Translations under genes and position numbers: made by a program | DNA from: Mycobacteriales bacterium | GTDB lineage: Bacteria; Actinomycetota; Actinomycetes; Mycobacteriales; SCTD01 | Length of the DNA stretch: 56,434 nucleotides | NCBI GenBank assembly: GCA_040902655.1 | Contig: JBBDWV010000051.1 | Coordinates: forward strand, 18,876-75,309 | Reading direction: 5' to 3' | Notes under the pieces: generated by a model | What the model was told of the DNA's origin: nothing | The model's database searches: none | Seen by the model: the letters and a program-made list of their open reading frames with translations, nothing else | Shown: piece after piece, positions 1-56,434 of the stretch | Numbering within the stretch: position 1 is the first letter of the stretch | Layout of the letters: every line of letters begins with the position of its first letter

Positions 1-38
1 GCGCACCTCCCCAGCACACCGATGCTGGGGAGGTGCGC
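1..38. terminator. Perfect 16-bp stem-loop, terminator-like
   Basis: Positions 1-16 and 23-38 are perfect reverse complements around a 6-nt loop. The hairpin lies 14 nt beyond the stop codon of the minus-strand P-type ATPase. It has no T tract, which is common for actinobacterial terminators. It probably ends the copZ/ATPase transcript and could act in both directions. Confidence 0.7.
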
Positions 39-52
39 GGCCAGGCAGTGCG

Positions 53-2560
53 TCACTCTCTCTGGGGCGGCCGGCCGTCGGCAGCTGGCGACAGAGTCGA
101 GCCAGGGACGGCTTCCGGCTCGGGCTCGCTGTCGGCTTGCCGTCCGACGCTGCTGATCGCATCGAACAGCAGAGACGGCCGCCCGCCGAGGGAGTTGACG
201 AAGATGAGCGTGACGGAGGCGGCCATGGCGACCATCGCCCAGACCGGGTAGACCAGCCCCGTCGTGGCCGCGGGGATGCCGATGCCGTTGAACAGGAACG
301 CGACGCCGACGTTCTGGCGGGTGCGGCGGTAGCTGGAGCGGCTGATGTCGCGGGCGGTCAGGACGGCGTGCAGGTCGTCACGGACGACGATGATGTCGGC
401 GCTGTCCACGGCGATGTCGGTGCCGCCGCCCATCGCGATGCCGACGTCGGCCTGCATGAGGGCCGGGGCGTCGTTGATGCCGTCGCCGACCATCGCGACC
501 CGCTGGCCGCCGGTTTGGAACTCGCGCACGATGTCGGCTTTGGCCTCGGGCAGCACGCCGGCGCGGACGTCGTCGATGCCGAGCTCGCCGGCCACGTGCG
601 CGGCGGCGCGCGCGTTGTCGCCGGTCACCAGGATCGGGGTGATCCCGGCGTCGCGCAGCCGGGCCACAGCGTCGGCGGCGTCGGTGCGCAGCGCGTCGCC
701 GAGCGCGATCAGCCCGAGCGGACGGCCGTCGGCGGCGACCACGACGACCGTGCGGCCGGTGCTCTCCAGCTGGTCCATCCGGGCGCGCATCCGCTCGAGG
801 TCGACGCCCCCGTCGGACAGGAACCCCGGACGGCCGACCAGCACCGCCTGACCGGCGACGCGGGCGCGGACGCCGAATCCGGTGACCGACTCGAACTGCT
901 CAGCGGGCGGGACCGTCAGGCCGCGCTCCTTCGCCGCCCGGACGACCGCACGCGCCAGCGGGTGCTCGGACGAGGACTCGGCGGCGGCGGCCAGCGTGAT
1001 GAGCTCACCGTCGCCCACCAGGGACACGATCTCCCGGACGGCGGGGCGGCCCTCGGTCAGCGTCCCGGTCTTGTCGAGCAGGACCGTGCGGACCTGGCCG
1101 AACGTCTGGAACGCCTCACCGGTCCGCATGATGATCCCGAGGTCGGCCGCTTCGCCGGCGGCACGGACGATCGCCAGCGGTGCCGCGATCCCGACCGCGC
1201 ACGGGTAGCCCATGACCAGCACCCCCAGCCCGGCGAACACTGCCCGGCGGACGTCGGCCTCTCCCGCGATCAGCCACGACCCGAGCAGCCAGCCCGTCAG
1301 CGCGAGGGCGGAGACGACCAGAACGGTGGGCGTGTAGACGCGCAGGACCCGGTCGACCAGATGGAGGATCCCGGGCTTGAGCGCGCGGGCGTCCTCGACG
1401 TGCCGCACGACCTGAGCCAGGAAGCTGTCCGTCCCGACCCGGGTTGCTCGGACCAGCAGCGTGCCGGAGCCGTTGATCGACCCCCCGACGACGTCCTCCC
1501 CGGCGCTGCGCTCGACCGGCACCGGCTCACCGGTGACCAGCGACACGTCGAGCGTGGAGTAGCCGTCGGCGACCTGCCCGTCGACCGGGACGCGCTCGCC
1601 CGGGCGCACCCGCACCACATCGCCCACCGCGACCTGGTCGATCGGCGTGTCGGTCTCGACCCCATCGGCGAAGACCCGGGCGGTGTCGGGCTGCAGGTCC
1701 AAAAGCTTCTTCACAGCCTGGCTCGACCGGGTCTTGACCAGCAACGACAGCCACTCGCTGAAGATGTGGTAATTCGCGACGAGCACCGTCACGGCGAAGA
1801 ACGGCGCCGTCGGGTAGTCCTCGAAGGCGCCGGTCAGCCCCACCAGGCCGCCGGCGATCCCGGCGAACGCGCCGACCTCCAGCAGGACGTGCTGGTTCAG
1901 GATCCGCCTCCGGCCGGCCTGGTAGGCCATCCGCAGGATGTGTGGGGCGACCCCGAACACCACGACGAGCGCGAGAGCGCCGACGACCAGACTGACAGTC
2001 GTGTCACCGAGCAGCCCGCTCTCCCGTGCGCTATACCCGAGCACTGCCGGAGTCACGATGCCGACGGCGCCGGCGGCGGCCCGCCCACGGCCGGCGGGAC
2101 GCAGCAGGGCGTAGGCGACCGGGACCATCAGGGCGACGACCGACGCTGGGACGAGCACCGACCAGATCCCGGAGACCTCGAGGATCAGGGCGATCGCGGT
2201 GAGGCTCGCGCCGATCGCGGCGAGCAGCCGCTTGCCCTCCCGGACGAGGTCGGCTTCTTCCTCCTCGTACGGCCGGAGCTTGCGCGGGTCGTACAGGTCG
2301 TAGCCGATGTCGCGTAGCGTCCCGAGGATCTGCTCCGGCTCGATCAGCGCGGGGTCGTAGTCGACCAGTGCCTGCTCGTGGGTCAGACTCACCGCGACCT
2401 TGTGGACCCCCTCCTGTCGGCCGAGGGCCTTCTCGATGGTGCCGGTGCACAGCGAGCAGTGCAGCCCGGCGATGCGTGCCCTGATCCGCACATGGCCTTC
2501 CAGGCTGCTGGGCTCCTCGGCCCACAGCGCATCGGCGTCCGTCCTGGTCGGCGTGCTCAT
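53..2560 (-). CDS. Heavy-metal translocating P1B-type ATPase
   Basis: Integral membrane ATPase of 835 residues predicted to pump a transition metal out of the cytoplasm. An N-terminal HMA domain carries a CSLC metal site (Cys35, Cys38). It is followed by hydrophobic helices, the actuator TGE motif (near 343), the phosphorylation site DKTGT (Asp496), an SEHP-type motif and GDGINDAP. The membrane metal motif reads Tyr452-Pro453-Cys454 where most copper and zinc pumps have CPC, so the first ligand Cys is replaced and the metal cannot be read from the usual motif. The gene starts 36 nt after the copZ-like stop, so the two form an operon behind a MerR-type promoter. Family membership is certain; copper as substrate is only suggested by the CopZ-like partner. 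Confidence 0.93.
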   Translation of the reverse strand: MSTPTRTDADALWAEEPSSLEGHVRIRARIAGLHCSLCTGTIEKALGRQEGVHKVAVSLTHEQALVDYDPALIEPEQILGTLRDIGYDLYDPRKLRPYEEEEADLVREGKRLLAAIGASLTAIALILEVSGIWSVLVPASVVALMVPVAYALLRPAGRGRAAAGAVGIVTPAVLGYSARESGLLGDTTVSLVVGALALVVVFGVAPHILRMAYQAGRRRILNQHVLLEVGAFAGIAGGLVGLTGAFEDYPTAPFFAVTVLVANYHIFSEWLSLLVKTRSSQAVKKLLDLQPDTARVFADGVETDTPIDQVAVGDVVRVRPGERVPVDGQVADGYSTLDVSLVTGEPVPVERSAGEDVVGGSINGSGTLLVRATRVGTDSFLAQVVRHVEDARALKPGILHLVDRVLRVYTPTVLVVSALALTGWLLGSWLIAGEADVRRAVFAGLGVLVMGYPCAVGIAAPLAIVRAAGEAADLGIIMRTGEAFQTFGQVRTVLLDKTGTLTEGRPAVREIVSLVGDGELITLAAAAESSSEHPLARAVVRAAKERGLTVPPAEQFESVTGFGVRARVAGQAVLVGRPGFLSDGGVDLERMRARMDQLESTGRTVVVVAADGRPLGLIALGDALRTDAADAVARLRDAGITPILVTGDNARAAAHVAGELGIDDVRAGVLPEAKADIVREFQTGGQRVAMVGDGINDAPALMQADVGIAMGGGTDIAVDSADIIVVRDDLHAVLTARDISRSSYRRTRQNVGVAFLFNGIGIPAATTGLVYPVWAMVAMAASVTLIFVNSLGGRPSLLFDAISSVGRQADSEPEPEAVPGSTLSPAADGRPPQRE

Positions 2561-2596
2561 CGGGTGCCTGCCTTCGTCGGAGAGTGCGGCGTGGGA

Positions 2597-2806
2597 CTAC
2601 CTGACGACGGGGTAGCCGGCGGTCGCGAGCCGCTCGGCGATCGCCCCCTCGCCGGTCTGGCTCTCGTCGTAGACGACCTCGACGCAGTTGGTTGCGGCGT
2701 CGGGCTCGACGACCCGGACGCCGTCCATCCGGGCCAGCGACTTGCGGATCGCGTCTTCACACGCACCGCAGTGGATGTCCTGCACCTGAAAACTCTGCTG
2801 TGCCAT
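2597..2806 (-). CDS. HMA-domain metallochaperone, CopZ-like
   Basis: A 69-residue cytosolic single-domain HMA protein. The metal-binding motif HCGAC sits near the N-terminus, in the usual loop after the first beta strand. Proteins of this family deliver Cu(I), or sometimes another soft metal, to the pump encoded directly downstream. The start is placed at the ATG at 2806 because a strong GAGGA ribosome site precedes it. A longer reading from 2851 would run back into the promoter, whose -10 element is at 2836-2841. It is co-transcribed with the P1B ATPase. Confidence 0.9.
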   Translation of the reverse strand: MAQQSFQVQDIHCGACEDAIRKSLARMDGVRVVEPDAATNCVEVVYDESQTGEGAIAERLATAGYPVVR

Positions 2807-2835
2807 CGGGTCCTCCTCGAGCTCGGAGGACACGC

Positions 2836-2866
2836 ACGCTAGGCATTCCACCTACTGGAAGGTCAA
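2836..2866 (-). promoter_or_regulatory. MerR-type promoter/operator of the copZ-ATPase operon
   Basis: Read on the minus strand, a -35 TTGACC (2861-2866) and a -10 TAGCGT (2836-2841) are separated by exactly 19 bp. The spacer contains a TTCCA...GGAA dyad. An over-long 19-bp spacer with a centred dyad is the hallmark of promoters activated by MerR-family regulators through DNA untwisting. Transcription would begin near 2829, about 23 nt before the copZ-like start codon. The regulator is very likely the MerR protein encoded at 3175. Confidence 0.8.
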
Positions 2867-2936
2867 GGCAGCCTCGTGGGGCGTTCCGGTGACGAGGCAG
2901 CGGAGCACCGACGCGGCGGCTCAGCCGCCCGGGGTC

Positions 2937-3074
2937 AGCGTGTATGACGCCCCAGTTCGACACGATCGAGACGTCCTGTGCGTAGTTCCGTTCGAGATCG
3001 TCCTTGAGAGCGCCGTTCAGGCTCGTGTCGAGGTGGTCGTCCAGCACCTCCTGGGCGCTGCGCCGCTCGCTCAT
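2937..3074 (-). pseudogene. Truncated SnoaL/NTF2-like gene remnant
   Basis: A good ribosome site (GAGGAGGA) precedes an ATG at 3074. The first ~45 residues (SAQEVLDDHLDTS..., ...YAQDVSIVSNWGV) look like the start of an NTF2-like (SnoaL) domain. The similarity stops abruptly after WGVIH. The remaining open frame to 2757 is arginine/proline-rich, runs across the copZ promoter and resembles no domain. I see no continuation in either other minus frame, so this looks like a deletion remnant rather than a simple frameshift. It shares the intergenic MerR operator with merR. Confidence 0.55.
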
Positions 3075-3112
3075 CTGCTCCTCCTCGGCACGGGCCGCAC
3101 CGACGGGCCGGT

Positions 3113-3143
3113 TGACATTCCAGTAGGTAGAAGGACAAGGTCG
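3113..3143. promoter_or_regulatory. Second MerR-type operator, upstream of merR
   Basis: The plus-strand sequence TTGACATTCCAGTAGGT (3113-3129) matches the copZ operator at almost every position, and the dyad continues to TTGTCC on the other strand. No convincing -10 element stands at the 19-bp position, so this may act mainly as an autoregulatory site. It lies between merR and the divergent SnoaL-like remnant. Confidence 0.6.
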
Positions 3144-3174
3144 GCTCCGACCCCTGTACCAGCGTGAGGGCACC

Positions 3175-3585
3175 ATGCGCATCGGCGAGCTTGCTGACCA
3201 ACTCGGCATCAACACCAAGACGATCCGGTACTACGAGCAGATCGGGCTCATCCCCCTCGCGCCACGCACCTCCGGCGGGTACCGCGACTACACCGAGACC
3301 GACGCAGCCCGGCTGACGTTCATCAAGACCGCCCAGCGGCTCGGCCTGTCCCTGGAAGAGGTCGCCGAGATCCTCCGGCTACGCGACGAGGGTGAGCCGC
3401 CGTGCGCCTACGTCCGCGACGTCATCAGCAAGCAGCTGCGCGGCATCGAGCGACGCATCGCCGAGCTGCGCGCTCTGCGCGGCGAGCTGCGGGAGCTGCG
3501 CGCCGCCGCCGACAGCATCCCCGAGGTCGACGGCGCGACCTGCCGGATCATCGAGCATGTCAACGCAGTGGCGGCCCGGAGCTGA
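3175..3585 (+). CDS. MerR-family heavy-metal-responsive regulator
   Basis: A 136-residue DNA-binding regulator. The N-terminal winged helix-turn-helix has the family signature (MRIGELADQLGINTKTIRYYE). A long dimerisation helix and a short C-terminal metal loop follow. Cys77 (PPCAYV) aligns with the Cys that divalent-metal sensors (ZntR, MerR) have where CueR has Ser. The only other Cys is Cys123 in GATCRIIEH, so the two-Cys Cu(I) loop of CueR is not evident. It is divergent from the chaperone/ATPase operon, whose promoter has the correct 19-bp spacer, and probably also controls the site at 3898-3928. Metal specificity cannot be assigned from sequence alone. Confidence 0.92.
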   Translation: MRIGELADQLGINTKTIRYYEQIGLIPLAPRTSGGYRDYTETDAARLTFIKTAQRLGLSLEEVAEILRLRDEGEPPCAYVRDVISKQLRGIERRIAELRALRGELRELRAAADSIPEVDGATCRIIEHVNAVAARS

Positions 3586-3603
3586 CGGCGAGCGGCGCCG
3601 CGG

Positions 3604-3819
3604 CTACGCCGCCGGTCGCGTCTCCTCGAGCTTCAGGGAGATGCCCCACAACTGGTAGATCGGTGGGCACAGGCTCAACGCGAGAGCCCGCCGCTGCCTG
3701 GTCGCGTCTCCCGCGCGCTCGGCCTTCACCCACATGAGCGTCACTGCCGCGATGTGCGCGGCAGCTGTCGCGTACATGTGGCCGCTCGTGACGCCCTTCG
3801 CATGCATCCACTTGACCAT
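3604..3819 (-). CDS. Small hypothetical membrane protein (71 aa)
   Basis: An unrecognised 71-residue protein with two moderately hydrophobic stretches (around residues 13-31 and 44-63) that could form membrane helices, joined by a basic loop. An AGGAG ribosome site lies about 8 nt before the ATG. Its stop is 18 nt from the convergent merR stop. No function can be assigned; its position inside the MerR-regulated block hints at a stress role. Confidence 0.5.
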   Translation of the reverse strand: MVKWMHAKGVTSGHMYATAAAHIAAVTLMWVKAERAGDATRQRRALALSLCPPIYQLWGISLKLEETRPAA

Positions 3820-3897
3820 GACAATGCTCCTGTCCCTCGGTCAACTCGTCTGCCTGTCGAGGGACGGCGTGCCCCGTGGGCGCGTGCAGACACCTGG

Positions 3898-3928
3898 TTG
3901 ACCTTCCACCTGCGGGAAGGTGTAGTGG
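3898..3928 (+). promoter_or_regulatory. Third MerR-type promoter, directed toward doxX
   Basis: A -35 TTGACC (3898-3903) and a -10-like TAGTGG (3923-3928) flank a 19-bp spacer with the near-perfect dyad ACCTTCC...GGAAGGT. The element shares TTGACnTTCCA with the other two sites. Its direction fits the doxX/alkene-reductase genes, putting them in the same predicted regulon. Confidence 0.65.
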
Positions 3929-3994
3929 CCATGTGCGCCGGAGCTGTGCAGCGATCCCGCTCCGCAAGCTCATCGGGAACAGAGCGGCCCGTAT

Positions 3995-4010
3995 GGTTGC
4001 TAATGCAACC
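3995..4010. promoter_or_regulatory. GGTTGC-TAAT-GCAACC palindrome before doxX
   Basis: Perfect 6-bp arms around a 4-nt centre, overlapping a possible -10 TATGGT (3992-3997). TTGC/GCAA palindromes of this kind are typical of MarR-family operators and often sit ahead of oxidoreductase genes. No MarR gene is present in the window, so the regulator would be encoded elsewhere. Confidence 0.4.
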
Positions 4011-4036
4011 AGCTCTCGCAACTCCTGGAGGTTCTG

Positions 4037-4450
4037 ATGGACACCCTTCTCGTCATCGGCAGGGTCCTGTTCGCCCTGCTGTTCCTGGGATCGGCCGTGG
4101 GCCACCTGACCAAGACCGAGGCCATGACGCAGTACGCGCAGTACCGCAAGCTCCCCGCCGCCAAAGCAGGTGTGATCGTCTCGGGTGTCGTGCTCGTGCT
4201 CGGCGCGCTGTCCGTCGTGCTCGGCGTGGTCGGCGACCTCGGCGCGCTCGCGCTCGCGGCGTTCCTGGTGGTCGCCGCCTTCGTCTTCCACGCCTTCTGG
4301 AAGGAGAGCGACCCTCAGGCCACGGCGACCGAGCAGGCGCAGTTCATGAAGAACATCGCGCTCGTCGGGGGCGCGATCGTGCTGTTCGCGCTGTTCGCTG
4401 GGGACGCCGCCGGTCCCGCCATCACCGACGGCGCTTTCGACCTGTCCTGA
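4037..4450 (+). CDS. DoxX family membrane protein
   Basis: A 137-residue, four-helix membrane protein of the DoxX type. It begins with the typical first helix (IGRVLFALLFLGSAVGHL), followed by helices near residues 47-62, 67-87 and 109-124. DoxX proteins are linked to thiol/oxidative stress membrane complexes in actinobacteria, but their biochemical role is unsettled. A GGAGG site precedes the ATG. The alkene reductase gene begins 81 nt downstream on the same strand, so they may share the promoter region at 3898-4010. Confidence 0.85.
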   Translation: MDTLLVIGRVLFALLFLGSAVGHLTKTEAMTQYAQYRKLPAAKAGVIVSGVVLVLGALSVVLGVVGDLGALALAAFLVVAAFVFHAFWKESDPQATATEQAQFMKNIALVGGAIVLFALFAGDAAGPAITDGAFDLS

Positions 4451-4531
4451 ACACACACGGTGTCGGCCGGCGTGCAGTGTGAGGCACACCGGTCCCCTCC
4501 GTGAGACCCCAATCCCTGAAGGAGATTCGCC

Positions 4532-5605
4532 ATGACCTCGCCCCTCTTCTCCCCCTACCGCCTCGGTGACCTGGTGCTGGCCAACCGGCTGGTGATGGCG
4601 CCGATGACGCGCAACCGCGCCGGCGCCGACGGCGTGCCGACCGCCTCGATGATCACCTACTACGCACAGCGCGCCACCGCCGGGCTGATCGTCACCGAGG
4701 GCACCCAGCCCAGCGCCGTCGGCCAGGGCTACCCGCTCACGCCCGGCATCCACACCGCCGAGCAGGCCGCCGGCTGGCGGCAGGTGACCGACGCCGTCCA
4801 CGGGCAGGGCGGCCACATCTACCTGCAGATCATGCACGCCGGACGCATCTCCCACCCGTCGCTGCAGCCCGGAGGTGAGCGTCCGGTCGCGCCGTCCGCG
4901 GTCCGCCCGGCCGGCCAGGTCTTCACCCCCTCCGGCCTGCAGGACTTCATGGACCCCCGCCCGCTGGAGACCGACGAGATCGCCGGCATCGTGCAGCAGT
5001 ACGCCGACGCCGCGCGCCTGGCCGTCGAGCAGGGCGGCTTCGACGGCGTGGAGGTCCACGGCGCGAACGGCTACCTGCCGCACCAGTTCCTGGCCGAGGG
5101 CACGAACTCCCGCACCGACCGGTACGGCGGCAGCGCCGAGAACCGCGCCCGGTTCCTGATCGAGGTCACGACTGCGGTGGCGGCCGCCGTCGGCGGCGAG
5201 CGCGTGGGAGTCCGGCTGTCGCCGGCCAACTCCTTCAACGACATCGTCGAGCACGAGACCGAGGCTGTGTACGCCGCGGTCGTCGCCGGGCTCGCGCCGC
5301 TGGGGCTCACCTACCTGCACGTCGTCGAGGGTCCTGCCGCCGTCACCGAGCAGATCCGCCAGGCGTGGTCCGGGACGCTCATCGTCAACGCCGCCTTCAG
5401 CCTGCCGACCACGCCGGAGAACCTGCAGGGGCTGCTCGGCGGGCCTGCTGATCTGGTCGCTGTCGGCCGGGCGTTCCTCGCCAACCCCGACCTGGTCCAG
5501 CGCCTGCAGCTCGACGCGCCGCTCAACCCCGCGGACGAGACGAGCTTCTATGGCGGCACCGACGCCGGGTACATCGACTACCCCGCCCTCGACCAGGCCG
5601 CCTGA
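4532..5605 (+). CDS. Old yellow enzyme family alkene reductase
   Basis: A 357-residue FMN-dependent NAD(P)H:flavin oxidoreductase that reduces activated C=C bonds of electrophilic enones, nitro compounds or related xenobiotics. It shows the TIM-barrel start (LFSPYRLGDLVLANRLVMAPMTR), the substrate-binding His176 and Asn179 with Tyr181 in HGANGY, and a C-terminal phosphate-binding segment (AVGRAFLANPDL). Length is normal for the NemA/YqjM branch. The ATG is preceded by AAGGAG. It sits after doxX behind a MerR site and a MarR-like palindrome, consistent with an electrophile response. Confidence 0.93.
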   Translation: MTSPLFSPYRLGDLVLANRLVMAPMTRNRAGADGVPTASMITYYAQRATAGLIVTEGTQPSAVGQGYPLTPGIHTAEQAAGWRQVTDAVHGQGGHIYLQIMHAGRISHPSLQPGGERPVAPSAVRPAGQVFTPSGLQDFMDPRPLETDEIAGIVQQYADAARLAVEQGGFDGVEVHGANGYLPHQFLAEGTNSRTDRYGGSAENRARFLIEVTTAVAAAVGGERVGVRLSPANSFNDIVEHETEAVYAAVVAGLAPLGLTYLHVVEGPAAVTEQIRQAWSGTLIVNAAFSLPTTPENLQGLLGGPADLVAVGRAFLANPDLVQRLQLDAPLNPADETSFYGGTDAGYIDYPALDQAA

Positions 5606-5616
5606 CGGCGGTTCCG

Positions 5617-5627
5617 CCCCCCCCCCC
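5617..5627. repeat. C11 homopolymer
   Basis: Eleven consecutive C residues lie in the gap between the alkene reductase and the dehalogenase genes. The run is outside the chosen coding regions but is prone to sequencing error or slippage. Confidence 0.85.
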
Positions 5628-5788
5628 CGGCGCCCACGCCGGGCGGGCGGACGTTGTTCTCCACGTCCTGGACGTCGGACGGCGAGTCGCACTCCCGCAT
5701 CGCGGCGGAGACGCTGCACCTCAGCGCGAGTCGGTACCGCACCGCTAACGTCGCCGCGTCCCTGCCTCCGTTGCCGAGGAGCCCCTTG

Positions 5789-6706
5789 ATGAAGGCCCTG
5801 CGCACCCCCGAGGCCCGGTTCGCCGACCTGCCTGACTTCCCGTACACGCCCCACTACGTCCACGTCGACGACGGGGACGGCGGCCGGCTGCGCGTCGCGT
5901 ACGTCGACGAGGGGCCACGCGACGCTCCGCCGGTACTGCTGCTGCACGGCGAGCCGTCGTGGTCGTTTCTGTACCGGAAGATGATCCCGATCCTGCTCGA
6001 GGCGGGACTACGCGTCGTCGCGCCGGACCTGGTCGGGTTCGGCCGGTCCGACAAGCCCGTCGAGCGCAGCGACTACACCTATGCCCGGCACGTCGAGTGG
6101 ATGCGGCAGGCGCTGCTCGACGAGCTCGTGCTGAACGGAGTGACGTTCGTCGGGCAGGACTGGGGCGGGCTGGTCGGACTGCGCCTGGTCGCGGAGAACC
6201 CCGACCGTTTCGCGCGTGTGGTGGTCGCCAACACCGGGCTGCCCACGGGCGACCAGCAGATGAGCGAGGCGTTCCTGGCCTGGCAGCGCTACTCGCAGGA
6301 GACGCCGGACTTCCGCGTCGGCCGGATCGTGTCCGGTGGGTGCGCCACACCGCTCGCACCGGAGGTGGTCGCGGCCTACGATGCCCCCTTCCCGGACGAC
6401 AGCTACAAGGCCGGCGCGCGGGTCTTCCCGACGCTGGTGCCGACCCGGTCGGACGACCCGGCGGCAGACGCCAACCGCGCAGCGTGGGAGGTGCTGTCGA
6501 GCTGGGACCTGCCGTTCCTCACCGCGTTCTCGGACTCCGATGTCATCACGCGCGGGGGCGACAAGGTGTTTCGCAAGCTCGTCCCGGGAGCGGCAGATCG
6601 CGGGCACGTGACGCTCGAGGGCGGCGGCCACTTCCTGCAGGAGGACGTGGGCCCGCAGCTCGCGCGGGTGGTGGCCGAATTCGTCGCGGCCACCCCGCAC
6701 GGCTGA
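5789..6706 (+). CDS. Haloalkane dehalogenase (HLD-I type alpha/beta hydrolase)
   Basis: A 305-residue cytosolic alpha/beta hydrolase predicted to cleave carbon-halogen bonds of haloalkanes by water. Visible are the oxyanion motif HGEPSW (53-58), the nucleophile Asp124 in GQDWGG with Trp125 as halide-stabilising residue, a candidate acid in SDSDV (249-251) and the base His281 in GGGHFLQED. Positions match DhlA-type enzymes closely. The ATG at 5789 is chosen for the GAGGAG site before it; a longer frame from 5654 has no domain support. Natural substrate is unknown; some family members act on other leaving groups. Confidence 0.88.
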   Translation: MKALRTPEARFADLPDFPYTPHYVHVDDGDGGRLRVAYVDEGPRDAPPVLLLHGEPSWSFLYRKMIPILLEAGLRVVAPDLVGFGRSDKPVERSDYTYARHVEWMRQALLDELVLNGVTFVGQDWGGLVGLRLVAENPDRFARVVVANTGLPTGDQQMSEAFLAWQRYSQETPDFRVGRIVSGGCATPLAPEVVAAYDAPFPDDSYKAGARVFPTLVPTRSDDPAADANRAAWEVLSSWDLPFLTAFSDSDVITRGGDKVFRKLVPGAADRGHVTLEGGGHFLQEDVGPQLARVVAEFVAATPHG

Positions 6707-6833
6707 AACGGCCGCGAGCGCATCTCGTCGGCCTTCACATGCGCAGGCCGGCGCCGGATAGCCGGACCGGTATGAGCCGGACCGAGGGACGGTGATGTGG
6801 TCGTGGCGCGCGCGTCCTGCGGCGCCCGCGCTC

Positions 6834-8396
6834 TCAGGACGCCTTCAACAGCTGCAGCGCGGCGGCCTTGCCGCTGCTGCCGGCGATGCCGCCGACCGGC
6901 GCCGTGGACGCGCCGCAGGTGAACAGCCCCTGCACGCCGGGGACGGTGTGCCCGGACAGCCTGCGGGTCGGGCGCAGGAAGGCCAGCTGGTCCAGGCTGA
7001 TGTCGAGGTACATCGGGTGCGCGCCCGGCCAGCGCAGCTCCTGCGCCATGAGGGTCGGCGTCCGGACAGTGCGCGCCAGGATGCTGTCGCGGAAGCCGGG
7101 TGCGTGCTGCTCGACCTGCTCGACCATCGCGTCGGCGAACGACTCGGCGTGGCTCTCCCAGCCGCCGTCCACGTCGTACGGCGCGCTCGGGCAGGCCAGG
7201 TAGACGGTGTGGTGGCCGGCCGGGGCCAGGCTGTCGTCGTACACGCTCGGGGTGAAGCAGTAGGTCGGCGGTGGGTCGGGCAGCCGCCGCGCCTCGGCGG
7301 CCAGGAAGCCCCGGGTGAGCTGGGGCATGGAGTCGACGTGGGACTGCAGGCCGTTCCAGTCGCCCTCGCGGGCACCGGGATAGGGCGGGAGCTTGTCTGT
7401 CGCGAGATGCACGACGAGCTGGACGGCGTTGCCGCGGTGTGCCGCCGACAGGTCCCGCCCGGCGTCGCCGGCCAGCGGCGGATCGAGCAGGTCCAGCAGC
7501 GCGGTCTGCACGTCGACGGCCGAGATGACCGCGGCGGCCTCGACCCGCTCGCCGTCCTCGAGCACGACGGCCCGGGCGCGGCCGCCCGCGGCGTCGATCC
7601 GCGCGACTGCCGCGCCGGTGCGGACCTCGCCGCCCCAGCCGACGAGCCGCCGCTCGAGGGCGTCGGTCAGCGCCTGCGACCCACCGCGCGGGTGCCACTG
7701 CCCGAACAGGTGGTAGGCGGCCTGCCAGAAGACGTAGAAGGCACCGCCCGGCTGATGCGGACCGGCCGAGCTGTGGCTGGCGAACGACGAGACCGGCGCC
7801 CGGGTGAGATCGGAGCGCAGCACCCGCTCGAGCAGCGAGCCGTACGGCGTGACCAGGTCGTGCGCCAGCCCGATCGGGCCGCCCGAGCGCTTCAGCCCCT
7901 GAAGTAGCGGCCAGAGCTTGCTGCCGGTCGCCTTGAGCACCCCGCCGGCGCTCGAGCCGCTCTCCAGACCGGTGACGGCCGTCTTCACCAGCGGAACCGC
8001 CTGGTGCATGAACACGCGGTACGCCTCGGCGTCGGCCCGGTCGTGCTCGGCGATCGAGGCGACCGTCTGCTCGATGTCGCGCGAGAAGCGCACGATCCGG
8101 CCGTCCCGGAAGAAGCCGGTCGCGAACGGCTCCATCGGGAGGTACTCGAGCCCGGCGCCGGCGAGGTCGATCTCGGCCGGGATCGACGTCATGTTGATGA
8201 TGTTGTGCGCGGCCGCGTGGGTGTTGAAGCGGTAGCCGGGAAGGGTTTCCTCGGTGCGCGACCCGCCGCCGAGCGTGCCGCTCGCCTCGAGGACGAGGAC
8301 GCGCCGACCGGCCTTGGCCAGGTAGCAGCCGGCGACCAGGCCGTTGTGGCCGCCCCCCACGATCACGACGGGGGCGCTGCCGGAGGGTTCGGTCAC
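6834..8396 (-). CDS. FAD-dependent oxidoreductase, phytoene desaturase/CrtI-like
   Basis: A 520-residue flavoprotein. The N-terminus has a dinucleotide fold (IVGGGHNGL...) and the GxGSRTEE segment typical of the phytoene dehydrogenase-related superfamily. The C-terminus has the second FAD motif (GLFTCGASTAPVGGIAGSSG). The family desaturates, isomerises or oxidises carotenoids and other lipophilic substrates; no carotenoid genes surround this copy, so the substrate is open. The start is taken at the GTG at 8396, just before the Rossmann strand, although its ribosome site is weak. The longer upstream frame contains the DUF302 remnant region. It is convergent with the dehalogenase gene. Confidence 0.85.
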   Translation of the reverse strand: MTEPSGSAPVVIVGGGHNGLVAGCYLAKAGRRVLVLEASGTLGGGSRTEETLPGYRFNTHAAAHNIINMTSIPAEIDLAGAGLEYLPMEPFATGFFRDGRIVRFSRDIEQTVASIAEHDRADAEAYRVFMHQAVPLVKTAVTGLESGSSAGGVLKATGSKLWPLLQGLKRSGGPIGLAHDLVTPYGSLLERVLRSDLTRAPVSSFASHSSAGPHQPGGAFYVFWQAAYHLFGQWHPRGGSQALTDALERRLVGWGGEVRTGAAVARIDAAGGRARAVVLEDGERVEAAAVISAVDVQTALLDLLDPPLAGDAGRDLSAAHRGNAVQLVVHLATDKLPPYPGAREGDWNGLQSHVDSMPQLTRGFLAAEARRLPDPPPTYCFTPSVYDDSLAPAGHHTVYLACPSAPYDVDGGWESHAESFADAMVEQVEQHAPGFRDSILARTVRTPTLMAQELRWPGAHPMYLDISLDQLAFLRPTRRLSGHTVPGVQGLFTCGASTAPVGGIAGSSGKAAALQLLKAS

Positions 8397-8425
8397 TGCG
8401 CAGGTCGCCTGGTTGCTGAAAGGCG

Positions 8426-8545
8426 TCAGCGCTGTACGGCCAGCCGGCGCGGCGCCCCGAAGCCCTGCTCCCCCAAGGCTTCCCGGGTGCGGGCGACCGC
8501 CTGGTCGAAGCTCAGGTCCGTGGTCACTGTGCTGCCGTAGTCCAT
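8426..8545 (-). pseudogene. Truncated DUF302 gene remnant (39 aa)
   Basis: A strong GAGGAGA ribosome site precedes the ATG at 8545. The first 30 residues (MDYGSTVTTD, then FDQAVARTREALGEQGFG) match the N-terminus of DUF302 proteins, which normally continue for about 130 residues. Here the reading ends after nine unrelated residues. It lies 29 nt upstream of the FAD oxidoreductase start, so it may now serve only as a leader for that gene. Confidence 0.6.
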
Positions 8546-8799
8546 GTCCCGTCTCCTCGTCCGCTGAGGGAGCGCCACGTTCGTGGCGGGCTCCGGTTCT
8601 GCGCCATCGAGCCCCTGCCCCGGGTGTCCGGGGCCAATCAGCGAAGCGGTGCGGCATGCCCATCGGCCGGCATACGCGCCGGCTGCCGCGTGCCTACGCG
8701 GACTGGACATTGGACGCCATCGTGTGAGTAAAGTACCCCTGCCCTAACTTAGGGTCCCCTAAGAAAGATCCAGATGTCCCCCGCTACAGGAGGTCCCCC
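8546..8799. other. Control region between DUF302 remnant and siderophore operon
   Basis: No gene is seen. The region holds a small hairpin (arms 8573-8578 and 8583-8588) in the presumed leader of the DUF302 remnant, the iron box at 8744-8762 and the siderophore operon ribosome site (AGGAGG, 8788-8793). Confidence 0.6.
8744..8762. promoter_or_regulatory. Iron box (IdeR/DmdR-type operator)
   Basis: The 19-bp sequence matches the actinobacterial iron-box consensus TTAGGTTAGGCTAACCTAA at 13 of 19 positions and keeps the outer CCTAA half. It lies 38 nt before the start of the first siderophore gene. In established systems, iron-loaded IdeR/DmdR binds such boxes and represses siderophore genes, so the operon is predicted to be on when iron is scarce. 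Confidence 0.65.
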
Positions 8800-10104
8800 G
8801 TGCTGCTGCCGGCCAGCGCCGCAGGCACCGCCTGCGGCACCGCCCTCGGCGTCCAGACGCTCCCCCGAGCCCTGCGCGAGTCCCTGTACGCGGTCGCCGG
8901 CGCCGCCGAGCCGGTGAGCGGCTACTGGTACGACCCGGCGGTCGCGGCGTACCGCGCCCGTGCGTTGCGGGCGGTCCTGCCGACCTGGGCGACACTGCTC
9001 TACGCCGTCAAGGCCAACCGCTTCCGACCTGTGCTGGAGGCACTGGCCGCACCGGGAGGCGTCGACGGCTTCGAGGTCGCCTCACCGGCCGAGGCGATCG
9101 CGGCCGCCGACGTGCTGCGCGCCGCAGGCCGGCCGGTGCGGCTGGCGGCCGCCGGCCCGGCCAAGACGCCGGGACTGTTGGGGGCTCTGCTCGACACCCG
9201 GGTGGAGGTGGTGCACGCCGAGAGCCTGCTCGAGCTGGGCCGGCTGTCGGCGCTGGCACAGGAACGCGGGGAGCGGGTGCGGGTCGGCCTGCGGGTCAAC
9301 CCGTCGCGGATGACCGTCACCGGCACCCTGACGATGGGCGGCCGCCCCTCCCCGTTCGGCGTTGCCGAGGCCGACGTGCCGGAGGTGCTCGAGCGGGCCC
9401 GCCGGCTGCCCGGCCTGGACCTCGTCGGCTTCCACGTCCACGCAGTCTGCGGCAACCGGGACGCCCGCGCTCATGCGGCGTACGTCGGCTGGTGCCTGGA
9501 CTGGGCCGGCCGCACCGCGGCGGCGCATCGCGTCGACCTGCGCTGGGTGGACGTGGGTGGCGGCCTCGGCGTCGCGTACGGCGGCCAGGACGCGCTGGAC
9601 CTCGCACTGCTGGCCGACGTGCTGGACGCGCTGACGCCGCCCGCCGGGGTGGAGGTCGCCCTCGAGCCCGGCCGCTGGCTGGCCGCCGACTGCGGCTGGT
9701 ACGCCGCGGAGGTGGTCGACGTCAAACCCTGCGGCGCAGCGACTTTCGTCGTCGTCCGAGGCGGGATCGGCGGCTACGCACTGCCTGCCACGGAGGATTT
9801 TCCCTTCCCTGTCGCCGTGCTGCCCGTCGAGGCGTGGCCCGCGGGCCTGCCCCGGCCCGAGGTGCGCGACGCACCGGTGACTGTCGTCGGGGAGCTGTGC
9901 ACCCCCGAGGACGTCCTCGTCCGCGACGTCACCGTCCCCCGCATCCGCGCCGGCGACGTCGTGGTCTTCCCGCAGGCCGGAGCGTACGGGTGGGAGTTCG
10001 CCCTACAGCCCTTTCTCGGCCACCCCCCCGCCACCCGCGCCGTCGTCGGCACGCCCATGTCCCTGCTCGTCCCACCCCCTCGCAGCACGGAGCCCGCCAC
10101 ATGA
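8800..10104 (+). CDS. PLP-dependent type III (LysA/SbnH-like) decarboxylase
   Basis: A 434-residue alanine-racemase-fold decarboxylase, first gene of the siderophore operon. PLP lysine Lys71 lies in LLYAVKANR. The beta/alpha-barrel motifs HVHAVCGN, DVGGGLGV and EPGRWL and the C-terminal active-site Cys segment GELCTPEDVL are present. Relatives in siderophore pathways (SbnH, AcsE, PvsE) decarboxylate citryl-diaminopropionate or serine-derived intermediates; others are diaminopimelate decarboxylases. Context favours a siderophore role. The GTG start follows AGGAGG with ideal spacing. The stop overlaps the next start by 4 nt (ATGA). Confidence 0.88.
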   Translation: MLLPASAAGTACGTALGVQTLPRALRESLYAVAGAAEPVSGYWYDPAVAAYRARALRAVLPTWATLLYAVKANRFRPVLEALAAPGGVDGFEVASPAEAIAAADVLRAAGRPVRLAAAGPAKTPGLLGALLDTRVEVVHAESLLELGRLSALAQERGERVRVGLRVNPSRMTVTGTLTMGGRPSPFGVAEADVPEVLERARRLPGLDLVGFHVHAVCGNRDARAHAAYVGWCLDWAGRTAAAHRVDLRWVDVGGGLGVAYGGQDALDLALLADVLDALTPPAGVEVALEPGRWLAADCGWYAAEVVDVKPCGAATFVVVRGGIGGYALPATEDFPFPVAVLPVEAWPAGLPRPEVRDAPVTVVGELCTPEDVLVRDVTVPRIRAGDVVVFPQAGAYGWEFALQPFLGHPPATRAVVGTPMSLLVPPPRSTEPAT

Positions 10105-11486
10105 CAGTCGCCCTTGACAGCCCGCTGACTCTCGACAGCTCGACCCGCACCCGCGACGCCGTCCTTGCCCGGCAGGAGGCCCGCGAGTCGGCAGCCCGCA
10201 CCTACGCCCGCACCTTCCGCATGGTTCCGGTGCATGCCGCCGGGATGACCGTCACCGGCGCCGACGGGCGCAGCTACCTGGACTGCCTGTCCGGCGCCGG
10301 CACCCTCGCACTCGGCCACAACCACCCGGTCGTCGTGGAAGCGGTCACCCGGGTCATCGAGCGCGGCGCCCCCTGGCACGCCCTGGACATCGCGACGCCG
10401 GAGAAGGACGAGTTCACCGACGCGCTGTTCGCCGTACTCCCGCCCGGTCTGGCGCGGTCGGGCCGGGTGCACTTCTGCGGCCCCGCCGGCACCGACGCGG
10501 TCGAAGCCGCACTCAAGCTGGCCCGTACGGCCACCGGCCGCGGCGGCGTCGCCGCCTTCACCGGCGCCTACCACGGGATGACCGCCGGGGCGCTCGCCGC
10601 CTCAGGCGGGCAGGCCGCGAAGGAGCCCATGGTCGGCGCCGCGGCGGAGGCCGTCCGGCTGCCCTATCCCTACCCGTACCGCTGCCCGTTCGGCGTCGGC
10701 GGCGAGGCCACCGCCCAGCTCTCGGCGCGCTACGTCGAGCGGCTGCTCGACGACCCCAACGGCGGCGTGGTCCGACCGGGTGCGATGGTGCTCGAGGCGG
10801 TGCAGGGCGAGGGCGGAGTGGTGCCGGCACCACCGGAATGGCTGCGCGACATGCGCCGGATCACCAGCGAGCGCGGCATCCCGCTGGTGGTCGACGAGGT
10901 GCAGACCGGCGTGGGCCGCACCGGCTCGATGTGGGCCCTCGACGCGGCCGGGATCGAGCCGGACGTGCTCGTGCTCTCCAAGGCGATCGGGGGCAGCCTG
11001 CCGCTGGCCGTCATCGTCTACGCCGAGCACCTGGACACCTGGGCACCGGGTGCCCACGCCGGCACCTTCCGGGGCACCACGCTGGCGATGGCGGCCGGCG
11101 CGGCGACACTGCGGCACGTGCGGGCCGAGCGGCTGCCGGAGCGGGCCGAGGCCCTCGGAGCGCGACTGCTCACCGGGCTGCGCGGGCTGCAGGCCCAGCA
11201 CCCGGGCATCGGCGAGGTGCGCGGCCGTGGCCTCATGGTGGGCGTCGAGCTGGTCGAGCCGGGAGCCGCCCCGGACGAGCTCGGCGCGCGGCCCGCCGCA
11301 CCCGGCCTGGCACTGGCCGTACGCGCCCAGTGCCTGCGGCGAGGGCTGATCGTCGAGCTCGGCGGGCGGCACGACAGCGTGCTGCGGCTGCTACCGCCGC
11401 TGGTGATGACCGACGCGCAGCTCGCGGACGTCCTCGACCGGCTGGGCGACGCACTGGCCGCCGCCGAGCGGGAGCACCGGGCATGA
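10101..11486 (+). CDS. dat: Diaminobutyrate--2-oxoglutarate aminotransferase
   Basis: A 461-residue class III PLP aminotransferase. Asp265 (VVDEVQTGVGRTG) binds the pyridine nitrogen and Lys294 (VLSKAIGG) forms the Schiff base. The segment YPYPYRCPFG is characteristic of the diaminobutyrate branch (RhbA/Dat). It should convert aspartate semialdehyde to L-2,4-diaminobutyrate using glutamate. The following gene encodes the matching decarboxylase, giving 1,3-diaminopropane. Both ends overlap neighbours in ATGA motifs, indicating translational coupling. Confidence 0.9.
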   Translation: MTVALDSPLTLDSSTRTRDAVLARQEARESAARTYARTFRMVPVHAAGMTVTGADGRSYLDCLSGAGTLALGHNHPVVVEAVTRVIERGAPWHALDIATPEKDEFTDALFAVLPPGLARSGRVHFCGPAGTDAVEAALKLARTATGRGGVAAFTGAYHGMTAGALAASGGQAAKEPMVGAAAEAVRLPYPYPYRCPFGVGGEATAQLSARYVERLLDDPNGGVVRPGAMVLEAVQGEGGVVPAPPEWLRDMRRITSERGIPLVVDEVQTGVGRTGSMWALDAAGIEPDVLVLSKAIGGSLPLAVIVYAEHLDTWAPGAHAGTFRGTTLAMAAGAATLRHVRAERLPERAEALGARLLTGLRGLQAQHPGIGEVRGRGLMVGVELVEPGAAPDELGARPAAPGLALAVRAQCLRRGLIVELGGRHDSVLRLLPPLVMTDAQLADVLDRLGDALAAAEREHRA

Positions 11487-12886
11487 CCGCGACGACGCTG
11501 GCGCCGGCGCCGGCTGCGGCCGGCCTCGACGCGCTCGTCGCCGTCGCCCTCGGCGCCCTGGAGGACGGCCGGCGGCTGCGCGGCGGGCCGGTGCCGCGCG
11601 GCACACCGGCCGACGTCGCCGCCTCGGTCGACCTGGCCCTGGACGGCGAGGCACTGCCGCGGGACGGCGTCGGGGAGGCCCGGGCGCTGCAGACACTGGT
11701 CACGGCGGTCGCCGCAGGCGCCGCCGATCCGGCCGACCCCCGGTGCGCAGCCCACCTGCACTGCCCACCGCTCGCCGTCGCGGTCGCCGCCGACCTGGTG
11801 GCCAGCGCCCTGAACCAGTCGCTGGACAGCTGGGACCAGGCGCCGGCCGCCACCGTGCTCGAGCAACGGGTCGTGGCCGCACTCGCCGATCTGGCGGGCA
11901 TGCCCGGCGGGGCAGGAGTGCTCACCACGGGCGGCACCGGCTCCACCTACACGGCGCTGCTCCTGGCCCGCGACGCCGCGCCGACGCCGGTCCGGCTCTA
12001 CGCCAGTGCGCTGGCGCACTTCTCCGTCGACCGCGCGGCGCACCTGCTCGGCCTGCCCCCGGTGGTCGCCGTCCCGGTCGATGCCGACCTGCGGATGGAC
12101 ATGATGGCGCTCGCCGCACTGCTGCGGGACGCCCCGGCAGACGAGCGCCCCGTCGTCGTCGCCACCGCCGGCACCACCGACACCGGCAGCATCGACCCGC
12201 TGGAGGAGACCGGGCGCCTCGTGCATGCCGTCGGCGGCTGGCTGCACGTGGACGCGGCCTACGGCGGCGGCGTGCTGTTCTCCGACCGGCACGCGCCGCT
12301 GCTCGCCGGGCTGGAGCGGGCTGACAGCGTGTCACTGGACCTGCACAAACTGGGTTGGCAGCCCGTCGCCGCCGGGATCCTGCTGACCCGCGAACCCGGG
12401 GCATTCGCGCCGCTGGACCGGCGTGCCGTCTACCTCAACCCGGCCGACGACGAGCAGGTCGGCTACACCAGCCTGCTCGGCCGATCGCTGCGCACCACCC
12501 GGCGGGCCGACGTCCTGAAGATCGCGGTGACGCTACGGGCGCTGGGTCGACGTGGCCTCGGGCAGCGCGTCGACACCTGCTGCGACCTCGCCCGCGTCGC
12601 CGCTGCACGGGTGCTGGCCGAGCCGGCGCTGACGCTGGCCCGGCCGCCGGTGCTCACCACCGTCGTCTTCCGCTACCTGCCCGCCGACCCGGCGCGCAGC
12701 GACGAGGTGAACGCCGGCCTGCGCCGCCGGCTGCTGCGCGAGGGCACCGCCGTCGTCGGGCGCACCGAGCTCGACGGGGCCGTCCACCTCAAGCTCACGC
12801 TGCTCAACCCGGACGCCACCGTCGCCGACGTCGAGGGGCTGCTCACCCTCGTCGTGGCCGCCGGTCACGCCGAGGAGTCGGCGTGA
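11483..12886 (+). CDS. ddc: L-2,4-diaminobutyrate decarboxylase
   Basis: A 467-residue group II PLP decarboxylase (glutamate/aromatic decarboxylase fold). The N-terminal HLHCPP and TTGGTGSTYTALL segments, Asp257 in HVDAAYGGG and PLP Lys289 in SLDLHKLGWQP are seen. With the preceding aminotransferase it forms the Dat-Ddc pair known from rhizobactin 1021 and related siderophores, producing 1,3-diaminopropane. It overlaps the upstream stop by ATGA and the downstream gene by GTGA. Confidence 0.9.
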   Translation: MTATTLAPAPAAAGLDALVAVALGALEDGRRLRGGPVPRGTPADVAASVDLALDGEALPRDGVGEARALQTLVTAVAAGAADPADPRCAAHLHCPPLAVAVAADLVASALNQSLDSWDQAPAATVLEQRVVAALADLAGMPGGAGVLTTGGTGSTYTALLLARDAAPTPVRLYASALAHFSVDRAAHLLGLPPVVAVPVDADLRMDMMALAALLRDAPADERPVVVATAGTTDTGSIDPLEETGRLVHAVGGWLHVDAAYGGGVLFSDRHAPLLAGLERADSVSLDLHKLGWQPVAAGILLTREPGAFAPLDRRAVYLNPADDEQVGYTSLLGRSLRTTRRADVLKIAVTLRALGRRGLGQRVDTCCDLARVAAARVLAEPALTLARPPVLTTVVFRYLPADPARSDEVNAGLRRRLLREGTAVVGRTELDGAVHLKLTLLNPDATVADVEGLLTLVVAAGHAEESA

Positions 12887-14577
12887 CGGGCCTGCTCGCC
12901 ACCCCGGTCCCGCAGCGGGCGGGCGCGGAGACCCTGCGGGTGCTGCTCCGCTGCTGGCTGCGCGAGACGGGCGTCGCCGTCGGCGGACCGGGTCTGCTGC
13001 AGCTGCCGCTGCCGGCCACCGGCCGGGCACTGGTCCTCGACGTGCTGCGCCGCTCGCCCACAGGTCAGCACGACCTCGGCCAGGTCACCCGGCCCGACGG
13101 GGGCGGGCTCGACCTGCCCGACGTGGCCCGGCTGCTGCTGGAGGAGGCCGCCGCCCGCGCAGGGCTACCGGCCGTACACGCCGAGGCCGCGGTCGCCCGC
13201 GTGCTCGACTCCGCCCGGCGCACCGCCCGCTACGCCGCCGCGCGCGCCGCGGCGCCCGACCCGCCGGCTGGTCTACCGCGCTGGCTGGCCGCCGAGCAGG
13301 ACCTGCTCGCCGGGCACCCGTTCCACCCGATGGCCAAGAGCCGCGAGGAGCTCCCCGACGCCGAGGACGACCTGCTCGCTCCCGAGCTGCGCGGCCACTT
13401 CCCCCTGCACTGGTACGCCGCCCGGGAGGGCGTCGTCGCGTCCGGCAGCGCCGGGCTGGACGTGGGGGCGCTGCTGCGTGAGCTCGCCGGCGACGTGCGG
13501 GTGCCGGCCGGCTTCGTGCCGGTGCCGGCCCACCCGTGGCAGGCCGCACGGCTGAGCTCGCGGCCGGCTGCGGCTGCGCTGCTCGACGCGGGCGACCTGC
13601 TCGACCTCGGCCCCGGCGGTGCGCCGTGGTGGCCGACCTCCTCGGTGCGCACCGTCGGCCGACCCGGAGCTGCGGTGATGCTCAAACTCAGCCTGGGTCT
13701 GCGGGTCACCAACAGCAGGCGCGACAACCTGCGCAGCGAGCTCACCCTCGGCACCCGCACCGCCCGGCTCGTCGACGCCGGCGTCGGGCGGGCGCTGGCG
13801 GCCACGCACCCGGGCTTCACGCTGGTCCGCGACCCCGCGTGGGTCGGCGTCGACGGCCACGGCCCGGTCGGGCTCGACACCGTCGTCCGAGACGTGCCCT
13901 TCGACGCCAGGGACGACATCGCCTGCGCCGGAGCGCTCGTGGACGCGCGCCCGGATCGGGGCCGACCGGTCGTCGTGGACCTGGTCGAGCGACTCGCCAC
14001 CCGCCGCGAGCTGAGCCGGCCCGCCGCGACGTTGTCCTGGTACCGCGGCTTCCTCGCCGCCGTCGCCACTCCACTGCTCTGGCTGCACGGCGAGCACGGC
14101 CTCGGGCTCGAGGCCCACCTGCAGAACCTGCTCGTCGGCCTCGACGCCGACGGCCGCCCGGACCGCGGCTGGTACCGCGACAACCAGGGCTGGTATCTCG
14201 CCGCCTCGCACGAGGCGCGCGCGCAGGCGCTGCTGCCCGGGGTCGGCGACGGGGTGTCGCTGGTCTTCGACGACGCCCTGGTGACCGACCGGGTCGTCTA
14301 CTACCTCGGCGTCAACACGCTGCTCGGCGTCGCGGGTGCACTGTCCGCCGCAGGGCTGGCCGAGGAGCATGACCTGCTGCGTGTGCTCGCCGATACCCTG
14401 CGCGCGCACCTGCGCACCCCGAGGCCGTCACCGGCGGCCGCCGTCCTGCTGGACGCCGACCACCTGCGGGTCAAGGCCAACCTGCTCACCGGCGTCGACG
14501 GCCGCGACGAGCTGGACGGCCCGGTGACCACCCAGTCGGTCTACGTCGCCATGCCCAATCCGCTGCGGGAGCTGTGA
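12883..14577 (+). CDS. IucA/IucC-family siderophore synthetase (first copy)
   Basis: A 564-residue NIS synthetase that adenylates a carboxylate, usually citrate, and couples it to an amine or hydroxylamine. Landmarks are HPFHPMAKSREEL near residues 145-160, LSLGLRVTNSRRDN and GLEAHLQNLLVGLD with a following RDNQG segment, as in canonical IucA/IucC/RhbC proteins. No fused GNAT acyltransferase domain is present. The GTG start overlaps the ddc stop (GTGA). A second, more divergent synthetase lies at 17085, so two condensations on one scaffold are likely. Confidence 0.9.
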   Translation: MTGLLATPVPQRAGAETLRVLLRCWLRETGVAVGGPGLLQLPLPATGRALVLDVLRRSPTGQHDLGQVTRPDGGGLDLPDVARLLLEEAAARAGLPAVHAEAAVARVLDSARRTARYAAARAAAPDPPAGLPRWLAAEQDLLAGHPFHPMAKSREELPDAEDDLLAPELRGHFPLHWYAAREGVVASGSAGLDVGALLRELAGDVRVPAGFVPVPAHPWQAARLSSRPAAAALLDAGDLLDLGPGGAPWWPTSSVRTVGRPGAAVMLKLSLGLRVTNSRRDNLRSELTLGTRTARLVDAGVGRALAATHPGFTLVRDPAWVGVDGHGPVGLDTVVRDVPFDARDDIACAGALVDARPDRGRPVVVDLVERLATRRELSRPAATLSWYRGFLAAVATPLLWLHGEHGLGLEAHLQNLLVGLDADGRPDRGWYRDNQGWYLAASHEARAQALLPGVGDGVSLVFDDALVTDRVVYYLGVNTLLGVAGALSAAGLAEEHDLLRVLADTLRAHLRTPRPSPAAAVLLDADHLRVKANLLTGVDGRDELDGPVTTQSVYVAMPNPLREL

Positions 14578-15854
14578 TGCGCACCCATGACCTGGTCGGC
14601 GTGGGTCTGGGCCCGTTCGGGCTGTCGTTGGCGGCGTTGGCCGACGGCCGGCCCGACCTCGACGCCGTCTTCCTGGACCAGCGCGAGTCCTTCGCCTGGC
14701 ACCCGGGGCTGCTGCTCGAGGGCGCCACGCTGCAGGTGCCGTTCCTCGCCGACCTCGTCACCCTCGTCGACCCGACCAGCCCGTGGTCCTACCTGTCCTA
14801 CCTGCGCGCGTCGGGCCGGCTGTTCCGCTTCTACCTCGCCGAGCGCTTCCAGGTGCCGCGGGCGGAGTACGACGACTACCTGCGCTGGGTGGCGCGGTCC
14901 CTGACGTCCTGCCGCTTCGGGCAGCGGGTCGACGCGCTCGCCTGGGACGGCGACGCCTTCCGCCTCACCGTCACCGACACCGCCACGCAGGCGGCCACGA
15001 CCCTGCGGTCCCGGGCGGTGGTCCTCAGCGTCGGCACCGAGCCGGTGGTGCCCGCCGCCTTCACCGGGCTGCTCGGCAAGCGCGTCGTGCACGCCTGCGA
15101 CTACCTCGACGCCCGCCCGGCCCTGCTCGAGGCCGGCCGGGTCGCCGTCGTCGGCTCCGGGCAGTCCGGCGCCGAGGTGTTCCTGGACCTGCTGCGGGCC
15201 CAGCCGCAGACCGGCTCGTCGTTGCGCTGGACGACCCGCAGCCCGGCCTTCGCGCCGATGGAATACTCCAAGCTCGGCCTCGAGCACTTCACCCCCGACT
15301 ACACCGCCTACTTCCGAGAGCTTCCCGAGCAGCGGCGCGAGGAGCTGCGCCACAGCCAGTGGCAGCTGTACAAGGGCATCAGCAGCTCGACCATCGCGGA
15401 GGTCTACGACCTGCTGTACGAGCGCACCGTCGGCGGCCGGGTGGTCGATGCCGTGCTCGAGCCCGCGGTGGCGGTCGAGGCGGCCGTCGCCGAGGGCGAG
15501 GCGTACCGGCTGTCCTGCCGGCAGGTGCAGCAGGACCGCAGCTTCGACGTGACGACCGACGCCGTCGTGCTGGCCACCGGCTTCGCCCCCCGCCGGCCCG
15601 CTCTGCTCGAGCCGCTGCTTCCCCTGCTCGACCTCGACGAGCGTGGCCGCTACCGGGTGGACGCCGACCACCGGGTCGCCCTGCACGTCCCGGGTCCGCT
15701 GTTCGTGCAGAACGCCGAGGAACACACGCACGGCGTCGGCACCCCCGACCTCGGTCTCGGCGCCTGGCGCAGCGCGACGATCCTCGGCGCCCTCACCGGG
15801 CAGCCGCTGGTGCCGCCGCAGCAGGGCGCCTTCACCCGCTTCGGTTCACCGTGA
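14577..15854 (+). CDS. Diamine/amino acid N-monooxygenase (IucD/SidA-like)
   Basis: A 425-residue flavin-dependent N-hydroxylase. It has an FAD motif (GVGLGPFGLSLA), an NADPH motif (VAVVGSGQSGAEVF) and the C-terminal ATGF(Y) motif. It most likely hydroxylates the free amine of 1,3-diaminopropane to build a hydroxamate, as RhbE does in rhizobactin assembly. The ATG at 14577 overlaps the synthetase stop in TGATG; an in-frame GTG three bases earlier is an alternative. Hydroxamate formation normally needs an acyltransferase next, and none is visible in this operon. Confidence 0.92.
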   Translation: MRTHDLVGVGLGPFGLSLAALADGRPDLDAVFLDQRESFAWHPGLLLEGATLQVPFLADLVTLVDPTSPWSYLSYLRASGRLFRFYLAERFQVPRAEYDDYLRWVARSLTSCRFGQRVDALAWDGDAFRLTVTDTATQAATTLRSRAVVLSVGTEPVVPAAFTGLLGKRVVHACDYLDARPALLEAGRVAVVGSGQSGAEVFLDLLRAQPQTGSSLRWTTRSPAFAPMEYSKLGLEHFTPDYTAYFRELPEQRREELRHSQWQLYKGISSSTIAEVYDLLYERTVGGRVVDAVLEPAVAVEAAVAEGEAYRLSCRQVQQDRSFDVTTDAVVLATGFAPRRPALLEPLLPLLDLDERGRYRVDADHRVALHVPGPLFVQNAEEHTHGVGTPDLGLGAWRSATILGALTGQPLVPPQQGAFTRFGSP

Positions 15855-17107
15855 GCGCTCTGGCCGCGACCCGGGTGCTGGCCGCGGTCGTCGCCCTGCA
15901 GCTGGTCGCCGAGACGGCACTGACGCCGTACTGGCCTCAGCTGCTCGAGGAGCTGTTCGGTACCGCGGAGCTCGGCGCGACCGGGGCCTATCTCACCGCC
16001 TGCCGCATCGCCGGTCTGGCCGCGCTGCCGCTGTGGGCGCTCGCCGCCCGCCGCTGGTCGCTGCCGCGGCTGCTGGTGGTCGCGCTGCTCGGGTCCGCGG
16101 TGCTCGACCTGACGGTCGCCCTCGCGCCGACGCTGCTGCTGTTCACGCTCGCCTCCGCCGGCTCGGTCGCGACGGGGAGCGCGCTGGTGCTGGCCTATCC
16201 GGCCCTGGTCGCCGTCACCGACCGCCCGGGGCGGGGCGACCGGCTCGGGGCGGTGCTCGTCGGGGTCGCCGTCTTCCACGGGGCGTCGCTGCTCGCGACC
16301 GTGCTCGGCGCCGGCGTGCTCGCCCTGCCGGCGCCCCGGCTCGGGTTGGCGACCTTCGCCGTGGCCGACCTGCTGCTCGCCGTCCTGGTGTGGCGCCGCG
16401 TGGCCGTACCCGCCACCGCACAGCCGGGCGGGGCAGCCGCGGTGCCCGCCGCACAGCCGGGCGGGGCGGTCGCCGTGCCGGCCGCCGCGCCGCAGCGCGG
16501 GTCGCTGCCCCCGCGGCAGGCAGCGCTCGCTCTGCCGGTCGTCGTCGTCCTGCTGCTGGCCGTCCTCAGCGACACCGGCACCGGGGTCCCGCGACCGTTC
16601 TTCACCGCGCTCGTGCTGGACGGCGGCGGCAGCCTGTCCCTGGCGGCCGTGCTTTTCCTGCTGCCGTCCGCCGGCGCACTGCTGGTGCTGCCGTACGCCC
16701 GCCGCCTGCAGGCGGGGCTCGGCGACCGGCTGCTGCCGTACGCCGCCGGCCTGGCGGCCGTGGCCCTGGCGCTGCAGGCGATGGCGCCTGCGGCCGTACC
16801 CGTCGTCGGCGCGAGCCGGCTGGCTCTGGGCGCCGGCTTCGGCCTGCTGGCGGTGGCGCTCGACCTGCGCGTCTTCGCCGCCGTCGGGACGGGCGGGCCC
16901 GGCTTCGCGCTGGTCGAGACAGCCCGCTCCGCCGCGCTGCTGGCCTCGCCCCTGATCGCCACCGCCACCGCCACGGTGGATCTCGCCCTGCCGCTGGCCG
17001 CCGGCGCCGCACTGCTCGCGGCGACCGCACTGGTCGCCGCCGTGGCTCCCCGCCCGTCCCCTGTCCAGGCCCCGGAGGTTGACCATGTCCCCGAACCCGC
17101 CCACTGA
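15851..17107 (+). CDS. MFS transporter, probable siderophore exporter
   Basis: A 418-residue, very hydrophobic protein with about twelve membrane helices in two halves, typical of the major facilitator superfamily. The central loop contains a duplicated AQPGGA segment; at DNA level a 17-bp sequence at 16418 recurs at 16451. Its place inside the biosynthetic operon suggests export of the finished siderophore. The GTG start overlaps the monooxygenase stop in GTGA and the 3' end overlaps the next gene by 23 nt. Confidence 0.85.
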   Translation: MSALAATRVLAAVVALQLVAETALTPYWPQLLEELFGTAELGATGAYLTACRIAGLAALPLWALAARRWSLPRLLVVALLGSAVLDLTVALAPTLLLFTLASAGSVATGSALVLAYPALVAVTDRPGRGDRLGAVLVGVAVFHGASLLATVLGAGVLALPAPRLGLATFAVADLLLAVLVWRRVAVPATAQPGGAAAVPAAQPGGAVAVPAAAPQRGSLPPRQAALALPVVVVLLLAVLSDTGTGVPRPFFTALVLDGGGSLSLAAVLFLLPSAGALLVLPYARRLQAGLGDRLLPYAAGLAAVALALQAMAPAAVPVVGASRLALGAGFGLLAVALDLRVFAAVGTGGPGFALVETARSAALLASPLIATATATVDLALPLAAGAALLAATALVAAVAPRPSPVQAPEVDHVPEPAH

Positions 17108-18836
17108 GTCCGCCGACTGGCGGGCCGCCGGCCGTGCGCTGGTCGCCAAAGCGCTCGGCGAGCTCGCCTATGAACAGCTGCTGGCGCCAGAGCACCGCGG
17201 TGCCGGCTGGGTGTTCACGCTCCCGGACGGCCCGACGTACGGCTTCACCGCCCGGCGCACCGGCTTCGGCGGCTGGCACGTAGACCCGGCGACGGTGACC
17301 CGGAACGGCGTTCCCGCCGACGACCCGGTACGCCTGGTGCTCGACGCCCGCGAGCTGCTCGGGCTCGACGGCGCCACCGCCGCCGAGGTCGTACGCGAGC
17401 TGATCGCCACCCACGCCGCCGACGCCCGCATCCGGGCCACCTCGAGGCCGGTCGCGGAGCTCGCCGAGCTGGGCTACGCCGAGCTCGAGCAGCACCTGAC
17501 CGGCCACCCGGTGCTCGTGCTCAACAAGGGCCGGCTCGGCTTCACCGCCGCCGACCTCGACCGCTACGCCCCGGAATCACGCGGGACGGTCCGCCTCCGG
17601 TGGTATGCCGCGCACCGCGACAGCGCCTCGTACGCCGTAGTTCCGGGGCTGGACCAGGGCCGGCTGCTCGCCGAGGAGCTGGCGCCGGAGGTCCTGGCCT
17701 TGCTGCAGGCCCGGCTGGCCGCGCGAGTGGACCGGCCGGCCGACTACGTCTGGCTACCGGTCCACCCCTACCAGGACGACGCCGTGGTGCGGACGCTGTT
17801 CGCCGCCCAGCTGGCCGACGGCCGGCTCGTGCCGCTGGGCGAGGCGCCGGCGGAGTACCGCCCGGTGCAGTCGGTGCGCACCCTGGTCGGGGACGGCCGG
17901 GACGTGAAGACACCGCTGCTGATGCGCAACACCCTCGTGTGGCGTGGCCTCGGCACGGCGGCCACGGCGGCTGCCCCGGACGTCAGCGCCTGGCTCACGC
18001 AGCTGCACGCCGGCGACGCGGAGCTGCGGGCCACCGGGCTCGGCTTCCTCACCGAGGTGGCGAGCGTGGTCGTGCGACACGAGGCGTACGACGCGCTGCC
18101 CGACGCCCCCTACCGCTACGGCGAGCTGCTCGGCGCGGTGTGGCGCACGCCGGTCGTCGCGCTGCTGCGCGACGGCGAGCGGGCGCGCTCGATGGCCGCG
18201 CTGCTGCACGTCGACCGGGACGGCCGGTCCCTGCTGGTCGAGCTCGTCGCGCGGTCCGGCCGGTCGCCGCAGGTCTGGCTGGAGCACCTCTACGAGGCGC
18301 TGCTGCCGGGGCTGCTGCACTGCCTGATCCGGCACGGCGTCGCCTTCTGCCCACATGGCGAGAACACCGTGCTCGTCTTCGTCGACGACACCCCCGTCAG
18401 GGCACTGGTCAAGGACTTCGCCGAGGACGTCACCCTGCTGCCAGGGCGCGACTACCCGGGCCTGTCGGCGCGCGCCGACGCGGTGCTGGTGCGCTGGCCG
18501 GCAGCGGAGATGGCGCACAGCATCACCTCGGCCGTGCTGGCCGGGCACGTCCGCTTCCTCGCCCCGCTGGTCGAGGAGCACCTCGGACTGCCCGAGGCAC
18601 AGGTCTGGGACATCGTGCGCGACGTCCTGCTCCGCTGGCGGGCGCTGCACCCCGAGCACGAGCAGGCCTTCGACGCGTTCGGCCTGCTCGCGCCCGAGGT
18701 GGAGCGGATCGCCCTGAACCGTGAGCACCTCACGGGAGGCGGCTTCCACGACCGCCCGGAGCGGGACGGGGCGCCCGACGTCGTCCATGGTCGGGTTCCC
18801 AACCCGGTCGCCGCGGCGCAGGTGCCCGCGTGCTGA
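17085..18836 (+). CDS. IucA/IucC-family siderophore synthetase (second copy)
   Basis: A 583-residue NIS synthetase. The family pattern is seen in GHPVLVLNKGRLGF, VHPYQDD, TPLLMRNTLVWRGL and HGVAFCPHGENTVLVF with KDFAEDV. The first HP motif lacks the second His-Pro of the other copy, so the two differ in subclass and probably in substrate. The ATG at 17085 follows a GGAGG site; it overlaps the MFS gene. It likely adds the second amine to the citrate (or other acid) half-product made by the first synthetase. Confidence 0.88.
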   Translation: MSPNPPTESADWRAAGRALVAKALGELAYEQLLAPEHRGAGWVFTLPDGPTYGFTARRTGFGGWHVDPATVTRNGVPADDPVRLVLDARELLGLDGATAAEVVRELIATHAADARIRATSRPVAELAELGYAELEQHLTGHPVLVLNKGRLGFTAADLDRYAPESRGTVRLRWYAAHRDSASYAVVPGLDQGRLLAEELAPEVLALLQARLAARVDRPADYVWLPVHPYQDDAVVRTLFAAQLADGRLVPLGEAPAEYRPVQSVRTLVGDGRDVKTPLLMRNTLVWRGLGTAATAAAPDVSAWLTQLHAGDAELRATGLGFLTEVASVVVRHEAYDALPDAPYRYGELLGAVWRTPVVALLRDGERARSMAALLHVDRDGRSLLVELVARSGRSPQVWLEHLYEALLPGLLHCLIRHGVAFCPHGENTVLVFVDDTPVRALVKDFAEDVTLLPGRDYPGLSARADAVLVRWPAAEMAHSITSAVLAGHVRFLAPLVEEHLGLPEAQVWDIVRDVLLRWRALHPEHEQAFDAFGLLAPEVERIALNREHLTGGGFHDRPERDGAPDVVHGRVPNPVAAAQVPAC

Positions 18837-20176
18837 CGCTCGAGGCGCTGCGCGAGCAGGTCGACCGCGGCGACGTCGACGAGGTGGTGCTCGCGCTGCC
18901 CGACCTGACCGGCCGGCTGCAGGGCACCCGGCTGGGCGCGCGGTTCTTCCTCGACACGGTGGCCACGTCCGGCTTCGGCGCCTGCACCTATCTGCTCACC
19001 ACCGACGTCGACATGGTCGTCGTCGCACCGTCGTCCGCGCTCGACCCGGAGGGAACCGGGTACGGCGACCTGCGCCTGGTTCCCGACCTCGCCACACTGC
19101 GGCCACTGCCGTGGGACCCCGGCACCGTGCTGGTCATCGCCGACGCCGAGCTGCCGGACGGCGCACCGGTGCCGGTGGCGCCGCGCTCGGCCCTGCGTGC
19201 GCAGGTCGAGGCGCTCGCCGCGCACGGCCTGGTGCCGTACGCCGGCGCGGAGCTGGAGTTCCGGGTCTTCACCACGAGTTACGCCGAGGCTGCGGCCGCC
19301 GGCTGGCGGGACCTGCCGGCCGCCACCCGTGGCAACGTCGACTACGCGCTGGTCGGCATGCAGGCCATGGACCGGCTGACCCGGCGGCTGCGCCGGGAGA
19401 TGTCGGCGGCGGGACTGGTCCTCGAGTCAGCCCGCGGGGAGTGCGCTCCGGGACAGTACGAGATCGTCTTCGGCTACGACGAGGCGCTGCGGACCGCCGA
19501 CGCGGCGGCGTTCTACAAGACCGGCGCGCGGCAGGTGGCCGCCCAGGAGGGTCAGGCGCTCACCTTTCTGCCGAAGTACGACCAGGCCGAGGGCAGCTCC
19601 TGCCACCTGCACGTGAGCCTGCGCGGCACCGACGGCGGGCCGGTGCTCGCGGGCGACGGCCGCTACGGCGATTCGGCCCTGCTGCGCCGGGTACTGGCCG
19701 GGCAGCTGGCCTGCCTGCGCGAGTTCACCCTGCTGTTCGCGCCGACCGTGAACGCCTTCAAGCGGCTGCGGCCGGGCGCCTTTGCCCCCACCGCCGTCGC
19801 CTGGGGACGCGACAACCGGCTCGCGGCCCTGCGGCTGGTCGGTTCCGGCGCCTCGCTGCGGGTCGAGAACCGGGTACCGGGCGCGGATGCCGATCCCTAC
19901 CTCGCGCTGGCCGGCGTGCTGCTCGCCTCGCGGCACGGCATCGAGAACGACCTGCCGCTGCCCGACCCGGTCCGCGGTGCACCGCCCCGCGGAACGGAGG
20001 GGCTGCCGTCGTCGCTCGGCGAGGCTGCCGATTTGCTCGACCGCAGCGAGGTGGCCCGCAAGGGGCTGGGCGACGCGCTCGTCGACGCGTTGGTGGCGAC
20101 CGCACGCGCCGAGGCCGCCGGCTACGCAGCGCAGGTCAGCGAGTGGGAACGGGCACGGGGCTTCGAGCGACGCTGA
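18830..20176 (+). CDS. Glutamine-synthetase-family ligase, GlnA3/GlnA4/PuuA-like
   Basis: A 448-residue type I GS-fold enzyme. Conserved pieces include the ATP/metal segment GAELEFRVF, CHLHVSL, FAPTAVAWGRDNR and the terminal RVENRVPGADADPYLALA. Relatives that are not true glutamine synthetases gamma-glutamylate polyamines or other amines. Its GTG start overlaps the synthetase gene by 7 nt, so it is part of the siderophore operon. It could attach glutamate to 1,3-diaminopropane or to the siderophore, or detoxify surplus diamine. GS membership is firm; substrate is inference. Confidence 0.85.
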   Translation: MLTLEALREQVDRGDVDEVVLALPDLTGRLQGTRLGARFFLDTVATSGFGACTYLLTTDVDMVVVAPSSALDPEGTGYGDLRLVPDLATLRPLPWDPGTVLVIADAELPDGAPVPVAPRSALRAQVEALAAHGLVPYAGAELEFRVFTTSYAEAAAAGWRDLPAATRGNVDYALVGMQAMDRLTRRLRREMSAAGLVLESARGECAPGQYEIVFGYDEALRTADAAAFYKTGARQVAAQEGQALTFLPKYDQAEGSSCHLHVSLRGTDGGPVLAGDGRYGDSALLRRVLAGQLACLREFTLLFAPTVNAFKRLRPGAFAPTAVAWGRDNRLAALRLVGSGASLRVENRVPGADADPYLALAGVLLASRHGIENDLPLPDPVRGAPPRGTEGLPSSLGEAADLLDRSEVARKGLGDALVDALVATARAEAAGYAAQVSEWERARGFERR

Positions 20177-21056
20177 AGCGCCCGTGCGGCGCCGCCAGCA
20201 GGTGCTCCACGAACAGCTGCGCGGTCGCCGTGGGCACGTCGCGGGTCACGAGGTGCCACGGACGTACGAGGGGCAGGTCGGGCAGCTCGACGACGCGCAG
20301 CGCACCGTCGGCCAGCAGGGAACGCACCGCGTCCTCGGACACCAGGGCGAGGCCGAGCCCGGCCACCGCGCCGGCCGTGACGGCACCGCTGCTGCCCATG
20401 TACAGCAACGGAGGGTCCAGCTCCTGCGCGGCCAGCAGCACCTCCAGCGCGACCCGGATGCCGGACCCCGGCTCACGCATCAGCCACGCGGTGCGGGAGG
20501 CATCGACCCGCACGGCCGGGGCGGCCACCGCGATCAGCCTGTTCGCGCGGGTCGCCCTCGTGGCCGCCCCGTCGACCGATGCGGGCGGCCGGCCGGCCAG
20601 CACGACGTCCGCCTCGTACGCGCCGAAGGCCGCCCACAGCGTGCGGTTGTCCGAGACCTGCAGGCGCAGCGTCACGCCGGGGTGGTCGGCACGGAAGCCC
20701 GCGAGCAGGGTCGGCAGCACCTGCTCGGCGGCGGTCGTGACCGCCGCGATCCGCACGGTGCCGACCTCGGGGTCGGCGCCCCCGGTGGCGGCAACGCGTC
20801 CCTCCTCCAGCAGGCCGAGCACCCGCCGGGCGTACGGCGCGAAGGCCAGACCGGCCGCAGAGCAGCGAACTCCCCGCCCGTGCCGCTCCAGGAGGGCGAT
20901 GCCGACCTGCCGGTTGAGCGCGCCGACCGCGGAGGAGACCGCCGACTCGGTGACCACGAGCTGCCGGGCAGCCTCGCGCACCGACCCCCCAACCGCCACG
21001 GCAAGGAAGGCCCGCAGCTGCGCCACGGTGACAGCTGGAGCCGAGACTGAAGACAT
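20136..21056 (-). CDS. LysR-family regulator, CbbR-like paralogue
   Basis: A 306-residue LysR regulator with an N-terminal winged HTH (VREAARQLVVTESAVSSAVGALN) and a periplasmic-binding-fold effector domain (AAVTTAAEQVLPTLL..., TAWLMREPGSG). It is recognisably paralogous to the CbbR at 35095 along its whole length, sharing TESAVS, GAVTTA-type and REPGSG segments. Its 3' end overlaps the GS-like gene by 41 nt in convergent orientation. It is divergent from the FHA gene. The effector and targets are unknown; by family custom it should control the divergent neighbour. Confidence 0.9.
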   Translation of the reverse strand: MSSVSAPAVTVAQLRAFLAVAVGGSVREAARQLVVTESAVSSAVGALNRQVGIALLERHGRGVRCSAAGLAFAPYARRVLGLLEEGRVAATGGADPEVGTVRIAAVTTAAEQVLPTLLAGFRADHPGVTLRLQVSDNRTLWAAFGAYEADVVLAGRPPASVDGAATRATRANRLIAVAAPAVRVDASRTAWLMREPGSGIRVALEVLLAAQELDPPLLYMGSSGAVTAGAVAGLGLALVSEDAVRSLLADGALRVVELPDLPLVRPWHLVTRDVPTATAQLFVEHLLAAPHGRFSVARSPVPVPTR

Positions 21057-21061
21057 CGCTT

Positions 21062-21093
21062 GATGGTGTCACGGCAATTGTTGATTGACCATC
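21062..21093. promoter_or_regulatory. Inverted repeat upstream of the LysR gene
   Basis: GATGGT (21062-21067) and ACCATC (21088-21093) form an inverted repeat separated by 20 bp, directly upstream of the LysR start and in the gap shared with the FHA gene. The surrounding stretch is AT-richer than average. It could be the LysR autoregulatory site. Confidence 0.35.
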
Positions 21094-21251
21094 GGGTGCA
21101 GGGCGGCGCACGGTCGGCAGCGGAGAAGCCCGGCACAGCCCGAGAGCGGGCGTGGCCCGCACGTACCGTCCGCGGGCCCCGGCAGAGCCGGTCTCCGTCG
21201 CAGCAGATCCAGGCGCGTTCGCGCGTGGAGGTTCCAGGAGGAGTGAAGCCG

Positions 21252-21680
21252 ATGAAATACGCCAGCACCCACGACCCTGCAGGCGGCGGCGACCCACACC
21301 TGACCTTCGCGTCCGGCGGGCAGATGACGTACGACCTGTGCTGCGACCCGGCCGGACAGCGCATCTTCCACCTCCCTCCGGGGGTGAGCACCATCGGCAG
21401 CGACGAGAGCTGTGACCTGTGCCTGGAAGGCCTGCGCCCCCAGCACGCGCAGATCTACCGCAACGACGCGGACGACTACGTCATCGTCAACATCTCCCGC
21501 TGCCCGGACCTGCGGGTGCACGGCCGGACAGTTCCCGAGGCCGAGCTGCACACGGGGACGCGCATCGAGCTGGGCCCGTGGGTGCTGTGCTACAACCGGG
21601 CGGAGTTCGCCGATCACGGGCGACCCAATGGCGGTCGGCAGGGCGGCGAACTCTCGGCCGGAGACCGCTGCCGGGCCTGA
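21252..21680 (+). CDS. FHA-domain protein
   Basis: A 142-residue cytosolic protein with one forkhead-associated domain (roughly residues 38-112): VSTIGSDESCDLCLEGLRP, HAQIYR and an SRCPDLRVHG loop. FHA domains bind phosphothreonine, so this is probably an adaptor for a Ser/Thr kinase; a kinase is encoded at 39607 but linkage is not shown. The ATG at 21252 follows AGGAGG. The usual SxxH of the domain reads PQH here. It is divergent from the CbbR-like regulator and upstream of the membrane-protein island. Confidence 0.8.
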   Translation: MKYASTHDPAGGGDPHLTFASGGQMTYDLCCDPAGQRIFHLPPGVSTIGSDESCDLCLEGLRPQHAQIYRNDADDYVIVNISRCPDLRVHGRTVPEAELHTGTRIELGPWVLCYNRAEFADHGRPNGGRQGGELSAGDRCRA

Positions 21681-21698
21681 CCGCACCGCCAGAGCAGG

Positions 21699-21726
21699 CT
21701 GACGGCTGACGGCTGACGGCTGACGG
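21699..21726. repeat. Four tandem copies of CTGACGG
   Basis: Four perfect 7-bp units, just after the FHA gene. Intergenic simple repeat. Confidence 0.9.
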
Positions 21727-21816
21727 CGTACGCCACCGTGCCGCCCACGTCGGGTCGGCCACGCCGCTGCGGCCGCAAGCCGTGCAGGCGCGGGGGCCAG
21801 CCCGTGCGGGCGGGTG

Positions 21817-21930
21817 TGACCCGGCTCGATCGCCCTGGGGCCGGTCTGACCCGGCTCGATCGCCCTGGGGCCGGTCCGACCCGCCTCGATCGCCCTGGGG
21901 CCGGTCTGACCCGCTTCGATCACCCTCGGC
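21817..21930. repeat. 30-bp minisatellite, about 3.8 copies
   Basis: Units start at 21817, 21847, 21877 and 21907 with one or two substitutions each; the last is diverged. The core is TCGATCGCCCTGGGGCCGG. There are no spacers, so it is a tandem repeat rather than a CRISPR array. Confidence 0.9.
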
Positions 21931-22304
21931 GGGTCGGCGCCGCACGGCCCGCGCCGGACGCGGGTCTTCCCGAACCGGCCGCCTCCGGCGCGCGCCGTCG
22001 GTCATCGGTCCTGCGGCGTGTGGCCTGCGCGCCCTCACGCTTCCCCGGCGAAGCGTGGAGCCGAGCAGGAGTCCCCGTCCGCGACAGGCAACGTGCGCGT
22101 CCGGCACACCGCTGGAACCGCCTGCTACCACCGGCGTGTCGCGCGACCTCACCCGTCCCCGGCGCCCGGGGGCAGGACGCGCGACACGCGGTTCACCCCC
22201 AAACCAACCCCCATTTCCTTTTCGCGCGAAACGTGCCACTGTCTGCGCGGAACAGTTACCGCCTTGTACTCGCGGTGCTACATGGACTAGCAACGGGAGT
22301 GTTC

Positions 22305-22937
22305 ATGCGACGGCATCCTCAGATGAGCGGTGACTCCGGCGCGGCGATCCTCGGCCTGGCTGTGACGATCGTGGTGGTGCTGGTGGCGGCCGGCCTGCTG
22401 CACCGGACAGCGTCGTTGGCCGGCGAGATCAACGACAAGGCCAAGACGATTGCCCTCACCGGTCGCGGCATCAACGAGTCGACCGACAGCATCATCCAGC
22501 TGGAGCGGACCAATGAGCTCGCCACGTCCATCCTGAACTCCGCGAAGCCGCTGGAGGGCAAGCTCGGGCAGATCGTGTCGCTGGCCGGCAACGTGAACGG
22601 TCTGGCCGGCTCGATCAACAACTCGGCGGGGAGCATCAACGGCTCGGCCGTCAGCATCAACGGGACGGCAGGAGGCATCAACTCCAACGCCACCAGCATC
22701 AACAAGACGGCCGACGGCATCAACGGCGAGGCCTCACGCATCCTCGCCGTCGCCCAGTCCATCAACCGGGGCGTCGCGCAGATCAACACCAACCTGGACG
22801 CCACGATCGCGATCGCCACTCAGATCCGCGGTGACACGAGCAACATCGTCACTCAGGCCAGGCGCGCGCACATCAAGGCAACCTGCATTGACCGTGGCGT
22901 CGCTGGCGCCAAGGGCAACGACGGCCACTGCAAGTAG
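22305..22937 (+). CDS. Membrane-anchored heptad-repeat protein, island gene 1
   Basis: An unrecognised 210-residue protein. One N-terminal transmembrane helix (about 13-32) is followed by an extended region with consecutive heptads of the form xAxSINx (about 93-147: AGSINNS, AGSINGS, AVSINGT and so on). The C-terminal part has the motif DTSNI (177-181) and ends with Cys194 and Cys209. The pattern suggests a long polar coiled coil outside the membrane with a disulphide-closed tip. A GGGAG site precedes the ATG. It is the first of three tandem relatives. Confidence 0.8.
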   Translation: MRRHPQMSGDSGAAILGLAVTIVVVLVAAGLLHRTASLAGEINDKAKTIALTGRGINESTDSIIQLERTNELATSILNSAKPLEGKLGQIVSLAGNVNGLAGSINNSAGSINGSAVSINGTAGGINSNATSINKTADGINGEASRILAVAQSINRGVAQINTNLDATIAIATQIRGDTSNIVTQARRAHIKATCIDRGVAGAKGNDGHCK

Positions 22938-22948
22938 AGGAGACTGAG

Positions 22949-23644
22949 ATGCCAAGCACAATCGCCCCTGGCGGCAAATCGACCGGCGTTGCCCGGTCGT
23001 CGGATCCCGGCAAGCAGACCTTCTTCGACCGCTGGCTCAAGACGTGGGCCATCCTGCTCGGCCTGGTGGTCCTGGTCGTCGTCGCCTACCTCATCGCGAT
23101 CACGAGTTCCCTGTCGTCGATCAACAAGAACCTCGGCGTCGCCAGCGACTCGGTCACCGGAGCCGGCGGCAACGTCCTGACGCTGCCGGACCAGATCCAG
23201 CGAGCGAACGAGAACCTCACCGGCATCGACACGGCCCTCAAGCCGATCGACGCCGAGACGGATCGGATCATCTCCGCGCTGACCTCGATCCGCGGCGGAC
23301 TCACCTCCATCGACGGGTCGCTGAAGAACACCAACGGGTCGCTCGTGGACACCGACAGCTCGCTGAAGAACACCAACGGGTCCCTCACCGACACCGACAA
23401 CGTGCTCGGCTCGGTCCTGGGCCTGGCCGGCAAGATCCGCACCACCCTCGTGGACGCGGATGACCCGCCGGACAAGCTGGGCGTCCAGAACATCCACCGC
23501 CGCGTCGACACGGCGAACAAGATCCTGACCTCCGCCCGGGCGGACACCAAGAACATCCTGACGTCGCTGGTGCAGGTCAACGTCCACCTGGAGAGCATCT
23601 GCAACTCTCCGGCGGTGCGCGGCGGGCCTTCATGCAACGCCTGA
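22949..23644 (+). CDS. Membrane-anchored heptad-repeat protein, island gene 2
   Basis: A 231-residue relative of the preceding protein. A 30-residue cytosolic N-terminus leads to a transmembrane helix (about 33-51). Heptads such as GLTSIDG, SLKNTNG and SLVDTDS repeat around 110-155, including one exact duplication of SLKNTNG. The C-terminus repeats the shared module: DTKNI (199-203), then Cys218 and Cys229. AGGAGA lies upstream of the ATG, 11 nt after the previous stop. No known family is recognised; function is unknown. Confidence 0.8.
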   Translation: MPSTIAPGGKSTGVARSSDPGKQTFFDRWLKTWAILLGLVVLVVVAYLIAITSSLSSINKNLGVASDSVTGAGGNVLTLPDQIQRANENLTGIDTALKPIDAETDRIISALTSIRGGLTSIDGSLKNTNGSLVDTDSSLKNTNGSLTDTDNVLGSVLGLAGKIRTTLVDADDPPDKLGVQNIHRRVDTANKILTSARADTKNILTSLVQVNVHLESICNSPAVRGGPSCNA

Positions 23645-24267
23645 GGCCGCACCGGAACGCCGGTGACCACGGCATCATCGCGACGCACATGGCGATCACC
23701 GTCGCCTTCGCGTTGTTCGCGGTCGTGCAGCTGACCCGCACCACGCTCTCCGCACAGCAGATCGACACGCGGGTGAGTGACATCGTCAACTCCGTGGACA
23801 CCATCGACACCGCCACCATTCCGGTGGCGCTGCTGGACGAGACCGGTGACACCACCGACGAGATCCTGGCTGCGGCGAAGAACCTGAACGGGCAGGCCCA
23901 GGAGGTCACCAAGCACGCAACCACCATCGACGGGCATGTGAAGGACATCCTGAGCAGCGCGAACACGATCAACAGCAGTGTCGTGGACATCAACAGCAAC
24001 GTCCGTGAGATCAACACGACCGCGCGGGCGATCAACAAGAACGCCTCCGAGATCCTCGGCTCGTTCCAGCGGCTGTCACCCGTCGTCGTCTCCATCCACG
24101 ACGGTGTGGCCGCCATCAACGGCCAGGCCGACAGGATCATCGCGTTGTCGCAGGGCATCAAGAGCGACACCGGCAACATTCTCGCCGCAGCCCGCGACGT
24201 GAATGCGCACGCCAAGTCGATCGACTGCAGCTCGCTGATCCGTGGGTCTGCCTGCAACCAGCCCTAG
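23632..24267 (+). CDS. Membrane-anchored heptad-repeat protein, island gene 3
   Basis: A 211-residue third relative. A hydrophobic helix lies at about 19-36. Heptads ending in IN/ID run from about 93 to 140 (TINSSVV, DINSNVR, EINTTAR, AINKNAS). DTGNI (179-183) precedes Cys199 and Cys208 at the very C-terminus. Its start overlaps the second gene by 13 nt, so the three are translationally linked. It faces the minus-strand arm of the island across a long hairpin. Confidence 0.8.
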   Translation: MQRLRPHRNAGDHGIIATHMAITVAFALFAVVQLTRTTLSAQQIDTRVSDIVNSVDTIDTATIPVALLDETGDTTDEILAAAKNLNGQAQEVTKHATTIDGHVKDILSSANTINSSVVDINSNVREINTTARAINKNASEILGSFQRLSPVVVSIHDGVAAINGQADRIIALSQGIKSDTGNILAAARDVNAHAKSIDCSSLIRGSACNQP

Positions 24268-24343
24268 GACTGCGCGCCGCTCCCCGGACGCAGACCGGAT
24301 CGACTCTGCCGATGCCGCCCCACTGAGCCGAGCCACCGCCAGG

Positions 24344-24406
24344 TGATCCACGGGGACTTTGGGGCGGACCTTTGACCGGCAACCGCCCCAAAGTCCGCGT
24401 GGATCA
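24344..24406. terminator. Long imperfect hairpin between convergent operons
   Basis: Arms 24344-24367 and 24383-24406 pair over 24 bp with a single mismatch around a 15-nt loop. Its position after the last plus-strand island gene and facing the minus-strand operon fits a bidirectional terminator. It is unusually long for one and could instead be a remnant of a small inverted-repeat element. Confidence 0.65.
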
Positions 24407-24410
24407 ACCC

Positions 24411-24527
24411 CAGGGGCCGGAGGGCCGGGGCCGGAGGGCCGGGGCCGGAGGGGCGCGGGCGGGGAGCGGCGCGGGCGGGGAGCGGCGCGGGCGGGGGGCG
24501 GCGCGGGCGGGGGGCGGCGGCGGGGTG
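24411..24527. repeat. G-rich tandem repeats
   Basis: GGGCCGGGGCCGGA-type units are followed by four near-identical 16-bp units (24453-24516) with the core GCGCGGGCGGGG. The runs of three to six G make G-quadruplex formation possible on the plus strand. Confidence 0.85.
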
Positions 24528-25030
24528 CTGGTGGGCGCGACAGCAGTCGGTGGAGTCGGCGCGGACCATCACGGCCCTCAGTCGATCCGGCGAGCCCCCG
24601 GCCGCCGCCCAGTGCCGCAGGTGAGGAGGGAGGTTGAACGCCACCTCACGGCCCCCGGCGGTCCGGGTGTAGCCGGACCGCACGCACGCCGGCGAGGCTG
24701 CCGGTCTTGGGCGGGACTGCACCGCAGCTGCAACAATCAGGAAGCACGGCGGTATCAGGAGCGCCGGCATCGGGGGAGCGGGGGCGGGTGTCAAGACCGC
24801 CGCATCGGAGAAACGATGCTCACACCCCTGCCACGACCCGATGCTCAGGCCGTTGTCCTGATCGCTTCCTGTCGCGCGGCACAGGTGAGCCGCGCCGGCC
24901 GCCGTCCACCGACAGCCTTTCTGACCCGGATCCGGTCGAGCAGGCACCCGAGCTGCTGCGCCAGCTGCAGACACACCGACGGACACTCCACTCCAGGCTG
25001 TCGAATGTCGGGTGACCGCACAGGGCGGCG

Positions 25031-26071
25031 CTACTGCAGGATCTGGTAGCTCTGGGCGATGCGGTCGAAGTCCTCGGCAAGCCCCTCGAAGGATTCGCTG
25101 GGCAGCGCCTGAAAGACCAGCGTGTGCATCGTGCTGTCACGGAACAAGAAGAAGTGCGAGTGCACGCCTTCCACCTGGGTCTCCTCATCCGTGAAGGTGT
25201 AGAGGTAGTAGTAGCCGGGTGTGCCGCCCAGCTCGACAGACTTCTGCTCGACGACGCCGACACCGGGCGCCTGCACCACCACATCGGTGACAGCCTTGAC
25301 ATCGTCGATGTCCGCCGGATCGATCGGCGTCTCGAGCGGCACGAGACGCACCAGCATCGACCCGCCCTCCGGTCCCAGCAGCACGACCCCGATGTCAGGG
25401 TCGTCCGTCTCCAAAGGCTTCCAGGTCTCCGGGTGCTGCAAGGTGAAGCGTCCCTGCGGATCCCGGTAGTCGACGAGGCGAACCTCGGCCGACGGGCTCG
25501 CCGACGGATTGGCGTCGGCGCCCAGCTTGTCGGCACGATCCCGTGCCGTGGCAGCCAGCACGGTCGCAGCGACCGCGACCACCAGTACACCCGCAAGCAG
25601 CGAAAGCCGCGAGCGGCTGCGCCATGGGTTGGCCTCTCCTGCCGCGGCAGAAGAAGCCCGGTCGGCGTCGGTTGTGGGACTCGATGGGCTGCGCGCATCG
25701 CCAGCAGCTGACTCCGCTCCGGCACCGCCGGTGGACCCGGCAGCGGTCGCGCCGGTCGCCTGGCCAGCCCCGGCCCGGGCATTGAGCACAGCGAACACAT
25801 CGGCCAGGCTGCGACCCCACAGATCCCACCGGCCGGACTCGATGCTCAGCCGCTCCCGCACCAGTGGGTGCGCGAGCGAGCTGTCACGATCCAGGCTGGT
25901 CAACCCCTCGACGACCAGCGCCCGCTCGACGGCGGCCCGCGACTCGGCCAACTCGGCAGGCAGGTCAGCGCGTACGAAAACAACTTCGTGGCCAGCCCGC
26001 AGAGCTGCGGCGATCCGGCCACCGACGAACAACACGTCCCTGTCGGCCGTCAGCTCGTCGGTGTCCTCCAC
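25031..26071 (-). CDS. Single-pass membrane protein with PsbP-like C-terminal domain
   Basis: A 346-residue protein, last gene of the minus-strand island arm. The N-terminal ~105 residues are cytosolic and contain a conserved-looking VLFVGGRIAAALRAGHEVVFVR segment. A Ser/Ala/Gly-rich linker and one transmembrane helix (about 156-174) follow. The C-terminal part after residue 195 (DPQGRFTLQHPETWKPL..., GTPGYYYLYTF) resembles PsbP/DUF1795-type extracytoplasmic domains. The start is uncertain: GTG at 26071 is the first legal start, but protein-like sequence (LCFVRGETV) continues upstream. Function unknown. Confidence 0.75.
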   Translation of the reverse strand: MEDTDELTADRDVLFVGGRIAAALRAGHEVVFVRADLPAELAESRAAVERALVVEGLTSLDRDSSLAHPLVRERLSIESGRWDLWGRSLADVFAVLNARAGAGQATGATAAGSTGGAGAESAAGDARSPSSPTTDADRASSAAAGEANPWRSRSRLSLLAGVLVVAVAATVLAATARDRADKLGADANPSASPSAEVRLVDYRDPQGRFTLQHPETWKPLETDDPDIGVVLLGPEGGSMLVRLVPLETPIDPADIDDVKAVTDVVVQAPGVGVVEQKSVELGGTPGYYYLYTFTDEETQVEGVHSHFFLFRDSTMHTLVFQALPSESFEGLAEDFDRIAQSYQILQ

Positions 26072-26154
26072 GGTCTCACCACGGACGAAGCAGAGCGCGG
26101 CCCTGTCGTGCGGCGAGCCGCTGTTCTCCAGAGGCTGTGTAATCCCGATGCCCG

Positions 26155-26409
26155 TCAGACGCTGAGCCGCTCTGCCCCGACCGCCGCTCGCTCGAGATCG
26201 GCAGCTGTGGCAGCCAGGTTGGAGTTGATCTGGTCAGCCGCCGGACCGATGGCGCCACACTGCGTCACCAACGTGCGGACGCCCCATGTGATCTTGGCGA
26301 GGTTCGTCGAGATGTGCCGCAGCAGCTTCGTGATGCGGATGACAAAGAATGCCAGCACGGCAACGAGCAACACGATCTCGAACACCGACAGCGCGATCAG
26401 CAGTGTCAT
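26155..26409 (-). CDS. Small one-helix membrane protein, minus-arm paralogue E
   Basis: An 84-residue protein with an N-terminal transmembrane helix (about 3-25) and a soluble helical tail (LLRHISTNLAKITWGVRTL...INSNLAATAADLERA). The tail aligns by eye with that of the 27209 protein at L..V...L......GVR and a later I...L..L. The ATG overlaps the upstream stop in ATGA, showing translational coupling. No known family recognised. Confidence 0.75.
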   Translation of the reverse strand: MTLLIALSVFEIVLLVAVLAFFVIRITKLLRHISTNLAKITWGVRTLVTQCGAIGPAADQINSNLAATAADLERAAVGAERLSV

Positions 26410-26717
26410 ACCCGGGCTCCCCTGTTGCTGCCGTTGCTGGACTGGAAGAGGGTGGCATGCGTGTGAACCTCTTCACGCAGCGCGTCCGTGAGGGTCCCGG
26501 TGCTCGTGAGCTGCCAGGTTGTGGTCGTGTTGCGGGCCACCTTCGTCGCGACCTGCCAGACGTCGGCGACGTTGCGGTCGATGTCGCGGACGATGCCCGT
26601 CAACAGCGAGAGCAGCAGGATGACGACCAACACGACGACCAGGCCGAGGCCGAGGGTGGTCCACCACATGGCGATCTGGTTGTCGGCGAGGGCGATGTTC
26701 ACCGTCGCCGCGTTCAC
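26406..26717 (-). CDS. Small one-helix membrane protein, minus-arm paralogue D
   Basis: A 103-residue protein with a transmembrane helix (about 19-41, LGLGLVVVLVVILLLSLL) and a helical soluble tail (IVRDIDRNVADVWQVATKVA...). The GTG start at 26717 is preferred because it overlaps the upstream stop in GTGA, the same coupling seen across this operon. Function unknown; the architecture matches its neighbours. Confidence 0.72.
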   Translation of the reverse strand: MNAATVNIALADNQIAMWWTTLGLGLVVVLVVILLLSLLTGIVRDIDRNVADVWQVATKVARNTTTTWQLTSTGTLTDALREEVHTHATLFQSSNGSNRGARV

Positions 26718-27001
26718 AGCCGCGCTCCCAGGACTCCGCGCGCCGCCTGCGCGTTCGCGACGATGCTGGTGAGGCCTTCGTTCACCGCGGCGACGTCCCA
26801 CAGCGCCTCGGTGTTGGCGCGGGAATCCTCCAGCGCTTCGGTGATCAACGTCGCCTGGACCGCGATGCGGCGAGCCATCGTCAAGATGATGGCGACGAGG
26901 ATGACCACCAGGGTGATGATCACGCCGGCGATGACGAAGGAGACGTACCAGGTCGTGAGACTGGGTGAGTCCAAGATGTCTTGTGCCAGGACTGCGTACA
27001 T
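26714..27001 (-). CDS. Small one-helix membrane protein, minus-arm paralogue C
   Basis: A 95-residue protein. A short N-terminal segment leads into a transmembrane helix (about 20-42), followed by a soluble helix (IAVQATLITEALEDSRANTEALWDV). Its ribosome site (AGAGGA) lies within the end of the 32-codon ORF upstream, whose stop is 3 nt before this ATG. Same layout as the other arm members; function unknown. Confidence 0.72.
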   Translation of the reverse strand: MYAVLAQDILDSPSLTTWYVSFVIAGVIITLVVILVAIILTMARRIAVQATLITEALEDSRANTEALWDVAAVNEGLTSIVANAQAARGVLGARL

Positions 27002-27004
27002 CGA

Positions 27005-27103
27005 CTAGGTCCTCTTAACCTTCTGCGAGACGAGGTTGACGATGGTGTCGCTGACGGTGTGGACCTCGTGCTTGCGCTGCACGTGGTCCGCCACCTTCGC
27101 CAT
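27005..27103 (-). CDS. 32-residue ORF inside the island operon
   Basis: A very short ORF, charged and helical in character (MAKVADHVQRKHEVHTVSD..., ending NLVSQKVKRT). It ends 3 nt before the next start and contains that gene's ribosome site. It has no clear ribosome site of its own; the frame is open upstream for 19 more codons without a better start. It may be a leader peptide, a true microprotein, or the tail of a decayed paralogue. Confidence 0.45.
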   Translation of the reverse strand: MAKVADHVQRKHEVHTVSDTIVNLVSQKVKRT

Positions 27104-27208
27104 GAGTTCGGGCTCGGAATTCGCTCTCCCATGCCAACTGCACGGGTGGTCGGCGTCCTTTCAAGCAAAGCTGTAGGGCATGTCAGCTCCGGTCTCTGTG
27201 TCGGACGT

Positions 27209-27493
27209 TCATCGGGTCGCCCGGGCGCGGGTGCGCCGAGCCGGTTGCGGCACCGTGGCCGTCGTCACGAGATCCTTCAGAGCGTCGTCGATGGCGCCGA
27301 CCTCGGAGGCGATGGTGCTGACGACAGCTCCCACCGGCTCGGTCTGGTTGGCGATCGACCGCACTCCGATGAGGACGGTTCCGAGGGTGAAATTCACCTT
27401 CGTCAGGTGGTACGAGATGAGGCTGAGGTAGATGGCGAGCGCGCCGACGAGCAGCGCGACCCCGATCAGCGTGACGATCACTTCAGCGCGCAT
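27209..27493 (-). CDS. Small one-helix membrane protein, minus-arm paralogue B
   Basis: A 94-residue protein with an N-terminal transmembrane helix (about 4-28), a soluble helix (LTKVNFTLGTVLIGVRSIANQTEPVG...) and a basic C-terminus. A GGAG site precedes the ATG, 45 nt after the first gene of the arm. By eye it is related to the 26155 protein. No database family recognised. Confidence 0.74.
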   Translation of the reverse strand: MRAEVIVTLIGVALLVGALAIYLSLISYHLTKVNFTLGTVLIGVRSIANQTEPVGAVVSTIASEVGAIDDALKDLVTTATVPQPARRTRARATR

Positions 27494-27538
27494 GAACTCC
27501 TACTTCGGGTTGGCGAAGGCCGGCGGGAACAGAACGTC

Positions 27539-27787
27539 TCAGAGCAACCGTCGTAGCGCGGCACCGTAGCGCCCCACCAGGCCGCGAGCGGTCCCGGCCA
27601 GCTCAGCCGTGGTGACCAGCTTGGGCACCGCGTCCAGCGTGCCGGTGAGCGTGACGCCATTGTCGAGCACGTCGTCCGCGTAGCGCCTGATCTCGAGCGT
27701 GGCCTGGAGGAGGCCATGAGCGAGATAAACGACCAGCGGGACGACGACGAGCAGAAGAACAGCATTGCCGATCCACCACAGCACCAC
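27539..27787 (-). CDS. Small one-helix membrane protein, minus-arm paralogue A
   Basis: An 82-residue protein, first gene of the minus-strand arm. The GTG at 27787 is chosen for the GAGGAG site at ideal distance; a longer frame from 27934 reads through the promoter region. A transmembrane helix (about 4-26) is followed by a helical tail (LLQATLEIRRYADDVLDNG...). Function unknown. Confidence 0.72.
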   Translation of the reverse strand: MVLWWIGNAVLLLVVVPLVVYLAHGLLQATLEIRRYADDVLDNGVTLTGTLDAVPKLVTTAELAGTARGLVGRYGAALRRLL

Positions 27788-27825
27788 GTGTTGCTCCTCA
27801 GGGAGTCTGGCTATTGGTCCTCGAC

Positions 27826-27855
27826 ATTTAGTGAGTATCACGGCAACTCCGTCAA
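27826..27855 (-). promoter_or_regulatory. Candidate promoter of the minus-strand island arm
   Basis: On the minus strand, TTGACG (27850-27855) and CTAAAT (27826-27831) are 18 bp apart in an AT-richer patch about 40 nt before the first gene. A plausible housekeeping-type promoter; the -10 is only a fair match. Confidence 0.4.
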
Positions 27856-28024
27856 ACGCAAGGACCATCACCCGGTCCACGAGCTGCGGCCGAGGGCGAT
27901 TCGGCGCCCGCGCCCGCAGGCTCGAGGTCAGCATCTCCCCCCGGCGGCATCCTCGGCCACCCCGAGGAGCACGGCCGGCCGAGTGGGGGTTGCGGCGGCG
28001 CTGTCAGCACACCATGTTGCGCCC

Positions 28025-28570
28025 ATGCCAACAGTGACGATCGGCCCGGAGAACGGCAGACTCACGCTGCATACCGGCGTGGAAGGTCGTGCCGCCAAGG
28101 CGGGACACGCCCTGACGATCCGGATGAGCGACTGGTCCGGCACGGTGACCCTGGAGGGCTCGGAGCCCATCGCCGTGTCGTTCCGGACGTCGGTCGCCAG
28201 CCTCGAGGTGATCTCCGGTGAGGGCGGCGTGAAGCCGCTGACCGACAAGGACAGACAGACGATCGAGAGCAGCGCGCTCGACACACTGTCGGCGGCCAAG
28301 CATCCCGACGTGACCTTCGTGAGCCGGACGATCAGCGGCCGGGCCGGCGGCTACGACGTGCAGGGTGAGCTGCTGATCGCCGGCACTACGTCCGCCGTGA
28401 CCGCGGCGCTCGATGTGCAGCGCGCTGCAGGGCAGGCCACGGTGGAGACCACCGTCCCCGTCGTCCAGACCGAGTTCGGTCTCAAGCCCTACACCGGGCT
28501 GATGGGCGGCCTTCGGGTGCGCGACCGGGTCGACGTTCGACTGTCGTTCACGGTTCCCGAGCCCCAGTGA
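28025..28570 (+). CDS. YceI family protein
   Basis: A 181-residue YceI-like beta-barrel protein; members bind isoprenoid or other lipophilic ligands. Typical features are an N-terminal LTLHTGVEGRAAKAGH segment, the strand VSFRTSVASLEVISGEGGVKPLTDKDR, HPDVTFVS and a C-terminal KPYTGLMGGLRVRDRVDV segment. There is no signal peptide, so it is likely cytosolic. The ATG at 28025 is placed by the start of the domain; the ribosome site is poor, so the exact start is uncertain. Confidence 0.82.
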   Translation: MPTVTIGPENGRLTLHTGVEGRAAKAGHALTIRMSDWSGTVTLEGSEPIAVSFRTSVASLEVISGEGGVKPLTDKDRQTIESSALDTLSAAKHPDVTFVSRTISGRAGGYDVQGELLIAGTTSAVTAALDVQRAAGQATVETTVPVVQTEFGLKPYTGLMGGLRVRDRVDVRLSFTVPEPQ

Positions 28571-28671
28571 CGTCGCGCCAACAGGAGCGGCGTCACCGCG
28601 AGTAGCGGCTGACCACCAGGAGTGGTCTCAGCACCGGTGACGGTCACACCCGCCCCGGACGCGCGTGCGTC

Positions 28672-28695
28672 GCCGGCCGGCCCCTACCGGCCGGC
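28672..28695. terminator. 9-bp hairpin at the end of the aldolase gene
   Basis: Perfect arms at 28672-28680 and 28687-28695 with a 6-nt loop that contains the aldolase stop codon. A possible terminator for the minus-strand aldolase gene. Confidence 0.4.
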
Positions 28696-29697
28696 CTGCA
28701 GAGCCAGCGACAGGACGCCGGAGTTCGCCTGGACGCGCTCGTCGAGGGCCGCCTGGCCCGCCTGCCAGCGCGCCGGATCGCCGGCCCACGCGCGCAGAGC
28801 CGGGTCGACGAGGGCGCGGCCGAAGGAGAAGGTCACCTGCCAGGGTGTGTCGACTGCCGCGATCGCGGCCAGATGTGCCGTCGCCACCTCGGGTGGCTGC
28901 CCCCCGGACAGGAAGGCGATACCCGGAACTGCCTCGGGGACGTGCTCGCGCAGCACCCGTACCGTCGTCTCCGCCACCTCCTCGACCGACGGCTGCCGGC
29001 TGCAGGCCTTGCCGGCCACCACCATGTTGGGCTTGAGCACGATGCCCTCGAGGTCCACGCCCTGCGCGAGCAGCGACACGAAGACCATGTCCAGGGTCTG
29101 CCCCGTCGCCTCCGCACAGCGCTCGATCCCATGGTCACCCTCCATCAACAGCTCCGGCTCGACGATCGGCACGATGCCGGCCTCCTGGCACAGCGCGGCA
29201 TACCGACCCAGCGCGTGCGCGTTGGTGAGCATCGCGCGCTCGCTGGGCAGGTCGGCGCTCAGGACCAGGGCGGCCCGCCACTTGGCGAAGACGGCACCTT
29301 GCGATTCGTACTCCGCCAGCCGCTCGCGAAGCCCGTCCAGTCCCTCGGTGACCGTCTCCCCCGGCGCAAACGCCAGCGGCTTGGCGCCGGTGTCGACCTT
29401 GATGCCCGGCAGGACCCCTACGTCGCAACAGGCCTGCGGCACACTGCGCCCGTCGGAGAGCGACTGCCGGAACGTCTCGTCGGCCAGGATGACCCCGCTG
29501 ACCGGCTTCGACAGCCCCGGCGTCGTGAGCAGCATCTCGCGATAGTCGCGCCGGGCCTCCGCCGAGGGCTCGACGCCGACCCCCTTCAGCCGTGTGGACA
29601 TCGTGCCGGGACTCTCGTCGGCAGCCAGGATCCCGCGTGGCGGCGCGACCATTGCCCGAGCCGTGCTGTGGAGCCGGTCGGTGTGTTCGTGCGTCAC
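28684..29697 (-). CDS. Class I fructose-bisphosphate aldolase
   Basis: A 337-residue Schiff-base aldolase that interconverts fructose 1,6-bisphosphate with dihydroxyacetone phosphate and glyceraldehyde 3-phosphate; in the Calvin cycle it also makes sedoheptulose bisphosphate. It shows ILAADES with Asp27, AKWRA with Lys139, VEPE and the Schiff-base Lys222 in VLKPNMV. The GTG start follows GAGGAGG. Class I enzymes are less common in bacteria than class II. Position at one edge of the CBB cluster supports a role in carbon fixation. Confidence 0.93.
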   Translation of the reverse strand: MTHEHTDRLHSTARAMVAPPRGILAADESPGTMSTRLKGVGVEPSAEARRDYREMLLTTPGLSKPVSGVILADETFRQSLSDGRSVPQACCDVGVLPGIKVDTGAKPLAFAPGETVTEGLDGLRERLAEYESQGAVFAKWRAALVLSADLPSERAMLTNAHALGRYAALCQEAGIVPIVEPELLMEGDHGIERCAEATGQTLDMVFVSLLAQGVDLEGIVLKPNMVVAGKACSRQPSVEEVAETTVRVLREHVPEAVPGIAFLSGGQPPEVATAHLAAIAAVDTPWQVTFSFGRALVDPALRAWAGDPARWQAGQAALDERVQANSGVLSLALQAGR

Positions 29698-29847
29698 AGT
29701 TCCTCCTCAGAGAGTTGCAGCCCGGTCGCTGCTGTCGCCCACGGCCCCGACGTCGCAGCGCCCGGCCATGGCCGCCGCCCCGGTCACCCGCAGCGGCTCG
29801 AGGGCGGGATTACGGTCCGGTGTGGACCTCGTCATGTGACCACCACA

Positions 29848-29873
29848 GTGCCGGCTCCCCCGTAGACCGGCAC
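29848..29873. terminator. Possible hairpin between PRK and aldolase genes
   Basis: GTGCCGG (29848-29854) pairs with CCGGCAC (29867-29873) across a 12-nt loop, about 80 nt past the stop of the minus-strand phosphoribulokinase gene. If functional, it separates that gene from the aldolase gene. Confidence 0.35.
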
Positions 29874-29954
29874 CGTAGGCAGCACGAACAGGGCCCCGCC
29901 TCCCCCGGACGGTGGAGACAGCGGGTGAAAGGTCTCGATGACGTCGGTCCACAC

Positions 29955-30908
29955 CTAGCTCTGGTAGACCTCCTGGGCCAGGTGGTAGAGCAGGATCAGC
30001 TGGGTCACCGCGAGCGGCTCGCTGCGAAAGCCGGGGGCCACGTCGCCCAGGCCCTGGGGCATCTCCCGCCGGTCGGCCAGACCCTCCCAGATCGCCTTCT
30101 CCAGCAGGTGGGCGTCCTCGGCAGGCGCGTGTCCGTGCACGTGCAGGCAGTCGACCGGCGTGCCGTCGTCATCGCGGAGGATCTTCAGGTGCATCGCGGC
30201 GCGCACGTCGTCGGTGAGAATGTGGCTCAACGGCGGATGCTGCACCGTCGGGCGCAGCAGCAGCTCGGCCGAGAGCGGCGTGTCCGGGGGGTCGTGCCGG
30301 TCCGCGACAGGGGCGAAGCGGACGACGATGTCGGCGTGCCGGCGCTGCGGACGGATGAACTCAGCCGACTCCGGCTCCCGCCGCACCAGGTCGGCAAGCA
30401 CCTCCTCGCGGGTGTAGCCGCGATCGGTGCTGTCCCGCGCCACCTTCCAGACGTGCCGGATCTCCTCGGGCGGGTCGAGGTAGACGCTGATGTCGAAGCA
30501 GGCCCGCGACAGCTTGGTGAACAGCGGGAACAACCCCTCGACGATGACGAACTGCCGGGGCTCGACGTACTCCGGGCGGCCGAAGGTCCCCGTCCGGTGG
30601 TCGTAGACCGGCTTGAGGATGGGCTGCCCCGTCGCCAGCATCTGCAGGTGCTGCTCCATGATGTCGATGTAGTTGCCGTCGGGGTGCGTCGGCGTGAACG
30701 GAAGGCTGCGCCGCTCCGCCCGGTCGTAGCGGTGGTAGTCGTCCACGCAGATCGACGTGCAGCGGTCGCGACCGACCGCCTCCACCAGGCCGCGGGTGAG
30801 CGTCGTCTTGCCCGACGCGCTGTCGCCGGCGACGGCCAGCATCACAGGCCGGGCCACCGGGCCGTACGGCGGCCGCGAGCGCGTCATCCGGATCAACTTG
30901 TCAGGCAT
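29955..30908 (-). CDS. Phosphoribulokinase, type II-like
   Basis: A 317-residue P-loop kinase of the PRK/uridine kinase family, predicted to make ribulose 1,5-bisphosphate from ribulose 5-phosphate. Walker A is AGDSASGKTT (27-36), followed by ICVDDYHRYDR, KPVYDHRTG, VIVEGLFPLF and HADIVVRF. These match the plant/cyanobacterial-type (type II) layout, not the proteobacterial one encoded at 32940. The redox-regulatory Cys pair of plastid enzymes is not seen. It is divergent from the two-component system. A related but different sugar kinase activity cannot be excluded. Confidence 0.85.
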   Translation of the reverse strand: MPDKLIRMTRSRPPYGPVARPVMLAVAGDSASGKTTLTRGLVEAVGRDRCTSICVDDYHRYDRAERRSLPFTPTHPDGNYIDIMEQHLQMLATGQPILKPVYDHRTGTFGRPEYVEPRQFVIVEGLFPLFTKLSRACFDISVYLDPPEEIRHVWKVARDSTDRGYTREEVLADLVRREPESAEFIRPQRRHADIVVRFAPVADRHDPPDTPLSAELLLRPTVQHPPLSHILTDDVRAAMHLKILRDDDGTPVDCLHVHGHAPAEDAHLLEKAIWEGLADRREMPQGLGDVAPGFRSEPLAVTQLILLYHLAQEVYQS

Positions 30909-31092
30909 CCAGCACTCCTGCCAGACGGCCGCCGGACACGTGCGTCATGCGTCTCCTCCAGCCGAGCCGGGTGCCGTACCCGCACGGTAGGCATCCGTGC
31001 GCCGAACCGTGCCACCCTCTCGGGTGGTCGCGCGGGTGATCTGGGCGCCCGAGGACCGGATCATCGCCGCGTTCTGCCAGTACGGTCGGGCC

Positions 31093-31749
31093 ATGCGACA
31101 GCCCATGCGCGTCCTGCTGGTGGACGACCACGAGATGGTGCTGCAGGGGCTGGCCGCGATGCTCTCGCGGTTCCCGGAGAAGGTCTGTGTCGTCGGCACG
31201 GTCGGGGAGCTGCCCGACGCCGTCCGCGCCTTCGGCGACGACCGCCCCGACGTCGTCCTGTGCGACGTCCGGCTGCGGCAGGCGAGCGGCCTGGACGTCT
31301 GCAAGGCGATCCGCGAGCTGGACCCGACAGCGAAGGTTGTCTTCCTCACCGTCTACGACGACGAGCAGTACCTCTACCAGGCGCTGCGGGTCGGGGCCGC
31401 CGGCTTCCTGCTCAAACGGGTGGACGGCCACGAGTTGGTGCGGCACCTGGAGAACGTGTGCGCGGGGGAGATCGTCATCGACCCCACCCTCGCCGGGCGG
31501 GTGGCCGCGTCGGCGGCGCACCTGCAGCACGGCGAGTTCTGGCCGGGGGCACGGCTGGGCCTCACCCAGCGAGAGAGCGAGGTGCTCGCACAGCTGGTCG
31601 CCGGCCTGTCGAACAAGGCGATCGCGGCCAAGCTGGTGGTCAGCGAGGACACCGTCAAGACGCACCTGCGCGGGCTCTACCGCAAGCTGGACGTCAACGA
31701 CCGCGGTGGGGCCGTCGCCACGGCGCTGCGCGAGGGCCTGTTCCATTGA
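31093..31749 (+). CDS. NarL/FixJ-family response regulator
   Basis: A 218-residue response regulator. The receiver domain has the acidic pair LLVDDHE and the phospho-acceptor Asp58 (VVLCDVRLRQ), with Lys in FLLKRVDG. A C-terminal LuxR-type HTH (LTQRESEVLAQLVAGLSNKAIAAKL) binds DNA. The ATG at 31093 is chosen because it precedes the receiver domain directly; a second ATG four codons on is possible. Its stop overlaps the start of the sensor kinase gene. Location between two phosphoribulokinase genes suggests it adjusts carbon-fixation or energy genes. Confidence 0.9.
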   Translation: MRQPMRVLLVDDHEMVLQGLAAMLSRFPEKVCVVGTVGELPDAVRAFGDDRPDVVLCDVRLRQASGLDVCKAIRELDPTAKVVFLTVYDDEQYLYQALRVGAAGFLLKRVDGHELVRHLENVCAGEIVIDPTLAGRVAASAAHLQHGEFWPGARLGLTQRESEVLAQLVAGLSNKAIAAKLVVSEDTVKTHLRGLYRKLDVNDRGGAVATALREGLFH

Positions 31750-32918
31750 CGCCTGCGACCGGCTGGGGGCCGCTGCTCGACGACGTCCGGCGGCTGGTCA
31801 CCCGTGAGCCGTCGCTGAAGGTCGTGCTCGCGGGAGTCGCCCGCCACCTGGTCGGCGCACTCGACGTCGACGGCTGCCTCATCTACCGGATCGAGCCGGG
31901 TGGCGAGGTCGTGGTGGCAGCCGGCCACCCCTCGTCGGCCGGCGAGGGAGAACCGCTGCGCCTTGCGCCGGGCTTCGGCGTCACCGGCCGCGTCGCCGCA
32001 GACGGCATCGCGGTGACGCTGGTCGACGACAACCCGCGCAACGCCCGGCACCGTGAACTGCTCGGACTCGCTGAGGGGCAGCGGGTGTCCCGACTGTGCG
32101 TACCGGCCCGCGCTCCTGACGGCAGCTGTGCTGCCGTCGTCGCCGCGCACAGTCGGACGCGCCGGGTCTTTCTCGACGCGGAAGTGGCGCTGGCCCAACA
32201 GGTAGCCGACCTCGTCGCGCTACGCCTGCGGCTGGACCGGCTGACCGCGGCCTCCGCCGACCATCGCACCGAGTGGAACGTCTTCGTGGCCGGAACGGTG
32301 ACCGCGCAGGAGGCCGAGCGTCGGCGGATCGCCGGAGACCTGCACGACGGCGTCAGCCAGGTCATCGCCAGCCTGACCTTCCACCTCTCGGCTGCAGAAC
32401 TCGCGCTGGCCGACCACGACCTGGCCTATGTCACCGACCAGGTGCACGCGGCGCGGGCCCTGGCCGAGCTCGCGGTGGCCGAAACGCGCAGCGCGATCAC
32501 CGGCCTGCACAGTCCGGTGCTGGACGACCTCGGCCTGGCGGCCGGGCTGGAGAGCATGGCCCGGGCGGTCCCGAACCTGAAGGTCGCCGTGGACGCGCAG
32601 GACGTCGACCTGCCCGAACACGTCGCCGTCTCGTTGTTCCGGATCGCTCAGGAGGCCATCCAGAACGCCGTGAAGCACGCGGGCGCCAGCAAGGCACAGG
32701 TGCGGCTGGCTCGGCACGGCCGCAAGGTCGTGCTGACGGTCAGCGACGACGGCCACGGCTTCCCGGCGAGGACCGGTCGGGCCGGCCGACCCTCCGGCAC
32801 CGGCTTCGGCCTCGCGGGGATGACCGAGCGCGCTGAACTCATCGGCGGCCACCTCGACGTCGTCTCCGTGGCGGGAAAGGGGACGACGGTCGAGGTCGTC
32901 GTGCCGATAGAGGGCTGA
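31746..32918 (+). CDS. NarL-type sensor histidine kinase with GAF domain
   Basis: A 390-residue kinase without membrane helices. An N-terminal GAF domain (about 20-160) probably senses a small ligand or redox state. The HisKA_3 dimerisation helix carries His200 in ERRRIAGDLHDGVSQ, and the HATPase domain shows EAIQNAVKHA, SDDGHGF and GTGFGLAGM. It should phosphorylate the preceding response regulator. The TTG start overlaps the regulator stop in TTGA. It ends 21 nt from the convergent type I PRK gene. Confidence 0.88.
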   Translation: MTPATGWGPLLDDVRRLVTREPSLKVVLAGVARHLVGALDVDGCLIYRIEPGGEVVVAAGHPSSAGEGEPLRLAPGFGVTGRVAADGIAVTLVDDNPRNARHRELLGLAEGQRVSRLCVPARAPDGSCAAVVAAHSRTRRVFLDAEVALAQQVADLVALRLRLDRLTAASADHRTEWNVFVAGTVTAQEAERRRIAGDLHDGVSQVIASLTFHLSAAELALADHDLAYVTDQVHAARALAELAVAETRSAITGLHSPVLDDLGLAAGLESMARAVPNLKVAVDAQDVDLPEHVAVSLFRIAQEAIQNAVKHAGASKAQVRLARHGRKVVLTVSDDGHGFPARTGRAGRPSGTGFGLAGMTERAELIGGHLDVVSVAGKGTTVEVVVPIEG

Positions 32919-32939
32919 GATGGACGGGCTGGGCAGCCC

Positions 32940-33812
32940 TCAGGCCCGCCGGCGCTGCTCCATGAGCCGCAAGATGAGCGGCGTGAAGATCAGCTGCATC
33001 GCCAGTTCCATCTTGCCGCCCGGTACGACGATGATGTTCGGCCGTGACATGAACGAGTCGTGCAGCATCGACAGCAGGTACGGGAAGTCGATGCCCTTGG
33101 GATCACGGAAGCGGATGACGACGAAACTCTCGTCCGCGGTCGGGATGAACCGCGCGATGAACGGGTTCGAGGTGTCGACCGTCGGGACGCGCTGGAAATT
33201 CACGTGCGTGCGCGAGAACTGCGGACAGACGTAGTGCACGTAGTCCGGCATCCGGCGCAGGATCGTGTCGGTGACGGCCTCGTCGGAGTAGCCGCGCTCG
33301 CTCTTGTCGCGGTAGGCCTTCTGGATCCACTCGAGGTTGATGATCGGCACGACGCCGACCAGCAGGTCGGGGTGCTGCGCGACGTCGGCCGTCTCCGTCA
33401 CGACCGCGCCGTGCAGCCCCTCGTAGAAGAGCATGTCGGTGCCCTCCGGGACCTCCTCCCAGGGAGTGAAGGTGCCCGGCTCCTGCCCGTAGGGCTTGGC
33501 CTCCTCCGCGTTGTGCAGGTACTTGCGGGTACGGCCGGTGCCGTCGGCAGCATATTGGGAGAACAACCCCTCGAGCTCGTCCAGCAGGTTCGCCTCGGGG
33601 CCGAAGTGGCAGAAGTGACGGTTGCCCGCCGCCTCGGCGTCCGCGGTGGCGAGCTTCATCTCGTTGCGGTCGTAGCGGTGGAAGGAGTCGCCTTCCACGA
33701 GGGCGGGCGAGATCCGCTCTCGCCGGAAGATGTGCTGCAGCGTCTTGGTGACCGAGGACGTGCCGGCCCCCGAGGACCCCGTGATCGCCACGATCGGATG
33801 CTTGGCCGACAT
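32940..33812 (-). CDS. cbbP: Phosphoribulokinase, type I (proteobacterial CbbP type)
   Basis: A 290-residue kinase with the length and order of motifs of bacterial type I PRK: P-loop ITGSSGAGTSS (10-20), VEGDSFHRYDR, HFGPEANLLDEL, FYEGLHG, HVNFQRVPTVDTSNPF and IVVPGGKMELAMQLI. It phosphorylates ribulose 5-phosphate to give the RuBisCO substrate. It lies 13 nt after the FBPase gene on the same strand, so fbp-cbbP form an operon reading away from cbbR. This is the better candidate for the dedicated Calvin-cycle PRK of the two in the window. Confidence 0.95.
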   Translation of the reverse strand: MSAKHPIVAITGSSGAGTSSVTKTLQHIFRRERISPALVEGDSFHRYDRNEMKLATADAEAAGNRHFCHFGPEANLLDELEGLFSQYAADGTGRTRKYLHNAEEAKPYGQEPGTFTPWEEVPEGTDMLFYEGLHGAVVTETADVAQHPDLLVGVVPIINLEWIQKAYRDKSERGYSDEAVTDTILRRMPDYVHYVCPQFSRTHVNFQRVPTVDTSNPFIARFIPTADESFVVIRFRDPKGIDFPYLLSMLHDSFMSRPNIIVVPGGKMELAMQLIFTPLILRLMEQRRRA

Positions 33813-33825
33813 TGCTTGCTCCTTC

Positions 33826-34899
33826 TCAGCTGCGGAACAGGGACCTCGTGTTGAACATCGAGGTGTCGAACACGTCCCCGAAGGGCTCGACGTGCTCGTG
33901 GTGGTACTGCTCGATCCGCTCCACCTCGTGGCGGGAGCCGAAGACGAGCGGGACGCGCTGATGCAGTCCTTCCGGCACGATCTCCATGACCCGCTCGCGG
34001 CCGGTGCTCGACGCCCCTCCGGCCTGCTCGATGACGAAGGAGATCGGGTTCGCCTCGTACATCAGGCGCAGCCGGCCGGGGCGGCTCGGGTCCTTGCTGT
34101 CGTGCGGATAGAGGAACACGCCGCCGCGGGTCAGGATCCGGAACGCCTCGGCGACCAGCGAGGCGATCCACCGCATGTTGAAGTCCTTGGCCCGGGGGCC
34201 GGTCCTGCCCTCCAGGCACTCCTGGACGTAACGCCGGACCGGCGGCTCCCAGAACCGCTCGTTCGAGGCGTTGATCGCGAACTCCTCCGCCTCCTCCGGC
34301 ACGCGCATCTGCGGGTGGGTGAGGACGAAGGCACCGATGTCCCGGTCGAGGGTGAAGCCGTCTACACCGTTGCCGGTCGTCAGGACGAGCAGGGTGGACG
34401 GGCCGTAGAGCACGAAGCCACCGCAGACCTGCTCCACGCCCGGCTGCAGGAAGTCCTCCACCCTGGGCTCCGCACCTGGATTCGGGCTGCGCAGGACGGA
34501 GAAGATCGTGCCCACCGAGATGTTCACGTCGATGTTGCTGGAACCGTCCAGCGGGTCGAAGACCAGCAGGTACTTCCCCCGGCGGTAGCGCGCCGGAATC
34601 GGGTAAAAATCCTCGAGTTCCTCCGACCCCATCGCGGCCAGGTGACCGGTCCACTCGGTCTCGCCGATCATCACCTCGTTGCTGATGACGTCGAGCTTCT
34701 TCTGCACCTCGCCCTGGACGTTCTCCGCGTCGGCGCTACCCAGCGCCCCGATGAGGGCACCCTTGTTCACCTGGTTGGCGATGACCTTCGCGGCCGTCGC
34801 CACCGCGTTGAGCAGGCCGGAGAAGTCACCGGTGGAGTCCGAGTGCCGGTGCTCCTCCTCGATCGTGTAGCGCGTGAGGGTCTTCCGCATGTCTGCCAC
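33826..34899 (-). CDS. Class I fructose-1,6-bisphosphatase
   Basis: A 357-residue metal-dependent sugar phosphatase acting on fructose 1,6-bisphosphate (and possibly sedoheptulose 1,7-bisphosphate) in the regenerative half of the Calvin cycle and in gluconeogenesis. The metal site [11 protein letters not shown] (114-124) is intact, with [14 protein letters not shown] and the C-terminal [20 protein letters not shown] segment. The GTG at 34899 is preferred since it follows GGAGGAGAGG; an ATG three codons later is also possible. It is followed closely by cbbP. Confidence 0.94.
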
Positions 34900-35094
34900 G
34901 GTCGGGCCGCCTCTCCTCCATTGATCGCCGGCAGCCACGGCGGACGATTCCGACGCGGCCGAGCGTCTTCGCGGGCCGTGGACGTGAGCGTCCGTGCGGC
35001 GTGACCCGCAGCGCAACGTAGCCACCCGCGCCGGACGGCCACCTCACCCCTGCGGGCGGCGGACGGGGTGAGACCCGTTCACCCCGGCCTGCTG

Positions 35095-36003
35095 TCAGCC
35101 GGCGGACGCCGGCGCACCGGCCGACAGCCGTCCTGGACGAAAGGCCAGCTCCCCGGCGGCCCGGCCGTCCGTCAGGTGTGCGAGGAACAGCCGGGCGGTG
35201 GCCGTCGGCTCAGCCGTCGTGACGGCATGCCAGGGCCGCCTCAGCGGGGTTCCCCGGGCGGTCAGGGGCTGCAGCTCGCCGCTGCGCAGGTGCTGGCGAA
35301 CCGCGTCGGTGGACACCACCGTGATGCCCAGGCCGAGTACTGCGGACGCCACGACCGCACCGTGCGAACCGAGGGTCAGTACCGACGGCGAGATCTCGAG
35401 CGCGCCGATCAGCGAGAGAGTCGTGTCGCGCGTGCCCGAGCCGGGCTCGCGCAACAGCCAGGTGGCCTTGGCGACCTCGGTACGGCCCCCCGGGGCGGCG
35501 ACCAGGATGAGGGAATTCGAGCGCGTGGCCCGGCTGACCAGCCCCCGGCCGGGCAGCGGGCGGCCCCCGATCGCCACGTCGAGCTGGTGGTCGGCCAGCA
35601 GCGAGAAGACCCGGTCGCGAACCCCCACGTCGAGCGTGATCTCGACGTGGGGGTAGCTGCGCCGGAACGACGCCAGCAGGCCCGGAACGAGATACTCCCC
35701 CGCCGTCGTCACCGCTCCCAGCCGCAGCTTGCCGTGCTCTGCCGCCACACCCCGCCGCGCAGCGGCAACGCTCTCCTCCATCAGTCCGACGATGCGGCGC
35801 GCGTACTGCGCGAAGACCGAACCGGCCTCGGTCAGCGCCAGCCCGCGGCCCGTGCGCTCGAACAGCTTCACCCCGACCTCGCCGTTCAGCGCCGCCAGCG
35901 ACGCGGAGACTGCCGACTCCGTCACCGACAACTGCGCCGCCGCGGCCCGGGCCGAGCCGCACTGGACGAGGGCGAGGAACGTCCGCAGTCGCGCCGGCGT
36001 CAT
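35095..36003 (-). CDS. cbbR: LysR-family regulator CbbR
   Basis: A 302-residue LysR regulator divergent from cbbLSX, the standard place for CbbR. The HTH includes AAAAQLSVTESAVSASLAALN. The effector domain includes GAVTTAGEYLVPGLL, TWLLREPGSG and LGITVVSTDAV. CbbR activates RuBisCO operons in response to metabolites such as RuBP or NADPH. The gap to cbbL contains a strong palindrome (36019-36036). A paralogue is encoded at 20136. Confidence 0.93.
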   Translation of the reverse strand: MTPARLRTFLALVQCGSARAAAAQLSVTESAVSASLAALNGEVGVKLFERTGRGLALTEAGSVFAQYARRIVGLMEESVAAARRGVAAEHGKLRLGAVTTAGEYLVPGLLASFRRSYPHVEITLDVGVRDRVFSLLADHQLDVAIGGRPLPGRGLVSRATRSNSLILVAAPGGRTEVAKATWLLREPGSGTRDTTLSLIGALEISPSVLTLGSHGAVVASAVLGLGITVVSTDAVRQHLRSGELQPLTARGTPLRRPWHAVTTAEPTATARLFLAHLTDGRAAGELAFRPGRLSAGAPASAG

Positions 36004-36018
36004 CGGCCCTCCTCCGTA

Positions 36019-37584
<1,566 letters not shown>

Positions 37585-37592
37585 GAGCCGAC

Positions 37593-38030
37593 ATGCTGCT
37601 TCGCCACGGAACGTTCTCCTACCTGCCCGACTTCACCGACGACGAGATCGCCTCGCAGGTCCGCTACGCCCTGCTCAACGGCTGGCCGGTCTCCATCGAG
37701 TACACCGACGACCCGCACCCGCGCAACGTCTACTGGGAGTTGTGGGGCCTGCCGTTGTTCGACCTCGACGAGCCGGACGGCGTGCTGCGCGAGATCAACG
37801 AGTGCCGGGCGACCTTCCCGAACCACTACGTGCGGGTGCTCGCCTACGACGCGTCCCTCGGCCGGCAGACGACGGCCCTGAGCTTCCTCGTCCAGCGACC
37901 GAAGCACGAGCCCGGTTTCCGGCTGGACCGCAGCGAGAGCGACGGGCGCAACCAGCGCTACACGTTCCACGCCTACGCCACCGAGACACCGGCCGGCGGG
38001 CGGTACCCGCGCGGTGACGGCTCGTCATGA
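37593..38030 (+). CDS. cbbS: RuBisCO small subunit, red type
   Basis: A 145-residue small subunit completing the L8S8 enzyme. It begins [14 protein letters not shown], has the long C-terminal extension (after about residue 105) that forms the central beta-barrel in red-type enzymes, and the [19 protein letters not shown] core ([13 protein letters not shown]). It starts 8 nt after cbbL with a GGAG site; its stop overlaps the cbbX start (ATGA). Confidence 0.96.
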
Positions 38031-39100
38031 GCCCCGAGGCACCGTCCGGGTTCCAGATGCACCGACCCGGAACGGCCCCGCCTCCGGGCGGGGCCGCGGG
38101 CGGGGGCAGGTCGGACGCCGACAAGCCGGCCTCCGCCGCTGAGGTCGACGCACCGACCCAGCTGGATCCCGACGCGAAGGTGGACCTGCGCGAGGACGAG
38201 GCAGCGACGCGGGTCCGTGAGGTGCTCGACAAGATCGACGCCGATCTGGTCGGTCTTGCCTCGGTCAAGCTCCGCATCCGGGAGATCGCCTCCCTGCTGA
38301 CGGTCGACCGGGCACGGGCGCAGTTCGGCCTGTCGTCGAGCAAGCCCTCGCTGCACATGAGCTTCACCGGCGGCCCCGGCACCGGCAAGACGACGGTCGC
38401 CCTGCGGATGGCCGAGATCCTGCACGCCCTGGGCTACCTGCGGGTACCCAAGGTGCACGCCGTCACGCGAGAGGACCTGGTCGGCCAGTTCATCGGGCAC
38501 ACGGCTCCGAAGACGAAGGAGGCGATGGCCAAGGCAGCCGGCGGCGTGCTGTTCATCGACGAGGCCTACTACCTGCACCGGCCCGAGAACGAACGTGACT
38601 ACGGCCAGGAAGCCATCGAGATCCTGCTGCAGGAGATGGAGTCCGAGCGCGGCTCACTGGTCGTGATCTTCGCCGGTTACGAAGACCGGATGGAGAAGTT
38701 CTTCTCCTCGAACCCCGGTCTGAGCTCGCGGGTCGCGCACCACATCCAGTTCCAGGACTACACGAAGGACGAGCTGACCGAGATCGCGGAGGCGCTGCTG
38801 ACCAGCGACGACTACCGCTTCGACGACGGTGCCAAGGAGGCGTTCGCCGAGTACCTCGACCGGCGCCTGCAGATGCCGCGGTTCGCCAACGGCCGCAGCG
38901 TACGCAACGCGCTGGAACGGTGCCGGCTGCGCCAGGCGGACCGGCTGGTGTCCACCGACGGGCCGGTCACCAAGGACGACCTGATGACGCTGACGGAAGC
39001 AGACGTTCGCGCCAGCCGGGTCTTCGAGTCCGAGCCGGAAGACGACGGTCCGGAGGCCTCGGGGGGCGAGAGTTCGGAGCCGGCTGAGCAGAGCGACTGA
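38027..39100 (+). CDS. cbbX: RuBisCO activase CbbX (AAA+)
   Basis: A 357-residue AAA+ ring ATPase that removes inhibitory sugar phosphates from red-type RuBisCO by pulling the large-subunit C-terminus. Walker A is GGPGTGKT (115-122) and Walker B VLFIDEA (174-180). The pore loop reads [13 protein letters not shown], with Phe155 where Tyr is usual. A non-conserved N-terminal extension of ~55 residues and an acidic C-terminal tail flank the core. Third gene of cbbLSX, coupled to cbbS by an ATGA overlap. Confidence 0.95.
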
Positions 39101-39169
39101 CACGGATACCCATCCCGCGTCCGGTCTGACCACGACGACTCCTCCCGTCCAGGTCGGACCACGACGCCC

Positions 39170-39201
39170 GACCACCCGGGCCTACGCAGGCCCGGGTGGT
39201 C
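39170..39201. terminator. 14-bp perfect stem-loop after cbbX
   Basis: GACCACCCGGGCCT (39170-39183) pairs perfectly with 39188-39201 around a 4-nt loop. It lies 69 nt after cbbX and touches the stop of the convergent gene at 39200, so it can terminate both transcripts. Confidence 0.8.
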
Positions 39202-39523
39202 AGGGTTCGTGGCGGACGAGCCGGGCGACCGCCAGCGAACGCACGTTGGGCGGCGTCTCGTCCTCGTCCTCCGGCAGCACGATCGGCAGGGGCTTCTGCG
39301 GCACCACTGGCGCCCCCTGGGCGTAGCGGGTGTAGGCCTCGCGTTCGGCGTCCAGCAGCACGTCCAGTGCCGCCAGGTGGCTGGCGACCCGCTCACTGGC
39401 CGTCGGGCCGTACTGCGTCAGCACCGCCATCATCTCGTCCACCTCACGGCGACGCGCCAACCAGACGGCGAGCCGCCGCAGGTCGTCGTGGGAGGGGCCG
39501 GACACGTCGCCATCGTGGCCCAT
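39200..39523 (-). CDS. Hypothetical protein (107 aa)
   Basis: An unrecognised soluble protein of about 107 residues from the ATG at 39523 (an upstream GTG at 39553 is possible). The N-terminal half is helical (HDDLRRLAVWLARRREVDEMMAVL, SERVASHLAALDVLLDAEREAY). The C-terminal half is Pro/Glu/Asp-rich (PLPIVLPEDEDETPP). Convergent with cbbX and divergent from the Ser/Thr kinase. No function assigned. Confidence 0.6.
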   Translation of the reverse strand: MGHDGDVSGPSHDDLRRLAVWLARRREVDEMMAVLTQYGPTASERVASHLAALDVLLDAEREAYTRYAQGAPVVPQKPLPIVLPEDEDETPPNVRSLAVARLVRHEP

Positions 39524-39606
39524 CGCCGGCGCGGCGCGCAGCGGAACGACCAACCCCGGCGGGCTAGCCTCGGGCCTCCAGGACCCGGCGGCCCAGGGGA
39601 GGCGCT

Positions 39607-41220
39607 GTGCCGCTCACCCCGTTGCGGGCGTACGACCCGGTCAGCATCGGACCGCACCGCCTGCTCGGCCGTCTCGGCCAGGGCGGCATGGGCACCGTCT
39701 TTCTCGGCGTCTCGCCGGACGAGCGGGCCGTGGCCGTGAAGATCCTCCGCGACAGCGTGGCCGACGTTGTGGCGCGGCAGCGCTTCCGGCACGAACTCGA
39801 CGCGCTGCGGCGGGTCCGCGGGCCGCACGTCGTCGAGGTGCTCGACGCCGACGTCGACGCCGACCTGCCCTACCTGGTGACGCGTTTCGTGCCGGGCGAG
39901 CGGCTCGACGAGCTGGTGACGGCACGCGGACCGCTCACCGGCGACGCGCTGCATGAGCTCGCCCGCGGCCTGGCCGACGCCTTGGCCACGCTGCACGGAG
40001 CCGGCGTCGTCCACCGCGACCTGACCCCGGGAAACGTGCTGGTCCTCGACGGCTCGCCGCAGGTCATCGACCTCGGGCTGGCCACCGCCGCCGACGTCAC
40101 CGCCCTGACCCGCAGCGGCCTGCTGGTCGGTACCCCGGGCTATCTCGCGCCGGAGCAGGTGAGCGGCCTGCCGGTGACACCGGCCGTCGACGTGCACGCC
40201 TGGGGCGCCACCGTGGCGCTGGCCGGGACCGGTCGCCCGCCGTACGGCACCGGTCGCCCTGAGGTGGTCCTCTACCGGATCGTGCACGAGTCGCCCGATC
40301 TCGAGGGGCTCCCGCACGAGCTGCTGACGCTGATCGAAGCGGCCATGCGCCCGGATGCCCGCTACCGGCCGAGCGCGACCGACCTGCTCAGGGAACTCGG
40401 CGGCGCCTCCCGGGCAGAGACGAGCGCGCTGCACCTGCCGCGCGACGTCGACGCCACGGCGCTGCTGGCGGGCGACGGCCTGCAGCCGCTGCGGACCGCG
40501 GTGCTCGACGTGCCCGGCGTTCGGCAGGTCGCCTACGCCGGGTCGCCCCGCGAGCACGGCGGGTACGGCAGGTCGCCGGATGAGGAATCGCCGTACGACC
40601 AGGACCCGCTCGTGCCGTGGGACGAGGAGGACTGCCGACCCGTACCGTCCCCCGGCCGCTCTGCCCAACTCCTCGCGACCGGCACGGCGGCGCTGGCGGT
40701 CGTGGTCACCGGCACGCTGGTGGCCCCGGTGGTGACCGCGACCACCGCCTTCGCCGCGGTGGTGCTGCTGCGGGCCGCCGGCCGCAGCTCCGACCGGCTG
40801 GCGCTGCGCCGCGAGCGGCGCGGCGACCGGCGCCGCGACCCGGTCGTCGCCGCACTGGGCGCGCCCTGGCACCTGCTGGCGTCGCTGCTGGACACCCTGG
40901 TCAGCCTGCCGCTGCTGGCCGCTGTCGCCGCGGTCCCGGCGGGTCTGGTGTGGCTGCTGGACCCGACGTTCAACGGGCTGGAGCGGCCCGAACTGACGGC
41001 CGCGACGGCGACGACCGTGGCGCTGGTCAGCTGCCTGTCCCGGCGCGGACACCGAAGGACCCGGCAGGTGCTGCGCCGCGCGCTGGTGACCGCCACCCCC
41101 AGCGCGGCGGCGGGCGTCGCCGTGCTGAGCGCACTGCTGGCCAGCGCCGTACTCCTGCTGGCCGCCGCGGAGGGAGCGGCTCCGACCTGGTGGCCGCTCG
41201 ACGGGCTGCGGCGGCGCTAG
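39607..41220 (+). CDS. Membrane-anchored Ser/Thr protein kinase
   Basis: A 537-residue PknB-like kinase. The glycine loop is GRLGQGGMGTVFLG, the ATP lysine Lys45 (AVKIL), the catalytic loop HRDLTPGN with Asp138, the magnesium loop IDLG (Asp155) and the activation segment GTPGYLAPEQ. Two changes stand out: the catalytic-loop Lys (HRDLKPxN) is Thr140, and DFG reads DLG. After about residue 265 comes a linker and four hydrophobic segments (about 360-395, 435-455, 470-480, 500-520), so it is membrane-attached. The GTG start follows GGGGAGG. Its stop overlaps the stop of the convergent phosphatase gene. Confidence 0.9.
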   Translation: MPLTPLRAYDPVSIGPHRLLGRLGQGGMGTVFLGVSPDERAVAVKILRDSVADVVARQRFRHELDALRRVRGPHVVEVLDADVDADLPYLVTRFVPGERLDELVTARGPLTGDALHELARGLADALATLHGAGVVHRDLTPGNVLVLDGSPQVIDLGLATAADVTALTRSGLLVGTPGYLAPEQVSGLPVTPAVDVHAWGATVALAGTGRPPYGTGRPEVVLYRIVHESPDLEGLPHELLTLIEAAMRPDARYRPSATDLLRELGGASRAETSALHLPRDVDATALLAGDGLQPLRTAVLDVPGVRQVAYAGSPREHGGYGRSPDEESPYDQDPLVPWDEEDCRPVPSPGRSAQLLATGTAALAVVVTGTLVAPVVTATTAFAAVVLLRAAGRSSDRLALRRERRGDRRRDPVVAALGAPWHLLASLLDTLVSLPLLAAVAAVPAGLVWLLDPTFNGLERPELTAATATTVALVSCLSRRGHRRTRQVLRRALVTATPSAAAGVAVLSALLASAVLLLAAAEGAAPTWWPLDGLRRR

Positions 41221-43337
41221 TGGGGCCGGCTGCGCGGTGGCCGGTCGGATCCTCCGCTGCCGCCGGTCGCCCGTACCACGAGCACCGCGAGGTCGTCGCG
41301 GGACGGCTCGTCACCGAAGTCGCGGACGGCCTGCTCGAGCCGACCAGCGAGTTCGTCGGCGGAGCTACCGGCCGCGGCGGCGCACAGCGCGAGCAGGCTG
41401 TCGTCGGCGAACATCCGGTCGCCGCTGCGGCGCTCGGTGACGCCGTCGGTGTAGAAGACCAGTGCGTCGCCGGCGGCCAGGAGCACGTCGTCGCCGGCCA
41501 CCTCGACCTCGCGGAAGACGCCGAGCAGGCTGCCGCTGGTACCGACGAACGAGGCGCGGCCGTCGGGGTGCACGAGCACGGGCGGCGGGTGGCCCGCAGC
41601 GGAGAGGCAGACCTCGAGCCCGTCCTGCACCGGCCGCACGGTGGCCATCGTCGCCGTGCAGAAGCGGCCGCGCTCGCCCAGGTCGAGGATCGCCGCGTTG
41701 AGCCGGTGCAGCACCTCCGGCGGCGGCGTGCCCTCGCGGCCGAGCAGCCGCAGGACGTTGCGGGCCAGTCCGGTGATGGCGGCGGCCTCGGGGCCCTTGC
41801 CGCAGACGTCACCGATCGCGACGGCCCAGCCGTCGGGAACTTCGAACACGTCGTAGAAGTCACCGCCGACCTCGTTGCCCTCACCGGCCGCGGCGTAGCG
41901 TGCGCCGAACTCGACGTGGGGGAGGTCCGGCAGTTCCGGCGGCAGCAGCGAGCTCTGCAGCGCCTGCGCGATGGCAGTCCGCTCCTCGTACAACCGCGCG
42001 TTGTCGACGGCCAATGCCGCGCGGCGGGCCAGGTCGAGCAGCAGGCCGAGGTCGTCGCGGGCATAGCCGGCTCCGGGTGTCCGCCCGGCGAGCAGCACCC
42101 CCAGCAGGCGCCGCCGGGCGACCAGCGGCACGGCGAGGACCTCCCCTGCCGTGCCGGCGAGCGACGCGGGCAGGTCGCGCGGCGGGACGAGCAGCGGCCG
42201 GTCGTCGAGGTCGCGCACGAGCGCGTGCGCCAGGGCGAGACTGGCGTCCTCGGTGAGGACGTCCCGCAGCTTCGCCGTCCCGGCCTCGTCGCGATGGGCG
42301 AGCGCAGCCAGCCGGGGCCCGTGCTCGTCGCCGATGTAGACCGCCGACCAGGTGGCGAAGCGCGGCACGACGAGCTGGGCGGCCAGGGTCACCGCGAGTG
42401 TCACGTCGAGTGTGCCGGCGAACAGCTCGCTCGCCTCGGCCAGCAGCGCCAGCGACCCCCGGTCGCGCAACGATGCGGCGTGCGCCCGGTCGTCGCGCAG
42501 GACGACGCCCATCCGGTCGCCGACCAGCCGGGCCAGCGCCACCCCGGTCTCGTCCAGCTGTCCGGCGTCGCCGACGACGAGCGCACCGAAGACGCCGGTA
42601 CGCCGACGCAGCGGCAGGACGAGCAGGCCCGCTCCGCCGGTCACCACCTGGTCGACACCGTCCCGCGCGAGCCGACGCACCAGCTCCACCTCCGGCGGCG
42701 GGGTTCCGGCGTCGTGCGCCGCGACCGTCGACCAGGACGAGGCGTCGCTGACGGACTCGGCGATCAGCCAGCCCTGCTGGAGCCCCATCGCACCGCAGAG
42801 CCGGTGCAGCAGCTCACCCAGCAGCTGGGTCGGGCTGAGCCGCTCCTCGAGGTCGGCCGGGAGGCCGAGCAGCCAGGAGACCACCGGCGGCGCCGGCGCC
42901 CCGGGCGGCGCCGGGCGCAGCGGCAACGCCCGCGGCAGCGCTCGCGGCAGGGCCCGGTCGGCCACGCCGAGCTCGAACCACACCGACTTCCCACCGGAGA
43001 AGTGCCGGGTGCCCCACTCCTGCGCCAGCGCGTCGAGCAGGAAGATCCCCCGCCCTCCCTCGCGGGTGCCGTCGGCCGGGTCCGCGCCCTGCATCGGCAA
43101 CGTGCCCGGCCCGTGGTCCAGGACCTCGATCCGGGCGGTGCCGGCGCCGATGTCGACGGACAGCACGAAATCGGTGCCGGCGTGCACGACGGCGTTGGTG
43201 ACCAGCTCGGTGACCAGCAGCAGCGCGTCGTCGAGCACCACCTCGAGGCCGGCGTCCAGCAGCGCCGCGTGGACCACCCGGCGGGCCACCGCGGGGGAAC
43301 GGTCCTCCGCCGGCAGGGTCGTGAGGGCTGCGGTCAC
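41217..43337 (-). CDS. Anti-sigma-type ATPase / GAF / PP2C phosphatase fusion
   Basis: A 706-residue cytosolic protein. The N-terminal ~130 residues are an RsbW-like HATPase (ELVTNAVVHAG, LDHGPG, GRGIFLLDAL). Two GAF-like domains follow (about 165-300 and 320-455). The C-terminal SpoIIE/PP2C phosphatase has metal-binding motifs GGDFYDVF, GDVCGKGPEAA, YTDGVTE and RDDLAVLVV. In partner switching, such kinase and phosphatase domains act on a STAS antagonist; none is in the window. The GTG start overlaps the response-regulator stop (GTGA), placing it in an operon with the hybrid kinase. Confidence 0.9.
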   Translation of the reverse strand: MTAALTTLPAEDRSPAVARRVVHAALLDAGLEVVLDDALLLVTELVTNAVVHAGTDFVLSVDIGAGTARIEVLDHGPGTLPMQGADPADGTREGGRGIFLLDALAQEWGTRHFSGGKSVWFELGVADRALPRALPRALPLRPAPPGAPAPPVVSWLLGLPADLEERLSPTQLLGELLHRLCGAMGLQQGWLIAESVSDASSWSTVAAHDAGTPPPEVELVRRLARDGVDQVVTGGAGLLVLPLRRRTGVFGALVVGDAGQLDETGVALARLVGDRMGVVLRDDRAHAASLRDRGSLALLAEASELFAGTLDVTLAVTLAAQLVVPRFATWSAVYIGDEHGPRLAALAHRDEAGTAKLRDVLTEDASLALAHALVRDLDDRPLLVPPRDLPASLAGTAGEVLAVPLVARRRLLGVLLAGRTPGAGYARDDLGLLLDLARRAALAVDNARLYEERTAIAQALQSSLLPPELPDLPHVEFGARYAAAGEGNEVGGDFYDVFEVPDGWAVAIGDVCGKGPEAAAITGLARNVLRLLGREGTPPPEVLHRLNAAILDLGERGRFCTATMATVRPVQDGLEVCLSAAGHPPPVLVHPDGRASFVGTSGSLLGVFREVEVAGDDVLLAAGDALVFYTDGVTERRSGDRMFADDSLLALCAAAAGSSADELAGRLEQAVRDFGDEPSRDDLAVLVVRATGGSGGSDRPPRSRPH

Positions 43338-43960
43338 CGGCCCCGCTCCGAACCGACGGGCGCCGCGCGCAGGGCGAGCACCGCCCGGTTCAGCGCCCTC
43401 GCCGCGGCGGCCGCCTCCTGCAGCGCGTCGGTCAGGTCGGCCCCGTCGGGTGCGGCCGCGCAGGCCCGTTCGACGGCCGCACAGGCCGCGGCACTCAGCT
43501 CCCCGAGCCCGGCCGCGTCGTAGCGGGCCAGCTGGCGGCGCAGCTCGTCGGCCTGGGCGGCCAGCTCGCTGCGCCGCTCGTACAGCTCGACGAAGACGCC
43601 GACCTTGGCCTTGAGGACCCACGGGTCGAACGGCTTGGCCAGGTAGTCGACCGCACCGGCGGCGTAGCCGCGGAAGGCCTGGTGCGCTTCACCGTCGATC
43701 GCGGTCAGGAACAGGATCGGGATGTCGCGGGTCTTCTCGCGCCGCTTGACGTGCGCGGCGGTCTCGAAGCCGTCCATGCCGGGCATCTGGACGTCGAGCA
43801 GCATCAGAGCGACGTCGTCGACGAGCAGGCGCTTGAGCGCCTCCTCCCCGGAGTTGGCCTTGAGCAGCTCGTGGCCCAGCCCCTGCAGGATCGCCTCGAG
43901 CGCCAGGAGGTTCTCCGGCCGGTCGTCCACCAGCAGGATCTTCGCGGAGCGGCCGGCCAT
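43334..43960 (-). CDS. Response regulator with helical C-terminal output
   Basis: A 208-residue protein. The receiver domain contains VDDRPEN, phospho-acceptor Asp56 (LLDVQMPGMDG), LTA and YLAKPF. The remainder is an Ala/Glu/Arg-rich helical region (residues 125-205), probably a coiled coil rather than a DNA-binding domain. It starts on the last base of the hybrid kinase stop (TGATG) and overlaps the phosphatase gene, so it likely relays phosphate from the kinase to control the ATPase/PP2C protein. Confidence 0.9.
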   Translation of the reverse strand: MAGRSAKILLVDDRPENLLALEAILQGLGHELLKANSGEEALKRLLVDDVALMLLDVQMPGMDGFETAAHVKRREKTRDIPILFLTAIDGEAHQAFRGYAAGAVDYLAKPFDPWVLKAKVGVFVELYERRSELAAQADELRRQLARYDAAGLGELSAAACAAVERACAAAPDGADLTDALQEAAAAARALNRAVLALRAAPVGSERGR

Positions 43961-46900
43961 CAGGGGCGCTCCGTACTCCGCGGCGCCAACCAGGAGCGCA
44001 TCACGGTCAGCAGCCGCTCCAGGTCGACCGGCTTGGTGACGTACTCCGACGCTCCGGCGGCCAGGCTCCGGTCCCGGTCGCCCGGCATCGCCTTCGCCGT
44101 GAGGAAGACGATCGGCAGCCCGTCGTACTCGGGCATCCTGCGGATCCGCGCGGTGGCCTCGTTACCGTCCATGCCCGGCATCATGACGTCCATCAGGACC
44201 AGGTCGACGTCCGGGCGCTGTCCGAGCAGCGCGATGCCGTCGGCGCCGTTGTCGGCGTAGAGCACCTGCATCCCGTGCAGCTCGAGCGCGCTGGTCAGGG
44301 CGAAGACGTTCCGGACGTCGTCGTCGACCACCAGCACCGTCGCGCCCTGCAGCGGTTCGGCTCCCGGCGGCAGTGGGTCGACCTGCTGCGGCACCAGCGG
44401 CTCCTGGGTGATCATCGGCGTCTGCGGGAGCTCTCCCTGCACGTCGTCGCCGGAGAGCGCCGGCTGCCCGTCGACCGGAGAGTGGTGCTCCACGGGAACG
44501 TACAACGTGAAGGTGCTGCCCTTGCCGGTCTGGCTGCTGACCTCGATGGCACCTCCGAGCAGACGGGCGATCTCGCGGGAGATCGACAGCCCCAGACCGG
44601 TGCCGCCGTAGCGGCGGCTGTTGGTGCCGTCGGCCTGCTGGAAGGCCTCGAAGATCAGCTCCAGCTTCTCGCCCGGCACACCGATGCCGGTGTCGGAGAC
44701 GCTGAAGGCCACCACGCCCGCAGCCTCGCTGAGGCTGGGCGTGGTGAAGGTCAGGTCGGCCCGCGGCCGGTGTACGCGCAGTCGCACGCTGCCGGCCTCG
44801 GTGAACTTCAGCGCGTTGGACAGCAGATTCTTCAGCACCTGCTGCAGGCGCTGCTCGTCGGTGACGATGGTTGCCGGCAGGCCGTCCTCGAACTCGACGA
44901 CCAGCTCGAGACCCTGCTGCTCGACCAGCGGGCCGAAGGTGACGCCGACGTATTCCCCGACCTCGGACAGCACGACCGGCGCCGGTCGCACGTCCATCTT
45001 CCCCGCCTCCACCTTGGACAGGTCGAGAATGTCGTTGATCAGCGCCAGCAGGTCCGAGCCGGCGTTGTGGATGGTGCGCGCGAACTCGATCTGCTTGTCC
45101 GTCAGGTTGTCCTGCGGATTGTCGGCGAGCAGCTCGGCCAGGATGAGCAGGCTGTTCAGCGGAGTGCGCAGCTCATGGCTCATGTTGGCCAGGAACTCCG
45201 ACTTGTACTGCGAGGACAGGGCAAGCTGCTCGGCCTTCTCCTCCAGGCCCAGACGAGCCATCTCGATCTCGCGGTTCTTGATCTCCAGGTCGTTGGACTG
45301 CTCGGTGAGCAGCCGCGCCTTGTCCTCGAGCTCGGCATTGGTCCGCTGCAGCTCGACCGACTGGACCTGCAGCTCCTTGGCCAGCCGCTGCGACTGGGCG
45401 AGCAACTCCTCGGTGCGGACGTTGGCGATGATCGTGTTGAGGACCACGCCGATCGTCTCGACCAGCTGCCTGAGGAAGCCGGCGTGCACCTCGTCGAACC
45501 GGCTGAACGACGCCAGCTCGATGACCCCGAGGACCTGCTCCTCGAACAACACGGGCAGCACGAACAGGTCGGCCGGCGTGGAGACGCCGAGCCCGGAGCG
45601 GACCCGCAGGTGGTCCGGCGGCACGTCCCGGACGCGGATCGGCTTCTTCTCCACCGCGGCCTGGCCGACCAGCCCCTCTCCGGCGAAGAAGGTGCGGTCG
45701 TCCTCGGTCGACTCGGCGCCGTACGACGCCGCGCGCCGCAGCTTGATCCGGCCCTCGGGGCTGTCCACGAGGTAGAAGGCTCCCTGCACGGCCTCGACGA
45801 CCGGCGTGACCTCGCTCATGATCATCTGGGTGACGGCGTCGAGGTCGCGCTGGCCCTGCAGCTGGCCACCGATGCGGGCGAGGTTGCTCTTGAGCCAGTC
45901 CTGCTGCGCATTGATCTCGGTGGTCGACCGCAGGTTCGCGATCATCTGGTTGATGTTGTCCTTGAGTTCGGCGACCTCGCCCTGCGCCTCGACGTTGACC
46001 GATCGGGTCAGGTCCCCGCGGGTCACCGCGGTGGACACCTCGGCGATGGCGCGCACCTGGGTGGTCAGGTTGCCGGCCAGCTGGTTGACGTTCTCGGTCA
46101 GGTGCCGCCAGGTGCCGCTGACGCCGGCGACGGTCGCCTGGCCGCCCAGCTGGCCCTCGGTGCCGACCTCGCGGGCGACGCGGGTCACCTCGGCGGCGAA
46201 CGAGCTCAGCTGGTCGACCATCGTGTTGACGGTGCTCTTGAGGTCCAGGATCTCACCCTGCGCGTCGACCGTGATCTTCTGGCTCAGGTCGCCCTGGGCG
46301 ACAGCGGTCGTGACGAGCGCGATGTTGCGGACCTGGCCGGTCAGGTTGGAGGCCATGTAGTTGACGTTGTCGGTCAGGTCACGCCAGGTGCCGGACACGC
46401 CCTGCACCTGCGCCTGACCGCCGAGCCGCCCCTCCGTGCCGACCTCGCGGGCCACCCGGGTCACCTCGTCGGCGAACGAGCTCAGCTGGTCCACCATCGT
46501 GTTGACCACGTTCTTCAGCTCGAGGATCTCGCCCTGCGCGTCGACCGTGATCTTCTGGCTCAGGTCGCCCCTGGCGACGGCGGTGGCGACCGAGGCGATG
46601 TTGCGGACCTGGCCGGTCAGGTTGGCCGCCATCGAGTTCACGTTGTCGGTCAGGTCACGCCAGGTGCCGGACACCCCCTTCACCTGCGCCTGACCGCCGA
46701 GCCGCCCCTCCGTGCCGACCTCGCGGGCCACCCGGGTCACCTCGTCGGCGAACGAGCTCAGCTGGTCCACCATCGTGTTGATGGTCTTGGCGAGCGCGGC
46801 CACCTCGCCCTTGGCGTCGACCGTGATCTTCTGCGACAGGTCGCCCTGCGCGACGGCCGTGGTGACCTGGGCGATGTTGCGGACCTGGCTGGTCAGGTTG

Positions 46901-48882
46901 CCGGCCATGAAGTTGACGTTCTCGGTGAGGTCTCGCCAGGTGCCCGACACCCCCTTGACCTGGGCCTGCCCGCCGAGGTTGCCCTCCGTACCGACCTCAC
47001 GGGCCACCCGGGTCACCTCGTCGGCGAACGAGCTCAGCTGATCCACCATCGTGTTGATCGTCTCGGCGAGCGTCGCGATCTCACCGCGGGCGTCGACAGT
47101 GATCTTCTGGCTCAGGTCGCCCCTGGCGACGGCGGTGGCGACCTGGGCGATGTTGCGGACCTGACTGGTCAGGTTGGACGCCATCGAGTTGACGTTCTCG
47201 GTCAGGTCCTTCCAGGTGCCGGACACCCCCCTGACCTGGGCCTGCCCGCCGAGGTTGCCCTCCGTACCGACCTCGCGGGCCACCCGCGTCACCTCGTCGG
47301 CGAACGAGCTCAGCTGGTCCACCATCGTGTTGATCGTCGACTTCAGCTCGAGCGTCTCGCCCTTGACGTCCACCGAGACCTTCTGCGAGAGGTCGCCGCG
47401 AGCCACCGCGGTGGTGACCTGCGCGATGTCACGCACCTGTGCCGTGAGGTTGCTCGCCATGGAGTTGACGTTGTCGGTCAGGTCCTTCCAGGTGCCCGCC
47501 ACGCCCGGCACCTCGGCCTGCCCGCCGAGCTTGCCTTCGGTGCCGACCTCGCGGGCGACCGTGGTGACCTGCTCGGCGAACAGCTCGAGCGTGTCGGTCA
47601 GGCTGTTGATCGTGTCGGCCAGCGCCGCGACCTCGCCGGCCGCGTCGACGGTGATCTTCTGGCTGAGGTCGCCGCGGGCGACGGCGGTGACGATCTGCGC
47701 GATGTTGCGGACCTGGCTGGTGAGGTTGCCGGCCATCGAGTTCACCGAGTCGGTGAGGTCCTTCCACGTGCCGCCGACGCCGGGGACCGCCGCCTGGCCG
47801 CCCAGCTTGCCCTCCGTGCCGACCTCGCGGGCGACCCGGGTCACCTCGTCGGCGAAGGAGGACAGCTGGTCGACCATCGTGTTGAGCGTCTGCGCGAGCG
47901 CCGCGACCTCCCCCTTGGCGTCGACCGTGATCTTCTGGCTCAGGTCGCCGCGGGCGACCGCGGTGGCGACATGGGCAATGTTGCGGACCTGGTCGGTGAG
48001 GTTGACGGCCATCGAGTTCACCGAGTCGGTGAGGTCGCGCCAGACGCCGGACACCCCGCGCACCTGCGCCTGGCCGCCGAGCTTGCCCTCCGTACCGACC
48101 TCACGGGCAACCCGGGTCACCTCGTCGGCGAACGAACTCAGCTGGTCGACCATCGTGTTGACGGTCGACTTCAGCTCGAGGATCTCCCCCCGGGCGTCGA
48201 CCGTGATCTTCTGGGAGAGGTCGCCCTGCGCGACCGCGGTGGTGACCTGGGCGATGTTGCGGACCTGGCTGGTCAGGTTGCCGGCCATCGAGTTCACCGA
48301 CTCGGTGAGGTCGCGCCAGACGCCGGACACCCCACGCACCTGCGCCTGGCCGCCGAGCTTGCCCTCCGTACCGACCTCGCGGGCGACCCGGGTCACCTCG
48401 TCGGCGAAGGAGGACAGCTGGTCGACCATGGTGTTGACGGTGGCGCCGATGCGCAGGAACTCCCCCTTGACCGGCTGCCCGGCGATGTCCAGCGCCATCT
48501 GCTGCGACAGGTCTCCCTCGGCCACGGCGGCGATGACGCGCGCCACCTCGGTGGTCGGTCGGACGAGATCGTCGATCAGACTGTTGACGGCCGCTGCGCC
48601 CGTGGACCAGTCACCCTCGGCGCCGACCTCGTCCAGCCGCTCGGTCATCCGGCCTTCGCGGCCGATGACCCGGCTGGCCCGGACCAGCTCGCGGGTGCGG
48701 CGCTCCTGCAGTCCGGCGAGGTGGTTGACCCGTTCCACGACCTGTCCGGCCAGGCCGTCGCGGGGCTCGGCACGGGCCGCGAAGTTGCCGTCGCACAGTG
48801 CCGACAGGACGTCCAGCAGGTCGAGCAGGTCCCGCTCCCGGGGGTGGGCGGCGGAGTGCTCGGGCAGCGTCTCGGTCGGCAT
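43960..48882 (-). CDS. Multi-HAMP hybrid histidine kinase (1640 aa)
   Basis: A giant kinase without membrane helices. After an N-terminal region with a first HAMP-like unit (about 112-158), nine 92-residue repeats run from 159 to 986, each with [28 protein letters not shown] and [11 protein letters not shown]. Then come a GAF domain (about 1010-1150), a coiled coil, HisKA with His1236 ([10 protein letters not shown]), HATPase ([22 protein letters not shown]) and a receiver with Asp1565. This layout recalls fungal Nik1-type osmosensors and large actinobacterial HAMP kinases. The ATG follows GGAGGG. It heads an operon with a response regulator and a PP2C fusion. Confidence 0.93.
45925..48408 (-). 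repeat. Nine tandem 276-bp coding repeats (HAMP units)
   Basis: The 92-residue repeats of the hybrid kinase are also highly similar as DNA; for example the segment around the [10 protein letters not shown] codons recurs every 276 bp. Repeats 4 and 9 are the most diverged, the others differ at few positions. Such an array is prone to unequal recombination and to assembly collapse. Confidence 0.9.
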
Positions 48883-49029
48883 GGACCCTCCGGAGGTCGG
48901 CTCGGCGCCAGGACGTGGGCGCGGCTGACAGGAGCGTATGGCTCGGCCGGACGGGTAGGGAGGCTTTACGCCCCGCCGGCTCCTCCTGCGGCCGGGGACG
49001 CAGCGTCCGGAGCCGATAGCCTGGGCGGG

Positions 49030-49794
49030 ATGGCCGCCCCGTACGCCGACCCGTTCGCGGACCTCGACGTCGCGGGAGCGCCGCACAGCCTCATCGCGCT
49101 CGGCGGGACCCTGGACGCGGCTACGCTGCTCTCGGCCTACCGTGCGGGCGTCTTTCCCTGGCCGTCGTCCGGGGAGAACGAGCAGAGCCTGCAGCGCTCG
49201 GCCCGCCGGCTGGTGCGCCGCGGCGTCGTGCCGCAGCTGCCCGGCGAGGACGCGCTGATCCCCTGGTGCTCGCCGGACCCCCGCGCGGTGCTGCTGGCGG
49301 ACGAGGTGGTGGTCCGCAGGTCGCTGCGCGCCCGGCTGCGCCGCTGCGGCTGGGAGGCGACGGTGGACGCCGCGTTCGACCAGGTGGTGGCGGGCTGCGC
49401 CGTCCGGGTCGAGGGGACCTGGATCACCGACCGGATGCGCCAGGGGTACGGCGAGCTGCACCGCGCGGGCGGCGCCCACAGCGTCGAGGTCTGGGACGGC
49501 GACCGGCTGGTCGGCGGGCTGTACGGCGTGCTGGTCGGCTCGGTGTTCTGCGGCGAGTCGATGTTCCACCGCGAGACCGACGCCTCGAAGGTGGCGCTGG
49601 TCGAGCTGTGCTCCCGCGTCCTCGAGGCCGGCTGCCGGCTGATCGACACCCAGGAGGAGACCGGGCATCTGGCCGGCCTCGGGCAGGTGCTGGTCCGGCG
49701 GTCGGACTACCTGCGGGCGGTTGCCTCCCTGCGGGACCGCCCCGTCCGGCTGAGCCACGACCGCCGCCCGGTCGCCCGCCTCGCCCACCGCTGA
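49030..49794 (+). CDS. aat: Leucyl/phenylalanyl-tRNA--protein transferase
   Basis: A 254-residue cytosolic transferase that adds Leu or Phe from aminoacyl-tRNA to proteins with basic N-termini, marking them for the N-degron pathway. Family motifs: [72 protein letters not shown] and IDTQ. The ATG is fixed by the domain start; the ribosome site is weak. It is divergent from the hybrid kinase. Confidence 0.94.
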
Positions 49795-49849
49795 GGGCAT
49801 TGCGTCCCAGGTGGGAGCGGTCCCGCGCCGGCGGACCGGACGCACCGGC

Positions 49850-50977
49850 TCAGCGGGTGCGCCAGAGCAGCACGAGACCCCGGTCGTCGCTGCCGCCGCT
49901 CGCCACCCGCCGGACCAGCACGTCGGCCCCGCCGGTGAAGCCCTGCGGCACCAGCCGCTCGGCCTCACCGAGCAGCTTGTCGATGCCCACGTCCAGGTCG
50001 CGGCCGGGGATCTCGACGAGGCCGTCGGTGTAGAGCAGCAGCGCATCTCCCGGGCCGAGCCGGCCGCTCTCCCCGACGTAGGTCACGGCCGGCACGAGCC
50101 CGAGCGCGAGGCCCTCCGCGCTCAGCAGGCGCCAGCGCCCGCTGCCGGCGTCGAAATGCGCGACCGGCGGGTGCCCGGCCGACTCGACGACGAAGGCGCC
50201 GGTCTCGAGGTCGAGCACGAGGTGCACGGCGGTGGCGAAGCCCTCGTCCCAGGCCTGCCGGTGCAGGTAGCGGTTGCCCGCCGGCAGGAACTCCTCCGGC
50301 CGCAGCGAGCCCAGCAGCCCGCCGAGTGCTCCGGAGAGCAGCAGGGACCGGGTGCCGGCCTCGATGCCCTTGCCCGAGACGTCCACCAGCGCGAGCTCGA
50401 GGGTCCGGCCGCAGTCGGTCAGCGAGCTGACCACGAAGTCGCCGGCGAACGGCGCCCCGCCGGCCGGCCGGATCACCGCCTCACCCGCCCAGCCCGGGAG
50501 CAGCGGCGGTAGCTGGCCCTGCCGCTGCAGCCGCTCGCGCAGATCCACCAGGAAGGTGTCACCGGTCGAGCCCGCCAGCCCGGTCTCCTGCCGGGAGCGG
50601 GTGAACTCGTGCGCGACCACTCCGGTGAGCAGGACGGTGACCAGGGCCCCCAGCCGCACGACCTCCACGCCCAGGGTCGCCACGTCATAGGCCAGGCACA
50701 GCGCCACCACCGCCAGGAGCACCCGCATCGTCGTCGGGCCGAGCAGCAGGCCCCCTCCGAGCAGCGGCAGGATCTGGACGCCGGGCGGGACCAGGCTCGG
50801 GCCGAGCAACCGGCCCGCAGCGACCACCAGCACCGAGAGGACCACCAGGCCGAGCAGCGCCAGCCGCTCGGGGGGGGGATCGTGGCGCAGCCGGGTGACG
50901 GAGCGGGGCAGGGCCAGCGCCACCGTCCACACGCCGCCGAGGACGTGCGGCCGGCGCTGCACCGTTGTGATGGTCAT
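49850..50977 (-). CDS. Membrane PP2C (SpoIIE-type) phosphatase
   Basis: A 375-residue protein with about four hydrophobic segments in the first 125 residues ([53 protein letters not shown]) and a cytosolic PP2C domain. Phosphatase motifs are AGDFVVS (weaker than the usual GGDFYD), [20 protein letters not shown] and SDDRGLVLL. It probably dephosphorylates a signalling protein; the target is unknown. A run of nine G on the plus strand (50870-50878) encodes three consecutive Pro. Confidence 0.88.
50870..50878. repeat. G9 homopolymer inside a coding region
   Basis: Nine G (C on the coding strand) encode Pro-Pro-Pro near residue 35 of the membrane PP2C gene. A slippage here would shift the frame before the membrane helices. 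Confidence 0.85.
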
Positions 50978-51038
50978 CGCGGTGAACCTATCCCGGCGGC
51001 ACAGCGGCCCGGGTCGACTTCAGCCCGGAAGGGCCCGG

Positions 51039-51503
51039 CTACAGCGGCGGGAGTGCGCCCGTCGTCTCGTACTCCGTCAGCATGGCGATGCGGCGGGCGT
51101 GCCGCTGCTCGTCGCTGTACCCGGTCGACAGGAAGGTCTCGAGGATACCCAGCGCGGTCGCCTCGTCGTGCATCCGGGCCCCCAGGCTGACGACGTTGGC
51201 GTCGTTGTGCTCGCGGGCGAGCTGCGCGATCCCGGTGCTCCAGGCCAGCGCGCAGCGCACGCCCCTGACCTTGTTCGCGGCGATCGCCTCGCCGTTGCCC
51301 GAGCCGCCGATCACCACGCCGAGGCTGCCCGGCTCGGCGGCCGTCGCCTCGGCGGCCCGCAGCACGTAGGTCGGGTAGTCATCGTCGGCGTCGTACTCCG
51401 CCGGGCCGTGATCGACCAGCTCATGGCCCAGCCCGGCCAGGTGAGCGGCGATCACCAGCTTGAGCTCGAAGCCGGCATGGTCGGATCCCAGGTGCACACG
51501 CAT
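51039..51503 (-). CDS. rpiB: Ribose-5-phosphate isomerase B
   Basis: A 154-residue isomerase interconverting ribose 5-phosphate and ribulose 5-phosphate in the pentose phosphate and Calvin pathways. It begins MRVHLGSDHAGFELK and has GGSGNGEAIAANK and WSTGIAQLAREHNDANVVSLGAR. The catalytic Cys of the E. coli enzyme is Gly here and Glu72 occupies the position used as base in the mycobacterial type. The ATG at 51503 starts the domain. It shares strand with, and follows, the aldehyde dehydrogenase gene by 23 nt. Confidence 0.93.
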   Translation of the reverse strand: MRVHLGSDHAGFELKLVIAAHLAGLGHELVDHGPAEYDADDDYPTYVLRAAEATAAEPGSLGVVIGGSGNGEAIAANKVRGVRCALAWSTGIAQLAREHNDANVVSLGARMHDEATALGILETFLSTGYSDEQRHARRIAMLTEYETTGALPPL

Positions 51504-51526
51504 GGCCGGCAGTCTGCCCCACCAGG

Positions 51527-52945
51527 TCACAGCTGCAGCGACTTGACCTCCAGGAACTCCTCGAGGCCGTACTCCCCCAGCTCGCGACCGTTGCCGCTCT
51601 GCTTGTAGCCGCCGAACGGCGCGAGCGGGTTGAAGCGCCCACCGTTGACGTCCACCATCCCGGTACGCATCCGCCGGGCCACCGCGACCGCCCGCTCCTG
51701 GTCGCCGGAGAACACCCCGCCGGAGAGCCCGTACGGCGTGCCGTTGGCGATGTCGACGGCCTCGTCCTCGTCGGCGTACGGGATCACCGCGAGGACCGGC
51801 CCGAAGACCTCCTCCTGCTCGATCCGGGAGCCGGGAGTGACGCCGGCGAGCACCGTCGGCTGGACGTAGAAGCCGCGCTCCAGCCCCTCGGGCCGCTCGG
51901 GACCGCCGACCACGACCGTCGCGCCGTCGGCCACGGCCTGCTCGATGTAGCCGACCACCTTCTCGTACTGCGTGGCGCTGGCCAGCGGCCCGATCCGGGT
52001 CCCCTCGGCCAGCGGCTCACCGACCGGGTACTTCGCGGCGGCCGCACGGATCAGCTCGAGCACCTCGTCGTACTGCCCCGCCGGCACCAGCATCCGGGTC
52101 CAGGCGGTGCAGGTCTGGCCGCCGTTGATGAAGCAGTTGGCCAGCCCCACCTTGACGGCCTTGCCGAGGTCGGCATCGTCGAGCACGAGGAAGGCGCTCT
52201 TGCCGCCGAGCTCCAGCGAGACCTTCTTGACGGTGCCGGCGGCGACCGCCATGACGCGCTTGCCGGCGGTGGTGGAGCCGGTGAAAGAGACCATGTCCAC
52301 GTCGGGGTGCGCGGCGATCGCCTCACCCACGACCGGGCCGAGGCCGGTGACCAGGTTGAAGACGCCTGCCGGCAGGCCGACCTGCTCGAAGACCTCGGCC
52401 AGCGCGTAGGCGGACAGCGGCGCGACCTCGGACGGCTTGAGGACCACGGTGCAGCCGGCGGCGAGCGCCGCGGCGACCTTCGCCACGACCTGGTGCAGCG
52501 GGTAGTTCCACGGGGTGATCGCGCCGACCACACCGATCGGCTCCTTGACCACCAACGAGTTGGCGATCTGCTGCTCGAACGCGTAGCCGCCGAGGATCTC
52601 GGCGTAGGACCGGAGAACCTTCACAGGGTTGCCGACCTGCACCGCCTTGCTGAAGCCGAGCGGCGTGCCCATCTCGCTCGTGATGAGAGCGGCGACCTCG
52701 TCGGTGCGCGCCTCGAGCGCGTCGGCGGCCGCGGCCAGCAGCGCGGCCCGGTCCGCCGGCGTGCTGGCCGCCCAGCCCGGGAACGCGGCGCGAGCGGCGT
52801 CGACCGCGCGGTCGACGTCCTCCTGCGCACCGGCCGGGACAGCGGAGACCTGCTCCTCCGTGGCGGGGTTGACGACGGGGATCGGCGCACGGCCGGTGGC
52901 CGGCACCCACTGACCGTCGAGGAAGAACACGTCCTTGCCCTGCAC
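51527..52945 (-). CDS. Aldehyde dehydrogenase family protein
   Basis: A 472-residue NAD(P)-dependent aldehyde dehydrogenase of the general (class 1/2-like) type. It shows TPWNYPLHQ, the cofactor segment [11 protein letters not shown], catalytic Glu in LELGGKSAF, catalytic Cys in INGGQTCTA and [11 protein letters not shown]. The specific aldehyde is not predictable. The GTG start follows GGGAG. It is the first gene of a probable three-gene strand with rpiB and the PP2C gene. Confidence 0.92.
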
Positions 52946-52996
52946 TGCCGCTCCCGGGGGTCGAAGACTGGATCCTCGACAGTACGTGCGGCGCGA

Positions 52997-53605
52997 TCAG
53001 TCGAACTGCGGACCTTCCGTGCGGGTCCGCTTGAGCTCGTAGAAGTGCGGGAACGCGGCGAGCAGCCGCGCACCGTCCCAGACCCGGCCGGCCTCCTCGC
53101 CGCGCGGGATCCGCGAGAGCACCGGACCGAAGAAGGCGACTCCCTCGACGTGGATCACTGGGGTCCCGACGTCCATGCCGACCGGGTTCATGCCGCGGTG
53201 ATGGCTCTCCTCGAGCGCCGCATCACAGGACGCGTCGCCGGCGGCCTTGGCCAGCTCGACCGGGTAACCGGCTGCCTCCAGTGCGCTCTCGTGCAGGAAG
53301 GGGTCGGACAGCTCCACCTTGCGGTGGTGGATCCGCTCGCCGTAGGCCTCGTAGAGCGGGAGCAGGTCGTGGCCGGCCTGCTGTGCCGCGATGCAGACAC
53401 GCACGGGTCCCCAGCCCAGCTTCATCGTCTCGAGGTAGTCCTCGGGCAGGTCGCGGCCGTGGTTGAGGACCGACAGGCTCATGACGTGCCAGGACACCGA
53501 CACGGGGCGGACCTTCTCCACCTCCAGCATCCAGCGGGAGGTGATCCACGCCCACGGGCACAGCGGGTCGAACCAGAAGTCGATGCGGGTGGTGTCGTCA
53601 GTCAT
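52997..53605 (-). CDS. Mycothiol-dependent nitroreductase-like DsbA-fold protein (Rv2466c family)
   Basis: A 202-residue thioredoxin/DsbA-fold protein closely resembling mycobacterial Rv2466c, a mycothiol-dependent reductase that activates nitro compounds and counters oxidative stress. Shared segments: FWFDPLCPWAWITSRW, WGPVRV, SHHRGMNPVG and HVEGVAFFGPVLSRIPRGEEAG. The active-site motif is Cys16-Pro-Trp-Ala19, lacking the second Cys of the CPWC motif, so a monothiol mechanism is expected. The ATG at 53605 follows GGATGGAG. It is divergent from aminopeptidase N. Confidence 0.9.
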   Translation of the reverse strand: MTDDTTRIDFWFDPLCPWAWITSRWMLEVEKVRPVSVSWHVMSLSVLNHGRDLPEDYLETMKLGWGPVRVCIAAQQAGHDLLPLYEAYGERIHHRKVELSDPFLHESALEAAGYPVELAKAAGDASCDAALEESHHRGMNPVGMDVGTPVIHVEGVAFFGPVLSRIPRGEEAGRVWDGARLLAAFPHFYELKRTRTEGPQFD

Positions 53606-53718
53606 GCACTCCATCCTTGCATGCGCAAACGAGGGGGCCGGTTCAGGGGGCACCTCCGGACGCCGGGCCGTGACCGCGCCCCCCGGACCCGGCCGGGGTG
53701 CGTGGAAGACTCGGGAGT

Positions 53719-56271
<2,553 letters not shown>

Positions 56272-56340
56272 TCTCTTCTGCGCATTGCGTCATGCTCAGC
56301 GGAGCGGCGCAGGCGGCGCACAGCAGGACGCAGGGGCTAG

Positions 56341-56434
56341 CTAGTGGACGCCGGCGGTGCCGTGGGCCGGCGAGCTGCCCACGGCGAGGTCGGCGCGCTT
56401 CTCGTCGGCCGGCGACACGGCGGTGCGCCGGCCG
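56341..56434 (-). CDS. 3' end of a gene cut by the window edge
   Basis: The last 30 codons of a minus-strand frame (AVSPADEKRADLAVGSSPAHG..., ending GVH) reach a stop at 56341-56343. Composition looks like a disordered protein tail. The rest lies outside the window; the product cannot be named. Confidence 0.4.
   Translation of the reverse strand, partial: GRRTAVSPADEKRADLAVGSSPAHGTAGVH

Follow-up and report, generated by a model that had tools for sequence, protein, structure and literature searches.

As set out in the accessible parts of the articles cited here, MerR-family regulators follow a rule of promoters with 19-20 bp spacers, in which the regulator sits in the over-long spacer and distorts it upon ligand binding (PMC9909328). 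CueR binds Cu(I) via Cys112 and Cys120 and contains Ser77 (PMC9909328), and CadR and MerR add Cys77/82 (PMC9909328, PMC5027573). One half-site type is tied, through a Lys, to CueR and to the actinobacterial HMRTR regulators, whose motifs are 22 bp long with a centre 8 bp from the -35 element (PMC5045206). In Cupriavidus metallidurans, GigT, which is loosely related to DoxX, belongs to a copper- and gold-induced operon (PMC10304878).

We analyzed a 56,434-nucleotide stretch of a Mycobacteriales genome (referred to here as the window), in which a MerR-family regulator gene, merR, lies between a divergent copZ-copA pair and two genes encoding a DoxX-family protein and an Old yellow enzyme (OYE). 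We consider it fairly probable that this two-cysteine regulator, through three dyads (S1, S2, and S3), controls copZ-copA, merR, and doxX-OYE in response to a soft-metal inducer. The HMRTR regulators come from the same phylum and have a CueR-like half-site and the same promoter layout as the window; however, their motifs are of a 22-bp/8-bp class in the accessible text whereas the three window sites are of a 21-bp/7-bp class (TTCC-7-GGAA), and 35 of 43 sites at loci fetched through the regulator have the longer form. The Escherichia coli CueR operator of copA, ACCTTCCn7GGAAGGT, equals S3 exactly, and that system shares the 19-bp spacer and a P1B ATPase target. CueR, in the part of its description that we draw on, combines Ser77 with Cys112 and Cys120, whereas the window regulator has Cys77 and lacks the first loop cysteine. 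The Cupriavidus GigPABT system, as far as the accessible text describes it, likewise has a membrane protein resembling DoxX among its metal-induced genes, although its operon differs from that of the window; because copper and gold control a DoxX-like gene there, some precedent exists for linking metal to DoxX. What is new in the window locus is its third target, doxX-OYE, which we saw at none of the further loci that we inspected, together with the combination of a two-cysteine regulator with a pump carrying a YPC motif.

Three operator sites around merR

A scan of the window placed the 11-mer TTGACNTTCCA at 2866-2856 on the minus strand and at 3112-3122 and 3898-3908 on the plus strand. S1 (2836..2866, read 2866-2836 on the minus strand) is a MerR-type operator-promoter for copZ-copA with the arrangement TTGACC-19-TAGCGT, and S3 (3898..3928, plus strand) is a MerR-type operator-promoter that faces doxX with the arrangement TTGACC-19-TAGTGG. 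S2 (3112..3142, plus strand) is a MerR-type operator with a -35-like TTGACA whose end lies 32 bp before merR. When we re-read the 31-mers, we confirmed what the first-pass annotation had described, namely that all three sites contain TTGACnTTCCA and that the first and third have 19-bp spacers (before TAGCGT and TAGTGG, respectively); its second site also stands, but the position that it gave, 3113-3143, has to be moved one base to the left. All three sites fall inside 1.1 kb around merR, with S3 less than 800 bp from S2 and 1.1 kb from S1. The dyad lies inside a -35/-10 spacer of 19-20 bp, the hallmark of MerR-family promoters, in both S1 and S3. S2 lacks a -10 element, with no hexamer beginning with TA found 18-21 bp from TTGACA. 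The most perfect of the three is S3, with a perfect 7+7 dyad (ACCTTCCn7GGAAGGT).

S1 is a strong predicted site that the nearest relative has in common. In this relative, which belongs to the same genus (L019, or L171 for a longer stretch), merR is divergent from copZ-copA, the promoter is TTGACC-19-TAGCGT in the same layout as S1, and the merR product is a 73% identical orthologue of the window regulator; the relative's site reads TTCCC. A mechanism following the MerR rule is thus well supported for S1 by its anatomy and conservation. We propose that S2 is probably an autoregulatory site for merR.

We found that the sites are unique within their own genome, which comprises 3.56 Mb in 62 contigs. 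Allowing one mismatch, the 11-mer matched four times in the window where 0.48 matches were expected. Genome-wide it occurs exactly six times (reversed control, 1), three of them at this locus, and the right half of the dyad is absent from the other three. The dyad TTGACCTTCCAN5TGGAAGG (18 bases), searched with up to three mismatches, was found at these three places only (six matches, i.e., three places on two strands; reversed control, 0). We also built a weight matrix from 12 sites of other genomes, which were picked by a TTGAC.TTCC core so that the matrix is partly circular for that core. On the 81 kb contig it scored S1, S3, and S2 at 44.9, 26.8, and 22.5 bits, respectively, with the next other place at 9.3 bits, so nothing else there ranks as high as these sites, whichever way they are read. 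In 60 Mb of a third-order Markov null, 0, 1, and 2 positions reached the scores of S1, S3, and S2, respectively. Since the reverse reading of S2 scores above its forward reading (24.3 bits), the matrix gives S2 no direction; the dyad of S3 is symmetric and its reverse reading scores 20.9 bits. The -10 elements differ, with matrix scores of -0.9 bits for S3 versus +7.8 bits for S1. The genome-wide motif search that the first-pass annotation had put forward as a check thus returned no further full site, and, together with the matrix, it supports the idea raised there of one MerR protein with three matching operators in a compact regulon.

We found that this operator type also accompanies metal genes in other genomes. 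The pattern TTGACCTTCCAN6-7GGAA, searched in 394 genomes of the class, occurs 32 times in 23 of them, including S1 and S3 themselves, while its reversed control occurs once. At 25 of the 27 newly fetched loci of the class, a gene for a MerR-family protein, an ATPase, or a chaperone, or else merA or merB, lies no more than 1.5 kb away; four of the 27 (L207-L209 and L211) are second readings of one palindrome, leaving 21 of 23 places, and three of the MerR-family neighbors (L186, L198, and L205) are only distant kin. The same neighbor test returned none of 41 control loci, which consisted of 29 doxX loci, four other loci, and, from the window's own genome, three lone 11-mers and five lone palindromes. 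Across the phylum the 19-bp form is noisier: among 396 genomes, 14 contained it, with 15 matches in total versus four reversed controls, and 5 of 13 fetched loci had a MerR-family or metal gene. At loci found through the regulator, the site stands before copZ or copA (e.g., L019, L026, L055, L057, L060, and L064), before merA (L021, L074, and L077), or before merB (L062, L063, L068, and L071), and in L064 also before a Cys-rich frame; merA, merB, and this frame were recognized by sequence motif or by eye. Among the 23 other genomes of the family, the exact dyad pattern was absent and the regulator is patchy, with the 73% orthologue as its one occurrence. Our data indicate that actinobacterial metal regulators of the MerR family genuinely use this type of site as an operator.

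A variant was seen at L192-L194 and L207-L211, from same-order genomes (G586, G621, and G703), where the operator TTGACCTTCCA is present on both strands with merR and an HMA/ATPase-like frame nearby. This arrangement is possibly a symmetric divergent promoter.

The regulator, the pump, and their relatives

The regulator (136 aa; 3175..3585, plus strand) belongs to the MerR family by its N-terminal MerR helix-turn-helix and its MerR-DNA-bind domain (Pfam MerR_1 and MerR-DNA-bind, 2.2e-20 and 6.2e-20), and its best paralogue within the genome shares 41% identity with it. The protein has no cysteines besides Cys77 and Cys123. The terminal cysteine of the tail is kept, and the first loop cysteine of CadR and Bacillus MerR aligns to an alanine. 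The protein does not qualify as the Cu(I) sensor CueR, as it has a cysteine at 77, has none at the position of CadR Cys112, and scores 101.3 bits against the CueR model (cut-off, 147.4). The Hg(II) sensor MerR uses three cysteines (82, 117, and 126 of Tn501); here the middle one is absent and the model score is 104.5 bits, below the cut-off of 150.85. Public records name relatives of the regulator 'heavy metal-responsive transcriptional regulator', and from this naming we infer HMRTR membership for the window protein. Its Lys15 is presumably the Lys that is tied to the half-site in the published table.

We next compared cysteine sets across 88 distinct filtered regulators at other loci, labeling each locus in the order YPC, merA/merB, CPC. 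Cys77 with one tail cysteine, the set of the window regulator, is present in 10 proteins at YPC-ATPase loci and in 17 at loci without recognized marker genes. Cys77 with two tail cysteines was found in 20 proteins at merA/merB loci, 5 at YPC loci, 3 at CPC/CPH loci, and 11 at unassigned loci; the five at YPC loci comprise four CxC-type proteins and a second MerR located next to merA. Of the remaining 22, 18 lack a cysteine at 77 and 4 have a different tail. In these counts L055, which has a YPC pump, merA, and two MerR genes, is a YPC locus, and L019 is unassigned because the locus ends before the motif, which the longer stretch L171 shows to be YPC.

Actinobacterial Hg-type MerR proteins (at the merA/merB loci L021, L062, L074, and others) have nearly the same operator as the window and conserve Cys77, but they differ in a third cysteine, part of an extra DPxxC that precedes the final cysteine, and almost all of them belong to a separate clade. 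In a tree of 63 rows, this clade is supported (99/99) and holds 30 rows, comprising 25 of the 26 CX3-6C proteins, four with one tail cysteine, and one with none; L098 is labeled as one-cysteine by the spacing rule though two tail cysteines are listed for it. The window regulator lies outside the clade and groups with L019 (100/98). The one-cysteine state requires eight changes on the tree and so does not form a single clade. In the closest relatives the tail cysteine is followed by a histidine (CxxIEH) that may be a further ligand. A mercury regulon was considered for this copy and rejected, given that Hg-type relatives have the third cysteine and merA/merB neighbors; a scan of eight proteins from 53 to 6706 showed neither merA nor merB.

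The pump gene (53..2560, minus strand) encodes a P1B-type heavy-metal ATPase of 835 aa with DKTGT, an HMA domain (Pfam HMA) with the motif CSLC, and YPC at residues 452-454. The subfamily model TIGR01525 scores 541 bits (cut-off, 346), and the copper (TIGR01511, 433 bits) and cadmium (TIGR01512, 378 bits) models are also above their cut-offs; since both of these pass, the models do not fix the metal. The YPC aligns to the CPC of the copper-exporting ATPase 3j09, so the TM6 motif of P1B-1 Cu(I) ATPases is not present. Between the pump gene and S1 lies a gene for a CopZ-like HMA metallochaperone (69 aa; 2597..2806, minus strand; Pfam HMA, 3.9e-14). At other loci, 22 ATPase frames allowed the TM6 motif to be read, giving 16 YPC, 4 CPC, 1 CPH, and 1 SPC; no motif was seen in a 23rd row, which is a broken piece in L171. 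Eleven of the 16 YPC frames have the HMA motif GLHCSLC, GMSCSFC, or GMQCSFC, and the other five, some of them incomplete, have no recognized motif. We found no description of a YPC motif in P1B ATPases among the titles and abstract openings of the literature listings.

Copper, the inducer that the name copZ suggests, is unproven, since the cysteines of the regulator are not those of CueR and YPC replaces CPC in the pump. The pairing of two-cysteine MerR proteins with YPC pumps suggests a metal-sensing and transport site unlike the described ligand sets of CueR, CadR, ZntR, and MerR. A bolder reading, which we regard as unlikely, is that MerR proteins with only Cys77 and one tail cysteine make up an actinobacterial sensor type of their own, paired with P1B ATPases that carry YPC in the transport site; in this lineage the pair would have recruited a DoxX-OYE redox module, and a single soft-metal or electrophile signal would trigger export as well as reductive repair.

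In L171, a second ATPase piece (12146-13248) directly follows copA, is apparently broken across frames, and has 70.6% DNA identity to window positions 163-1266.

doxX-OYE as a predicted third target

The DoxX-family membrane protein (137 aa; 4037..4450, plus strand; Pfam DoxX, 8.7e-9) and the Old yellow enzyme/alkene reductase (357 aa; 4532..5605, plus strand; Pfam Oxidored_FMN, 1.8e-79) both lack cysteines, and OYE scores 329 bits against PRK10605, below the cut-off of 403. S3 lies 108 bp upstream of doxX, and its orientation agrees with the first-pass annotation, in which S3 pointed at doxX-OYE. In the mechanism that we propose, the regulator would bind the three dyads, two of which lie inside long-spacer promoters, and would keep these promoters repressed when no inducer is present. 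A soft-metal inducer would then cause it to kink the 19-bp spacer, as the MerR review describes, turning copZ-copA (chaperone and P1B pump) strongly on from S1; S2 would probably serve autoregulation of merR, and S3 would make doxX, with OYE transcribed from the same promoter downstream, a metal-inducible redox output. Output from S3 would probably be weaker because of its -10 element, and it would probably also be gated by a second repressor at a palindrome at 3995-4010. If true, this links soft-metal efflux to an ene-reductase. With three sites in one genome, the doxX-OYE prediction is readily testable.

We found no doxX or OYE near the operator at any of the 68 operator-bearing loci among 177 loci of other genomes, most of which were retrieved by way of MerR and extend 1.5-6 kb in each direction. 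Likewise, none of 29 other doxX loci has OYE, or a TTGAC-TTCC dyad within 200 bp upstream; nine further doxX matches lie outside this set, and one locus (L152) has TTCC-GGAA without a -35 element. The closest MerR-copZ-copA locus, from the same genus, has an MFS-like gene after merR in place of doxX. A Blastococcus locus has a 77% identical OYE 4.8 kb from an Hg-type merR, with 86 bp of sequence covered upstream of OYE; its site reads TTGACG and it is thus not counted in the 68. Plasmid searches found relatives of OYE and MerR, no doxX match at 1e-10, and no record in which one place covers 80% of 2500-5700. An OYE search of the class at E 1e-150 returned 1 of 296 genomes, the window's own, a threshold too strict to be useful. 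A conserved metal operon of doxX-OYE is therefore unsupported in the 68 operator-bearing loci, the 29 doxX loci, and, for doxX, plasmids. In the titles and abstract openings of the literature listings, which are weak evidence of absence given that most subscription papers fall outside such a search, none described a MerR or metal operator with doxX-OYE. Metal control of doxX-OYE is on balance probable, but it would be lineage-specific.

Dyad uniqueness and the matrix scores against the Markov null lead us to reject a chance origin of the sites. For S3 singly, one null position in 60 Mb did score as high, but this corresponds to approximately 0.12 such positions expected genome-wide on both strands, and S3 lies in a promoter region, oriented to the gene, at the short distances from S2 and S1 given above; a chance match is very improbable indeed. 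A competing explanation, which we think unlikely yet with a real prospect of being correct, is that S3 is left over from an earlier metal-gene promoter and that doxX-OYE arrived later with its own proximal promoter and a MarR/HxlR-type repressor, in which case the regulator may still bind S3 without effect. The gene debris between S1 and S2, the relative's locus without doxX, and the weak -10 of S3 all fit such a history. So does the perfect palindrome GGTTGCTAATGCAACC (3995..4010), a candidate MarR/HxlR-type operator in the proximal doxX promoter with TATGGT at its edge, together with the loci of doxX relatives: L142 and L153 have divergent MarR genes and a GTTGC/GCAAC palindrome (exact in L142, imperfect in L153), and L174 has a divergent HxlR gene. 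However, S3 has the best dyad, an intact -35, and 19-bp spacing, whereas decay would be expected of a site that had become neutral. Moreover, GGTTGCTAATGCAACC, although this is its only exact copy in the genome, is not enriched when one mismatch is allowed (12 matches versus 12 reversed controls), and by script no such palindrome lies within 200 bp upstream at 27 of the 29 other doxX loci (the exceptions are L142 and L169, where it is far upstream).

Old yellow enzymes and DoxX proteins are typical of electrophile and thiol stress. This association, and a cysteine set unlike those of CueR, CadR, and MerR, would fit a regulator that senses electrophiles or oxidants through a Cys77'-Cys123 pair, instead of or besides metal, with pump and reductase as a joint response. 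Relatives with the same cysteine set, however, have metal ATPases or chaperones as their recognized neighbors and no such reductase was found beside them, and we regard this sensor as quite improbable. Within our preferred reading, that of metal control through three dyads, the data leave room for a joint metal/electrophile response, which is speculative.

Between S1 and S2, a truncated reading frame (2900..3073, minus strand) is gene debris that by eye is NTF2/SnoaL-like; it has no Pfam match, is 42.9% identical over 35 aa to a frame near a merR in L041, and suggests a rearrangement in the copZ-merR gap. Between merR and doxX, a frame of 71 aa that belongs to no known family (3604-3819, minus strand) has no Pfam or NCBIfam match and no relatives in the 177 loci of other genomes. 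S3 was also considered as the promoter of this divergent frame and rejected, as no TTGAC/-10 pair was seen on that strand, although the reverse reading of its symmetric dyad does score, as given above. Downstream of OYE is a gene for a haloalkane-dehalogenase-like hydrolase (5789-6706, plus strand). Just after OYE, 12 C bases stand in a row (5617-5628), possibly a phase-variable or assembly-prone tract.

Follow-up and report, generated by a model that had tools for sequence, protein, structure and literature searches.

A two-armed island of small membrane proteins in a Mycobacteriales genome, a candidate membrane module of a trace-gas oxidase

The island of small membrane protein genes described here (bp 22305 to 27787 of the window, a 56,434-bp stretch of contig JBBDWV010000051.1 from the Mycobacteriales bacterium assembly GCA_040902655.1) probably encodes a membrane module of a high-affinity trace-gas oxidase, a reading to which we give a probability of about 0.55. 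Its most likely partner in this genome is a group 1m-like [NiFe]-hydrogenase whose genes lie on a different contig. Relatives of the island genes are linked to the genes of such oxidases in other Actinomycetota, and from this linkage we infer the anchoring mechanism set out below. With enzymes of this kind some soil bacteria oxidise the traces of hydrogen or carbon monoxide that air contains. How oxidases of atmospheric H2 and CO transfer electrons to the membrane when they are not themselves integral to it is an active question, and two answers, HucM and CoxG, were found in the literature.

Organization of the island

All of the open reading frames that an earlier note had listed for the island were found in place. 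Those named here p1 to p3, m1 to m5 and m6 were also called by a gene finder that relies on codon usage and had been trained on the window; it gave later starts to p1 and m6. The set is more than a chance arrangement, since these proteins are found together again in other Actinomycetota. Most of the minus-strand genes had been said to overlap by ATGA or GTGA, but just two junctions do so, m3/m4 (GTGA) and m4/m5 (ATGA), while the remaining junctions are 3 to 83 bases apart. A terminator-like 24-bp inverted repeat of putative function (bp 24344 to 24406, 96% complementary, 15-nt loop) lies between the ends of the two arms, and a Calvin-cycle cluster adjoins the island. A phage origin was rejected because the PHROGs matches were marginal, to coiled coils only, and the surroundings are metabolic. 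Type VII secretion was also rejected; m6 weakly matches TIGR03931 (19.1 bits, cut-off 47.6), and no secretion genes were noticed among the gene calls of the window.

Proteins of the two arms

The plus arm consists of p1 (bp 22305 to 22937, 210 aa, or 204 aa from an alternative start at 22323) and its paralogues p2 (bp 22949 to 23644, 231 aa) and p3 (bp 23632 to 24267, 211 aa), with an overlap of 13 bases between p2 and p3. Each has one hydrophobic segment, a predicted transmembrane helix, followed by a heptad tail, as the note had described. Hydrophobic periodicity in these tails peaks at 101.5-103.5 degrees per residue (about 3.5 residues) and exceeds all 2000 shuffles. The C-terminal Cys pair, formerly ascribed to all three proteins, is invariant in p1 and p2 (5/5 sequences of each) and is not conserved in p3; in some more distant p1 sequences the second Cys is absent or shifted. 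Homologues of p1 were found in 13 loci. Matches of p1 to p3 to ZorA, MCE, DUF948, laminin and others were far under cut-off, as is typical of coiled coils, and were set aside, as were the PDB matches of the p1 profile, which were designed antiparallel coiled coils and probably reflect the heptad pattern. The structure model of p2 (pLDDT 49) was too poor for use. The K/R charge bias of p2 and p3 suggests that their tails lie outside the cell.

Five proteins of 82-103 aa with one hydrophobic segment each were confirmed on the minus strand: m5 (bp 26155 to 26409, 84 aa), m4 (bp 26406 to 26717, 103 aa, GTG start), m3 (bp 26714 to 27001, 95 aa), m2 (bp 27209 to 27493, 94 aa) and m1 (bp 27539 to 27787, 82 aa, GTG start). 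A crude hydrophobicity scan counted two stretches in m3. These short single-pass proteins make up one paralogous family, separate from that of p1 to p3, in which m4 is a paralogue of m1 and m5 of m2. The tails of m1, m2, m4 and m5 are periodic, with values reached by at most 0.3% of shuffles, and that of m3 has no clear periodicity (6.4% of shuffles reach its value). By K/R charge bias, the tails of m1 to m5 are suggested to be inside the cell.

The largest minus-strand protein, m6 (bp 25031 to 26071, 346 aa), is predicted to have a cytoplasmic N-terminal part, one transmembrane helix and an outer PsbP/Mog1/LpqN-like domain, and its K/R charge bias likewise suggests an outside tail. Its start is uncertain, most homologues being 194-223 aa in length. 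The m6 model is poor overall; its C-terminal domain consistently matches the PsbP/Mog1/LpqN fold, and the best Foldseek match of this low-confidence model was PsbP (1v2b, E = 5e-6), in agreement with the PsbP-like domain proposed earlier.

A candidate selenoprotein gene

A 32-codon minus-strand frame between m2 and m3 (bp 27005 to 27103), also listed earlier, does exist but is not a gene of its own. It forms the C-terminal portion of a DUF1059 gene of 58 codons (bp 27005 to 27181, minus strand), whose codon 7 is an in-frame TGA (bp 27161 to 27163). With the TGA read as a residue the gene scores 48.8 bits against DUF1059 (PF06348), from which it differs in having TGA in place of the first conserved Cys. 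We regard it as a candidate new selenoprotein; no report of a selenoprotein form of DUF1059 was found in the literature. The alternative, a pseudogene or sequencing error, appears quite improbable: the same codon is TGA in six genomes, never TAA or TAG, the residues to either side of it are conserved, a ribosome-binding site precedes the ATG, other copies have Cys at this codon, and the window's genome encodes SelA (342 bits), SelB (277 bits) and tRNA-Sec (76 bits), the last of which is also common among the other genomes tested. In favour of that alternative, a conserved SECIS-like hairpin or consensus structure after the UGA was sought and not found (the window has a 7-bp hairpin with its loop 21 nt after the UGA, z = -0.6), and tRNA-Sec is borderline in G199 and none scored above cut-off in G451, which is 78% complete.

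Association with hydrogenase and CO dehydrogenase genes

Relatives of the m genes are found within or beside oxidase operons. The order small subunit-m3-m4-m5-m1-m2-large subunit occurs in L081, L084 and L085, and coxM-S-L-F-G-m1-m2-m3-m4-m5 in six loci with CoxL above the TIGR02416 cut-off; no literature report linking the m arm to form I CO-dehydrogenase operons was found. The m arm also lies beside group 1m-like hydrogenases, and DUF1059 with two small single-helix proteins adjoins hydrogenase subunits in L083 and L162. The genes p1 to p3, and usually m6, are found in a subset of the hydrogenase and form I CO-dehydrogenase loci that have relatives of m1 to m5. In L069 the small and large subunit genes are followed by the m genes, m6, the p genes, and then BirA-like, TPR and NifU genes, while in L009 p1 to p3 and m1 to m6 lie between hypE and hypA-hypB. 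In a sample of 396 Actinomycetota genomes, m4 was present in 19 of the 20 with a related hydrogenase large subunit (p = 3e-21, Fisher test, which ignores phylogeny). Within the window's genus, p1 and the hydrogenase were both present in three genomes and both absent in six. The large subunits themselves appear to form three classes, as suggested by identities to other large subunits of 68-78%, 52-57% and 39-43%.

In the window's genome, a group 1m-like [NiFe]-hydrogenase gene set is located on contig 16 (L030), with adjacent subunit genes and matches to PF00374, PF14720, PF01750, PF01106, PF13424 and CbiA/ParA-type ATPases. The set known from group 1m clusters, a HybD-type protease, an FeS assembly protein, CooC, a TPR protein and a BirA homologue (a weak match, 34.7 bits), is present at this locus. 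No close form I CoxL was found in this genome (best 40%).

Several observations run against the module reading. In the window's genome the island and the hydrogenase lie apart, no m4 accompanies many CO dehydrogenases (e.g. in G118 and G130) or the hydrogenases of about 40% identity, and a few m clusters (L077, L164) have no neighbouring oxidase. In G002 and G008, m3 and m4 were not found although p1 to p3 and a hydrogenase are present; m genes could have been missed there because contig ends are close by.

Proposed role and alternatives

The m tails would bundle in the cytoplasm to form a stalk or collar rooted in the membrane. This structure would keep the soluble oxidase at the inner membrane face and let it reach menaquinone, much as HucM does for Huc; for CO dehydrogenase it would act in addition to CoxG. 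In the subset of loci that have them, p1 to p3, with their tails outside, and m6 may serve this complex as a brace or cap at the outer membrane face, and DUF1059, in its Cys or Sec form, could serve in redox chemistry or assembly. The full version of this scheme, in which one two-sided module (m1 to m5 inside, p1 to p3 and m6 outside, with Sec-DUF1059 included) links both high-affinity [NiFe]-hydrogenases and form I CO dehydrogenases to the quinone pool, is put forward tentatively, and we would sooner doubt it than rely on it. If true, a five-gene module common to the two enzymes would point to a shared solution and would account for the small, so far unexplained membrane genes of these operons, and a selenoprotein encoded there as well would link selenium with the trace-gas metabolism of soil Actinomycetota.

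That the two arms are one system, as the earlier note proposed, is supported. All nine p2 genomes of the 396-genome sample have m4 (Fisher p = 2e-10, ignoring phylogeny), and the p and m genes form one block, colinear or convergent, in L009 and L069-L076. Independent occurrence of the arms, which the note had named as evidence against a single system, was found for one arm, since the minus arm occurs without the plus arm (m4 without p2) in 28 genomes of the sample. The arms might then be separate units, m1 to m5 serving the oxidase and p1 to p3 with m6 having some other cell-surface role, neighbours through shared expression conditions, and the opposite predicted topology of the arms and the p genes of G002 and G008, where no m genes were detected, are in keeping with this. 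We nevertheless consider it unlikely given the 9/9 co-occurrence, mostly in one block, the position of m6 among the m genes in L009, and a weak similarity between p1 of L018 and m1 (E = 7e-5). Another possibility is that the m and p proteins act outside the working enzyme, as assembly or maturation scaffolds that gather subunits and maturation factors at the membrane. The genes do sit among hyp maturation genes and not next to hydrogenase subunits in L009, L018 and L008, accompanied by CooC-type ATPases, NifU and TPR proteins. However, the m genes are interspersed with the structural genes or come after them in operons of the group 1l type and of CO dehydrogenase, and since the maturation pathways of hydrogenase and CO dehydrogenase differ, the two enzymes are less likely to have a maturation scaffold in common than a membrane role; there is perhaps one chance in several that the scaffold reading is correct.

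Comparison with known systems

The membrane module of a trace-gas oxidase that we favour is only partly undescribed. The earlier note knew of no named system with this mix of proteins, but the minus arm fits HylTM1-5, and m1, m2 and DUF1059 fit group 1m (Ray et al. 2022). HylTM1-5 are five short predicted transmembrane proteins encoded between the small and large subunit of the group 1l [NiFe]-hydrogenase (PMC9561532). They resemble m1 to m5, five short single-helix proteins, by description and position, and relatives of m1 to m5 occupy exactly that place in the three loci given above, whereas those of the window are away from hydrogenase subunits and are joined by p1 to p3, m6 and DUF1059. 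Plasmid records searched for group 1l references gave only large subunits of at most 43% identity and no m4 relative. In group 1m clusters a DUF1059 gene is accompanied by genes for two small proteins (82-92 aa) with a single helix each (Ray et al. 2022, PMC9561532). The window likewise has m1-m2-DUF1059, and the protease, FeS assembly, CooC, TPR and BirA-like genes are at its own hydrogenase locus; in contrast to those clusters, it has five small transmembrane proteins plus p1 to p3 and m6, and in its genome the small-protein genes lie apart from those of the subunits.

HucM, the 188-aa coiled-coil stalk of Mycobacterium smegmatis Huc, is peripherally membrane-associated and serves an enzyme that uses menaquinone (Grinter et al. 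2023, PMC10017518). A coiled-coil link from a high-affinity hydrogenase to the membrane is the job proposed for m1 to m5, although HucM, compared here by description, is one protein with only peripheral membrane association, whereas m1 to m5 are several transmembrane proteins. CoxG is described as a protein that binds quinone and carries electrons to the membrane (PMC13240472, where Kropp et al. 2025 is cited for this). Its gene adjoins m1 to m5 in form I CO-dehydrogenase operons, but CoxG has another fold (PF06240) and the m genes are present in addition to it.

Genes and proteins of the island

Every ORF claimed in an earlier note on this DNA was present, and the same genes were chosen by a gene caller for which the window served as training sequence. 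The plus-strand arm (22305-24267) encodes three single-pass proteins with heptad tails, p1, p2 and p3; the minus strand is transcribed in the order m1, m2, a DUF1059 gene, m3, m4, m5 and m6, where m1 to m5 are short single-pass proteins and m6 carries a PsbP/Mog1-like domain. A p1 query against the window's own genome retrieved p3 (E = 5e-22) and p2 (7e-11) and no other match, and by these scores p1, p2 and p3 are paralogues of one another. Sequence comparison of the m family gave the paralogue pairs m1/m4 and m2/m5, with m3 as a third subfamily. The plus arm is flanked by short GC-rich tandem repeats of 7-, 30-, 14- and 16-bp units (21697-21727, 21808-21926 and 24413-24524).

One hydrophobic segment was counted per short p and m protein, with a crude scan giving m3 two stretches. 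The tails of p1 to p3 show a hydrophobic period of approximately 3.5 residues, a value unmatched by any shuffle. Lysine and arginine counts beside the m1-m5 segment were 0.0-0.3 before and 1.7-2.4 after it, an N-out/C-in pattern; the pattern of p2, p3 and m6 is N-in/C-out, and that of p1 is ambiguous. In p1 and p2 the C-terminal Cys pair is conserved, as would suit an outer position in which it forms a disulfide. Structure comparison indicated a likeness of the m6 domain to PsbP, Mog1 and LpqN, which does not by itself tell its function. As no Pfam or NCBIfam family reached cut-off for the p and m proteins, their relations rest on comparative genomics.

A candidate selenoprotein

The DUF1059 gene (27005-27181, minus strand) contains what had been noted earlier as a 32-codon ORF. 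It starts at 27181 behind a plausible ribosome-binding site, reads MPYSFA-TGA-KDADHPCSWHG..., and matches DUF1059 at 48.8 bits when the TGA is taken as a residue. The TGA lies at a conserved Cys codon and recurs there, with conserved residues on either side, in G199, G347, G294, G451 and G151, making six genomes with the window (loci L088, L090, L089, L158 and L074). A stop codon at this position is always TGA and never TAA or TAG, and six other copies (L075, L079, L083, L162, L169 and L170) carry Cys. In the own genome selA is adjacent to selB, and a tRNA-Sec scores 76 bits. A SECIS search for the DUF1059 gene demonstrated none, and a literature search pairing DUF1059 with selenoproteins found no paper. 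The TGA-bearing genes are a candidate new selenoprotein family.

Relatives carrying the plus arm

In L009 a single strand reads hypF-SIS-SIS-hypE-p1-p2-p3-m1-m2-(m6 reversed)-m3-m4-m5-hypA-hypB, the SIS, hypE, hypA and hypB identities being confirmed by a separate check. The p trio adjoins CooC-type ATPases and hypC-D-E-F in L018, and follows hypD-hypE and one unknown gene in L008. Related unknown proteins lie near p or m genes in L008 (1739-2929, 396 aa) and L077 (6994-8049, 351 aa).

A p2 profile run against 396 Actinomycetota genomes found eight additional strong genomes, and in each of their loci (L069-L076) p1-p3 are accompanied by m genes. All five m genes are present in seven; L075 has m1 and m2, with m3-m5 on a separate contig (L082) of its genome. 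Only L073 and L074 lack m6. The island is real and conserved. The L069 series is complete, with hydrogenase small and large subunits, m genes, m6, p genes, BirA-like, TPR, NifU and Calvin-cycle genes. In L073, L074 and L076, coxG or coxL/S/M adjoins the island; the L074 CoxL has the form I motif AYRCSFR, and in the L075 genome a form I CoxL (L166) lies at most about 15 kb from the p genes. Close to the island in L070 and L071 is another, diverged gene for a hydrogenase large subunit, accompanied by m3-m4-m5 copies of its own. The L075 p trio (G226:C2) has an AAA gene nearby, together with further p-like and m6-like ORFs that form a second set; part of the module thus appears to have been duplicated.

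Within the window's genus, p1 and the hydrogenase are both present in G000, G002 and G008 and both absent in six other genomes. The G008 p locus is apparently identical to L007. Neither m3 nor m4 was found in G002 or G008; the G008 contig ends about 2 kb past p3, beyond an IS21-like gene, and that of G002 ends near p1.

Neighbourhood and partner enzyme

In the window a Calvin-cycle cluster adjoins the island. Pfam confirmed a YceI gene (at 28034), class I fructose-bisphosphate aldolase (28684-29697), phosphoribulokinase (29955-30908) and rbcL (36136-37584); a second kinase (32940-33812), a fructose-bisphosphatase-like gene (33826-34899), a LysR gene (35095-36003), and the rbcS and cbbX-like genes after rbcL were named by eye. 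The link to RuBisCO is recurrent: L158, from another family (G451), resembles the window in having m1, m3-m5, m6 and a TGA-bearing DUF1059 near rbcL-rbcS-cbbX.

With p-values that disregard phylogeny and identity thresholds set after inspection of the data, m4 occurred in 9/9 p2 genomes vs 28/387 others of the 396 (p = 2e-10), in 19/20 genomes whose large subunit shares 52% identity or more with that of the own genome vs 18/376 others (p = 3e-21), and in 11 of the 12 genomes, among 77 sampled, with CoxL at 70% identity or more (p = 1e-3). Since no CoxL above 40% identity was found in the own genome, the island's partner there should be the contig 16 hydrogenase. At that locus the subunits are adjacent, and the genes of the 1m set are present: HycI-type protease, NifU, CooC-type ATPases, TPR and BirA-like protein.

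The minus arm without the plus arm

An m4 profile detected 37 of the 396 genomes at E < 1e-15. Family f32 (L081, L084, L085) is ordered small subunit-m3-m4-m5-m1-m2-large subunit; this place between the subunits is where Ray et al. 2022 describe HylTM1-5 of group 1l hydrogenases. In L077 (G035, 2904-6016), m3-m4-m5 is followed by a 520-aa internal-repeat membrane protein and then m1-m2; no oxidase gene was found beside the m cluster in L077 or L164. L160 (G347:C9) holds a diverged cluster resembling m1 to m5 immediately before a gene that looks like an Mrp/NuoL-type antiporter subunit, which suggests that the m family has additional partners.

Families f43, f30 and f79 (L148, L150, L152-L155) have form I CO-dehydrogenase operons in the order coxM-coxS-coxL-coxF-coxG-m1-m2-m3-m4-m5, with p genes absent; L151 and L156 have m genes beside coxM/S/L in a different order. 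A literature search that covered few of the subscription papers found no mention of an m gene-CO-dehydrogenase link; with that coverage, it is weak evidence that the link is new.

Proposed role and comparison with known systems

HucM is the coiled-coil stalk by which Huc, the high-affinity hydrogenase of Mycobacterium smegmatis, reaches the membrane and menaquinone (PMC10017518), and CoxG is reported to be a quinone-binding carrier serving CO dehydrogenase (PMC13240472). By analogy, m1-m5, with amphipathic tails predicted to lie in the cytoplasm, would play a HucM-like role for hydrogenases of the 1l and 1m types and for a number of CO dehydrogenases; in a subset of loci, p1-p3 and m6 would carry the complex outward beyond the membrane.

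The published group 1m gene list includes DUF1059 together with two small proteins, 82-92 aa long and with one helix each (Ray et al. 2022, PMC9561532). This content is matched by L079, L083 and L162, where a 1m-like hydrogenase is flanked by or near m3-m4-m5 and m1-m2-DUF1059, the names 1l and 1m being assigned here by gene order and identity classes rather than by tree. The most fitting place for the island, with the role proposed above, is within the HylTM-type membrane modules of high-affinity hydrogenases, as a new and enlarged variant; CO-dehydrogenase operons are an unexpected second home for it.
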